DNA from: Halichondria panicea
Taxonomy: Eukaryota; Porifera; Demospongiae; Suberitida; Halichondriidae
DNA: 64,000 nucleotides
NCBI RefSeq assembly: GCF_963675165.1
Contig: NC_087387.1
Location: forward strand, 75,001 to 139,000
Reading direction: 5' to 3'
In this document: positions 1 through 64,000 of the stretch, one piece after another
Numbering within the stretch: position 1 is the stretch's first letter
Layout of the letters: each line of letters starts with the position of its first letter
The notes under the pieces: model-generated
Databases searched by the model: none
Seen by the model: only the letters and a program-made list of their open reading frames with translations
What the model was told of the DNA's origin: nothing
Made by a program: the position numbers and the translations under genes

Positions 1-1724
1 TGAGAGGGTATATAGAAGAACATTGCCATGGCAACTGATGGAGACCAGGACTGCTGGATACGAGATCCAAACTCATCCATAATGTACCATATCGGCAATG
101 GCTGTAACCACGGAAACTGATTATATCGTGACACATTATAAGGTGACAGCTCACAGAGTTGTTGACATGGTAGGCATGGCAATATCTCCACATTCTCCGA
201 GTAACAGCGTCTATAATCTCATTGGACGGTTGACTGGATGACTGATCTGTAATCTGATTGGACGACTCCACTGCCAATTCTTGAACTTTGCCCTCTAGTT
301 GTGCTATCTTGTAGCGGTCCTGGAATGGTTGAGGGAGAGTGTCACTATGACAACACTAGATAATAAGCTGCTCTTAACCTCGGTAACAGTAGCATCACCA
401 AGGTTAACAGATGAATAGCCGTCATGTGTCGTCATGGTAATAGGGGGAGCAACGCTGCTGCTTTCTGATTGGTTGACTGGCGACAGTACATCTTGACTGG
501 AGTCAGAGCTCTCTCTTTTCTCATCACCTACCAAGAACAAAAGTATGAGGTATGTTTGAGCAAAAGCAAGACCACATCCACTACACAAGGGGGCAATGCC
601 ATCAATGCAGGGAATGTACCCTCACTCTGTCCATCAATGCAGGGAATGTACCCTCACTCTGTCCATCAATGCAGGGAATGTACCCTCACTCTGTGTGCTA
701 GCGGACACAGTAAGGGAATGCACACCATAGTTATTTATAGCTGACTAGAAGACAGGGGTAACTGTTAGTGGTGGGCAATTCAAACCCAATGGAATGCTCC
801 TATAGTTAGACACATAATAACTATATATAGCTGTAGTAGCCAGTGCACCTGATTCACTGTCCACCATAGCTGTAGTAGCCAGTGCACCTGATTCACTGTC
901 CACCATAGCTGTAGTAGCCAGTGCACCTGATTCACTGTCCACCATAGCTGTAGGAGCCAGTGTACCTGATTCACTGTCCACCATAGCTGTAGTAGCCAGT
1001 GCACCTGATTCACTGTCCACCATAGCTATAGTAGCCAGTGTACCTGATTCACTGTCCACCATAGCTATAGGAGCCAGTGTACCTGATTCACTGTCCACCA
1101 TAGCTGTAGCAGCCAGTGTACCTGATTCACTGTCCACCATAGCTGTAGCAGCCAGTGTACCTGATTCACTGTCCACCATAGCCGTAGTAGCCAGTGTACC
1201 TGATCACTGTCCACCATAGCTATAGTAGCCAGTGTACCTGATTCACTGTCGGCATCATAAGAGTCACTGTCCTCATCTCCAACACACGGCAACTGTACAA
1301 TATTCATGAGTGCTGCCATCCGATTGGCTAGTCCTGGGACGGTTGCTAGGAGACCTCGTACACTGGGTGGTTGGAATGTCCACGCATGATCCACCAGAAA
1401 CACACTACATTGAGTCAGGAAGGACAATAGAGTGATGAGTGGGCTTACCTGTAGTGATGAGGAGCACTAGAGTGGGCTTACCTGTTGGGGCTGTCTTTAG
1501 AGAGGCCGTCCTTGTTAGAGACACACACTCTCCACCCATTCTCCTCATCACAGCTCATTGTGAAGTAACCTCCAGCATCATAGTCCTAAGAAGGTTTATG
1601 CCATACTAAAGCCAGTGAGCATGCTTACCTCAGAGGAGAGCTTCGCATGAAGGGCCTCCCAGTACATCTGAGGGATTCTCTCCAGCTGAGCACCGTGGCT
1701 GTGCAGGAACTGCCCATAGTCCAT
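1..1724 (-). CDS. TTLL12: Tubulin-tyrosine-ligase-like protein 12 (N-terminal part; runs off the window)
   Basis: TTLL12 is a cytosolic pseudo-ligase of the TTL family linked to tubulin modification and mitosis; only its N-terminal, SET-like part lies here. Exons read on the minus strand are about 1724-1629, 1585-1482, 1404-1238, 527-379, 355-155 and 101-1. Recognisable blocks are FLVDHAWTF followed by VPGLANRMAALMNI, then a block ending RRMWRYCHAYH, then WYIMDEFGSRIQ; these align in order with vertebrate TTLL12. The exon at 527-379 and the start of the next encode a Ser/Asp-rich insertion not known to me in the vertebrate protein. The ATG at 1724 is the first in-frame one, but a CAG acceptor just upstream leaves room for an earlier exon. 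The intron drawn between 379 and 355 is only 23 bp, so that boundary is probably wrong. The ligase domain would continue left of base 1. Identity is confident; exon edges are approximate. Confidence 0.85.
590..700. repeat. 31-bp tandem repeat, 3 copies, in a TTLL12 intron
   Basis: Three near-identical copies of a unit beginning GCAGGGAATGTACCCTCACT lie in the intron between two TTLL12 exons. No coding role is visible. Confidence 0.85.
830..1237. repeat. 39-bp minisatellite, about 10-11 copies, at a TTLL12 splice donor
   Basis: The unit carries TCAGGTACACTGG on the minus strand, which is the CAG|GTACAC donor of the exon ending at 1238. Every copy therefore repeats the exon end and a donor-like GT. 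The unit length is a multiple of three, which makes long artificial ORFs. One copy near 1201 has lost a base, shifting the frame, so the array is best read as intron. Confidence 0.8.
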
Positions 1725-1945
1725 CTCTATGTATTGAAGACTGCATGTAAAGTGCTACCATGTGGCTGTAAATAGTGGTCTCAGTAATTAGCCGCACCTT
1801 GGGCAAATTAATTTTGTTGACAGGCAAAGGACACTCACTGTGTGTTTAGTTCTAATTAATGCCTCTTACCCACGTGGACTAGACTTGGCTTCTCAGCTAG
1901 CTCTCATATTCTGTGTCCTGTCTATCAGGTAGTGTAGCTAGAATA

Positions 1946-3460
1946 ATGAGTGAGTCTTGTGATGAGGAGAGCTGTGAAGAAGCTGTCAAGACGACTCCTG
2001 GTATCGTGTATCTAAGCAGAGTCCCTCCCTTCATGAAACCGCACAAAGTCAGACATCTCCTCAGTCCGTATGGCTCTGTGGGTAGAGTGTACCTACAGCC
2101 AGAAGGTGAGCACTCCACCCACGCCACACACCACACACACTTCGCCTGCAGAGGATATTGTTCGACAGAGGCGTATAAAGTTCCGAGGTAACAAGAAGGT
2201 CAAGTTCACTGAGGGTTGGGTTGAGTTCTTGGACAAGAGGGTAGCAAAGGTCGTTGCCACGACACTCAACTGTACACCAGTGGGCCGTAAGAAGAGGAGT
2301 ATTTATCACGACGATCTATGGAACATCAAATACTTACCAAAGTTCAGATGGACCCATCTTACAGAAAAGATTGGTACTACAATAATTGTGTGTAATACAT
2401 TGTAATAAATCCCCCCCAGCATACACACAGGCATTGTAGATACACACCCCCCAGCATACGCACAGGCATTGTAGATACCACGCCCCCCAGCATACACACA
2501 GGCATTGTAGATACACACCCCCCAGCATACACAAAGGGATTGTAGATACACACCCCCCAGCATACACAAAGGGATTGTAGATACCACGCCCCCAGCATAC
2601 GCACAGGCATTGTAGATACCACGCCCCCAGCATACACACAGGCATTGTAGATACCACGCCCCCCAGCATACACACAGGCATTGTAGATACACACCCCCCA
2701 GCATACACAAAGGGATTGTAGATACCACGCCCCCCAGCATACACACAGGCATTGTAGATACCACGCCCCCCAGCATACACACAGGCATTGTAGATACACA
2801 CCCCCCAGCATACACAAAGGGATTGTAGATACCACGCCCCCCAGCATACGCAAAGGGATTGTAGATACCACGCCCCCCAGCATACGCAAAGGGATTGTAG
2901 ATACCACGCCCCCCAGCATACGCACAGGCATTGTAGATACCACGCCCCCCAGCATACGCACAGGCATTGTAGATACCACGCCCCCCAGCATACACACAGG
3001 CATTGTAGATACCACGCCCCCCAGCATACACAGGCATTGTAGATACCATGCCCCCCCCCCCCAGCATACACAGGCATTGTAGATACCACACCCCCCAGCA
3101 TACACACAGGCAGTGAGGGAGCAGAAGATGCGTACAGAGATGTCACAAGTGAAGAGGGAAACGAGTGCCTACCTGAGCAGTGTGGACAAGGGTAAGGAGA
3201 TAACAGCCATCACACAGAGGAAGAGTCGCCAGGGAGTACAAGTAAGACCCTCCTCTTGTGTGGTGTGTGTTTAATCCCTCCTCAACAGACAATCAGTACT
3301 CAACAGAGACACTACAAGCAGAGGGTAGTAAGTGAGGGGGCGGCAGCATCCGCCAGTGGACTGTGTGACTCTCTCCTGAGCAAGGTACGCCCACCACACC
3401 ATCGTGTGTGTAGTGTTCACTGTGTGTGTGTGTGTGTCTCTGCAGGTGTTTGGACGCTAG
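1946..3460 (+). CDS. ABT1: Activator of basal transcription 1 (Esf2/ABT1 family RRM protein)
   Basis: ABT1/Esf2 is a nucleolar RRM protein needed for early 18S pre-rRNA processing, and ABT1 was first described as a TBP-binding activator. Exon 1 is 1946-2105 and exon 2 runs from 2152 to about 2371. After a long repeat-filled intron, exon 3 starts near 3112, followed by exons at about 3291-3385 and 3446-3460. Family blocks in order are [66 protein letters not shown] and [11 protein letters not shown], followed by a short tail ending VFGR. The phase closes across each proposed junction. An alternative in-frame ATG at 1913 adds 11 residues. It is divergent from TTLL12, about 220 bp away, so the promoter may be shared. 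Confidence 0.88.
2408..3111. repeat. 36-bp minisatellite, about 19 copies, filling an ABT1 intron up to the acceptor
   Basis: The unit reads roughly ATACCACGCCCCCCAGCATA, then CACACAGGCATTGTAG. The last copy supplies the real acceptor, CATACACACAG|GCAGTGAGG. All other copies therefore carry the same CACACAG acceptor-like site. Open frames across it are artefacts of a unit length divisible by three. Confidence 0.88.
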
Positions 3461-3653
3461 CAGCTACAGCATCAGAACTTATGCAACTGATATAAACTTT
3501 GTGTACTGTTTGTCTGTTTTATTAACAATCATGATAGTAGTATGTATATTGATGAAAAAATGAAATGAACAAAAATAATAATGAGAGGAATTGGAAACGA
3601 CCAGTGAGGTGATTATATAAAGGGACTGGGGTTAAACTAGCTGACAAAAAACA
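3461..3653. other. Short intergenic region between convergent genes
   Basis: AT-rich 3' flanks of ABT1 (+) and the BAF-like gene (-) meet here. I see no further gene. Confidence 0.6.
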
Positions 3654-4106
3654 TTATATTTTATCAAATGTACTAATGATTCTATTAATGTTAGTTTGTG
3701 TGACTCCTATTGCCTTTAGTTTACTGACAAACTGGCTCTTACTTTCAGTGTACCTCTGGTAGAGGTCTAGTGCTGTGAGGATCTTGCCTCCGAACATGCC
3801 CTCCACCACAGGGTTGCTGAACTTGCTGGCAGTCTTCTTCCCCACTCCAGGTACCTCCAGCACACCCTTACCCTCTAGGCCAGTGGAGAGGAGTTGGACC
3901 ACCTTGCTCTCTCTGGCAGTCTGCTTCCCCACTAGGAGTTGGTTCTCTTGCTTGATTTCAGCTGGTGGTTGCAGGGTGGGGGGTCTCAGAGGCTTCAGCA
4001 CTGTGGGGGGTCTCACTGCAGGAGGGTAGCTATAGGTTGGCAGGTGAAACATAGACCTCTCCAGTCCTGGTACCAATGGAAGGGGTCTAGAGTTAGCTCC
4101 AGCCAT
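3654..4106 (-). CDS. Barrier-to-autointegration-factor-like helix-hairpin-helix protein (tentative)
   Basis: A single exon of 150 residues. The first half is proline-rich and probably disordered. The second half, from about residue 80, contains VPGVGKKTASKF, a helix-hairpin-helix signature, then a helical region with LDLYQRY and a C-terminal IISTFDKI. The order and size resemble BAF (BANF1), a small DNA-binding dimer that bridges chromatin and the nuclear lamina, but the match is distant. The start is the ATG in GCCATGGCT. It lies 147 bp downstream of the NADSYN1 stop on the same strand. It could instead be a lineage-specific DNA-binding protein. Confidence 0.5.
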   Translation of the reverse strand: MAGANSRPLPLVPGLERSMFHLPTYSYPPAVRPPTVLKPLRPPTLQPPAEIKQENQLLVGKQTARESKVVQLLSTGLEGKGVLEVPGVGKKTASKFSNPVVEGMFGGKILTALDLYQRYTESKSQFVSKLKAIGVTQTNINRIISTFDKI

Positions 4107-4253
4107 GGCTTCAATAGTGTGCAGTTGTCTGCAGCTAGTCTATGGTGGCAGCATGTGGTTACACAATCCCACAATGTTATAGTGTGGTAAAATAACAACA
4201 GCATGACTAAATAAAAACAGTTGTCCACATGCAGCTACTAGCCTACTGCATAT

Positions 4254-5107
4254 CTACCTAGGCAATAAGTTCATTAGCCATGACTGTTTCTGTTTCTGTT
4301 TCTGTGGTGTCTTCTTCACTGGTTGTGCTAACATGGCAGCTAGTCCTGATGAGCCGAGGCTGGAGGAGCGAGCGTGTTTCTTAGCAACAGGTCGTGCTAT
4401 CGATGGTCTACTCAGCTCAGGTTGTAAGAGATGAGACAGTTTTCCCTTCTTGATAGTGGAAGGTGGTGTCTTGGAAGAGAGGGAGTGCTTGCCTAGTGAC
4501 ACGGTGGGGGAAGCATGCTTTGGGGGGGTTGGTTGATCGGAGGGGGCAGGTTGATGGGAGGGGGTATGTTGACGAGGGGGTTGGCCTGGTTTCTGTTGAA
4601 CTAGAGAGGTGACAAATGTTGCAAATTCTTGAGACAATGCGTCCTCTAGACTGGTGGGTTGTGGAGAGGCTCCCAACACGAGACCTCGTTGCATGCCTTG
4701 CTTGTACGCATCCAACACAACACTCACAGGAACTACCCCTCCTTCAGCCGGCTCTTTAGAGGAAGTGGGTGTGGTCTGGACAGAGGAGAGGGTGGGGTAG
4801 AGTGGTTGATGAGGAGCAGCTGTTACAAATTGGTTTGAACTGTCAGTAGATTCGGTAGGAGAAGAGTTGACGTGCCTATCTTTGTTGCCTTCATGACTGA
4901 CTTCAGAGCGATCTTGTTGCTTGCCGTACGAGCGTCCCTCTAACTTACCAACCTGTACACAAGTAATGGTTAACACATGTGGCACACACACACAAGCATA
5001 TATAGGCATGGGCATACACACACACAAGCATAGGCATGGGCGTACACACACACAAGCATAGGCATGGGCGTACACTCACACACACACAACATAAGCATAG
5101 GCACACA

Positions 5108-5182
<75 letters not shown>

Positions 5183-8100
5183 ACATAAGCATAGGCACAC
5201 ACACACACCACATAAGCATAGGCACACACACACACCACATAAGCATAGGCACACACACACACACCATAAGTATAGGCACACACACACACACCACATAAGC
5301 ATAGGCACACACACACCACATAAGCATAGGCACACACACACACCACATAAGCATAGGCACACACACACACCACATAAGCATAGGCACACACACACACCAC
5401 ATAAGCATAGGCACACACACACACCACATAAGCATAGGCATACACACACACACCACACAGGCTATAAACTGCACACATAATGATATGAACACACATAGTG
5501 ACTCTATTAGTCTAAGCTGTACACATATTTCACCTCGATATCAATGGCTGCAAACTGCCACCTCCAGGCTGTGTTGTAGAGGAAGGGTCGGAGGTCAAAC
5601 CGATTGTCATCAGGACTATAAGACTCAGCGTGATAGGACGGAGTGAGTGTCGTGAGCTTGTGTCTGTTGAGTGAGTAGCAGCGGAAGAAGAACTTGACCT
5701 TGTCAGCAATCTGTGCATGAAGCCAAATACAGTTAACAACAGCTAATTAACATTAATATTTTAGAGAAAGTTAATTATATAATATCTGTTCATATTGAAA
5801 GGTCTCTTTCTTGACATTGGATCAATATTACTGAAGTTATGTAAGGCTGTTGAAAGATAGTCAACTACCCCCCGTTAATCAATGGTTCAGGGACTCCAAT
5901 ATCATGATTTTCTGAAAGCTTAGAAAAAGACCATTCAAAAATGGTGTCATCAAAATTAATATTCGAAAGATAAAAGTATTTGCCAATTTGGCGATACCAT
6001 GGATAATAAATAGCCCATGGTCCAAGGCCGAAAAATGAATGGTAAATTATGGTCCCGACAAAAGTTTGGATTGAAACACATCATTTGAAAGGTCTCTTTC
6101 TAAGCTTTCAGAAAATCAGAAAATTGTTGACATTGGATGAACGGTACTCAAGTTAATGGCTGTTGAAAGATGTTCCCCCTCCCCAATTTAATCAATGGTT
6201 CGGGGACTCTTTCAGCTGCTATAACTTGAATTCCGTGGGTCCAATGTCAACAATTTTATGATTTTCTGAAAGCTTAGAAAAAGACCTTTCAAATGGTGTC
6301 ATCAAACTTTGTATTTGAGAGATAAAAGTATTTGTCAATTTGGCGATACCATGGATATAGCCCATGGTCCGAGGCCGAAAATTGTCAAATTTAGGCTCCG
6401 AAGAAGTTTTGGATTGAAACACATCATTTGAAAGGTCTCTTTCTAAGCTTTCAGAAAATTAGAATATTTTTGACATTGGATGAACGGTACTCAAGTTAAT
6501 GGCTGTTGAATGGTAGAGGTGGAAGGGCTGACCTGTTTGGGAGTCTTGTCCCTCCACATGTGCAGTAGTTTAGTGAACATGCTCAGAGGACCACACAAGT
6601 AGACCTTCCTCAGTCTACCAAACACTGAGAGCTCAGCGTACGTCATGCCCATATCAACCTATGTGTGGGCAAGTGGGACACTGTTACTGTTTAGTTACTG
6701 TACATACGATACACAGTACACAGCATGTGTATGTACTATGACCTCTACCTCATCTGTCTGCACATAGTCGCCAGTAATGGGCTCCAGTTCTGCTGTTGGC
6801 TTGGCCTTGAGAACACTGTGAGACAAAACAAGAGCTATTCATCAGCACAACAGGGAATCCCAAAACAGCTAAATCCAATGTACAACAATTATCAAATAGT
6901 CTCACTTGAGCAGCTCGGAATAGATAGGTGCCATGTACTTGCAGAATGAGCGCAAGTCAGTCTTTGAGATCCCACCAATAGGATTGATGTCAGCACTGGA
7001 GCAGTCATACTTGGTGAAGTAGCCTCTCAAAGCTTCGTCCACGTTGGCAGACCCCAACACCAGCAACCCACCGCTACGCCCTGCAGGACAATGGATACAG
7101 ACCACTCTCCCCAGCCTCAGACACCCTCACACAATGGACATGTAGTATAACATGTTTGTTTCTAGTGAGAGGGCCTGTAGTGATTCTGACAAGCCCACTC
7201 ACTAGGCCAGAAACAAACATTTTTTTATTTTTATTCTCCCCAGCCTCAGACACCCTCACCTTGTGTCCAGGGGGAGAGTTGTGCCATTAAGTAGGAGAGG
7301 ACCATTCTACACCTAGCCTGGACATTCTGTAGAGCAAGGTTCTCAGTACTGCTACCACCATGAACCTTGAACTTTGGCATCCTACCACTCACCTGTAAAG
7401 AGAAAGAAAGATATGGCCATAGCATTGTATCAAGCATTGGCAACAAACTCACTTGTGAGAAGATTGCCAAGTTAGCATCTACTGCAGTGTCTATATCAAT
7501 GTAGAGGTGATGGGAGCCAATCTGACCAGCCAGAGCCTCTGCTCTCTGTCTAGTCTCAAGGGAAGAGTTGGCAGACCCCATATAGCACGTGGTGAATAGC
7601 CGCCTGTGAATAGGGGATCATGTGATCATGTGCAGAGCTATATAGCACGTTGTGAATAGCCGCCTGTGTAGAGAGGATAGGGGATCATGTGCAGAGCTAA
7701 CCTACCTGGCTAATTCATGAGATGTGTTGGGTAGTGTACTATTAGGGGACAGCTTAAGCACACGACGTAGCTCCTCCATCACACACTGATTGCCCTTGCT
7801 GCACGTGTGTGTGTGTGGGGGTGGTGGGTGTGTGTGGGGGTGGTGGATGTGTGTGGGGGGGTGTACATGTGAGGCTGTTAACACACACACAGGCTTACTT
7901 GACGGCCTGACTCAGCAGGTTACACATGGAGCCCACCAGAGTGGCAGTGGAGGAACTGTCTATACCTCCACTGAGGGGCAGGAAGTATCCAGCCATACCA
8001 CTGCGTCTCAGGTAGTCCCACAGCCAGCAAGCAGGGCCCAGACTACGGGAGGAAATGTGTGTTTGGTTGTCCAACTAATTGATGCATTCAATAGCTCTCA

Positions 8101-9900
8101 GAATTACCTCACCAATGGTGTGCTTAGATACAAGTTTGGTGATTAGTCGAAATCAAAAATAAAGGCTAATTAGCCTCCCCCCCACACTCGTATACTAATG
8201 TGTGTAGTCTCTCCCCCACACTACTCCAATGTATGTAGTCTCCCCCCCCACACTAGTACTAATGTGTGTGTTCACCTTATCTCCTCTTCTGGCATATGGT
8301 AGTGAACATGCACGGGCGTAGTGGTAGCAATCGTCAGTGGGTCCTTGTACACAAGGTTAACATCTAGGAAGCTGCGAGGATAAGCCTCACTCTGACACAC
8401 CTGTGCATAGAGGGTAGATCATGACCACCATTTTGTTGCCTACTGAGCATGCTCACCTGCATTGCTAGCGGAAGGTTGGCTCCTCTATACGAGGTGACAT
8501 CATCAAGATCAACTGTTGCCGTGATGACTTCCACTTCGTCCAATGAGAACTGAGAGCCTTGAGCTAACACCTGGTACAAGTAGGGGGTCAGAGGTCAGAG
8601 GTCAATGGGGTTAAACACACACTACTGGTACCTCTCCATTGAGAGCTATCATACAGGAACCATCATAGTACACCCTCTCTCCATCGCAGCCAATCAGATT
8701 AGAGTATAGATAGACTCCGCCCACCTATAGAAGAGTTATATATATAGACATTCCACACTCCACACACTCCATACACACACTCCACACTCCACACACACAC
8801 ACACACACTCCACACACACACACACCACACACACTCCACACACACCAGACTCCGCACTCCACACACACACACTCCACACGTACCTTGGTGGTGGCTGAGC
8901 GTATGAGGTCCACTCTCCACACACACCACACACACTCCACACACTCCACACACCACACACACACACTCCACACATACCTTGGTGGTGGCTGAGCGTATGA
9001 GGTCCACTCTCTTGTGCAACTTCCTGAGCTCATGATGACTGCCACTAGCATTACAGATGATCTCCACTCCATCCAGACCCAGTGCTGTGTGTGGGCTATG
9101 TGTGGGTGTGGTCTTATAGGGGGTCTTATAAGGGGGGGGGGGGTGTACCTGATGGGGGACCACAGCTCCTGACATGTCTCCCAACCAAAGGACGTGTGCG
9201 GAGTCGCTACTACACCATCACCAAATGGTACTGTACGTTGCCCAGTCACCGTGGCAACCATTGGAGGAACGTAGAACTCTTCCGTCTCCCTGTGGAATGT
9301 CTAATTAAAGGAATACGGTAATATTAAAGTCCGACCTTGTTTTCTTCCAGGGACAGAACCACCTCATCTCTCGATAGTTACCCTCAATAGCAAGATCCAT
9401 CTTTGGACGAATGAGCAATATCTCACTATTGTAGAATATCACTCGACAATTGTAGCGAACATTCTTGTGCATCACGGGCCTGTGTGTGGGTGTGGATGTG
9501 AGGGTGTGTGAGGTGTGAGGTGTGAGGGGGTGACATACATTCCAACATCACAGAGTATGTCATTAGTGAGGGGTGACTTGAGTAGCTCTGTCAATACTTC
9601 CCATGAGTGAAGTAGAGTGTCCCCCTCCAGGAAATGATCACCACAGCCGTATCCACTGCATAGGGGACTAGTATAGTGTCTGTATATAACCAATACTCAC
9701 GTGATCTCTAGCTCAGGGCCTAATCTATAGCAAGCCCCCCTCTCTTTGGCTATCTTGATACCTGTGCATGCATGTATGTGGATGTCATGGAGGACATTGC
9801 AGCATCTTGACTCACTGTCTAGTATTCTTTGCAGGTTCCCAGAGAAGTCGAGTACCCATTGGTTGAGTGCAGCCACGGCTAGAGTCACTTTCCTGCCCAT
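4254..9900 (-). CDS. NADSYN1: Glutamine-dependent NAD(+) synthetase with a long C-terminal extension
   Basis: This cytosolic enzyme makes NAD+ from nicotinic acid adenine dinucleotide, using ammonia from glutamine and ATP. The first coding exons are about 9900-9816 and from 9761, beginning [15 protein letters not shown]. The N-terminal nitrilase-type glutaminase shows its Glu in RLGPELEI, Lys in LIRPKM and nucleophilic Cys in WETCQELW. The synthetase half has the ATP loop [19 protein letters not shown] and [17 protein letters not shown], and ends with [19 protein letters not shown] and [13 protein letters not shown]. The usual C-terminus falls at IDIEVGKLE, but the same last exon (4955-4254) stays open for about 230 more residues rich in Ser, Pro, Gln and Lys. 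The phase closes at that junction. An exon end is duplicated near 8900. Divergent from the DUF547 gene, 160 bp away. Confidence 0.92.
4970..5460. repeat. (CA)n microsatellite plus 26-28-bp tandem repeats in the last NADSYN1 intron
   Basis: A pure CA run around 5107-5181 is followed by about ten copies of a unit containing CACATAAGCATAGGCACACA. The His/Thr or Cys/Val open frames over it are not genes. Confidence 0.85.
5840..6515. repeat. About two copies of the ~344-bp dispersed foldback repeat, in a NADSYN1 intron
   Basis: Contains the family hallmarks: a TCAATGGTTCGGGGACTC-type start, the centre GATACCATGGAT..AGCCCATGG, and paired blocks around CTGAAAGCTTAGAAA and TTTCTAAGCTTTCAG. It occupies the intron between the exons ending near 6530 and starting near 5710. 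Confidence 0.8.
8885..8916 (-). pseudogene. Duplicated 32-bp exon end with donor inside a NADSYN1 intron
   Basis: This segment repeats the last 32 bp of the NADSYN1 exon that ends at 8978, including AAG|GTACGTG. The real exon reads AAG|GTATGTG. It sits in a CACACTCCACAC-type intron and could act as a decoy donor. It has no acceptor of its own that I can recognise. Confidence 0.7.
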
Positions 9901-10060
9901 CTTCTTCAAACCAGAGGAGTTATTTCAGCAGAAACTGCGCGGTAAAGATCATCAAAAACAAAACCATGATAACACAATTCCATTCAGGGTGGGTAAAGAT
10001 CATTAACATACGTTACTAATTATGAGAAATGATCGTTAGTTTTAGTTGTGATATGTAAGA

Positions 10061-11174
10061 ATGTCCCAAATGAGAGTAATTTGCCTGTTTCTGGTGTGTG
10101 TGTGTGTTACTACTGGAGGTGTGTCATCAGGAGCAGGGCCTCTGGACAGACTCTATAACCTCTGGGACTCTGTGAGCTATGGTAGTCTAGTAGCAACCTC
10201 AACCCACGATCTATACAGGTTGTATCACGTCATGTACAAGGAGGAGCAATGGAGGGTATCCCACTCCATATTGTCGACTATGAGGCTATCAGGTGAGCAG
10301 GTAGACCCATGTCAATGTATTGTGAGTTTACTTCCTTGTTTGCAGTAAGGATGGGAACTACACTGCCTTCATAGAGGGTGTTGCCAAGGTGAACCTGAGT
10401 GGTCTGGACAATAACAATACCTACGCCTTCTTCATGAATGTCTACAATGCTCTTGCCATTAAGATGATCATAGACCACCCCTGCGTCCATCCTACCACTG
10501 GGTAAGCCCCACACTCCTCACACTCCTCACACACCCCACACCTCACACATCCTCACACACCTCACAGGTCCTGCCACCCCATCAAGAGCATACGGGACAT
10601 TGGTAGTCTTCTCCACCCTGTATGGGGGTTACCAGCAGGCACTGTGGGGGGTAAGATGTGGACCCTGGACCAAGTAGAGGGCTTCCTCAGACACCCCCCA
10701 CATCCTCTCAAGTGAGCCCCCCCCCCCCACTACCTGCCATAATGTGGCTACTCTGTTGCTTGCAGAGAAGACTCTAGACTGCATGCGTGTATTGTGTGTG
10801 CGTCCATCTCTTGTCCTAACGTGAGAATGGAGGCATACAGAAGAGAGCAGGTGGGGGAACAGATGGATAGTCAGGTCAAGGACTTCCTCAGCAACTCAAA
10901 GAAAGGTGAGTCATCACTATTTGGTTGTTATAGTGGATCCACACAATTCTTGTCCACACTAGGTCTGTCTCTGGATCGCAGTGCCAATACTCTCACTCTC
11001 TCCCCCATCTTCCTGTGGTTTGCTGGTGACTTTAAATCGTACGGAGGGGTCAAACAGTTCACCAGCCACTACCTAACTCCCAGTGATGCAGACTACATTG
11101 CCAAGAACAATCCTGAACTCCATTACTTTAGCTATGACTGGAACCTTAATGGCGTACCGCCATGCACATGTTAG
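10061..11174 (+). CDS. Secreted DUF547-domain protein
   Basis: Five exons: 10061-10292, 10346-10501, 10568-10711, 10766-10905 and 10963-11174, with phases that close at every junction. Residues 4-22 form a hydrophobic signal peptide (MRVICLFLVCVCVTT). The DUF547 signature follows as FFMNVYNALAIKMI, with the later blocks HPIKSIRDIGSLLHPVW, HACIVCASISCPNVR and LSPIFLWFAGDF. The family function is unknown; members occur in bacteria, plants and animals and may be enzymes of a papain-like fold. Two in-frame start codons are close together (10061 and 10070). It lies between NADSYN1 (divergent) and the secreted precursor at 11401 (same strand). Secretion is inferred from the signal peptide. Confidence 0.8.
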
Positions 11175-11400
11175 CAACCCTTGGTGTGTGTGTGTGTACG
11201 ATTGTATTTTCTCTATGTATTATTATTATTATTGATCTTATGTTCTAATGATGCATCATGTTGTGGGTGTTCAGGAAGGCATCTCTATCATGGCTAGGGC
11301 ATCTCTATCAGCATGGCTAGGGCTATGTGTAAACCACAGAATATTAAACAGCATAACCACAGTGCACCCCTTAAAAACTGAGAGTTAGCTGAATACAAAG

Positions 11401-12219
11401 ATGAAGCTGGTGATATTGACAGTTCTGCTGCTGCTGTGTGTGCAAAGCCTAAAGGCACATGATGTGAGCCAGCAAGTGGACCAGCTGAATGAGAGACTAA
11501 GAGAAGCTACTGCTAACCTAGAGGCTATGTTGAACCAAGTGGAAGAGCAAGGATGGGACAAGCTGCTCAGGAGAGCTCTAGCCAGCACCCAGGAGGATAG
11601 ATCCCTAGACAGTGAACTGGCTCAAATAGAAAGGCTACTCTTCGGAGAAGTGAAAGAAGACGCAGCTACTGAACAGCAAGAACAAGACGAGATCTCAGAG
11701 ATAGAGGATCTGCTACGACAGGACGCTAACACTCAAGGATGGGGTAGTAGCATCTCACACGCCTTTCATAAGGTGACCAACACTGTCAAGAAGGTTGCCA
11801 AGAAGATTTGTGAGACAACTGCTCTCGACCAAGAAGTTGCTGCAGCAGACACATTATTGGATGCTCGTGAGCAATTGCAGACACAGGCAACCATTCAAGA
11901 CGTTAAAATGACGAATGAAAATCTGGACCTGGGTGAAGATGAACTGGCTGAAATAGCGTCCTTCCTTGATCAAACTGAAGAGGTACAAGTGGAGGACAGT
12001 GGCCCTGCAGTGGAGGACAGTGGCCCTGCAGTGGAGAGGCTCCAGGCACTCATGGATCTAGCCCAGCAAGCAAAGGCCGATACAAAGCAAGCCAAGACTG
12101 ATGAAAGAGGGAGAGAGCGTGCAGGTGCTGAGGAGCTATCTGACAAGAAGGTCAATGCATTCATTTATCAGCTCATGGCTAAGAGGCTGATGAAGATACT
12201 TCAAGACAAAGATGTCTAG
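11401..12219 (+). CDS. Secreted precursor with acidic regions and a cationic helix; related in plan to the 54-62 kb cluster
   Basis: An intronless gene for 272 residues. Residues 1-19 are a signal peptide (MKLVILTVLLLLCVQSLKA). The mature part is strongly acidic and helical, rich in Glu and Gln. A single cationic stretch at about 118-140, QGWGSSISHAFHKV then VKKVAKKIC, is preceded by an acidic block ending ISEIEDLLRQDANT. A short tandem duplication, VEDSGPA, lies near residue 200. The QGW-plus-lysine-helix motif recalls QGWLKKI in the gene at 60129, suggesting a shared origin or convergent design. A TTAAAAA stretch lies about 30 bp before the ATG. I do not recognise the protein. Reading it as an antimicrobial-like precursor is inference. 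Confidence 0.75.
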   Translation: MKLVILTVLLLLCVQSLKAHDVSQQVDQLNERLREATANLEAMLNQVEEQGWDKLLRRALASTQEDRSLDSELAQIERLLFGEVKEDAATEQQEQDEISEIEDLLRQDANTQGWGSSISHAFHKVTNTVKKVAKKICETTALDQEVAAADTLLDAREQLQTQATIQDVKMTNENLDLGEDELAEIASFLDQTEEVQVEDSGPAVEDSGPAVERLQALMDLAQQAKADTKQAKTDERGRERAGAEELSDKKVNAFIYQLMAKRLMKILQDKDV

Positions 12220-12388
12220 TATGTATTATAGTGACTGGAGAGAACCTTGTAGAACATTGTAGAACATTGTATCTGTTAATTAGTAATTGCTGAATTTATT
12301 AGTGTTCCATTCATATAAACATTATGAAACGAGTACATATTTACAATCAACTATATAATAGTTTCTCTGTATCTATAAAGCTATAGTG

Positions 12389-12695
12389 TCAGTTGCTAGT
12401 TGCCTTGGTGAATCTCTGAGCAATGTCAGTCCAGTTGACCACCTCCCAGATGGACTTGACGTAGTCTGGTCTCACATTCCGATACTGGAGGTAGTAGGCA
12501 TGCTCCCATACATCTATACCCAACAGTGGAACCAGGCCTATATGCAGAGAGGGTGGTATACCATGGCATAGCTAGTGTGTGTGTTACCAGTGGTGGCCTC
12601 CAGAGGGTCCTGGTTAGCACACGTGCTTATCACCAACTGTTTGCGGCTCTTGTCATAGCCCTGAGTGGAGGAGACACATCGGATGGTGGAGCATG

Positions 12696-12778
<83 letters not shown>

Positions 12779-13277
12779 GCCCACTCACCAGCCAGCCCCA
12801 TCCTGAGCCCTGGATAGCTACCGTCTTAGCTGACAGCTGAGTCTTGAAGTTGTCAAACGATCCAAAGTCTCTCTGAATTGCATCAGCCAGATCTCCCGTG
12901 GGTAAGCCCCCGCCATTAGGGGATAGATTGTTCCAGAATATAGAGTGATTGACATGACCTCCACCATTGAACTTGATTGCGCCCTGCACAGCAATCATCC
13001 CAGACACATTACCTGTGTGGGGGTGATATGTATAATACAGTTATAGTATTATACTCCAACCTTGCTGCACAGACTCCCCAAGCTGCTCCTCTGCAGCATT
13101 GAGGTTGTTGACATAAGTAGCATGGTGTTTGGAATGGTGTAGCTCCATGATCTCTCCTGATACTACAGGCTCGAGGGCAGTGTAGGCATAGGGAAGCTCT
13201 GGGAGGGTATGCTTGAGGCGGGCCATCCCTGACATGCTCAGTCGAGCAGCTGAGGAGCGAAGAAAACAGGACAACAT
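12389..13277 (-). CDS. SOD2: Mitochondrial manganese superoxide dismutase
   Basis: Converts superoxide to oxygen and hydrogen peroxide in the mitochondrial matrix. Four exons: 13277-13061, 13012-12789, 12660-12588 and 12537-12389, all in phase. The N-terminus [17 protein letters not shown] is Arg/Ser-rich and lacks acids, as in a mitochondrial presequence. The family start [16 protein letters not shown] follows. The metal ligands are visible: His in [14 protein letters not shown], His in [13 protein letters not shown], and Asp plus His in [20 protein letters not shown] is also conserved. The third intron contains a pure CA run. Length, about 220 residues, is normal for the family. Confidence 0.95.
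12695..12777. repeat. (CA)n microsatellite in a SOD2 intron
   Basis: An almost uninterrupted CA dinucleotide run of about 80 bp between SOD2 exons. Confidence 0.95.
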
Positions 13278-13732
13278 CTTTAACTTGGGTTCTTTGTGCT
13301 TTGGAACTGATCGTTACAATTATAAATAATTATTGTTGGGGTTAAAGGTCATTTGAAAATGATCGATACAGTAATAAGTGATAATTAGGTACTGTGTCAT
13401 GTGCTACTTTTTTACACTCCCTTCAACCATCCAACACTCATGCAAATGTTGTGAGTGAGGCTCCAAGAGCTGGGACCAAGCGTGGCAGAGTGTCTGCAAG
13501 CTTCATGGTAATCTCAGAGCTTGTAGGACGATACAGAGATAGCATCTACACTGCATAATTATTATATCTTGTTTATGAGAATTGACTTAGTCGTATCGTT
13601 ATTTTATAATCGTATCGTTATTATAAATAGCACAAAGCATTAATAACAATAATTATAGAAGTGATGGCATTGTCAAGGTATTGTAATTGAATGGTCCATT
13701 AATGTGTCAGTGTCAGTGTTGGATGATGAGTG
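13278..13732. other. Intergenic region 5' of SOD2
   Basis: AT-rich sequence with repeated TAATCGTATCGTTAT-type motifs around 13590-13625. No convincing ORF, RNA gene or repeat family is visible. It holds the SOD2 promoter and the 3' end of the micropeptide gene. Confidence 0.5.
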
Positions 13733-13912
13733 TCACTTTCCTCTCTCCTCCACTAGAGTAGTGGAGTGGTGCCAGCCAGCATACAGTACAAAGGCCCAGG
13801 CCACCAGGGGCAGTGCCAACAAGAACTGAGGGTACAGGTATCATTCAGCACAACAATATACTCTACTCACCAGTGTCACTATCCAGTCTGTTAGTCTCTT
13901 GGAGAACCTCAT
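13733..13912 (-). CDS. Single-pass membrane micropeptide, 44 residues, two exons
   Basis: Exon 1 is 13912-13871 (MRFSKRLTDWIVTL) and exon 2 is 13825-13733. The 45-bp intron has GTGAGT and a CCCTCAG acceptor. The joined product has a basic N-terminus, one hydrophobic span (FLLALPLVAWAFVLYAG) and a polar tail ending EERGK. This plan is typical of small ER or mitochondrial complex subunits, but I do not recognise the family. The clean intron, in-frame joining and promoter-sized gap to the divergent ankyrin gene support a real gene. Confidence 0.6.
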
Positions 13913-14212
13913 AGCAGCTGTCTGCACAATGTAGCTGCTGCTGCTGGCTGGCTAGCTAGAGCTAGAGAGACTTCTACAGTCTAGGAGCTGCAAGAGAGAG
14001 GTGGAGTTACTGTGATTGCGCAATGCCTGAGCAGATACGCCCACTATTTGAGTGTGCGGGTTTTGAGGGTGGGGCTCCTTGTTCAACTGCAACCAACCAC
14101 ACCCAATGTTTGTGTGTTTGTGCAAAGAATTGATTCTCCTGCAGACAAGGTGAGCTATTGTTGCAACTTCTAGCCTTGCTGGTAGCTAACTGGAGGTCTC
14201 TCTCCTGCAGAA

Positions 14213-17200
14213 ATGAGTCAGGAGCCCTCACAAAAGTTGAGTGGAGGTATCACTCCAGAGCCTCCTGTGGAGATGCCTCCTGCACATATTGCAGTCACCA
14301 GGAACAATGTAGACCAGTTGTCAGAGCTGGTGGCCAGTGGGGAGATCTTAGTGGACCCTGGTAACCAAGAAACAGTGCTGCATGCAGCTGTGAGAGCTGG
14401 CTCAGGAGATGCAGTCAAGTATATCCTCAGAGAGAAGTTGGTCTCCCCCACAGCATTGTCTGTGGCTGGCCATACTGCAGCTCACTACGCTGCACTCTAC
14501 AATCAGCTGGATCTGCTCAAGGTGAGTGGTAATAGTTCGTATGCAGGGCTTTATATTTATTTGATTGTGCATTCTAAGTATTTCCGTGGGTTCAGCGTTC
14601 AGCCTGTATTCAATGCCTGCATGCGTATAGGTTGTGCTGACTTACGACAGTGGTTTGAGCCACCAGCTTGCTCACCAAACTGATGAGACAGGTCTCTCTC
14701 TACTCAGTTTAGCGGCACTTGGAGGTGAGGGGGTGGTGTGTGTTCGAAGTGTGCTTTTAGTGACTCTATACCCCCATCCAGGTAACAAGGACATGGCTGA
14801 GTGGTTATTGGAGGGCTACCCGGACCTTGCGAATGTAGCCAATAGTAATGGCAACCTGCCCGTACACTTTGCAGCTGCTCAAGGTATGTCTCTCTGGAGG
14901 TCTATAATGAAATGTGTTGTGTCTGCAGTGCTTAACTGTACACCTTGTACTATGACCTGCGTGTTAAGCGTACACCTTAATTGTACTATGACCTTTGTGC
15001 AGGGCAATTATCGATAGTGAAGCTACTGGTGACCAAGTGTGGGCGTGATATGGCGGAGACACAAGACTCCCGGCAAACACGACCAGTCTACTTTGCAGCT
15101 CAAGAAGGTAACCAGACACGCCCCCTTTTAGTGAGCTTAGTGATGATTCATGTTGTTTGTTAAAATTCCGTTGTTGGTGTGTACAACACCCAAGAGGTTA
15201 TGAATATCATTAACTCCAGCGTAATTATTCATGATAGTTGGTGTGTTCTAACTCTGCAGGTCGTATGAAAGTGCTGGATTACCTTATCAACGAACTTGGA
15301 GTGGATGGTGTTGCTAAGGACAAGGACAATATGAGCTGTGTACACGCAGCCACTCAGGGCAATCATCCCACCACTGTTAAGGTATGTCCCTCGTCCCCAT
15401 ACCCCCACACACTCAACCCCCTCCACGCTAGCTAGCTATAGACTCCTTCTTCACTGGAAACATGCAAACTCTGGATATTAGTATTCAATTCTTCATACAT
15501 TCATTCATACATACAGTGGCTCGTGAACAAACTGGGCACTAGTTTCATAACTGACAAGACTACCGATGGAGCCACTCCACTACACATGGCAGCCTGTATG
15601 TCCATTACCCCCACCCCTGTATCCATAGTTACCACTACCCCCCCACAGCCCAAGGCAACCTGGATATCCTGAGGTTCTTCCTCGATCGTCTGGAGAATGA
15701 AGGAGATGTCAATATCCAGGACAGTATCCAGGCAACACCCGCCCACGATGCAGCTGAGTTTGGACAGACCCAAGCCATGATTCTCCTCCTCAAGGCTGGA
15801 GCTGACCTCAGCATTCAAGACTATGTGAGTGTGTATACGCATGTGTCTCTGTGATACCCCCCACTGTGCTACCCCCCCTGTACTACCCTCCACTGTGATA
15901 CCCTCCACTGTGATACCCCCCGTACAGGTGAACAAGACCCCCCAACAGTTGGCAGTGGAGCAGGAACACACTGAACTGGCTAACCTCATCAGTGACTATC
16001 GTAAGGGAGGCCTACCCGCCATTGCCAAGTATGAGAAGAGGAAGAAACGCTCGAGAGAAGATGATCGTGAGAAGGGTCGTAGTGACGCTCGTACATCTCG
16101 TCAGGAAGCCATGGAACTGTCCACCGTCATACAAGCCACGGCTGAAGTGGTAGACAAGAGGAGAGAGCAAACTCTCCAGAGACAGGTGAGCCCTGGGGCC
16201 ATTACTATTCCTGCATGTTTGGCAAATGTCGTGCGAGATTTAACATAAAAAGTTCTGTTTTTCACCAATCTATTATTTTGTAATTTCCGGTGTAGAACTT
16301 TGATGTTTGAATTTTGGCATAATACCGTATATCTTCTAATTTATCGGACAGCAAAAAATAATTATTTTGGAAATTGTCTGGGTATAATTGGAACAGATTT
16401 TATAGAGCATGCGAAGTGTCCGGAATAATTAGAACAAGCAAGCAGCTGCATGCGAGCTAGCTAAGTTTAATAGAACAGTGTGCGACTGAATAGTTGCACT
16501 AGCTATCTAAAACTAGCTACTCAAAGCTATCTAACTGCAGCTCTCTAAGTCTTACTTGCCGTCTATGAATGTAACTCAACTTTTCAAGGTATTGTCCGGA
16601 TATTTAGAACAAAAAAGCACTGGAGTGTCCGTTGTATTAGAACAACGAAAATTGCCCTAAAGAGTGTCCGGGGTAATTAGAAATGTCTGATAAATTAGAA
16701 GATATACAGTAATAATAATAAACTAACCTGTTGTCATGGTGATACTCTTTATTTTACTGTAGGAGTCTCTCAAGAAGATGAACGAGGTCGGGTTGGAGGA
16801 CCAATCAAAAGAGCCGCTGGTCAATGGTGGGCATGGCAATGGTGGGCGTGGCAGGTCTCGTGGACGTGGGCGGAGTGCAGAGGAAAACGACATCGAACAC
16901 CATCTAGGACCACTCGTACGTGTGTGTGTGTGTGTGTGTGTGGACGTGCCGTTATGCTGTGCCCTGTGTAGGGTGGTATCTATGCTCGTCCGAACAAGAC
17001 AGCAGGACGTAGCAAATCAGGCTCCAAACACAACAGTGACATAGAGGACTTTATTGATGAGACAATGTCCCATCGTTCTTACTCCTCCCACAAACACCGT
17101 AGCCCTCCTTATCGGTGAGTGTGGTAGGCAACTAGTGCACACTAGCCCTCCTTATCGGTGAGTGTGGTAGGCAACTAGTGCACACTAGCCCTCCTTATCT

Positions 17201-20200
17201 GTGAGTGTGGTAGGCAACTAGTGCACACTAGCCCTCCTTATCTGTGAGTGTGGTAGGCAACTAGTGCACACTAGCCCTCCTTATCTGTGAGTGTGGTAGG
17301 CAACTAGTGCACACTAGCCCTCCTTATCGGTGAGTGTGGTAGGCAACTAGTGCACACTAGCCCTCCTTATCGGTGAGTGTGGTAGGCAACTAGTGCACAC
17401 TAGCCCTCCTTATCGGTGAGTGTGGTAGGCAACTAGTGCACACTAGCCCTCCTTATCTGTGCGTGTGGTAGGCAACTAGTGCACACTAGCCCTCCTTATC
17501 TGTGCGTGTGGTAGGCAACTAGTGCACACTAGCCCTCCTTATCTGTGAGTGTGGTAGGCAACTAGTGCACACTAGCCCTCCTTATCTGTGAGTGTGGTAG
17601 GCAACTAGTGCACACTAGCCCTCCTTATCTGTGAGTGTGGTAGGCAACTAGTGCACACTAGCCCTCCTTATCTGTGCGTGTGGTAGGCAACTAGTGCACA
17701 CTAGCCCTCCTTATCGGTGAGTGTGGTAGGCAACTAGTGCACACTAGCCCTCCTTATCGGTGAGTGTGGTAGGCAACTAGTGCACACTAGCCCTCCTTAT
17801 CTGTGAGTGTGGTAGGCAACTAGTGCACACTAGCCCTCCTTATCTGTGAGTGTGGTAGGCAACTAGTGCACACTAGCCCTCCTTATCTGTGCGTGTGGTA
17901 GGCAACTAGTGCACACTAGCCCTCCTTATCGGTGAGTGTGGTAGGCAACTAGTGCACACTAGCCCTCCTTATCTGTGCGTGTGGTAGGCAACTAGTGCAC
18001 ACTAGCCCTCCTTATCTGTGCGTGTGGTAGGCAACTAGTGCACACTAGCCCTCCTTATCGGTGAGTGTGGTAGGCAACTAGTGCACACTAGCCCTCCTTA
18101 TCGGTGAGTGTGGTAGGCAACTAGTGCACACTAGCCCTCCGTATCGGTGAGTGTGGTAGGCAACTAGTGCACACTAGCCCTCCTTATCGGTGAGTGTGGT
18201 AGGCAATTAGTGTGTTATCCATCCCTCAGAATGCCACCTGGTATGGAGGAGGGACCTTACACTGCCATTAACCACGAGACTGCCTCTAATGTCAGCCGTC
18301 CATCACGTGTCAAGCGTTACCATGACAGTGACTCAGAGGTCAGCAGCTTTGCAGGATCAGCAGGACATTTCTATCGTGAGTCATCTCCCCTCTCTTATTA
18401 TCATGTCCATTAATCATGGCCCTACAGACTCTGGTCATTACCCCATGCCAATGGGTGGTGGCTATGGGCAGTTCCCTCCACCCCTCCCCCCTCCCCGTGG
18501 TACTCGGAGCATAGCCTCCAGTAAAGGCTCCTCCTATGCAGGGGGTGCTCCTCGTATGCCCCCCTATGGGGGTATGCCCTACGGCTACCTCCCTAACATG
18601 TACTACGGATACCATCCTCCCTATGCAGTAAGTTCTCTTCTACAGCTCTTATATTTATAGCATCCAACAATTATTGAGCATGTTACCCCCCCTAACCTGT
18701 AGGGCGGACCTGGCTACCCCCCACAGGCGGGCTCTAGATACCCCCCACAGGGCGGACCTAGATACCCTCCACAGCATTATGGGATGCCAATGTACGGCCC
18801 TCCACCTGGACTCTACTTACAGCGCCATAGACTACACCACCAACAGATGGTCGGGAGAAAGGCGCAACTACTCAACAAGAAGAAGAAAAAGGTATCGATT
18901 ATCTGATAGTGAATTCTGTGGATCCAATGTCAACAATTTTATGATTTTCTGAAAGCTCAGAAAAATACTTTTCAAATGGTGTCATCAAACTTCGTATTTG
19001 AGAGATAAAAGTATTTGCCAATTTGGCGATACCATGGATTATATATAGCCCATGGTCCGAAGCCGAAAAATGTCAAATTTAGGCTCCGAAGAAGTTTTGG
19101 ATTGAAATACATCATTTGAAAGGTCTCTTTCTAAGCTTTCAGAAAATTAAAAAATTGTTAACATTGGATGAACGGTACTCAAGTTAATGGGTGTTGAAAG
19201 ATGTCCCCCCTCCCCAATTTAATCAATGGTTCGGGGACTCTTTCAGCTGCTATAACTTGAATTCTGTGAATCCAATGTATGATTTTCTGAAAGCTCAGAA
19301 AAAGACCTTTCAAATGGTGTCATCAAACTTCGTATTTGAGAGATAAAAGTATTTGCCATTTGGCGATACCATGGATTATAGCCCATGGTCCGAGGCCGAA
19401 AAATGTCAAATTAAGGCTCCGAAGAAGTTTTGGATTGAAACACATCATTTGAAAGGTCTCTTTCTAAGCTTTCAGAAAATTAGAAAATTGTTAACATTGG
19501 ATGAACGGTACTCAAGTTAATGGCTGTTGAAAGATGTCCCCCTCCCCAATTTAATCAATGGTTCGGGGACTCTTTCAGCTGCTATAACTTGAATTTTGTG
19601 TATCCAATGTCAAAAATTTTATGATTTTCTGAAAGCTCAGAAAAATACCTTTCAAATGGTGTCATCAAACTTTGTATTTGAGAGATAAAAGTATTTGCCA
19701 ATTTGGCGATACCATGGATTATAGCCCATGGTCCGAGGCCGAAAAATGTCAAATTTAGGCTCCGAAGAAGTTTTGGATTGAAACACATCATTTGAAAGGT
19801 CTCTTTCTAAGCTTTCAGAAAATTAGAAAATTGTTAACATTGGATGAACGGTACTCAAGTTAATGGCTGTTGAAAGATGTCCCCCTCCCCAATTTAATCA
19901 ATGGTTCGGGGACTCTTTCAGCTGCTATAACTTGAATTTTGTGTATCCAATGTCAAAAATTTTATGATTTTCTGAAAGCTCAGAAAAAGACCTTTCAAAT
20001 GGTGTCATCAAACTTTGTATTTGAGAGATAAAAGTATTTGCCAATTTGGCGATACCATGGATTATAGCCCATGGTCCGAGGCCGAAAAATGTCAAATTTA
20101 GGCTCCGAAGAAGTTTTGGATTGAAACACATCATTTGAAAGGTCTCTTTCTAAGCTTTCAGAAAATTAGAAAATTGTTAACATTGGATGAACGGTACTCA

Positions 20201-23200
20201 AGTTAATGGCTGTTGAAAGATGTCCCCCCTCCCCAATTTAATCAATGGTTCGGGGACTCTTTCAGCTGCTATAACTTGAATTCTGTGGATCCAATGTCAA
20301 AAATTTTATGATTTTCTGAAAGCTCAGAAAAATACCTTTCAAATGGTGTCATCAAACTTCGTATTTGAGAGATAAAAGTATTTGCCAATTTGGCGATACC
20401 ATGGATTATAGCCCATGGTCCGAGGCCGAAAAATGTCAAATTTAGGCTCCGAAGAAGTTTTGGATTGAAACACATCATTTGAAAGGTCTCTTTCTAAGCT
20501 TTCAGAAAATTAGAAAATTGTTAACATTGGATGAACGGTACTCAAGTTAATGGCTGTTGAAAGATGTCCCCCCTCCCCAATTTAATCAATGGTTCGGGGA
20601 CTCTTTCAGCTGCTATAACTTGAATTCTGTGGATCCAATGTCAAAAATTTTATGATTTTCTGAAAGCTCAGAAAAATACCTTTCAAATGGTGTCATCAAA
20701 CTTCGTATTTGAGAGATAAAAGTATTTGCCAATTTGGCGATACCATGGATTATATATAGCCCATGGTCCGAGGCCGAAAATGTCAAATTTAGGCTCCGAA
20801 GAAGTTTTGGATTGAAACACATCATTTGAAAGGTCTCTTTCTAAGCTTTCAGAAAATTAGAAAATTGTTAACATTGGATGAACGGTACTCAAGTTAATGG
20901 CTGTTGAAAGATGTCCCCCCTCCCCAATTTAATCAATGGTTCGGGGACTCTTTCAGCTGCTATAACTTGAATTCTGTGGATCCAATGTCAAAAATTTTAT
21001 GATTTTCTGAAAGCTCAGAAAAATACCTTTCAAATGGTGTCATCAAACTTCGTATTTGAGAGATAAAAGTATTTGCCAATTTGGCGATACCATGGATTAT
21101 ATATAGCCCATGGTCCGAGGCCGAAAATGTCAAATTTAGGCTCCGAAGAAGTTTTGGATTGAAACACATCATTTGAAAGGTCTCTTTCTAAGCTTTCAGA
21201 AAATTAGAAAATTATTAACATTGGATGAACGGTACTCAAGTTAATGGCTGTTGAAAGATGTCCCCCCTCCCCAATTTAATCAATGATTCGGGGACTCTTT
21301 CAGCTGCTATAACTTGAATTCTATGGATCCAATGTCAAAATTTTTATGATTTTCTGAAAGCTCAGAAAAAGATCTTTCAAATGGTGTCATCAAACTTCGT
21401 ATTTGAGAGATAAAAGTATTTGCCAATTTGGCGATACCATGGATTATAGCCCATGGTCCGAGGCCAAAAAATGTCAAATTTAGGCTCCGAAGAAGTTTTA
21501 GATTGAAACACATCATTTGTTAGGTCTCTTTCTAAGCTTTTAGAATTTTGACGTTTGATCTACGCTACTAAAGTTATGGCTGTTTTAAGAGGCTCTATTT
21601 AATTAATTGCAGGGTCAGACTCCTAGTTACGATGCCTCGGCTGAACACTCTGGCACCCACACTCCAAGGAAGCACACAGGTATGCACGCCCCCACACACA
21701 CACACTCCTCATATACGCCCCTCACAGATCAGGACATGGGCTATGGTCCGTCAATGCTGGGGGCAAAGATGAAGGCTGGTGATGACCACGTCTTCCACCC
21801 ACCAGCTCCACCTATCACACAAACTGACGGCTCAATGGAAGCACATCACGAGGTTGTACCACATGACAGCAACTTCATCATGGCCAAGCGTACCGACGAT
21901 GGCTCCACCATTAGGAAGGTACGTGTGTGTGTATTAGTGTATACGCCCCCTCACCCCACACACCCTCACACTCACGCCCCCTCAGATTGGCGAGACCACA
22001 CTGAACCCTAATCAACATCAGAGGGAATATGATGGTCGCTATGACAAGTACATCATGACTGACTCAGAGTCTGATACAGACCTCCCGGAACATGTGGGTG
22101 TGGCTTGTGCTGCTGAGTCAGTTGCTATTGTTGCCATTGGTTGCGTGGCCGGACTAAGAGGACTCGCCAAAATGAGGAAAGACGTACGTAGTGTGGAGAT
22201 TGATTAGTCTCGGGTAGTGTGGAGATTGATTAGTCTCGGGTAGTGTGGAGATTAATTAGTCTCGGGTAGTGTGGAGATTAATTAGTCTCGGGTAGTGTGG
22301 AGATTAATTAGTCTCGGGTAGTGTGGAGATTAATTAATGATGATAATTTCTATTGTCTATAGAAACCATCCAAGGTGGTTGCCGCTAGTGATAAGCCGAG
22401 ACTGTCCTCTGCGTGGGATGATACGTTAGATCGGGGGGGCAGTAAGGGACAACACGAGGGGTCCTCAACGGCGATAGACGACCCCCTGCTGAGAGGAATG
22501 AGCCCTGAGGAGTTCGCCAGTCACGAGGAGTGGGAACGCAGTGACTGGGACCAAGGAAGTGGAGGAGGAAAAAAGAAGAAGAAAACAAAGAAAAGGGACA
22601 AGGTTTGTTTGTGTGTGTAGCTCTCTGTTGTGTATTGAGTGTGTGTGTGTATTGAGTGTGTGTGTGTGTGTGTGTTCCGTAGAAGAGCTCTGCAGAGGTT
22701 AAAGGTCAGACAACGCCGGGTCCAGTGGAGCCTCAGAGTGACTTATTAGCAGCTGAGATACACAAGCATGCAAGTGCCAGTGTCTCTAAGGGCCTGGGGG
22801 AACAGATCCTCTTCTCTGCCCTCGGTGCTAGGCACTCCTCCATGGTGTGTGTCAAGAATATATTGTGTAGCTCTTTGAAAAACTTATCAAATGTTGTTTC
22901 TTTCGGAGCAAAAAAAGCACGGGCTATAATAGCCTTAATTAGTGATTTCTCCGAAAAGTAGCTATTTCAGTAGCTGTCTTTGATGGTTGAGTTATGACTA
23001 TCCCATTACAAATAATTATAAAGAATGTGTACTGTGTATTGTGTGACCCCCCACAGCTGGACATAGCCGCCAGTGTTCCCGGCTCAAGGATATCTCTAAA
23101 CATGAGCAGTGAGGGGGAAGATGACGATGATGACTTCAATACCGCTATCTCCATGGTAACTGGGACCCCCCTGAAGGGCAACGCAAAGCTACAACAGTCA

Positions 23201-25898
23201 AAATCATTTGATTTAAGTATGTCATTGCTGCAATAATCTGTGACATAGTAATAATAATAATAATTATGTGTTTGGTTGCTATAGGTGCCATTGGGAAAGA
23301 GGCGGAGGAACCAAAGAAGAAGAAGAAGAAGAAAGAGAGAGCCACGGATTCTTCTGCGTCTGATACCAAGAAGAAAGAAAAGAAAAATCGCAAAGGAAAA
23401 GAAAAGAAAGAGCAGACAGAGCAGGAGAAACGCCAACAAGAACAAAAGGATTTGGAACAAAAAGAGAAACTAAAGAAAGAACAAGAACTGAGGGAAATAG
23501 AGCGAAGGGAGCAAGAAAAGAGAGATCGTAAAGAACAAGAAAAGCAGGAACTAGAGCGGAGAGAGCAAGAAAAGAGAGGTCGCAAAGAACAAGAGAAGCA
23601 GGAATTGGTGCGAAGGGAGCAAGAAAAGAAAGATCGTAAAGAACAAGAGAAGGCACTGAAAGTCAGGAAAGAACAAGAGAAGAAGGAACGTCGTGAGCAA
23701 GAGAAACGTGAGAAACAAGAGGTAAAGGTTCGGGAGAAAGAGCTTAAGGCGCAAGCCAAGAAAGGTATGTCGTCATGGTAATGGCTGCTAGGTTACTAGC
23801 GTTGTGTGTATGTGTGTACAGAGAAGAAGATAACATCTGTTGAGGTAAAGGCTCCTCTTGTGTCAACCACACTCCCCGGGGCGCCCCCCACAGAGCCCCA
23901 CAGATCACCCCCCACCTCACAAGTAAGCGACCCGACCACCTTCTCCATCACTCCTCGTGAGGACCAGAAGCCAACGCAACGCAAGTTCGCCCCACCCCCT
24001 CCAGTCAACACAGGGCCAAAGGAGGTAGCAAACAAGGTAACAATGTTTGACACTGAGAGCGAGAGCGAGAGCGAGGATGAGAAGGTCAAAGTTCAGAAGC
24101 CCCCCAAGACCACAGGAGGTGAATGATTACGTGTGTGTATAATCATTATGTTATGTTCTGCAGGATTTGACATGGTACCAAAACCAGTCCATCCACCACC
24201 CCCGCAGAAGTAAGTACTAGTTCCACACACACCCACTCACACTCCACCCACCCACACACGTCCACTCCACACACATAGTGAGGTCCACTACATAGAATCC
24301 GATGACCAGAGCTTGGATATATTTGGAGTAGACGGACTGGCAGAATTGAACGATGCTCTCAGAGAACTGTCAAACATTCAATCGTACACAGGTTATTAGA
24401 ACAACTGTGGTTATTGTTTTGTATTAATTAACTAGCACTTTTAACTTTCTGTGTAGCATTATTTAAATTCATGTAAGATACTCCAGTTGGTCCCCACCTT
24501 TCTTCATCGTTGCCTGCCTCTACTCTCTCCTGCAGAGCCAACACCAGTGCCCGCTAAGAAGGTGTCCGTAGCAGTTACCGTAGCAACCAAGCAGCGAGAG
24601 AGTACGAGGAGCACGTTGGAGAAAGGTGTGGGATTCAAGAAAACATCGAGTGGTACGTGTGTGTGTGTGCATGTGGGTGGTGTGGGTGGTGTGACTGTGT
24701 GGGTGTGTGCATATTTACATAGTTGGGTACAATGTTAGTAAAGTTTGTACTAATACTTGTGGAATGTCAGGTGGTTCTGGTAGCTCTGGAAGTGGGCGTG
24801 GTCAGCTCCCTAATGAGAGGCGTGGCAATCCCCCCACTGGGGGGCGTGTGTCAGGGGGTATGACAGTAGTAGGGACTGGAACCAACGCTAACCTCACGTC
24901 CACCAATATCCAAGGTAACCTGTCAGTGTATGCTAGCTCTCATCTCATTGGTCGCTGTAGTAGAGGGTGGCTACTCGTCAAACTTTGAGGAGAATGTGCT
25001 GAACATTTTGAAGGGATTGACGGACACTATGCAACAGATGAGATCCAACCCGTCAGTCACCCAGTCAGAGGTACAAAGGTCAAGTTTGTGTGGGTAAACT
25101 TTGACCCCACACCCTCCCCCTATAGATCAAGCAACAGGAGATCCTTCAACAACAGATGATTCAAAACCTGATCTCCTACAGTGAGAATAATCCTCAACTG
25201 ACCAGCAAGCTACTGCTCATGTTGAAACAAGAGCAGAAACCAACAGACTACGTGCAGGTACACACACAACCTCCCCCCCCCCAGCGAGTACAATCATGTG
25301 ATACCCCCCCCACACACACACACACACAGAGTGATGCTACTAAGAGTGCTTTTGAGATGTTGGAGCAGAAGTTGCTGGAGGCTCAGGAGGTGCAGTCAAG
25401 GCATGCCAAGGATTATATACGCACACAAGAAGAGTTCCAACAAGCCATGTACCTGAAGTTAGAGGAGCAGGCACAGCAACAGCTCAAGGTAAGGGACGCC
25501 CACCACACACACACATACACGCCCACACCATGCACACACACAACACTACAGCTGATTCAAAGCAACTTTGAGAAGTATTCGCACTTGTTGAATGAGAGGA
25601 CACCAAAAAAGAAGAAGAAGAGCAAGAGCAAGAGCAAGAGCAAGAATAAGCACAAGAGACAGAGTAGTTACTCTGATGATGGCACCTCCAGTGAGTCAGA
25701 CGATGGTCTGGTGCAGCCAATGAAGCAAACCTCAGTCTCAAAACCAGCTGTAAGCCAACACACACGCACACGCACACGCACACCACGCACACACACACAC
25801 ACACACACGCACACACACGCACACGCACACCACGCACGCACACACACACGCACACACACACACACACACACACGCGCACACACACACACACACACACA

Positions 25899-25929
<31 letters not shown>

Positions 25930-25938
25930 CCACACACA

Positions 25939-25995
<57 letters not shown>

Positions 25996-25996
25996 A

Positions 25997-26069
<73 letters not shown>

Positions 26070-26264
26070 ACGCAGTATAGTTATGTATAGCTAGAATGTA
26101 ATTATAATTATTGACTAACATATTACTACAGGTGAGGACAATGCAAGCAAGGATCTATCATCAGGACATGCTGGATGAAGAGTCTATGAGAACCTCATCT
26201 TCCTCATCCCTCACTGGCAAGCTAAGAGGTGTGGTCACCATTACCCCTCCCCCCCTGTGTGTGT

Positions 26265-26304
<40 letters not shown>

Positions 26305-27083
26305 AAGAAGCTAAGTAGAGACAAACTGCGGAAACAGGACACCTCACTCAACTTTGATAGGACAACAGAAGCTCTCAAGCGTTTTGAGAGTGTCACCGCT
26401 CCCATTGATGAGGACGATGATGATGATGGTGGGTGTGTCAGTGGGTGGGGCTTATACATATATATAATCTCTTTGTGTAGATGAGATGCAGCATGCTCAG
26501 CGGATGCGACCTGTTACTCTCAAGAAAGCTGACATCATGAAGATTTCTAAGCAAGTGAGAGCACAGCCGCTGAACTAGACTGTATATAAGCCATGCCTTT
26601 GCTTGTCCTACTATCCCCATGCACACTCGTTCCTCCTTTATTTCCCATCTTCCAGAGAGAGATGGAGAAGGCCGTCACCTTCAACGCAGCAGCTGTGGTT
26701 AACAAGAGTGCAGCTGTGGTTAGCTTCTCTGAGAGCAGTCAGCAGCAAAGCAAGGCCCATATGATGAGGATAGGGGGAGGCGGTCCAGAGGCTAGAGGTG
26801 AGGACACACCCCTTTTAATGCTGTCCGATATGATTGGTAATTACAGGTCCGAGACACGAGAAACCCTTGGAGAAATTTGACAGCAAATACGGGGTATGTA
26901 ATAATATATATACCCACACACCCTCACACTCTTCACACACACCCCCACACCTCACAGAACCATGTAGAGACCAACGAACACAAGAAGAACTTGCAGCCCG
27001 TGGATTCAACGATTGAGGGGGCGGGAGGAGAGTTGGCCAACATTCTCAAGAACCAACAGCAAAGGATTGAAAATAGGGACTGA
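14213..27083 (+). CDS. Large ankyrin-repeat scaffold protein, espin-like
   Basis: A multi-exon gene of about 30 small exons. Roughly ten ankyrin repeats open the protein (for example ETVLHAAVRAGSGDAVKYIL, GNLPVHFAAAQG, TPLHMAAAQGNLDILRFFL and TPAHDAAEFG), in an arrangement like espin, an actin-bundling protein of microvilli and stereocilia. After them come a charged coil with KYEKRKKRSREDD, a Gly/Arg patch, a Pro/Tyr/Gly-rich segment with FPPPLPPPRG, a Lys/Glu coiled coil around 23290-23765 and a second helical region around 25160-25600. The last exons end in QQQRIENRD at 27083. I see no certain WH2 or espin actin-bundling module, so the name is only by analogy. A split into two genes is possible, for example near 21600 after the repeat-filled intron, but the phases run on. 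Its introns hold three repeat arrays and a MITE. Confidence 0.65.
16323..16711. mobile_element. MITE copy 1 (389 bp) in an intron of the ankyrin gene
   Basis: The left end reads TACCGTATATCTTCTAATTT and the right end AAATTAGAAGATATACAGTA, forming terminal inverted repeats of about 27 bp. The element is flanked by TA, as expected for Tc1/mariner-type insertion. It has no coding capacity. A second copy lies at 62324-62710 in the opposite orientation. Confidence 0.85.
17115..18215. repeat. 43-bp minisatellite, about 26 copies, containing the exon end and splice donor
   Basis: The exon ending at 17114 finishes AGCCCTCCTTATCG|GTGAGTGTGG. That string, with TAGGCAACTAGTGCACAC, is repeated in tandem through the intron. 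Variants change the donor to CTGTGAGT or CTGTGCGT. CTAGTG-CA-CACTAG inside each unit is a small inverted repeat. Confidence 0.92.
18905..21560. repeat. Tandem array of the ~344-bp foldback repeat, about 8 copies, in an ankyrin-gene intron
   Basis: Copies recur with a period of about 343-347 bp and are nearly identical. Each has a TCAATGGTTCGGGGACTC start, a central CCATGGATTATAGCCCATGG and a CGGTACTCAAGTTAATGGC end. A 69-70-residue open frame recurs on the minus strand but is broken in some copies. Diverged single copies lie elsewhere in the window, in both orientations. Confidence 0.92.
22190..22340. repeat. 26-bp tandem repeat, about 6 copies, just after a splice donor
   Basis: The unit GTAGTGTGGAGATTAATTAG plus TCTCGG begins at the donor of the exon ending AAAGAC|GTACGTAG. 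It fills most of that intron of the ankyrin gene. Confidence 0.85.
25756..26072. repeat. Complex (CA)n microsatellite in an ankyrin-gene intron
   Basis: About 315 bp of CA with CG and CC interruptions. The 127-312-residue low-complexity ORFs on both strands here are not genes. Confidence 0.95.
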
Positions 27084-27304
27084 TGACATCATCATGACAT
27101 CACTTATAGAGACTTAGAAACTGTGCACATGCAAACACTTGGTATATAATATTGTTTATTAAGTATATATGTAAATTTGCTGACACATTTTCGTGTTTAA
27201 GATTAAACGTGTAAACAACATCAACAACAATAACATAATAATGAAACAAGATGAATAAAATAGCATGTGATAGTCTTATAAGTCATGTGACACAGAGTTC
27301 ATGT

Positions 27305-28720
27305 TCAGCCGTACAGTTTCCGGGATTCTACCTCTTCTTTGTGTGCTCGTGAAGCCATATGAGCAGAGTATGGTTTGGGTCCATTGAGCCTCTTGTCACA
27401 CACCTCACAGTAATGGCGGTCACTACTACTACGAGAATACGCTGACACGTACGCCTACAAGGAACAACACACTTATATACCAGCCACCAATACAGACGAT
27501 CCACATCACCTGAGCTTTGGGGGCGGGGCCAAATCCAATACCCTGAGAGGCAGACTTCTCCAACGATAGTCGTTTCACTCTTTCCTTCCTTTCTTCCTCC
27601 TCAGACTTGAGAGACGACAGTTGCAGCCATGGCAGGCACTGCACAAATGAACAAGGCAATAATTATTATTAGCACCTAGGCTTTCAGAAAATCATTGAAA
27701 TTGGATTAACGATACCGAAGTCTCTCATTGTAACCAATGGTTTGGGGACTCTTTTCAGTTGAATTCCGTGGATCCAATTTCATGATTTTCTGAAAGAGAC
27801 CTTTCAAATGGCACCATCAATGCATTTTGAGAGATAACAGAATTTTTGGCGATACTATGGATAATAGCCCATGGTCCGAGAGCGAAAAATAACAAATTAT
27901 GACTCGATTTGGAGCCTCTTTTAGATGCCATAACTTGAATTTTGTAGATCCAATGTTAAACATTTTTTGATTTTCTGAAACCTTAGAAAAGACTTTTCAA
28001 ATGGAAGTTTTATTTGAGCGATAAAAGTATTTGCCAATTTGGCGATACCATGGATAATAGCCCATGGTCCGAGGGCGAAAAATAACAAATTATGGCCCCA
28101 TCTAAATTTTGGATTTAAACACATAATTTGAAAGTTATCTTTCTAAGCTCCCAGAAAATTCTTTTAAAAGTAAAATTGGACAATCCCAACTATAGTTACA
28201 GACAATCACAGTGAGCTATCTGTTTTGCTCACTTCTTCTTTGATGATGACATAAGAAGCCGGGACATAGCCAGTTTCCATGTCCTCATTCCTGACCTTCC
28301 ACCAGTGCTCGTTGTCAGGGTGCTCTCCGCACAGTACCAGGAGCTGTCCTGCATGAAACCACACCCACTAGTTACCACACCCACTACATTGTTTGTGTGC
28401 ATACCTTTCTCCAGGGACATCTCGGGAAAGCCTCCAGGAGAGTTAGGGTCAGCTGTGTACTTGTGCATCGCTATGAGCAGCTTTGTGGGATCTGAGGATA
28501 CAAACCACTCAGTAATATACTCCTAGTCCTTAATTAAATTAAATAATGATTCATTGTTATTTTTAATAAATATTCAATACTTGCCTTCTTTTTTGCTGGG
28601 GGGCTCAGATGACGCACTGCTCTGAGTTCCAGGTTTCCTAGGCACCAGGCTTTCAGACAGAGCAAGGAGACCTCTCCCCCGACCTTTAGAGTAGGAGAAA
28701 CTGTTGATCACTGTCGCCAT
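27305..28720 (-). CDS. SH3-domain plus U1/matrin-type zinc-finger protein
   Basis: The ATG at 28720 starts MATVINSFSYSKGRGRGLL. Residues from about 45 form an SH3 domain: LLIAMHKYTADPNSPGGF, MSLEKGQLLVLCGEH, HWWKVRNEDMETGYVPASYV. A charged linker follows (SEEEERKERVKRLSLEKSA), then a C2H2 finger of the U1/matrin type, HYCEVCDKRLNGPKPYSAH..RAH, and the end KLYG. SH3 domains bind proline-rich ligands; this finger type often binds RNA or acts in RNP assembly. I cannot name the human counterpart. The first intron appears to use a GC donor (AAG|GCAAGT), which the reading phase requires. One intron contains a diverged foldback repeat. Divergent from the next gene by 133 bp. Confidence 0.75.
27680..28165. 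repeat. Diverged foldback repeat in an intron of the SH3/zinc-finger gene
   Basis: Shows the family marks CCATGGATAATAGCCCATGG and GATTTTCTGAAA, in about 1.4 degenerate copies. Confidence 0.75.
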
Positions 28721-28852
28721 TCCTTTGGCTTTGGCTTGCATGCCACGTGGGTGCAGAGGTCTTGAAACAGCTTGTTACAAAAACGACCTTTGCCTGATTC
28801 AAAATCCAGTGTACATTGAACAGTCTACAGGATCTCTGGAGGAGGGTAAAAA

Positions 28853-29648
28853 ATGGCCGGTATGTGTCTACCACTGTGTGGAGAATGAGAGTTAAAATGT
28901 CTGCTTTGTCTGTTTAGAGGGCAAGGCTGCCAGGAAGAATCGCAAGAGACGAGACAAGAAACCGTGTGTCGGTGGTGGTTTCACGCTGGAGGAGGAGGTG
29001 CCAGGGAAGAGGCCTCCCAGCCCTCTTTTAGTAGACCCTCTGACTGACCTACAGAGACAGTTGGTCCAGGCCAAGGCTGACAAGGTGAGCAGCCAGCCAC
29101 TGTGTGTGCAGCTACTAGTGTGTGTGTGTGTGTGTGTAGGACCATGACAAAGCTCAGGACCTGAGGCACAGGATATGGGTACTACAAGACACTCTGCAAC
29201 TTGGACAACCACCGTAGGTCATATAGTGGTAAGCATGTTGTTACAGTATGACCACTCTCAGGTCTAGCGCTCCGGCAGTGGATCTCGGGGCTCTCATCTC
29301 ACACACTCCACCTAAGGTACCCCCTCTTCACACCTCACACACACACACACCTCACACCCACACATACCTCACACTACACACACAGCAGCCCCAGGCTACA
29401 GCCTCCTCTGATCCGACAGAGAAGAAGCTGCTCAAGCTGAGAAGGAAGATGGAACAGATAACTTCCCTCAAACAGAGAGTGGCCAATGGAGAGAGCTTGG
29501 AGAGGACACAGGTAATGTAGTGACCCATGGTGTACAGCCTGTATCCCCCTCCCCCATCATGCAGCTACTCAAGATAAGCACAGAAGAAGAGGTACAGGAA
29601 GAAATAGATATTATAGAGGAACTGCTCAGAACACAATCTTTTATTTAG
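28853..29648 (+). CDS. PYM/eIF2A C-terminal-domain-like basic protein
   Basis: Exon 1 is only seven coding bases (ATGGCCG, 28853-28859); exon 2 starts at 28918 and restores the frame as MAEGKAARKNRKRRDKKP. Later exons encode LEEEVPGKRPPSPLL, a helical block DLQRQLVQAKADKDHDKAQD, and a C-terminal coil KLLKLRRKMEQITSLKQRVA then EEIDIIEELL. This coil resembles the ribosome-associated C-terminal helices shared by PYM1 (an exon-junction-complex disassembly factor) and eIF2A. The N-terminal Mago-Y14-binding motif of PYM is not seen, so the assignment is weak. A role in translation or mRNP turnover is inference. Confidence 0.5.
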
Positions 29649-29845
29649 ATGTAATTTTTTAAATGATGTGTAACATTTGTTGGAGCCCTAATTCGTCATT
29701 TTTCTCTTGCATAAATTTCAATGTTACATAAACCGTTTTCTAATGACAATGTTATTAAGTCAATCTAACACAAGCTGAGTGGTACAAACGATAAAATGTT
29801 ACTTAGCTATAAAAAGATGATGAAGTTTGTTATGTCTTTGCTTTA

Positions 29846-32800
29846 CTAATAATACCTTCTTTGCGGTCTCGCTTGCCCAGCTCTAACAGTGTTCATTTGT
29901 ATGTTGGCTTGACCAGTGTACTGTGCTTGTCGTGTTTGTCTTGCATGTGTGCGTGGGCGTTGGCCTTGACGAGATACTCCATTGAAGGTCATCATTCTGT
30001 TAGCACCAGCCCCCCCATTGCTCGCTGGCCGGGGGGGATTGGATCGACTGCTCGACTGGAACGTTTGATGGTAAGGTTGTGCAGGACGCATCATAGGAAT
30101 CATGACTGGTACAACTTGCACCAACGGTCTTCCTTTGTTCCTCTTTTGCTTCCTTTTCTTTTTCTTTAGTTGCGGATGGTGGCTTGGATCCAATACGTCT
30201 TCTTCTTCGTCCTCTTCTTCAGGAATGGAGTCCAGCTCCTCGTGGCGTGGTGTAGCTCGTAACATGGAGTCGTCAATGTCGTCCTGTGTCAGCTCATCTC
30301 CTTCAATCTTCACTCGGAAGGGGCTTCCCGGAACGTGCAAGTCGGTCCATTTGATGGTAACCAAGTACTCTCCAGGTTTCCGTGGGTCATAACGAGCTAT
30401 CAGTGTTCTCACATCTCGCTGATCGGCTGGTTTGATATCGATTTTGAATGCATCTTTAACTCCATGCAGCCTCACTTTGAGCGTGCCTGCTCCAGCATTT
30501 CTAGTCTCGATAGTGAATGAACTTGCTCTTCCAACCTGGCCATCCTCTAAACCAGGTCCAAAAGCCCTGCATTTTGAAGCATCTGCTCCAGGAAACACTT
30601 TGAGGAGAAAAGGACTTGCTTGGATGTGCTTTCCAGACCACTTGACGCTCACACGGTACTTGCCGTGTCGTACTGGATCCAACATGATGTCCCAGGCGCC
30701 CTTCTTGTCAGCCTTAGCCATGTACACTCGTGCCTCTGATCCTCCTGGACCCACTGCTTTCACGCTCAGTGAACCAGTACCACCCTCCGAAGCATCAACC
30801 GTGAAATCAATCGGTTTGCCAATAGTTAGAACTGCTTGTGGCTCAGTGGCTGGTCCGTACATGTAGCAGTTTAGAGCGTCAGGTCCGGGTGTGGCCGTCA
30901 GTCTGAAGGGACTGCCAGGAATATGGTGACCTCCTGCTAAGATCGTGACAAGATAAGCACCTGCTAGTTGAGCAAGGTATGCAATGTTGTACGTGCCATT
31001 GGAATTATCTCGAGCTCGGACTTTGCACTCCACATTGTTGACAACTCCGGCTACTTTGATTTGCAGATTTCCGTCTTCTAGTAGTCCTTCTTGTTTGGCC
31101 AGAACCACGAACTGAGCAGGTACTCCAGTGTATGCTTCCTGCAGTCCACTACCAGTGGCACTGATGCCTTTAGAATCAAATGCAGACACAATCATTTGAA
31201 AGGGGCTCTTAGGGATGTCAAAACCGCCGTATTGTATAGTGATCTCGTGATTACCAACTTCCCACGGTGTGAATCGAACAGCATATGTGTATTCATCAGT
31301 AGAGCGAATGTCAGCCGTGTACTTTGCACTTGGTCCGGAAGCTTTCACCGTTGGCTTGATTTCATCGCTTTCTTTGCCCATTATGACAACTTTGAATTCC
31401 ACTGGCTTTCCAACAACACCTGTCTTGAGGTTTCCGCCAGCTCGGCACTTTTTTGGATCGCATACGGTAACTCGGAACGGATTGCTTGGAATAAACGAGT
31501 CATGGAATTGTATTCCGACGAGGTAATCACCACTTTTCTGTGGTGTAACTTCGAGCGTTTGCATACCGTTCTTGTTGACAGGAAGCACAACAGTATCGAA
31601 TGGTGCTGCTCCCACACCGTCTGCTGAGACAAACTCCAAATCTCCAACTCCAGCGTTCTTCATGTCCACAGTGAACTTGTATGGATCTCCCATCTTTAAG
31701 TACTTGGGAAGCAAACCCACCGGCTTGCATTGAGAGGGGTCTGCCACTTCCACTTGGAATGGACTACCCTCAACGAGCATGTTGACACAGGCCACTTCAA
31801 TACGATACACTCCAGGCAGTGTGGGCGTGAACGTAGCATCACCTTTGTTACCGTCGATCTTCTTGAATCGGATAGGGATCTGTATATCATCGAGGAAAGC
31901 CGTCATGAGCAGTACATCAAGAGAGGCTCCCTCAGCTGCAATACTGAACGTAGCTCCTTCAAACGTACGATAGATTTTCTTGATTGGTTTCTTTGTCACT
32001 CGATAGTTGCCGCTATCCACAACCGTGTAGGGTATCGACAAATGACGGAGCTCATCACAGTTCCAGAATACTCTGAGAACAGGTTTGCCTGGTTTTGTGG
32101 GTGTGTATTCGAGTGTTAGAGTGGAGTCTGGTTGCTTCCGAACGAGGGCTTTGATTTCGGTCCCATCGTTGTAGTCCAAACTGGCCTCTAGTGTTCCAGG
32201 CCCAGCCTTCTTAGCCTGGAGACTCAGGGAGATGGGGACGTTGACTCGGCAAAGCTTCGAGTGGTGCTCAAAGTCGATGAAACGTATGAGAGTGGAATCG
32301 GTGACGTTGATTGTGAATGGGCTGTTTGGAATGGGAGTGTCGGACCAGAGGATGTCGATATGGATGGTACCAGAGGACGGTGGGGTGTACGAGATCATGG
32401 CCACTGCAGGAGATATTTCACTGAACGAGAACTTGACTTTCTCCCCATCATTGTAGTAGGCATCGATGGATAGTTTCCCTGGACCTGCTTGGGTTGTGTC
32501 AATCTGGAACCGTGTCTGTTTGAGAGTGGTAGCCTTCGAAATACCATCTCCAGTTACTCGTATCTCGTCCGGTAGAGCTCTTAGTTGTCCCGTTCTCAGC
32601 CGCAGGATATAGGTCATAACTTGCAGCTCCTCCACTTGCGCCTTGGCTAGCTGATCGGGCTTCAGGTTGGGTTGAATGCCTAATCTCCTGTCGCAAGCAT
32701 CGAAAATCGTCTGAATGTTTTCTACTCTTTTCTCGGGATTTATAGCATCTCCAAAAGCCTCTGGTAGAAGGTAGGGGAACCGTGCTTCAGTGAGTGCAGC

Positions 32801-34403
32801 GAGGGCCCGTCCATCCGACCAATCACTGATGAAGTTGGACACACCAATATGGGGGATTTGTTTCTTGACCCACTTGAGCAGTTGAGCTTTGGCTGGCTCT
32901 ACAAAGTACGAGAGATACGTCATCATGCTCAGTTCATCCATTGAAGAGTTGGATAGGTCGTCAGCCGATATCAGTTTGGGGATCTTGAGATGATCGTGAG
33001 CGACTTTTAATCCGAGGAGACAGTTACCACGACGCTTGGTGGGGTCAAGGGTCATGACGTTAGAGGCCAATCCTGGTTTCACCTCGTTGATTAGTGCAAC
33101 CAAAGCTCTGTAGAAAAGTGTGTATAGTTAAAACAGTATTATTATAATGATAATTATTGCAAACCTTCCATCGCTCCAATCAGATGTGACGTTGGATATT
33201 TTCCAGGAGGGTAGGAGGGCTTGCAACCATTCCACCATGACCACCTTGGTGGAGACACGAGTGCCTGTACATGAGGAATGTCAGCATTCTAATAATTATA
33301 CTGTATGGGGTTTAATTATATAATGAGGTATGTAAATCACTCGTTTGGGATGCCAACTATTGCATGCATGTTTGGTTCAAAGTGGGTCAATGATTAACTT
33401 CCAGAAAAGCAATGAATGCTATCAAAACTGCTTAATTCATGAAGTGTGCTTCTGGAGCATTATAGTTATGGCCATACCAGCTCTTTAACTTACCTATCAT
33501 TCTGAGCTGGTATTTCTGAACGAGGGTCCAAATAAGCCCCAGAATGAGCTTGAGGTCACCGTTGAAGATGTTGTGGCTCCCTGCGAGAATGGAGAGCATA
33601 CCAATGAGTAATTATATGCAGCAGAGAGCCTAGCTAATGGAACTACTGGATATGCTGAATAATGTACGCACACAAACGCACACGGACTTTTTTGTAGATC
33701 TATATTGCTACGTAGCTAAATTATTTCACGAGATTGCTCTCACCAATTCCAATGACTTTGATTTTCTCTTTATGTAGGAAATCAAACACCAGGTCTAGGT
33801 TGACCATCTTGTGAGCTGTTACCTTCGGGTTCTTAGTGTACCCTCTGATCTTCTTCTTTGTCAGGTTCTCGAGCAACTTGATGAGTATGATACCATCTCC
33901 CAGGTCTGTCCCTAGGTCAGCCACCTTGCGCAGGGTAACCAGGTGCAGTCCAGCCTTTATGGTAGCTTTGCCAGGCTTGATACGGTCATTCACCCAGTTG
34001 GTGAAGGTAATTTGCTGCAGATAGAATGAACACAGAGGGAACACATTATTACATGAGATGGAACAAATTTGGGCATTGATGGCCAATGCTGCAAACCAGC
34101 CCCTCCCCTCAGACTTGCAGCTCTAGGCTGTAGCTATGTCTAGACTCTTACCTCTGTACTGCACATGGACCTGTCCATTGCTGTAAAGCTATTGGCAGAT
34201 TCCAGTCCCTCATAATAGGGCTCCAGCTCTGTGTGCAGACTGAGTGTTGGAGAGAGAAGGGTAGTAGTTGAATAGCTGTCACCAGCCTCAGAGAAATGCA
34301 CTGCCGAGCCAGTCGTCTGCAATGATGCCACACTTCTGGAGGAAATCTGGCCATTGTCTGGCCAGTGTCCAATAGGAGGTGGGGATAACGCAAAGGTAGT
34401 CAT
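29846..34403 (-). CDS. Filamin-type actin cross-linker with three CH domains and eight filamin repeats
   Basis: Exons: 34403-34152, 34014-33744, 33580-33494, 33264-33165 and one very long exon, 33108-29846. The first exon encodes a Ser/Thr-rich leader. CH1 begins QITFTNWVNDRIKPGK; CH2 spans STKVVMVEWLQALLPSWK to MDELSMMTYLSYF; a third CH follows from AQLLKWVKKQIPHIGV to ELQVMTYILRL. Eight immunoglobulin-like filamin repeats come next, each ending in a motif such as IPNSPFTINV, VEGSPFQVEV or VPGSPFRVKI. The tail is acidic (DSIPEEEDEEED), then basic (KKKKRKQKRNK), then Gln/Arg-rich. Vertebrate filamins have two CH domains and 24 repeats. The three-CH plan is that of Drosophila jitterbug-type filamins. 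It probably cross-links F-actin at the cortex. A C-terminal dimerisation repeat is not obvious. Confidence 0.92.
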
Positions 34404-34611
34404 TTTAATCAGCTAGCTACTATTAAACTTGTGTACCAGCCCCACCCCTCTTTCTGCACAATAGCAGACACACCCAACATCCAGAAATGTCATCAACATC
34501 ATGAATAATCTATGAATTTTGTAACTAAGAAGAAAAACAAACACCCCAAAAAGAAAATAATAATAAATGAATGGCAAAACACAAATTAATGTCACTGAAT
34601 GTTGAAGTGTT

Positions 34612-36606
34612 CTATGTGCTGTGTCTGATGGACTTGTAGAGTCTTCCCCAGAAGTATTCCTCGCACTCTTTGCGTTTAGCACTGAACCTGAGGCATGGAT
34701 GACAACACAAATAGTGCTCACACTGATAGCTTACCGTGGATAGTCGAGGTAGTGTACGTGGGAGAGGAAGGCGGGTACCTTACACGCACGGTACAGAATA
34801 GGAATGGTTAGGTTCTTACGCACATCTGTGGGGGGGGGGGGGCGGGGTAACTTGTCAGTGCTATTCTAGCTACACATGCGTATTACCTGGGGATCTGATG
34901 AAAGCCAGGTTGGCCTCAAAGCCACACCACGGAGAGGAGATGTAGTCAGGTGACAGGATGATCACTGTACGTATGCAACCCTCCTTTATCATGTCTGAGA
35001 TCTCCTCATGAAATGCTCGATCAGATGCCATACCTGCAGGGAATACACTCACTGTCTTGAGCCACTCCATTGGTCGACTCAACCACCAACACTTTAACCC
35101 CTTACTCACCGCTAGAGGGCACAAACACTTTAACCCCTACGTTCTCCACAAGCCTCAATCGGACTTCTTCTGCAAACCGTTCGTCCTCTTCAGCAAATGA
35201 GAGGAAGACATCGTATTTGTGACTCTGCAAGGACGCTACATCTTCACGGGGGGTCCCGGCTGTGGGGGGTAATGGAAGTGTGGTATACCATATAGCGGGT
35301 AATTTTCATTGTCCCAAATGTTCGTATAAACTACCAAGTCAAGTGTATTCGTATGTACAGCTCAGGAAACGTTGAACCTATTAATAATTTCGTAGTTTTA
35401 AAAACATTTCAGATGACGCTCTACAATACTAAACTAAGCCGCTATACAGTATGTATGTATGTATGTATGTATGTATGTATGTACAACCTCACCAGTCACA
35501 GATAGGTTGGCCAATCCCTCCGCCAGTCTCTCTGGGTCTATCTCCGTGGCAACCTGGACTTGGCGTAACCTCTGTATTTCGTCAGGGTCGAGTGCGGAGG
35601 GGTCAAGAGAGCTACACGGTGTGTGAGGACTGCCGCTAATGTGGGCAGGGCCTGAGGGTGGTGGGTGTGGTCATGTAAACAGTAGTGTCTTCCTTACGAT
35701 TAGACAAGCTTGCTTTAGGGACATCAATATGTTCCACTCTCCGCTCTGGAGGAAGCAAATAATGACAAGAGGATATCAAACATACGCCCACACCTTTCTC
35801 CTTGTTGAGAATGTCGACGCCCTCCACACATCCGAGGGATTGCAGGAGTGAGGTGAGAGTGGTCAGGCTAGCATCACACCCTACACACCACACACACACC
35901 CACACACACACACACACACTAGCATCACACCCTACACACCACACACACACTAGCATCACACCCTACACACCACACACACACTAGCATCACACCCTACACA
36001 CCACACACACACACACACACACTAGCATCACACCCTACACACCACACACACACACTAGCATCACACCCTACACACCACACACACACCACACACACACTAG
36101 CATCACACCCTACACACCACACACACACACACACACACACTAGCATCACACCCTACACACCACACACACACTAGCATCACACCCTACACACCACACACAC
36201 ACACACACACACTAGCATCACACCCTACACACCACACACACACTAGCATCACACCCTACACACCACACACACACTAGCATCACACCCTACACACCACACA
36301 CACACCCACACACACACACATTATAATGAACCTGAGAACATTAAACTACCGTACTGAATAGTGGAGTACGATACGTATAGTATGAGCTAAACCACACTCT
36401 GTTAATGTACCAGCATTATTCTCCCATCTCTCGAGCAGGGCCAGTGTGGGGGAGCGACTCCCTCTCAGAGACACTATCACTTCATAGGAGAAGCTCATCT
36501 TGTCAGCCAGGCCCTTCCAATCGAGCCCACGAGGGGAGTCCCTATCCAGCACCACGGCTAGCTGCCTCCTGGCTAAGTAGCCCACCTCCTTGTACAGTTT
36601 ACTCAT
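34612..36606 (-). CDS. MYD88: MyD88 innate-immune adaptor (death domain plus TIR)
   Basis: MyD88 links Toll/IL-1-type receptors to IRAK kinases through a death domain and a TIR domain. Eight exons read: 36606-36421, 35867-35794, 35745-35698, 35651-35493, 35259-35110, 35033-34887, 34825-34735 and 34687-34612. The death domain spans QLAVVLDRDSPRGLDWKGLA, FSYEVIVSLRG, LALLERWENNA and TLTSLLQSLGCVEGVDIL. The TIR domain has box 1 YDVFLSFAEEDERFAEEV, then IRTVIILSPDYISSPWCGFE, PILYRA and box 3 FWGRLYKSIRH at the end. All junctions are in phase. The linker between the domains is about 70 residues. The first intron is filled by repeats. No receptor gene is seen nearby. Confidence 0.9.
35870..36318. 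repeat. Tandem repeats carrying the splice acceptor, MyD88 intron 1
   Basis: Read on the minus strand, units contain GTGTGTAGGGTGTGATGCTAG. The last copy is the true acceptor before exon 2 (GATGCTAG|CCTGACC). About a dozen copies carry the same CTAG site, separated by (TG)n of varying length. Confidence 0.85.
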
Positions 36607-37085
36607 GCTAAGCTAGCCACATGGTATAGTAGATGGGCGTGCCCGTGGATCGACAGGCACGCCCATCTAATGGCATAAGTGGGTAGTGAAAAATTGACCT
36701 CACTCACTCAATGCTAAACTGAGGGAATGAATTCTGTGGAACCACTTCAGAAATAATTTCGAATATGATAATCCATGCTCTTATCATTTTTTTCTCCATG
36801 TCACAAATGCTCTGTGATTCCAGTCAGCACCTCGTAAAGACTACATGTATAATTATATACAATCAGTTATAATTTTACTCCTCGGCAACCTGTAATTTCA
36901 GGCTTGCCTTCAGCTACCTTCCACACTATTTTATGTCAGTCTTCAACTATGATATTATGTAATACCTTATTATTATTATTATTATTATTATTGTCATTCA
37001 TTTTCATTGAAATTCATTGCACAAATGCTATTCAATACTAATTTACGTGGGGTCATTTCACATGATACAATGAGAATGTACAATG

Positions 37086-39923
37086 TCAGTTGCTTGCTGA
37101 CTCGTCCCCATTTGGTTTGTCCACAGGGGGCTGTACAGTGGGTGTGGTCTCTAGGGGTGCAGTGGGTGTGGTCTCCAGGGGTGGTGTGACTGACTCAGTA
37201 AGAGCATGGATGTTGTACTTGCATAGCTTGTGGAAGTCCTTCACTACACTCAGACAGCACAGGTTCTGGATATGAGGTTAGTATTCGTCTATATAAATTA
37301 TATACACAATGAACCTTTATGATCTCCACGACAACGGTCAGCTCTGGGTTGCTAAGATCAACGGTGTGTTTATATTCATCGTTATTGGTAACTAGGTCAG
37401 CTACTAGCTTGATGACATCATCTCTCTTCAACACATTGTTGTTCCTGGCCTTGTACGTTATAGCAAACTGAGGGGGAGCAATTTAGCAACACATGGACTA
37501 CACATGCATCCTCACCTTAATGACCTTGTCAGGGTCGGCATGGAAATGTGGCTCCAGTACAACTGTAGCATGCTTAGTGATATCGCTGTCGTTAGCATGA
37601 CACACATTGACCACAGGGATCAGTCTCTGACAATATCTTGATACCCTCTGACCCTTGACTAGTACATCTGACAATACACTGTGTACTAGATGACACGGTT
37701 CAATGGCAGGAGAGCACGATATGAACAACACATTCCTAGCACCACTGCTAACAGACTGGAACCTTCTCTCTCCTTGTTTCCTTCCCTTGAGATCAGCTAC
37801 CTCTTTAGCGAGGGAAGTGGCTACATCATCTTCCTCTAGCGCCTGCTCATCGGCGGCAGGGGAGGGGAACTCCGGACCGTACAGTTTGTCGCCAAACTGG
37901 AGGGGGGTCAAGGGTCAAGTAATATTAGTGGCAGACAAGTTGACTGCTCGTTAACAAATTACAGGCTCTCAAGATAGCGACACAAACATCAGAACGTTTA
38001 ATCAATGGTTTGGAGCCTCTTTCAGCTGCCATAACTTGAATTTCGTGGATCCAACGTTAATAATTTTATGATTTTCTGAAAGCTTAGAAAAGGCCTTTCA
38101 AATGGTGTCATCAAACTTCGTATTTGAGAGATAAAAGAATTGCCAATTTGGCGATACCATGGATAACTAGTGTTCAAGCTGGCGCTGTGCTAATGCCTCT
38201 CGCCATGTTTTTGCTTTCGCTTAAAAGTATTAGAGTGTTATATTAGTATTAAAGTTAGCTTATCTATATAAAGTCACTGAGAAGAAAAGACTTATTTTCA
38301 TGCATCTATTGTTGTATTATGTGGCTTACCAGGATCTCAAGAAAGAAGAAAATTGATTCTTCCAGGATCTGTAGTTCAGTGTATATAATATCTAAGAAGA
38401 AAAGACCTGTGTACATGCATATTGTTATCTATATTGTTATATGGTAGTGTTTTGTGGCTTATATACCAGGCCCTCAAGACAAAGATGATTCTGCCAGGAG
38501 GATCTTGGGATATTATTTTTGGGGAATGAGCGCGCATGCGCATTACATCCACAGGAATAATTAAAGGGTGTGTCCAAAGAGATCAATTTCACAAATGGCT
38601 ACTGCTAGCGAGCTGTTTTAAAAGATATTTTCTGAGTATTGTAGCTAACAAAAAGCTAGCGCTTTAGTGCAAGGCTAACTCATATGTTGAATAGAAAGTT
38701 TGTGCGGACAGATGATGCTATGAAAGATTCTGAAGAGACTGCAACAGCCTTCAATGTGAGTCAAACTAGCCATAACTCGAGAAAGAAGCTTTAGTTTGCT
38801 AATCCACGAATCAAAATCCAAGAGAACGTGGCTAGAAGCCTATAGAAGCTGTTAGTTTTCGTTACATTGCAACCGTTGAGCAGTTATAGCTGGAATACAC
38901 ACACACACACACAGACAGACACACACACAGTCAGCTTTACCGTATCCCTCGTGCGGCTACGCCTCGAGGCATAATAATAGCCCATGGTCTGAGGCCGAAA
39001 AATGTCAAATTTAGGCTCCAAAGAAGTTTTGGATTGAAACACATCATTTGAAAGGTCTCTTTCTAAGCTTTCAGAAAATTAGAATATTTTTGACATTGGA
39101 TGAACGGTACTCAAGTTAATGGCTGTTGAAAGATGTTCACCCTCCACAATTTAATCAATGGTTCGGGGACTCTTTCAGCTGCTATAACTTGAATTCTGTG
39201 GATCCAATGTCAAAAATTTTATGATTTTCTGAAAGCTCAGAAAAAGACCTTTCAAATGGTGTCATCAAACTTTGTATTTGAGAGATAAAAGTATTTGCCA
39301 ATTTGGCGATACCATGGAGCCCATGGTCCGAGGCCGAAAAATGTCAAATTCAGGCTCCGAAGAAGTTTTGGATTGAAACACATCATTTGAAAGGTCTCTT
39401 TCTAAGCTTTCAGAAAATTAGAATATTTTTGACATTGGATGAACGGTACTCAAGTTAATGGCTGTTGAAAGATGTTCAACTACAATTCTTCCAATGGTTC
39501 GAGCACCTTTTCGGCTGCCATAACTTGAATTGCGTTGAAACGATTTTGTGATAATTATATTATTCGAACACAAATTACATGCAGGCTCTCAAAGATAGCT
39601 ACCATAAACATGACGTACGTACCTGATTGAGGAGATTGTACGCCTCAGGCAAACAGAGCTTCTCCTGATCTCCAGTGGTGATGAGGACTCCCTGCATACC
39701 ACTGGCCAGCTCATGACGTGTTGTACGCCTCTGTATGTACACCAATGAGTGAATGATTTGCTAGCTGGCTTATGCGATCAGAAGAACACTACGTCATGTT
39801 GTGTTTATGAGTTAGTTCTGTGCTTACCATATATTTTTTGCCAGATGATTTATTGTAGAATCCCTTTCCTTTGTTCCTCTGCCTCTTGCCGAGGCTTCCA
39901 TTCTCCGATGATAAATCAGCCAT
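37086..39923 (-). CDS. THUMPD1: THUMP domain-containing protein 1 (tRNA acetylation adaptor)
   Basis: THUMPD1/Tan1 binds tRNA and guides NAT10 to make N4-acetylcytidine in tRNA-Ser and tRNA-Leu. Exons: 39923-39828, about 39730-39623, 37896-37516, 37467-37315 and 37265-37086. The N-terminus is basic (SLGKRQRNKGKGFYNK). Family blocks are GMQGVLITTGDQEKLCLPEA, FGDKLYGPEF, RRFQSVSSGARNVLFI, then the THUMP core FAITYKARNNN, DLSNPELTVVVEIIK and NLCCLSVVKDFHKLCKYNI. A Thr/Pro-rich tail ends at ESASN. Intron 2 is about 1.7 kb and carries foldback repeats with a nested insertion. Confidence 0.92.
37985..39540. repeat. Foldback repeats in THUMPD1 intron 2, interrupted by an ~805-bp insertion
   Basis: A family copy begins at 37985 and breaks off at GATACCATGGATAA near 38165. 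The sequence resumes at ATAATAGCCCATGGTC near 38972 and continues with a second copy to about 39540. Confidence 0.85.
38166..38970. mobile_element. Putative non-autonomous element inserted into a foldback repeat
   Basis: About 805 bp separate the two halves of one repeat unit exactly at its central palindrome, with ATAA at both edges as a likely target duplication. The ends contain AATGCCTCTCG and CGAGGCATAA, an imperfect inverted pair. Inside are two diverged copies of an AAGAAAAGAC..CATGCAT segment. No long ORF is seen. Confidence 0.6.
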
Positions 39924-40105
39924 ATAGAAATAATACCAGCTAGCTAGCACATGGAGAAGTGGTAAATACGCACTCTCGCATCAGTCTATCATAGTCTATC
40001 ATACTTGACTTTCTTATGAATCTTATTTACAATTTTTATGCCTCTGACTTCCTTTCAATTTTATAGTTGTATATAGCACACACACAACACACACACACAC
40101 AACTA

Positions 40106-41502
40106 TCACAGTCTAGTGGAAGGTTCGTTTGGTTCGTTCGTTGATTGTGGGGGGCTATGTTGGGGGTATGTGAGGCTATGTGGGGGGTCCACTATGACCT
40201 CCAGCAGCTCGTCCCTCTCATCAAGCACGCACAGTCTGGGTATACCATGGGGAAATGTCAGTGCACTAGCGGCAATCAAGGAGTCATCTTCATGGGCCAC
40301 CTCGTAATAGCCCACCCCCTCATCGTCCAATGAAGGGACTTCCCCTTTACCCCCCGCGAGGATATGCTGTAGGTAGACTGTCGTGTCACTATCTGTATTG
40401 CTGATCTCAATATCTTGAACGCTGACATCTTGTCCCAGTATGGAGTCAGGTGAGTTAATGAGACTGCTTCTAGACAGAATGTTCTTGAGGAAGACAGTAG
40501 TGTCAGTGTCCGTGTTGGTGACTTCAATATCATCTTCTTGTACACAGTTCAATAATGGCCGTACAGTAGACACACCATTCTCATCCATTACCCAGTTCTT
40601 GACACTGTTCACCATTGGAGCAGTTGTCCCATCCTCCATATCTTGGCTTTGCTCCGACAGTGACTCTAGTTCACTCAGGAACTTCGCTGGTGTATCAAAT
40701 GTTTCCAGAGCTCCTATTGTGACACTCTTGCGTAGCTTGTGTTTGGGTTGTATCCTCTCCACTCTGCGCATGTCACTCGAACTAAAGCGTCTTGAAATCT
40801 GACTTGGATGTTTTTTTGTTTCGGCGAATCGTGGATTGATCTTTGTTCCGTGTGATATTGTCAGTTCTTCCAGACTGCGTTTCAGTTTGTGCGCTGGGTT
40901 GGGGTCTCTGGTGTCAATCCTTGATCGTACCTCCTTCGTACTCTGCATAGCAACGCATAGCAACGCATTGTACGTACAGATCCCCTTACCTTTGATCTCG
41001 GCACTGTAGAGGCTGTTAGCGTTGTGGGCGGTTCCACTGTAGACTATAGAATAATAACAGTATTGTACATACACTGGGAATAAACCAACACTCCCTTACA
41101 TGAGGTCTTGGAATACGGGATGCAACTTTGGAGCCTCGAGACTTGCTTGCAGAAGCTGCCTCTTCTTTTAACTTAGAGCCACCGCCTCCTGTTGCAACAA
41201 ACCAGCCAGTCACACACACACCACACTGTGTAGCTTACCTGGTGTATGAGAGATGTTATCTAGTGATCCAACTCTTGACTTGACTGACTTGTACTTGGTG
41301 GCAGTGGTTGGCTGGACACGGCGAAAGCAAAACTGATTGTAACAAGTTATGAAAACCTACAACAGTGTCATTACTACATTGAAGACAATGCAAACTGAAG
41401 AGTTACTATACACACACACACACCAGCAGCAACCATGCTATAGCTAGAGTTAGTATACACACACACACACACCAGCAGCAACCATGCTATAGCTAGAGTT
41501 AG

Positions 41503-41538
<36 letters not shown>

Positions 41539-41665
41539 AGCAGCAACCATGCTATAGCTAGAGTTAGTATACACACACACACACACCAGCAGCAACCATG
41601 CTATAGCTAGAGTTAGTATACACACACACACACACCAGCAGCAACCATGCTATAGCTAGAGTTAG

Positions 41666-41705
<40 letters not shown>

Positions 41706-42901
41706 AGCAGCAACCATGCTATAGCTAGAGTTAGTATACACACACACACACACCAGCAGCAACCATGCTATAGCTAGAATTACTATACACACACACACCA
41801 GCAGCAGCTATGCTATAGGTACTACAGCTTACTCTGGGCGGTAGTTGTGTGGTGGAGAGGCTTCTCTGAGACCGTAGGATGGGTCCACTCTTGTGCAGCG
41901 AAGGAGTGCTATGGTAGGTCCTGGGGGGTCTTGACTGCAGCAGGGTGGGGGGTCTTGATTTGATTGTATATTATATAGCAAGACTAAACAACCATACAGC
42001 GCCTACTACTGGTATGCACAGTGGTATGCTGCACTTTGTAATGAGGCAATGTGTCTCCTGTTACAGTTAAACAGCTACACTCCTAGGAATGCTATAGTCT
42101 ACAAGCTGTTGACAATAGAGCAGCTCTAGCAATGAAGGATATAGATAGTTGGCTATAAGGTGTGAGTGAGTGGGGGTGTACCAGCATCTACACTAGCTGC
42201 CACTGGAAGTGTTCCTATCAACACATCCGTCACTATAACACCTAGCTTTGGTTGCAACACACACACTCACACGTTCAGTGTACTTGTTAGCTCCTGTTGC
42301 TGTGTCATCACCGTGCTTGCCTCCACTGTATACCTTAGCCTTGACGTGGCTGTAGTCAGCACGTCTAGTTGTCACGGCAACCAATGGCACGGCCTTATCT
42401 CGAGAGGCTGGACTGTAGCTACGGTCAATAGTAATTAATAAATAAGGTGTGAATAAGAGTGTGTGTGTACCTAGTGTTCCGAGTGTTGACCTTTGCACCT
42501 ATGTGGTCTGTACGTGGGATTGTCTCGTGTTGTGGTAGCAGAAAGAATGGAATATTCCTCATTGTGAGTCTCTCCTCTGGTGTGATGGAGAGGTCACGGG
42601 GGTCAAGCAACTCACTGCAGCGCCAGGGATAACCATGACAACCATGAGAGATCAGTATGGAGTGATATTGCAATATGTACGTGTGTTGGTTGGTTTAAAG
42701 ATGCAATGGCAAGTGTTATATTATAGCTACACATTTCAGCCATAGTTTACTATAAAAGCAACAAGCTACAGTGTGTACAGAGAAAGGGGGCGGGGCTGGT
42801 CGGTTGCAAACCCCTGCAGCTATAGTGCAGTATGCTCCACACACTCACCTCACAAGACTCTGATACAACTCATCCTCTTCTCTCTGTCTTCCAGCGGCCA
42901 T
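40106..42901 (-). CDS. Protein with a tau/MAP2/MAP4-type microtubule-binding repeat
   Basis: The ATG at 42901 gives MAAGRQREEDELYQSLV; the next exon has LTMRNIPFFLLPQHE. Then comes SPASRDKAVPLVAVTTRRAD followed by YSHVKAKVYSGGKHGDD, a Ser/Arg-rich exon (YHSTPSLHKSGPILRSQRS) and, across exons 41332-41239 and 41188-41102, KYKSVKSRVGSLDNISHTP|GGGGSKLKEE. This last string matches the core of tau-family repeats (VGSLDN..H.PGGG). The preceding YSHVKAKV..GGK may be a degenerate repeat. The long final part is Ser/Thr/Asp-rich, with a tandem motif (EVTNTDTDTTVFLKNIL / EISNTDSDTTVYLQHIL), and ends EPSTRL. Microtubule binding is inferred from the repeat alone. It is divergent from MARS1 (106 bp). Confidence 0.7.
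41400..41812. repeat. ~50-bp tandem repeat with (CA)n spacers, about 8 copies, in an intron of the tau-like gene
   Basis: On the minus strand each unit reads TACTAACTCTAGCTATAGC, then ATGGTTGCTGCTGG and (TG)n. Most copies contain TACTAAC, a perfect match to a strong branch-point motif. Confidence 0.85.
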
Positions 42902-43006
42902 CGCTGTGTCCGTGGCTAGCTCTTTAGCATGCAATGGAGGACAAAGAAATGCTGCCTCAGCAAGTCTCACATGATCCCCCTCGTGGCTAGCTCTGGTAGT
43001 GATACA

Positions 43007-48365
<5,359 letters not shown>

Positions 48366-48671
48366 GCAATTCCTCTGCAGGAATAAATTCATGGACTGTA
48401 AAAATCAAAATTAATACAAAAACAATTTTTCATCTGATTTCCGGTATAATTATGGTTTTATATGGATGGCAGTTATATGGTTTATAAGTTCATAGTTCAA
48501 GCCTGGCCCTATTATCGTTTAATGTGACGTATTATGCTCTACAATGATGATAAACTGAAAAACTTTATGCTATTGACAGGAATTGAACTGGAACCGATCT
48601 ATAACGCTACTACTACCTGGAGTGAACATCATGATAATAATACAATCTGAATGTAAGTGTTCCAGTCAGTA
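48366..48671. other. Intergenic region between convergent MARS1 and LSM10
   Basis: AT-rich 3' flanks. No gene seen. Confidence 0.6.
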
Positions 48672-49260
48672 TCAAGTGTTGGTGGCTCTTCCCTTGCCTA
48701 GTTTATAGGCTCTCACGATAGCTTTCTCCTCCAGTTGTCTGTTGAGCCGTGCTCTAGACATCCTCTTCCTCTTTGTAACCTCCCCACCTCCAAGGAGACC
48801 TTTGACCTGTCTCTCTAACAAAACACTCACATTGAAATCATCAGGCATCTGTGTAAGGGTTTGTGTACATGTGGGTGTGGTTAGAGTGGGTGTACTCACC
48901 TGCACATAGCGTATCTGGTTGCCATGGATGAACAACTGCTCGTACTCCACACTCTCATCCTACACACACACACACACACAGTGTATATATTGCATGATAC
49001 TGCATATAAACTTACATTCAGTTTTCTCAGTGTTGATTTGGTCAAGGTGACACTGTAGGAAAAGGATGACTGTATTGAGGAGCACACACACGATCAACTT
49101 ACTTCATATTGGAGTCAACCATAGCCACAGTTCCACACACAGTCAGCTCATTACGCAGCTCTATGATAGTGGGGCGACCTGCCATCGCCTGAAGGAGACA
49201 CACAAGACTCTTGGCAGAGTTATACCTCTCTGTCTTAGTGAACAACCCTGGAGCAGCCAT
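48672..49260 (-). CDS. LSM10: U7 snRNP Sm-like protein LSM10
   Basis: LSM10 is part of the Sm ring of U7 snRNP, which cleaves the 3' end of histone pre-mRNAs in the nucleus. The start MAAPGLFTKTERYNSAKSLV is followed by the Sm1 block LQAMAGRPTIIELRNELTVC and GTVAMVDSNMK, then the Sm2 block LFIHGNQIRYVQ and MPDDFNVSVLLERQV. The tail is basic (KRKRMSRARLNRQLEE). Four small exons; order and spacing agree with vertebrate LSM10. Divergent from MTRR by 94 bp. Confidence 0.88.
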
Positions 49261-49353
49261 TTTCCAAGTCCATTAGGAAGTTGTTGAGGTAATGATCTTT
49301 ACCCACTATCCAGCCAAAGTGTTTTGCTTGACGATCTTTACCAATATTAAAGC

Positions 49354-52300
49354 ATGGCCACCACTAAAGATGAGGAAAAAAAGTTTCTACTGGTGTTTGG
49401 TAGTGAAACAGGCCAAGCCAAAGCCATTGCAGAGATCATCAGAGACAAGGCCCTAGAGAGAGGCCTGCTACCTGACACACTCTGCTTCAGTCAATATAAC
49501 AAGGGGGTATGAGATGCATACATGTACTTGTATTATGATACCTGCAGTATTAATCATACACACTGAGTGCTTTATCTGGTACTCGATTATAAGCGTATTA
49601 GTAGATATTGCCCCTAGTAACGATGATTATTAATATACATTGCTTCTTAGTTCAAGCTGCCTACTGAGCGTGCGCTGGTGGTGGTTGTGAGTACTACGGG
49701 AGATGGGGATCCCCCCGAGACTGTGAGGAAGGCGTGGCGTCGTCTCAAGGGGAAGTCCCTCTCGTCCGATCATCTCAAGCACCTCCACTTTGCTCTACTA
49801 GGTAAGCGCACTAATTGTCCCATCTAATTTATTCTTTTAATTGGCAGGTTTAGGGGATACTAACTATGATAACTTTTGTAACATGGGCAAAATGCTGAGT
49901 CAGCGATTATTGGAGCTCGGAGCGACTGCATTTCATCCTCCCGGATTTGCCGACGATGCAGTAGGGTGAGCTAACTAAATGGGTATGGCCTCACTGATAA
50001 AGCCCCACCCCTTTTAGACTAGAGGATGTGGTAGAGCCATGGATAGAGGGATTGTGGAGTCCACTCGTGCGCCTACTATCAGGAGAGGAGGACAGTAACC
50101 ATGACAGCAACGCTATCTCCATGACAACTGAGCCAAGTGAAGAAGCTGTGGATACAATAGTTGAAAAGGAAACTACTTTGTTAACATCATCCCCCACTCG
50201 TAGTAGCCATGGCAACACTCAGACAACTGATGTACTAGTGAAGGATGTCATTGCGTCATTATCAGATGACCTTCAGAGGTGTACTTTGAACCCTGTGACC
50301 CCACTCTCCCTCCCCACACCACCCCCCTCATATCTCACAGTGACTCTAGGGGAGACAACAGACAACACGTTCCCGTTCAATAAGATACCTTATCGATTAG
50401 GCTCTCGGGTATCCATGGCAACTATTACAAGCTCAAAACAACTGACAAACGAAGGAGCTGTCAAAAAAACGCTAGAAATGTCTTTTAGAATAATAGCAGT
50501 GAGTTAATGCTGTCGTGTATACATAGACACACTACTGTCCACCCTTGTAGGATGACATGCACTACGAGCCTGGTGATGCTGTGGGGTTTGTGTGCCCCTC
50601 CCCCTTTTCTGAGGTCCAGTGGTTGCTACGGAGACTTGATCTAACCTCACACGCACAACAGCAGATCATGATATCCATCCGTGAGAATACAACCAAGAAA
50701 AGTAATATCTCATTATAATTATAGCAATTAATGGTGACAGTATCTGCCCTACCCCCACAGAGGCCACGCCCCCTTCCCACGTCCCCACCCCCTGCACAGT
50801 GGAGCAGCTATTCAGCCACTGTCTTAACATCAGAGCAGTCCCTAAGAAAGTACGTCTACAATAATTATAACCTGTTGTACCAGCCACTGCTATTACATGA
50901 TAATACAAGTAAGTGACCATCATTATTATTATTAGCCGACTAGAAAAACATTTGCAGTAACTATGTGAAAAATTGCGCTGTACTTACAAGGAAGTTTCTG
51001 CGTGACTTATATTAATCTTATATGTCTCTCAGGCTTTTCTGTGTCTACTAGCAAAGCACTGTCGAGATGGAGGTGAGCAACGACGACTAGAGGAGCTCGC
51101 CAGCCGACAGTGTGGGGCACAATACACACGATTGTTCACAGAGCTGCGTACTGATCTCCTGGATCTACTCAACTCCTTTCCTTCTTGTCGACCTCCACTG
51201 GACATATTGATTGGTGGGAGTATAATCAACCGTTTCATATTACTTACTCTAATTAACTGAACTATTCACTTGCAGAGAATTTGCCGCGATTGCAACCACG
51301 CTACTACTCAGTCACCAGGTATATAGCACACACACACACACCACCCACACACTCACTCACTCCACTACACACACAAACACTCCACACAGCTCTCCCCTGA
51401 CAGACCCGCACAGTTTGACAGTAGCTTTCAATGTGGAGCACCTCCCTCCGCGCTCATGGGGCGTGGCCAATAGGTGTGGTCTCGCTACAGGGTGGCTGGA
51501 GCTGGCAGCCAATCAGATTACAGTATCCCCTGTACAGGTATGTTCATACAACTAAATCTTAGACAATTTAGGTTATGTATTTTCTTGATTCAGATTCCAG
51601 TATTTCCAAGATCTCAGAATCCATTCCGACTGCCCCGCAACCCTATGACCCCCATCATCATGATAGGACCCGGCACGGGGGTAGCTCCCTTCATTGGCTT
51701 CCTACGGCATATGGCACAACAGAGAGTGGGTGGGGCCACTCAGAGGAGGGCGTGGCTATTCTTCGGCTGTAGACACCCTCACCTTGACTACTTATACCAG
51801 TGAGTCTTTGGAGCACATAAATGGGCCTGTTTTGATAGGTAGTTTTGACTGTTGGGATTGTCCAATTTCAATGTAACAGGTAATTCTGTACATTGTGTAG
51901 TAGCTCTTTGATTATTTGTGTGCTTAGGAAGTTGCTTTTGTCATTTGCAGGAAAGAGCTTGTCCAGTTTCAATCTAGTGGAGTGCTTACTAAACTAACGG
52001 TGACCTTCTCGAGGCCGGTTGGTGAAGTAGGTGTGGCTAGTGAAGTGGGCGGGACTGGTTACGTACAGGACAGAGTTCGTGTTGAGTGGCGTGAGGTGGG
52101 GGAGTGGATCGTGGAACACCAAGCCACTGTCTACATGTGTGGGTGAGGCTAATACACATGTTGTACATGTGCTAGATGCTTCCACCACACATGTTGTACA
52201 TGTGCTAGATGCTTCCACCACACTTGTTGTACATGTGCTAGATGCTTCCACCACACTAGTCTTGAAATGCAACCTTATAGCTTTTAGAGAAAACATAAGT

Positions 52301-52443
52301 CAAGCACTACATGACCTGTGTGCTAGCACTACATGTATATAAGTGAGGTGGAAGGTTGTGTACATGTGCACGCTATGAGATTAGTGATGATTGTAACTAA
52401 AGAGCATCACAAGTGCTTCCACACACACACACACACACACACA

Positions 52444-52482
<39 letters not shown>

Positions 52483-53059
52483 GCACACACACACACTGTA
52501 GTGATGCAGTGACTATGCTGAGGGACACACAACACGCTCACACACACACACACACACCCCCACACACACACACACCCACACACACACACACACACACACT
52601 CTGTAGTGATGCAGTGACTATGCTGAGGGACACACAACACGCTCACACACACACACACACACCCCCACACACACACACACCCACACACACACACACACAC
52701 ACTCTGTAGTGATGCAGTGACTATGCTGAGGGACACACAACACGCTCACACACACACACACACACCCCCACACACACACACACCCACACACACACACACA
52801 CACACACTCTGTAGTGATGCAGTGACTATGCTGAGGGACACACAACTCGCTCTGCAGGAGGTCATTGCACGCTATCTGGCATCAGGTAACCAACTCACTA
52901 CACATCATTTGCTAGTTAGACCACCATTACCAACTATTGACGTACATTGCAATATTATGTGTATTTTGTGCAGGTTCATCCGTTTCTGCTGAGTCGGCAG
53001 ACAAGGTGGTTGCTAGGATACGAGAGGAGGGGCGGCTGCTAGTGGACCTGTGGACTTGA
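49354..53059 (+). CDS. MTRR: Methionine synthase reductase
   Basis: MTRR is a diflavin enzyme that reactivates cobalamin-dependent methionine synthase using NADPH. The FMN flavodoxin domain starts FLLVFGSETGQAKAIAEII and continues VVVSTTGDGDPPETVRKAW and FALLGLGDTNYDNFCNMGK, ending ADDAVGLEDVVEPWIEGLW. A long linker follows. The FAD domain has RYYSVTSSPL, and the NADPH half has MIGPGTGVAPFIGFLR, WLFFGCRHPHLDYLY and TVYMCGDAVTMLRD. The protein ends LLVDLWT, with the C-terminal aromatic Trp near the end expected for this family. An intron near 52146-52497 and its acceptor are amplified in tandem. Confidence 0.93.
52155..52260. repeat. 33-bp tandem repeat, about 3-4 copies, in an MTRR intron
   Basis: The unit contains TTGTACATGTGCTAGATGCT and TCCACCACA. 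No coding role. Confidence 0.8.
52420..52850. repeat. ~107-bp tandem repeat with MTRR acceptor and exon start, 4 copies
   Basis: The real exon starts CTCTGTAG|TGATGCAGTGACTATG and continues CTGAGGGACACACAACTCGC. Three upstream copies repeat the acceptor and about 40 bp of exon, each followed by CA and CCCC blocks. Exon-like copies read ..CACAACACGC instead of ..CACAACTCGC. Confidence 0.9.
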
Positions 53060-53339
53060 ACACAGTGCGTCATGTTTTTATCATCCAAACTGTTTAATTA
53101 ATTATCTTTACTTTCTTAATTATTTATTGTGGCCCGTCAGTTTGTGCACTGGCTTTACTGTTGATGTTTGCTACATTATTTATTGCATGCATTTGGTTGG
53201 TTGGTTTCTGCAATTGCGATACTAATACTGTAACTGTAAAACTAGAGCTAATCATTTCATTAACCTATTATATATTTAAAGCCAATCTTTGTGGAGACAT
53301 TACTTCATTGCTGGCTACAGTGTTGAAGCTTGTGCTTAT

Positions 53340-53424
53340 AGAGTATTAGTGTCTGTGTGTATGTGTGTAGCCTGTGAGGGTAGCACCTTGTGTGTGTATG
53401 TGTGTAGCCTGTGAGAGTAGCACC

Positions 53425-53483
<59 letters not shown>

Positions 53484-53860
53484 TGTGTGTGTAGCCTGTG
53501 AGGGTAGCACCTTGTGTGTGCATGTGTGTAGCCTGTGAGAGTAGCACCTTGTGGTGTGTGTGTGTGTGTGTGTAGCCTGTGAGGGTAGCACCTTGTGTGT
53601 GTGTGTGTGTGTGTGTAGCCTGTGAGGGTAGCACCTTGTGTGTGCATGTGTGTAGCCTGTGAGGGTAGCACCTTGTGTGTGTGTGTGTGTGTGTGTAGCC
53701 TGTGAGGGTAGCACCTTGTGTGTGTGTGTGTAGCCTGTGAGGGTAGCACCTTGCGTGTGCATGTGTGTAGACTGTGAGGGTAGCACCTTGTGTGCATGTG
53801 TGTAGCCTGTGAGGGTAGCACCTTGTGTGTGTAGCCTGTGAGGGTAGCACCTTGCGTGTG
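53340..53860. repeat. (TG)n plus 'TAGCCTGTGAGGGTAGCACCTTG' array downstream of MTRR
   Basis: About 12 copies of a unit with GCCTGTGAGGGTAGCACCTT and variable TG runs, in the 3' flank of MTRR. It looks like the MARS1-type repeat, but no exon is adjacent here. The Thr/His-rich ORFs on the minus strand are artefacts. Confidence 0.9.
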
Positions 53861-54065
53861 GTGGCATACCCCTAAATCACTGTAGTGAGCATTGAAAGGC
53901 TAACTTCCATCCATTTACAGAAATGTAGTGTGTACTGTGTCCAGTTCCTTCCACTATTATAGAATCTCTTGAAGCTGGCTAGTCAACATGTGGGTCTTTA
54001 ATCCTAGCTCTTAATGCATGGGACAAGTGTGTTTCTTTCATTTGTCAGTATCTCAGACTCTAGCC

Positions 54066-54590
54066 ATGAAGTTGTTGGTAGCTCTAGTCCTCCTGGTAGT
54101 TGCATGCAGCCTAACAACGGCCTACCAAGTCGACCGTAGTTCACTCAAGCATCTACTCGAGAGGCTGCTTACTAAACAGCTGCTCACTAAACAGCTGCTA
54201 CGTGCGAGAAATGAGCAAGAAGACACTGGCTTCACACCCATCACTACCTTCCCTCCCTTTACCTTCCCTCCATTTGATCATGGTACGACGTTTAACCCCC
54301 CTACACCCGCTAGTACGACGTTTAACCCCCCTACCACTGATAGTACGACTTTTAACCCCCCTACCACTGATAGTACGACTTTTAACCCCCCTACCACTGC
54401 TACCTCGACTACCAGTCCACCTCCAACCAGTCCACCTCCAAAACGAAAGACGTGCTTCAAGCATCTCATCATAAAGTTCCTGTTAAAGAAGATTATGAAG
54501 AAAACTATTAAGCCACGGCGATGCTTCCTCTGTCGTATTCTGAAACGCTTCCCCCGCCCCCACAGGTTCTCCCGTGTCCCCAAATGGTGA
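54066..54590 (+). CDS. Secreted precursor with TTFNPPT repeats and a strongly cationic Cys-containing C-terminus
   Basis: An intronless gene for 174 residues. Signal peptide at 1-19 (MKLLVALVLLVVACSLTTA). A short basic/leucine helix with a duplicated LLTKQ follows. Residues about 60-120 are Pro/Thr/Ser-rich, with four copies of TTFNPPT, a likely O-glycosylated spacer. The last 50 residues are extremely basic: KRKTCFKHLIIKFLLKKIM, KKTIKPRRCFLCRILKR and FPRPHRFSRVPKW, with three cysteines. I do not recognise the family. The plan (signal, spacer, cationic amphipathic end) fits a host-defence peptide precursor, which is inference. The ATG at 54066 is preferred over 54018 because it starts the signal peptide. 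A TATAGAA element lies about 108 bp upstream. Confidence 0.72.
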   Translation: MKLLVALVLLVVACSLTTAYQVDRSSLKHLLERLLTKQLLTKQLLRARNEQEDTGFTPITTFPPFTFPPFDHGTTFNPPTPASTTFNPPTTDSTTFNPPTTDSTTFNPPTTATSTTSPPPTSPPPKRKTCFKHLIIKFLLKKIMKKTIKPRRCFLCRILKRFPRPHRFSRVPKW

Positions 54591-54639
54591 TGGATCGATG
54601 GTTGGGGCACAAGAACATTGAACGTAGTATATCCGTAGT

Positions 54640-54790
54640 GGCTATAATGACATAGACTAGTGTATTGTGTGTTCATAGTGACTATAATGGCATAGACTAG
54701 TGTATTGTGTGTTCATGATGACTAGACATAGACTAGTGTATTGTGTATTCATGATGACTAGACATAGACTAGTATTGTGTGTTCATGATG
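54640..54790. repeat. ~40-bp tandem repeat, 4 copies, downstream of the cationic precursor gene
   Basis: Copies contain CATAGACTAGTGTATTGTGT and a GTTCAT end. Located in the 3' flank; no coding role. Confidence 0.8.
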
Positions 54791-54884
54791 TTTTGTAGCT
54801 CGATCGTTATGAATTTGTGGCACAAGAATGAAAGTAATAACAATAATAGCTATTGTATAAATGCTAGCATGCCGATAGTCTCAG

Positions 54885-55268
54885 CTAGCCTAGTAGTCCA
54901 CCAACCAGCTTGTCCACCATGTTGAGGATCTCAGCTTGCATCACGACGTCATCACTGCTACTGCTGTCCTCGTCATCGTCATCGTCATCGTCACGGCGAC
55001 GGCCTTTGCGACCCCTTCGTTTCTTTGAGTGTTTATGATTCTTTTGTATATCAGCTTGCACGATGGCCTCTTCATTATTGAGTAGTAGATCATCCATTGT
55101 CTGAATGTTTGTTACCATCTCCTCTTGATTGACTAGCTGTTGAAGTCTTGTTAGAATATCAGTAATAGCTTCTTCTTCTTCAGTAGCTATCTCGTTGTCT
55201 AGTGAAGCGGCCAGTGTAGCTGTGGCCAGTATAGCACTAGCGGCTACTAGGAGCAGTAGTATCTTCAT
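54885..55268 (-). CDS. Secreted GGLLG-tail precursor with a basic block and a polyaspartate run
   Basis: An intronless gene for 127 residues. Signal peptide MKILLLLVAASAILATATLA, then an acidic, Leu-rich pro-region (EEEEAITDILTRLQQLV). Near residue 80 a very basic stretch KNHKHSKKRRGRKGRRR is followed at once by seven Asp and an acidic Ser run. The C-terminus ILNMVDKLVGGLLG shares its last residues with the next two minus-strand genes. The basic block offers many dibasic cleavage sites, and the terminal Gly could serve as an amide donor. Function unknown. TATAAAA lies 48 bp upstream of the ATG, which is chosen because it opens the signal peptide. Confidence 0.75.
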   Translation of the reverse strand: MKILLLLVAASAILATATLAASLDNEIATEEEEAITDILTRLQQLVNQEEMVTNIQTMDDLLLNNEEAIVQADIQKNHKHSKKRRGRKGRRRDDDDDDDEDSSSSDDVVMQAEILNMVDKLVGGLLG

Positions 55269-55876
55269 GTTGATGGGGTGTACTGTATAGAGACAAGTGT
55301 GTGCAGTGCTCTGTGTTTTATAGAGTTTGGTAGGGAAGAGGGTATTGTGTGGGACAATGGAGCTGTGGTCCAACATGTCACCATGAGCTGAATCAAGAGA
55401 GCGGATATTGAGGGCTTTCAATGAGGAATTGAAACACAACAGCTGTTGACACTGTAATTACACATGTTGATATTGTTTATTATTGCTATTCTGTGTTACA
55501 TTCGAATATTCATTCATTCATTCAGTGCATGATTGTTTTACAACACTTAAGCTAGTAATTATAATTATGGATTACGATGCATTATTGGCCCTGAGGCTCA
55601 TCTGTTGCTATAGCCCCTGCAATGCTCAGCTCTCTCCACACATATGTACACAATGCCACTAGTCCATATAATTATACAATGCTTTATAGCCATCTTGCAT
55701 GTTTCCAAAACCCACTGTGTATAATGTGTTTTACTCGTTGTATTAATTTGAATTATTTTGCCAAAACTTTATTTCAATCACCACAGGTACATACATGCGT
55801 GTTAGCATCACACAATTAATGGACTAAGTCTAACAAGTCATTTGTTCTAGCTACACTTGATATAATGATAGTCCTC
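55269..55876. other. Intergenic region between two secreted-precursor genes
   Basis: AT-rich. Apart from the TATA box at 55316 and an ATTCATTCATTCATTCA run near 55507, I see no feature. Confidence 0.5.
55316..55322 (-). promoter_or_regulatory. TATA box of the 54885-55268 gene
   Basis: TATAAAA on the minus strand, 48 bp before the start codon, a position consistent with a short 5' UTR. Confidence 0.55.
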
Positions 55877-56182
55877 TCATCCCATTAGTCCTCCTAGCAG
55901 GTTGGTGAGCATGCCCTGCTTGTCGACGTAATCTTGTAGGTCCGCTAGCTCCTCGTTGTCAAGGAGACCGTACTCCTCAGCTCCAGCTAGAGCATCCAAT
56001 AGCGTGTCACTATCAACATCAGCTTCTTGTCTCTCTGCCAACTCTAGAATACTGTTGAGGAGATTGGAATACTGTGAGCGTCTGTTGCGGAGATGTGCAG
56101 CTGCTTGGGTGTCTCCAGCTGGTGCAGCGACGGCCATTGATGCAATGGTGGCAAAGACGGCTAGTAGGATGAAGGTGTTCAT
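55877..56182 (-). CDS. Secreted GGLMG-tail precursor, 101 residues
   Basis: Intronless. Signal peptide MNTFILLAVFATIASMAVA, then APAGDTQAAAHLRNRRSQYS with an RNRR cleavage-type site. An acidic helical part follows (ADVDSDTLLDALAGAEEYGL, NEELADLQDYVDK), and the end is QGMLTNLLGGLMG. The tail matches the neighbours ending LVGGLLG and NMLGGLLG, each with Asp-Lys a short distance before. If cleaved after RNRR or DK, a short hydrophobic peptide would be released. That is inference. A weak TACATAAG element lies about 80 bp upstream. Confidence 0.75.
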   Translation of the reverse strand: MNTFILLAVFATIASMAVAAPAGDTQAAAHLRNRRSQYSNLLNSILELAERQEADVDSDTLLDALAGAEEYGLLDNEELADLQDYVDKQGMLTNLLGGLMG

Positions 56183-56429
56183 ATTGTTGAGAGCTGTATT
56201 AATAGCGTTGTTGATAATGTGGATTGTTGATAAATGTGGATGATAATGCTTCAGGGCTTGGGCTTATGTAGGGAGGGGGGCAGGATGCGTTGCTCTGCAG
56301 TAAGGACGGGGGAACAATGGCACAATGGATGGTTTCAATGTTGGGGAAAAAACAGTATATATATAGAACAGTGCATTCAATAGTCTGTGTGTTCACTCAA
56401 CAGTGTGTACAATGTCATGCATCATTGAT

Positions 56430-57550
56430 CTAATTGAAAGTTAAAAATTTACTGAAGACCTTTCAATGATGTGTTTCAATCTAAACACTGAACGGGGCCA
56501 TAATTTGTCGCTTTTCAGCCTTGGACCATGGGGTTTATATTATCCATGGTATCGCCAAATTGGCAAATACTTTTATCTCTCAAATACGAAGTTTGATGAC
56601 ACTATTTGAAAGGTCTTTTTCTAAGCTTTCAGAAAATCATAAAATTGTTGACATTGGATCCACAGAATTCAAGTAAAGCAGCTGAAAGAGTTCCCAAACC
56701 ATTGGGAGGGGGGGGGGGGGTAGTCGAACATCTTTCAACAGCCATTAACTTGAGTATCGTTGATCCAATGTCAAACATTTTGTGATTTTCTGAAAGGTTA
56801 GAAAGATACCTTTCAAATGATGTGTTTCAATTCAAAATTTCTTTGGAGCCTAAATTTGACATTTTTCGGCCTTGGACCATGGGCTATAATCCATGGTATC
56901 GGCAAATTGGCAAATACTTTTATCTCTCAAATACGAAGTTTGATGACACCATTTGAAAGGTCTTTTTCTAAACTTTCAGAAAATCATAAAAATTAATGTT
57001 TAACATTGGATCCACAGAATTCAAGTTATAGCAGCTGAAAGAGTCCCCGAACCGTTGATTAAATTGTGGAGGGGGAACATCTTTCAACAGCCATTAACTT
57101 GAGTACCATTCATCTAATGTCAAAAATTTTATGATTTTTTGAAAGCTTAGAAAGAGACCTTTCAAATGATGTGTTTCAATCCAAAATTTCTTCGGAGCCT
57201 AAATTTGACATTTTTCGGCCTTGGACCATGGGCTATATATATAATCCATGGTATCGGCAAATTAGGCAAATACTTTTTGTTACTTTTTGTTACTTTTTTA
57301 CAAAGTTTGATGACACTATTTGAAAGGTCTTTTTCTAAGCTTTCAGAAAATCATAATATTTTTTGACATTGGATTCCACAGAATTCAAGTTATAGCAGCT
57401 GAAAGAGTCCCCCCCCCGAACCATTGATTAAATTGGGGAGGGGGGGGGGTAGTTGAACATCTTTTAACAGCCATTAACTTAAGCACCGTTCATCCAATGT
57501 CAAACTTTTTATGATTTTCTGAAAGCTTAAAAAGAGACCTTTCAACCCAA
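56430..57550. repeat. About three copies of the foldback repeat, reverse orientation, intergenic
   Basis: Copies show GGACCATGGG..TATAATCCATGGTATCG centres and AAGCTTTCAGAAAATCAT arms, opposite in orientation to the array at 18905-21560. They fill most of the gap between two secreted-precursor genes. Confidence 0.88.
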
Positions 57551-57682
57551 CTTTCCATGCCTACTAGTTGCTAGATAATACCACCATTAGAATAATGTTC
57601 TCATTCACAATAACTCATTGATTATAGCATAACATTATAACTATAGCTAGCTAACTGCAACAGTTCAATACAGTGCATGCTT

Positions 57683-58501
57683 CTATCCTAGTAGTCCTCC
57701 AAGCATATTCATCAAATTACTGCTGTGTGCCTTGTCGCCCTCGGCAGCCACCCCTTCGTAATCCTCGGCATCTACTTCGTCAAGGAGATCGTAATCTTCC
57801 ATGGCAACGTCGTCAAAGAGACTGTAATCTTCCATTGCAACGTTGTCACGGTAATCCTCTTCATTGGCAAGCTCGTTGATAGACTGCAACTTTGTCAGCA
57901 TATCTAACAGCTGTTGTGGTTTTGATTTGACAGCGCCCTTGAGGACATTAACAAGGTTTAGAGCTTTTCTCTTCGTACTTGTTAGTGGTGTTGGTCCTGC
58001 CCTGGCTCCATTATTGATAATCTCAGCTGCTAGTTTCTGTTTGGCTTTTTCCTTCAACTCTTCCTTAATTTCTTTCTGCATCTCTTTCTGGAGTACCTTT
58101 TTAACTGTTGGTGCTGAAGGTGATTTGGGACCACTGAGTGGTGATGCTGGTGCCTTGGCCAAAGGGTTGACTGTTTCGAGCATGTCAAAGAGACCCTGAG
58201 CCTGGATTATATCGACTGCGTCTTGTGTCGCCACCTCATCGCTACGGAGCATGTCTGCCAGAGCTGAGAGTGTTTGCACATCTGCACCAGAGCCACGACT
58301 GCAAGCTCTTTGTAAAGCAGCCAGCAGCTCTTCTTTAGCCGAGACATCATCATATTCTTGCTGCTGCACGATCTCTGATAGCAACTGCTCGTTTAGGAGT
58401 GATTCTAGCTCCTCCAGGGTAGCCATTGCTTGGGCATTCCTAACAGAGAAGACTGACGAGATGGTGAGGGCTAGCACACAGAGAATGATGATTGACTTCA
58501 T
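57683..58501 (-). CDS. Secreted GGLLG-tail precursor, 272 residues, with a lysine-rich helix and acidic repeats
   Basis: Intronless. The signal peptide starts at the second ATG (MKSIIILCVLALTISSVFS). An acidic Leu-rich pro-region (EELESLLNEQLLSEI) is followed by a Pro/Ser spacer and then a long lysine/glutamate helix (KKVLQKEMQKEIKEELKEKA). Near the end is a degenerate tandem acidic repeat: VAMEDYSLFDD, VAMEDYDLLDE, VDAEDYEG. The C-terminus is AHSSNLMNMLGGLLG. It is the largest of the three genes sharing this tail. No known family is recognised. A TATAAAG element lies 53-59 bp upstream. Confidence 0.75.
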   Translation of the reverse strand: MKSIIILCVLALTISSVFSVRNAQAMATLEELESLLNEQLLSEIVQQQEYDDVSAKEELLAALQRACSRGSGADVQTLSALADMLRSDEVATQDAVDIIQAQGLFDMLETVNPLAKAPASPLSGPKSPSAPTVKKVLQKEMQKEIKEELKEKAKQKLAAEIINNGARAGPTPLTSTKRKALNLVNVLKGAVKSKPQQLLDMLTKLQSINELANEEDYRDNVAMEDYSLFDDVAMEDYDLLDEVDAEDYEGVAAEGDKAHSSNLMNMLGGLLG

Positions 58502-59038
58502 GTTGCTGTCTGTCACACTGTGAAATAGTTTGTGGGATATTGTGTGGAGGCATCTTTATATCAGTCCTATAGGGGATGTGTGTGTCCTATATATTTATAC
58601 TGTACATTTTCATTGTGGAAAGAAGTCATTTGTTGGATAAGTGATCCTATTCAGTCTATTGTGTTTTAGTTTGCAGCCACTGGATTACAAACAGGATTAA
58701 AATTCACATAATATTGAGTAGTCTCTCATTCTTCTATAATTATATGTTGTTCAGTATTATAATTATATCATGTGTGAATAAACTAAAACTTAACTGAATA
58801 CCCTCAAAAAGGAACTAACACCTTTTAGACTACACACTGCAATGTACGTGTATAACGTGTAACATTCACTTCTCACTTGTAATTATCAAAACACTACTTC
58901 ATTGTTTATCTTTTCATTTTTGCTATCAACATGTATAGCAATTAATGCCTCTGTACAAACAAGGGTACTACTCTAAGATAACCTTTCAATCTATATCTCA
59001 CAGCATGCATGATAACTATAGCTAGGTATTAAAGTCCT
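58502..59038. other. Intergenic region between secreted-precursor genes
   Basis: AT-rich. Contains the TATA box at 58554; otherwise no gene or repeat is visible. Confidence 0.5.
58554..58560 (-). promoter_or_regulatory. TATA box of the 57683-58501 gene
   Basis: TATAAAG on the minus strand, 53 bp before the chosen start codon. Confidence 0.5.
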
Positions 59039-59827
59039 CTAAATATTGAGCATTAGTTCTTTCACTCTCTGCATGATCCGCTCTGTGATAAGGTTGCCAA
59101 GCTCTTTCATTTCTCTGCTTGTTTGGTATCCATTCCCTCGAACCATTTGGTTACTTTGCAGCTGAGCTTTATTCATTTGTCTCTGTAGCTCCTGAAAACC
59201 CGTCCTGTTGTGGGACTTGAAATCCATGTTCAGCTTCAGTTGCACGTCATTCTCTTTCTTATCTTTATCACTTCCACCCTTGCCGTTGACTGAGTGGGTG
59301 GGTGGGTGAACGTGTAGCACTGGGCTCCTGGAGAGAGGCTGTCCTGAGGGTATTGAAGGTGGTGGCTTGATCGCCACTCTCTGATTGGGCGAACTGGGAT
59401 GTATGTGTAGGTGGGGGGTACCAGGAGTCAGCGGCTGTCTTTGTGGAGGGTATAAATGAATTCCTGGAATCTCTGGCACTGGTTGAACTGGTTGAACAGG
59501 TTTGATCGGGTGGATGTGGACACTCGGTAGTGCTGGAGGGGGTGCTGGTCTTGCTAATACAGGGAGTTTGTAATAGTCTTGAGGCTGTTGCGCTGGCCTG
59601 AGATGCAGCTTTAATCCAATGCCTGGAGTGGGGGCTGGGGAGATGGCAGGTCTGCTCTCCATCTTATTGAGAAGGTTCTTGGCAGCTCGTTGTATGACGT
59701 TGCTCAGCCGCTGGTCAGCCATCGCCTTAGCACGATCAGAGAGCACGCCCTGGTAGCGTAGAGGCAGGCTGTACACAGTGGTGCTAGCTAAGGCACACAA
59801 TAGCAGTATAGCAGCTGTCGCCTTCAT
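59039..59827 (-). CDS. Secreted proline/histidine-rich protein with HxHP motifs
   Basis: Intronless, 262 residues. Signal peptide MKATAAILLLCALASTTVYS. A short helical basic part follows (RLSNVIQRAAKNLLNKM). Residues about 60-180 are proline-rich, with a repeated xHxHP-type motif: LKLHLRP, SVHIHPIKP, IHLYPP, LHIHPSSP, VLHVHPP. The C-terminal third is charged and helical (ELQRQMNKAQLQSNQ, ITERIMQRVKELMLNI). Alternating His with Pro could bind metal ions or form an extended rod, but this is inference. No family recognised. It lies in the middle of the precursor cluster. Confidence 0.72.
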   Translation of the reverse strand: MKATAAILLLCALASTTVYSLPLRYQGVLSDRAKAMADQRLSNVIQRAAKNLLNKMESRPAISPAPTPGIGLKLHLRPAQQPQDYYKLPVLARPAPPPALPSVHIHPIKPVQPVQPVPEIPGIHLYPPQRQPLTPGTPHLHIHPSSPNQRVAIKPPPSIPSGQPLSRSPVLHVHPPTHSVNGKGGSDKDKKENDVQLKLNMDFKSHNRTGFQELQRQMNKAQLQSNQMVRGNGYQTSREMKELGNLITERIMQRVKELMLNI

Positions 59828-60128
59828 GCTTCACATAAGATGTCTGTTTGGTTAGATAGGTGTACAGTGGCTTGTGAGTAAACTGGCATTGGATGAAATG
59901 GTTCTAATTATATTAAAGGATTTCAGCATGGAAATGCTGAGTTAGTGTGTGTACATTGGAACAATTGAGCAGCACAATAGCTCAATTTACTGAGCAAAAG
60001 ACCAATAGGAAGTATTCCATGATTACTAGAAAAATGTTGTCATCATTCTATGCATACAATTATAGTCTAATTCTAATTCAAGTTCTTGTTCATTCTAACT
60101 TAGTCTATATTAGTCTGTTAATTCTCTT
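59828..60128. other. Intergenic region
   Basis: AT-rich flanks of two precursor genes. No feature seen. Confidence 0.5.
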
Positions 60129-60866
60129 TTACTCCTCCAGGAGTTGGAGAAAAGCTGCCTCATTGAGTGTGTCCGAATCATCCTCGATCATCATAGCCTC
60201 AGCTACAGCATCCTCCAGCTGCTCAGACAAGTCCTGCACCTGCACACACTTGCTTTGAGGGGCACATGTGTCTCCATTCTTCATTCTTTTATAGCCTTTG
60301 TAGACTTTTTTGCCGAAATCGATTCCCCTTCTGATCAAATTCTTGAACCAGCTGGTGGTAGCTTGTGTCTGTTGACTTGCAAAGAATTTTTGCAGCTCAG
60401 CGGACAGTTCGTCGCCACCATCTTCCTCGTCTGTCTGAGCAACCTTGGCTTGCATCGACTGTAGCATTGACTTCTTCTCATGAGTCATAAAAACTTCAAT
60501 GGCTGCCTCCTCCAGCGCCTCTGGCATGTCCTCAACCTCGGCACAGCCTTTCCCCTTCTGATACAAGTTGTACACTTTCTTGCCCACTTTGACGGCCTTT
60601 TTTACAAATTTTTTAGCTTTTTTGAAAATCTTCTTAAGCCAGCCTTGCAACTCAGCATTGTTGTATTGTTTGACTGCAAAAACGTCTTGAGTCTGATCAC
60701 GAGTGTCTTCTTCTTCTTCACTCTGAATAGCACTGTCCAACAGTAATGCTTGCTCCAAAGCATTCTCAACAATGGCGTTGATGTCCATCTTCTTGGATAC
60801 CGTTGGAGAGCTGTAAGCAATAGCCACCAACACAGCACAAACTGCAACAGTAAGAAGAGTCTTCAT
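60129..60866 (-). CDS. Secreted precursor with two cationic amphipathic segments (cecropin-like start)
   Basis: Intronless, 245 residues. Signal peptide MKTLLTVAVCAVLVAIAYS. The pro-region is acidic (QSEEEEDTRDQ). Two related modules follow. Module 1 has QGWLKKIFKKAKKFVKKAVK, VGKKVYNLYQKGKG, then C and VEDMPEALEEAAIEVFM. Module 2 has TSWFKNLIRRGIDFGKKVYK, GYKRMKNGDTC, then C and VQDLSEQLEDAVAEAMM. So the gene contains an internal duplication of cationic helix, Cys and acidic helix. Gly-Trp-Leu-Lys-Lys-Ile also opens several cecropin-class antimicrobial peptides; descent from them is not implied. Acidic parts may neutralise the cationic ones before cleavage. TATAAAA lies 78 bp upstream. Confidence 0.8.
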   Translation of the reverse strand: MKTLLTVAVCAVLVAIAYSSPTVSKKMDINAIVENALEQALLLDSAIQSEEEEDTRDQTQDVFAVKQYNNAELQGWLKKIFKKAKKFVKKAVKVGKKVYNLYQKGKGCAEVEDMPEALEEAAIEVFMTHEKKSMLQSMQAKVAQTDEEDGGDELSAELQKFFASQQTQATTSWFKNLIRRGIDFGKKVYKGYKRMKNGDTCAPQSKCVQVQDLSEQLEDAVAEAMMIEDDSDTLNEAAFLQLLEE

Positions 60867-60943
60867 TGCGATTTTATTTGACAGTCAAAGCTGGGAAAAG
60901 TTGACAGTCGAAGCAACTGGTGGAAAGTCTCAGCGTTGGGCAT

Positions 60944-60950
60944 TTTTATA
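60944..60950 (-). promoter_or_regulatory. TATA box of the 60129-60866 gene
   Basis: TATAAAA on the minus strand, 78 bp before the ATG. Confidence 0.5.
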
Positions 60951-61054
60951 CAGCTGCGTAAGTTGCTATGGTGTCAGATTTATTTGCTGCTTAAATAAAC
61001 GTAATTATTAGTATGAATGTCAGCTATGTGTTTTCTACAGGAGTCTCAGTTTAC

Positions 61055-61440
61055 TTTCATTTTGTGAAGTGTTACATTTGCTAGTGCATGTTTTTATTGC
61101 AACGATTACATGATGCACGAATCTTCACTACATTTGAAAAGGTATCTCTTGAATCAAGAGTGAAACCACACAGCTCAGTGTGTCAACTATCACCTCTCGC
61201 TATATTTGTTGGGGAATTTTTATGCATGGTGTCAAATTTATTGTTTATTTTTCATTTTTGCTGTTGATTGATTATCAGCTATGTTTAAGTGTTGTAAATT
61301 ACATCTGCTATAGTGCATGTTTTTGTTACAACATGATGTATGAATCTTCACTACCTTGTTGAAAGGTATCCCATGAATCGATAGTGAAACCACACATGTA
61401 GCTGAGTATGTGTTCAACCGCCACCTCTCTCTATCATCAT
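61055..61440. repeat. Diverged tandem duplication (~150 bp per copy) in an intergenic region
   Basis: Two copies share GTGCATGTTTTT, GAATCTTCACTAC, GTGAAACCACACA and CCACCTCTC in the same order (about 61060-61205 and 61290-61437). Neither codes for anything obvious. This fills the gap between the genes at 60129 and 61745. Confidence 0.75.
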
Positions 61441-61744
61441 GCACTCCATGAGACTATGCAACTCTCTCTAGCAACTGTAATTCCATGCTGGCAATGGCTG
61501 ATTAGGTGCTGTACACCATTGCCACAGGGCACAGTCAACACATGTGGGAAATCAACCCAGTAGATCTGACCAACACATCACCCACTACATGCCATTGTGA
61601 CACATGCACACATGTGTACTTCCTCCCCCACTACTTGTTTCCTCTATAACTCTCTGCAGGGCTGTACCCTACCACTGTAGACTGGCTTCTCTGAAGCACT
61701 AGTAAAGAAGGCAACAGAGAGAAGGAAGAGCTCCTCCATGCAAG

Positions 61745-62137
61745 ATGTGGCTAACTCTAAGGATAGCATGGCTGTCTGTACTTTTAACTTTATGTGTGTT
61801 ACAAGCACAGTCAGAGAGAATAAGAAAGATAACTGTTGACAAGTTGGTGGAGAATAAGCAAGAACTAGCTGAGATTGAAAGTGCATTGGAAGACATTGGC
61901 CAATCATTCCGAGACTTTGGAACAAAAGTTAAGAACTTTTTCACTCCTAAATCAGATCGTCCAACGCCAAGACCAATGGATCATATTCCAGCAGTGTTTC
62001 AAGAGCAGCAAGAGCCGGGGTTGTTGTTAGAGGAGGCAGTTGTCAAGGCTGCATTGGATAGTGTAGTGCAGGAACAGTCAGAAGATGTAGCTAACTATAG
62101 CTGGTTCAGGAGACTCTTAGCAAAAGCTCTGCAATAA
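61745..62137 (+). CDS. Secreted precursor, 130 residues, with a short cationic C-terminus
   Basis: Intronless. Signal peptide MWLTLRIAWLSVLLTLCVLQ with AQS cleavage. An acidic helix follows (ELAEIESALEDIGQSF), running into a basic stretch DFGTKVKNFFTPKSDRPTPR. After a second acidic part the end is NYSWFRRLLAKALQ. SWF plus basic residues resembles the second module (TSWFKNLIRRG) of the gene at 60129. Function unknown; membership of the cluster is inferred from plan and position. AATAAAG, a likely polyadenylation signal, lies about 75 bp after the stop. Confidence 0.7.
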   Translation: MWLTLRIAWLSVLLTLCVLQAQSERIRKITVDKLVENKQELAEIESALEDIGQSFRDFGTKVKNFFTPKSDRPTPRPMDHIPAVFQEQQEPGLLLEEAVVKAALDSVVQEQSEDVANYSWFRRLLAKALQ

Positions 62138-62323
62138 ACTGTTTATTGAATGTGTTGTTGTTTTTGTCAGACCTTATAATACATCTATGATGTTGGTCAA
62201 CTTTGCATAATAAAGCTTTAGTTGCAGTTACAACACCAAGTGTTTATTGTTGTCTATGCCGATTTTTCTCTAAAATATTCTGTATACAGTAGGCTTAGAG
62301 AAAACTCGGCCTGGGAAGATGTA

Positions 62324-62710
62324 TACCGTATATCTTCTAATTTATCGGACACTTCTAATTACCCGGACACTCTTTTGGGCAATTTTCGTTGTTCTAATAC
62401 AACGGACACTCCAGTACTTTAATATTACATTTGTTCTAAATATCCGGACAATACCTTGAAAAGTTGAGCTACCATTCATAGACGGCAAGTAAGACTTAGA
62501 GTGCTGCAGTTAGATAGCCTTTGAGTAGCTAGTTTTAGATAGCTAGTGCAACTATTCAGTCGTACCCTGTTCTAGCTCGCATGCAGCTGCTTGCTTGTTC
62601 TAATTATTCCGGACACTTCGCATGCTCTATAAAAGTCTGTTCCAATTATACCCGGACAATTTCCAAAATAATTATTTTTTGCTGTCCGATAAATTAGAAG
62701 ATATACGGTA
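62324..62710. mobile_element. MITE copy 2 (387 bp), opposite orientation to copy 1
   Basis: The ends are TACCGTATATCTTCTAATTT and AAATTAGAAGATATACGGTA, a near-perfect terminal inverted repeat, flanked by TA. Inside, the order of blocks is the reverse complement of the copy at 16323-16711. Confidence 0.88.
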
Positions 62711-62853
62711 AATGATGTGCGGCTACTTATAGAGGCTCATGTGCCCGCGCCTGATATTCTGCGCATGCTCATAATAATTATAGTATATACTTTCTTCAGC
62801 AAAAAAATTTTTTTTCATCATACACAAAATTTCAGTTAGTACATTGTTCCACT

Positions 62854-64000
62854 TCACTTTTTTTCCAGTAATTCTCTGCTCAGTAGTGCCTCGATGATGG
62901 AAGTTTGGTTGAGCCTGAAGGGTGGGGGGTCAGGAGGGGATGGCTGAGGACCTGGTTGGGCCATATGAGCTACTTTTCTGCTCAGTAATGCCTCGATGAT
63001 GGCAGTTTGGTTGAGCGTGAAGGGTGGGGGGTCAGGAGGGGATGGCTGAGGACCTGGTTGGGCCATATGAGCTACTTCTCTGCTCAGTAATGCCTCGATG
63101 ATGGCAGTTTGGTTGAGCGTGAAGGGTGGGGGGTCAGGAGGGGATGGCTGAGGACCTGGTTGGGCCATATGAGCTACTTCTCTGCTCAGTAATGCCTCGA
63201 TGATGGCAGTTCGGTTGAGCGTGAAGGGTGGGGGGTCAGGAGGGGATGGCTGAGGACCTGGTTGGGCCATATGAGCTATTTCTCTGCTCAGTAATGCCTC
63301 GATGATAGCAGTTCGGTTGAGCCTGAAGGGTGGGGGGTCAGGAGGGGATGGCTGAGGACCTGGTTGGGCCATATGAGCTACTTCTCTGCTCAGTAATGCC
63401 TCGATGATGGCAGTTCGGTTGAGCGTGAAGGGTGGGGGGTCAGGAGGGGATGGCTGAGGACCTGGTTGGGCCATATGAGCTACTTCTCTGCTCAGTAATG
63501 CCTCGATGATGGCAGTTCGGTTGAGCGTGAAGGGTGGGGGGTCAGGAGGGGATGGCTGAGGACCTGGTTGGGCCATATGAGCTACTTCTCTGCTCAGTAA
63601 TGCCTCGATGATGGCAGTTCGGTTGAGCGTGAAGGGTGGGGGGTCAGGAGGGGATGGCTGAGGACCTGGTTGGGCCATATGAGCTATTTCTCTGCTCAGT
63701 AATGCCTCGATGATGGCAGTTCGGTTGAGCGTGAAGGGTGGGGGGTCAGGAGGGGATGGCTGAGGACCTGGTTGGGCCATATGAGCTATTTCTCTGCTCA
63801 GTAATGCCTCGATGATGGCAGTTCGGTTGAGCGTGAAGGGTGGGGGGTCAGGAGGGGATGGCTGAGGACCTGGTTGGGCCATATGAGCTATTTCTCTGCT
63901 CAGTAATGCCTCGATGATGGCAGTTTGGTTGAGCGTGAAGGGTGGGGGGTCAGGAGGGGATGGCTGAGGACCTGGTTGGGCCATATGAGCTACTTCTCTG
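62854..64000 (-). CDS. Tandem-repeat protein of 34-residue units (partial, open at the window edge)
   Basis: The frame is open from the window edge to the stop at 62854 and holds about 11 copies of a 102-bp unit. Each unit reads HMAQPGPQPSPPDPPP, then F-T/R-LNRTAIIEALLSRE. Copies are nearly identical at the DNA level; changes are few, and the reading frame is kept in all copies. Each unit pairs a proline-rich spacer with a short amphipathic helix, and most contain an Asn-Arg-Thr or Asn-Gln-Thr N-glycosylation sequon. The last unit ends LSRELLEKK. The 5' end, and any signal peptide or upstream exon, lies beyond base 64000. No family recognised; a structural or surface protein is possible. Confidence 0.6.
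   Translation of the reverse strand, partial: REVAHMAQPGPQPSPPDPPPFTLNQTAIIEALLSREIAHMAQPGPQPSPPDPPPFTLNRTAIIEALLSREIAHMAQPGPQPSPPDPPPFTLNRTAIIEALLSREIAHMAQPGPQPSPPDPPPFTLNRTAIIEALLSREVAHMAQPGPQPSPPDPPPFTLNRTAIIEALLSREVAHMAQPGPQPSPPDPPPFTLNRTAIIEALLSREVAHMAQPGPQPSPPDPPPFRLNRTAIIEALLSREIAHMAQPGPQPSPPDPPPFTLNRTAIIEALLSREVAHMAQPGPQPSPPDPPPFTLNQTAIIEALLSREVAHMAQPGPQPSPPDPPPFTLNQTAIIEALLSRKVAHMAQPGPQPSPPDPPPFRLNQTSIIEALLSRELLEKK

Follow-up and report, generated by a model that had tools for sequence, protein, structure and literature searches.

What does an 8-kb stretch of a demosponge genome, very probably that of Halichondria panicea, encode when its short open reading frames (ORFs) all begin like secreted proteins? 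The stretch, at 54066 to 62137 of the window (the whole 64-kb piece of DNA that was analyzed), holds seven ORFs, P1 to P7, all uninterrupted, of 101 to 272 aa, each with a predicted signal peptide; "intronless" refers here to the coding sequence only, as read from the DNA. Judged from sequence, it is probably a locus of small secreted-peptide precursors in which P6, together with its relative P8 elsewhere in the window, would encode precursors of antimicrobial-type cationic amphipathic helical peptides. The predicted features of the other cluster members are best explained if these are secreted proteins of separate kinds. The features are as follows.

54066 to 54590, plus strand: P1, 174 aa; signal peptide, basic segment, repeats of 10 aa rich in Thr and Pro (TTFNPPTTDS type), strongly basic C terminus with Cys
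54885 to 55268, minus strand: P2, 127 aa; signal peptide, acidic part, KKRRGRKGRRR block, Asp/Ser-rich acidic block, C-terminal KLVGGLLG
55315 to 55322, minus strand: TATA element of P2, TATAAAAC, position -54
55877 to 56182, minus strand: P3, 101 aa; signal peptide, putative furin-type site RNRR, conserved acidic part, C-terminal LLGGLMG
56078 to 56089, minus strand: putative furin-type site RNRR of P3; RN[KR]R in 9/9 aligned rows
57683 to 58501, minus strand: P4, 272 aa; signal peptide, alternating acidic and basic segments, acidic EDY-rich part, C-terminal MLGGLLG
58553 to 58560, minus strand: TATA element of P4, TATAAAGA, position -59
59039 to 59827, minus strand: P5, 262 aa; signal peptide, long Pro-rich part containing the motifs HIHP and HVHP, basic C terminus
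60129 to 60866, minus strand: P6, 245 aa; precursor with two cationic units set between three acidic parts, in the amphipathic peptide family
60546 to 60644, minus strand: cationic unit 1 of P6, residues 75 to 107, 33 aa, net +13, amphipathic
60273 to 60353, minus strand: cationic unit 2 of P6, residues 172 to 198, 27 aa, net +8, amphipathic
60943 to 60950, minus strand: TATA element of P6, TATAAAAA, position -84
61745 to 62137, plus strand: P7, 130 aa; signal peptide, amphipathic RDFGTKVKNFF segment, acidic part, C-terminal NYSWFRRLLAKALQ
11401 to 12219, plus strand: P8 (outside the cluster), 272 aa; one cationic unit between acidic parts, distant P6-family member
11737 to 11808, plus strand: cationic unit of P8, residues 113 to 136, 24 aa, net +5, amphipathic

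Signal peptides were called with our own script, which requires a hydrophobic core and small residues at -3 and -1 (it is not SignalP). All seven cluster ORFs passed, in agreement, at the level of prediction, with the clear signal peptides claimed in an earlier note on this DNA. ORFs of at least 100 aa that passed the rule were counted, excluding those in which one residue exceeded 25%; seven lay between 54.0 and 62.2 kb and three in the remainder of the window. An order-3 Markov simulation (n = 100) of the 8.3-kb region gave 0.04 such ORFs on average and never more than 1; a count of seven in 8 kb thus far exceeds what chance would give. The seven intronless genes of the earlier note were thereby recovered, as was their low-complexity acidic, cationic, or proline-rich composition. 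The abrupt change of gene type that it described is only partly borne out: the boundary is not absolute, since P8, one of the three ORFs outside the cluster, is a distant member of the P6 family and is flanked by other genes at 11.4 kb. Over the 10 kb that adjoin the window on its right, no candidate ORF of at least 100 aa passed the same filter.

P6 belongs to a large family in this genome. With P6 as the query, 29 matches were found at E ≤ 10; with one member on contig C6 as the query, 34 were found at E ≤ 0.01, and P6 was recovered at 4.9e-5. The family's 34 places, merged by hand, lie on contigs C4, C5, C6, and C11 (29 of the 34 on C6) and include tandem arrays. Multi-unit polyproteins are represented by one with five units and one with eight, and 23 single-unit relatives of P6 were aligned (alignment A1). 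When signal peptides were stripped, hhalign matched P6 and its two relatives to A1 at 97.4% (E = 1.2e-11) and P8 at 94.2%, while all remaining pairs were below 15, with P1, P2, P3, P4, P5, and P7 at 11.4% or less. A single family of all seven ORFs is not supported by this result, which joins only P6 and, from outside the cluster, P8. With the A1 profile P8 scored 20.4 bits, and the highest-scoring of its 50 shuffles -2.4; the corresponding values were 7.7 and 6.0 for P1, 29.0 and 24.1 for P3, 20.6 and 16.1 for P4, and 4.4 and 4.0 for P7, and P2 and P5 did not exceed the best of their 50 shuffles. The resemblance to defense-peptide clusters noted earlier applies to P6, with its acidic and cationic amphipathic parts; for the other six, hhalign gave no reliable membership in the amphipathic family.

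The charge architecture of P6 is maintained among its relatives. P6 is an internal duplication whose halves match at E = 3.7e-9, and the halves of its relative P0060 match at 2.3e-27. Successive segments carry net charges of -8, +13, -11, +8, and -12 in P6; -12, +12, -10, +9, and -11 in P0059; and -16, +13, -17, +11, and -8 in P0060, so that the alternation is kept despite sequence change. Between P6 and P0059, 49 of 61 residues are identical in the acidic spacer and 22 of 33 and 18 of 29 in the cationic units; since the spacer is conserved at least as well as the units, it may serve a separate function. In 23/23 single-unit relatives the pro-part is acidic (net -8 to -25) and the mature part cationic (+4 to +23), the acidic prepro-part being conserved and the cationic end more variable. 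P6 and P8 both start with a signal peptide by our rule. P6 relatives occur in other sequence records, P0059 and P0060 among them.

For amphipathicity, 15 segments picked by eye were each compared with shuffles of their own letters, and 11 were more amphipathic at P < 0.02. The best 18-residue moment was 0.79 for P6 unit 1 (shuffle P = 0.0005), 0.79 for unit 2 (P = 0.0015), and 0.65 for the P8 unit (P = 0.0005). The four segments that did not exceed their shuffles were the P1 C terminus (0.49), two P4 segments (0.32 and 0.21), and the P7 C terminus (0.15). An AlphaFold2 model of P6 made both units helical, at very low confidence (pLDDT 34.6).

Substitution rates were estimated by the Nei-Gojobori method in six paralogue groups of the P6 family. 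In five of the six, dN in the mature part exceeded that in the pro-part; pro-part dN/dS was 0.14 to 0.39, and mature dN/dS was at most 0.92, never above 1, so that positive selection is not shown by this method. In the largest group dS was also higher in the mature part (0.323 versus 0.150), so the contrast between the parts may partly reflect alignment error or gene conversion.

A TATA[AT]A or TATATA element lies at -110 to -40 in three of the seven ORFs (P2, P4, and P6). The background rate is 4.7% among 359 ATGs of the cluster region and 7.3% among 1,958 in the rest of the window. The earlier note had placed such elements at 48 to 80 bp in several members; those of P2 (-54) and P4 (-59) fall in that range, P6's (-84) is just outside it, and the other four (P1, P3, P5, and P7) have none in the 150 bases examined upstream. 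P4 has further elements at -98 and -92. Among relatives of the P6 family, 22 of 25 carry a TATA element. P7 has an AATAAA at base 72 past its stop codon.

A C-terminal Gly(Lys/Arg)0-3 end is present in 22 of the 23 single-unit relatives; P6, P8, and the two multi-unit precursors have no C-terminal Gly, and neither P0059 nor P0060 keeps the Gly that follows P6 unit 1. Gln-Trp/Phe occurs at 39 of 43 detected acidic-to-cationic junctions (many rows being close relatives), compared with 30% at random positions in those proteins and 11.6% at junctions in shuffled proteins. In P6 and P0059, what was counted as the second-unit junction is probably an LQKFF lying upstream, rather than the point where that unit itself begins. 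The genome contains an exon like that of PAM at C7:569857, for which all 13 PDB hits were PAM.

These features suggest how P6-type precursors could work. P6 would be read from its nearby TATA promoter into a short unspliced mRNA (no TATA element was seen for P8), and the signal peptide would direct the precursor to secretory granules, where, during storage, the acidic segments may neutralize the cationic ones. The cationic peptides would be freed by proteolysis at the acidic-to-cationic junction, which is non-dibasic with its recurrent Gln before Trp/Phe. Single-unit relatives would further have their C-terminal Gly(Lys/Arg)n trimmed and amidated. The released peptides would bind and disturb bacterial membranes, consistent with a role in defense.

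What, then, are the other ORFs? Relatives in other sequence records were found for P1, P2, P3, P6, and P7, the five that the search covered. For P1, P2, P3, and P7 the query was a single alignment in which unrelated proteins were mixed (A3), and scoring was limited to the 7,990 candidates that shared most words; negatives from that search mean little for these two reasons. P1 has a near-identical database form (P0061, 180 aa) and P2 a relative with 80% identity across 89% (P0068); P7 has P0063 and P0066. P0059 and P0066, relatives of P6 and P7, each lie on an NCBI contig of 5,489 bases, which only suggests that they are neighbors. Within the genome, the best other place had an E value of 0.08 for P1, 0.59 for P4, and 0.025 for P5, and P2 had none at E ≤ 5.

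P3 is best explained as a furin-type propeptide with its own relatives in other records. Its RNRR is presumably a furin-type site, given the consensus R-X-[KR]-R, and the nine-row alignment, in which three rows are nearly the same sequence, has 33 invariant columns. Six of the nine rows end in Gly, P0064, P0071, and P0074 being the exceptions. The AlphaFold2 model of P3 was of low confidence (pLDDT 51.6). P2, P3, and P4 share a GGL[LM]G C terminus, which is suggestive at most of kinship. A degenerate L-GGL-x-G-stop pattern occurred 7 times in the genome and its reversed control 9 times; only two of the seven occurrences, both in the window, end a signal-peptide ORF, and P2, with Val at the first place, is missed by it.

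Ten proteins were scanned against Pfam (P1 to P8, the five-unit precursor, and P0056), and none of the ten reached a cut-off, so the earlier note's statement that the seven have no recognized family survived an HMM search. The only hits of P1 were extensin (E = 0.029) and a glue family (E = 0.052), both far below cut-off. The five-unit precursor fell just short of the cut-off with DUF5783 (31.6 versus 32 bits) and ApoC-I (25.2 versus 28.3); these were taken as composition effects, as were the hits of the nine-member set A4 (10 families, best E = 0.0014) and of A1 (23 members, 25 of 44 families listed, the best of those being GET2, in 6 members, and DUF4142, in 1, both near 2.5e-6). No antimicrobial peptide was listed in PDB sequence searches with P6 unit 1 (6 hits) or A4 (3 hits), and the best PDB match, a designed repeat protein at 2.1e-8, owes its score to eight repeats of about 3 bits each. 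Scans of genome contigs with A4 and of viral contigs with A2 found no relatives.

Could the locus instead serve mainly in signaling, with peptide-signal propeptides in an animal that lacks neurons, P3 as the clearest case, and the GGL[LM]G ends as amidation signals? We consider this unlikely. The retention of RN[KR]R and the invariant columns in all P3 rows, the C-terminal Gly of three of the seven ORFs (P2 to P4), and the PAM-like exon argue for it, but the Gly end is missing from a third of the P3 rows, the conserved part of P3 is acidic and about 60 aa long, different from short amidated neuropeptides, and membrane activity fits units of the P6 type better. Structural or matrix proteins, for silica deposition, mucus, or adhesive coacervates, with charge patterning that serves condensation, are less probable still. 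The Thr-Pro repeats of P1, its sole Pfam hits (to the extensin and glue families), and the Pro/His patterning of P5 are in keeping with such proteins, and glassin of glass sponges has His/Asp, Pro, and His/Thr domains as described in PMC10772126. P5, however, has no His/Asp-rich block, silicatein is the silicifier proposed for demosponges in the same source, and amphipathic units more variable than the prepro-part are not what a matrix protein needs.

Low complexity and the lack of any family at cut-off would also be expected of chance or nonfunctional ORFs or of exons that belong to larger spliced genes. With seven ORFs where simulation gave 0.04 on average, relatives of P1, P2, P3, P6, and P7 in other records, and constrained pro-parts in all six P6-family groups, this explanation is scarcely credible, and the conserved relatives speak strongly against it for P3 and P6.

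A bolder proposal, which we regard as doubtful though worth stating, is a secreted-peptide system of sponges' own, comprising some 34 charge-patterned precursors with 1, 2, 5, or 8 units, non-dibasic cleavage at Gln-Trp/Phe, PAM amidation of single-unit members, and a furin-processed P3 family conserved between sponges. PAM is reported for Porifera, yet a survey of Ephydatia fluviatilis detected no peptide that was amidated (PMC9525235). If the proposal were true, there would be natural PAM substrates in a phylum where that one-species mass spectrometry survey saw none, and the Gly(Lys/Arg)n ends make PAM's role in sponges a testable question. ASABF is counted among the few well-characterized sponge antimicrobial peptides, to which cyclic peptides and depsipeptides are added (PMC12466427), and is the sponge example in a second review (PMC10608444). 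Passages from three papers on Halichondria, searched for antimicrobial effectors, did not deal with these genes. A large gene-encoded linear amphipathic family would give sponge-microbiome work direct host effectors to test.

Among known systems, styelins and cecropins are linear amphipathic helices whose N-terminal start with Gly-Trp is similar to that of the sponge family. Styelin (PF17562) touches the relative P0056 at E = 1, with 10.3 bits against a cut-off of 27, and was not listed for P6 or P8; Cecropin was not listed for any of the 10 scanned proteins (or among the 25 of 44 families given for A1). Suberites belongs to the order Suberitida, as does Halichondria. ASABF of Suberites domuncula is, like the predicted P6 product, a gene-encoded cationic secreted demosponge peptide, but it is an eight-Cys CS-alpha-beta peptide with the mature region directly after the signal peptide (PMC3210614), whereas P6 has acidic parts and, beyond its signal peptide, three Cys (two in P0059 and in P0060). 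Glassin and perisilin, silica proteins of glass sponges, are secreted with Pro- or His-rich segments (PMC10772126), as in P5; P5 differs in having no His/Asp block and no CAP-type domain listed by Pfam, and comes from another sponge class.

Our main reading likens P6 to the arminins of Hydra, which have a signal peptide, an acidic N-terminal and a basic C-terminal part, and a C-terminal Gly thought to be amidated (PMC12013895). The Gly end occurs in 22 of the 23 single-unit relatives but in neither P6 nor P8. Antimicrobial families of Hydra combine bipartite charge with tandem paralogue clusters, like the P6 family, and arminins reportedly occur in that genus only (PMC10945409). Unlike arminins, the sponge family also has 2-, 5-, and 8-unit precursors and the Gln-Trp/Phe junction. 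Arminin-like AMP1 to AMP4 of Trichoplax, another nerveless animal, compared here by description, likewise combine a signal peptide with an acidic part, a basic part, and a Gly at the C terminus, and are termed putative antimicrobial peptides (PMC12013895). P6 has the hallmarks of such bipartite-charge precursors: a signal peptide, an acidic pro-part with a cationic peptide, and amphipathicity beyond composition. By analogy, and with no kinship implied, P6 is best read as a candidate antimicrobial-type precursor that would work as arminins do.

The cluster is best read as a secreted-peptide locus that contains a host-defence-type precursor. The earlier note had proposed a group of intronless genes with signal peptides, and seven intronless open reading frames (ORFs P1 to P7, in order) with signal-peptide-like starts were indeed found at 54066-62137, where they account for 49% of the sequence as coding. 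In 100 order-3 Markov simulations, such ORFs averaged 0.04 per region, with a maximum of 1. No further such ORF of at least 100 aa was found in the 10 kb past the window (C11:75001-139000; assembly of 131 Mb in 39 contigs). The TATA-like elements ascribed to several members held for only three of the seven (P2 at -54, P4 at -59 and P6 at -84).

Judged by sequence, the genes around the cluster look like ordinary animal genes. Ten neighbouring ORFs were scanned: six had a clear Pfam match (filamin, DUF547, superoxide dismutase, ankyrin, tRNA synthetase and NAD-binding oxidoreductase), one fell slightly below the Pfam cut-off (GST) and three had no Pfam match. Between P3 and P4 (56465-57545) lies a unit of ~350 bp in three copies with inverted arms of 40-79 bp, which resembles a small mobile or satellite element. 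An open frame on the minus strand at 62854-63999, built from a 102-bp tandem repeat with the unit MAQPGPQPSPPDPPPFTLN(R/Q)TAIIEALLSRE(I/V)AH, leaves the window, and its 5′ end lies beyond it. Long simple repeats of the CA/TG type (e.g., 4945-5540, 25484-26154, 47133-48117 and 53336-53899) give rise to spurious long His-Thr and Cys-Val ORFs in the window.

The putative host-defence-type precursor is P6, which belongs to a family that includes the following members:

60129-60866 (-): P6, 245 aa, two cationic units
11401-12219 (+): P8, a distant relative outside the cluster, located between a DUF547-containing ORF and an exon of superoxide dismutase
C5:3.245 Mb (+), positions 811-2271 of fetched stretch L025: 5-unit polyprotein, 486 aa, similar cationic units with Asp-rich spacers
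C5:3.164 Mb (-), positions 1020-3173 of fetched stretch L050: 8-unit polyprotein, 717 aa, similar cationic units with Asp-rich spacers

The two halves of P6 are homologous (26% identity, E 3.7e-9), as are those of its database relative P0060 (44%, E 2.3e-27). A protein-database search at E 0.1 found just two relatives of P6, P0059 (67% identity) and P0060 (42%), and all three proteins share the charge order acidic-cationic-acidic-cationic-acidic. In P6 the amphipathicity of both cationic units exceeds that of shuffled versions of the same residues. An AlphaFold2 model of very low confidence places predicted helices at 70-105 and 169-196, over both units. The acidic spacer contains CAEVEDMPE, invariant across the three proteins; a spacer that merely masks charge would leave this invariance unexplained.

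When the genome was searched with P6, 29 matches reached E 10 or better. They include C11:2.35 Mb, two places on C5, and C6 at 3.89-3.91, 4.06-4.10 and 4.37-4.38 Mb; rows above E 0.01 were individually weak. With one C6 member as query, 34 matches reached E 0.01 or better, P6 being recovered at 4.9e-5. Merging both searches by hand yielded 34 distinct places including P6 (29 on C6, two each on C5 and C11, one on C4), a total that takes in the weak P6-query rows and omits P8 and an extra place, C6:3929142, found with P3 (E 0.0097). From fetched stretches, 26 family ORFs were read outside the window, and 23 single-unit members formed the alignment A1, which excludes the two multi-unit proteins and an ORF bearing a long N-terminal extension.

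All 23 A1 members run from a signal peptide through an acidic pro-part (-8 to -25) to a cationic end (+4 to +23), and 22 end in Gly followed by 0-3 Lys/Arg. The same ending occurs in 37 of the 50 relatives from the database, a set in which several sequences seem truncated. TATA elements at -110 to -40 precede 22 of 25 members (A1 plus the two multi-unit proteins), versus 7.3% of other ATGs. At the acidic-to-cationic junction, Gln immediately precedes Trp/Phe in 39 of 43 detected junctions, many from close relatives, versus 30% at random positions in the same proteins and 11.6% in shuffled proteins; for the second units of P6 and P0059 the match is probably the upstream LQKFF rather than the unit's own start. 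FQ directly precedes each unit of both C5 polyproteins. None of the 39 junctions had a dibasic pair within the six residues before the Gln.

Substitution rates were compared between the mature part and the pro-part. In the largest paralogue group (28 pairs), dN was 0.295 in the mature part versus 0.054 in the pro-part, and dN/dS was 0.92 versus 0.36; mature dN was the higher in five of six groups. Mature dN/dS exceeded 1 in none of the six, and dS was likewise raised in the mature part (0.323 versus 0.150, largest group). The mature part is thus more variable, and positive selection is not demonstrated.

P8 scored 20.4 bits against the A1 profile, where the highest-scoring of its 50 shuffles reached -2.4, and profile comparison with A1 gave 94.2%. 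Its amphipathic cationic unit follows a Gln. Upstream of this unit, at residues ~50-60, the sequence QGWDKLLRRAL combines a second Gln-Gly-Trp and a brief cationic run, possibly a second, shorter peptide. A genome search with P8 found no relatives elsewhere except one weak row.

Profile comparison with A1 confirmed none of the other six cluster members. Scores slightly exceeded the best shuffle for P3 (29.0 versus 24.1 bits), P4 (20.6 versus 16.1), P1 (7.7 versus 6.0) and P7 (4.4 versus 4.0), with no excess for P2 (7.2 versus 16.7) or P5 (0.1 versus 6.1). P2, P3 and P4 share the C-terminal end GGL[LM]G. P3 has relatives in other records, and all nine aligned rows carry RN[KR]R and an EEYGLLDNEE core; P0003, P0064 and P0065 are near-identical. 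No credible Pfam or PDB relative was found for this propeptide family (P0003 relatives P0069-P0074). Database relatives were P0068 for P2, P0063/P0066 for P7 and P0061 for P1; the best other genome place had E 0.59 for P4 and E 0.025 for P5.

The analysis shows the architecture, amphipathicity and make-up of the P6 family. We infer that the P6-type precursors, if expressed, would store cationic helices in charge-balanced form; proteolysis at the acidic-to-cationic junction would free the helices, which would then act on microbial membranes. The terminal Gly could be amidated: an exon on C7 matched only the peptide-amidating enzyme PAM (13 of 13 structure matches), so from sequence there is at least a possibility of amidation. 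Several clustered Cu2_monooxygen (PF01082) matches occur at C1:14.86-14.92 Mb and C12:0.18 Mb, and the copy examined on C1 is dopamine-beta-hydroxylase-like (1 structure match).

Among the titles and abstract openings listed from the open-licence literature, none gave an account of this peptide family, which is not proof of absence in print. The sponge peptide ASABF is described as an eight-Cys type (PMC3210614), unlike the P6 family. In Hydra, antimicrobial families are described that are bipartite in charge, young and clustered by tandem duplication (PMC10945409), and in Trichoplax arminin-like precursors with a terminal Gly (PMC12013895). On paper, the sponge family would work in the same way as these precursors, a likeness of description that need not mean homology.
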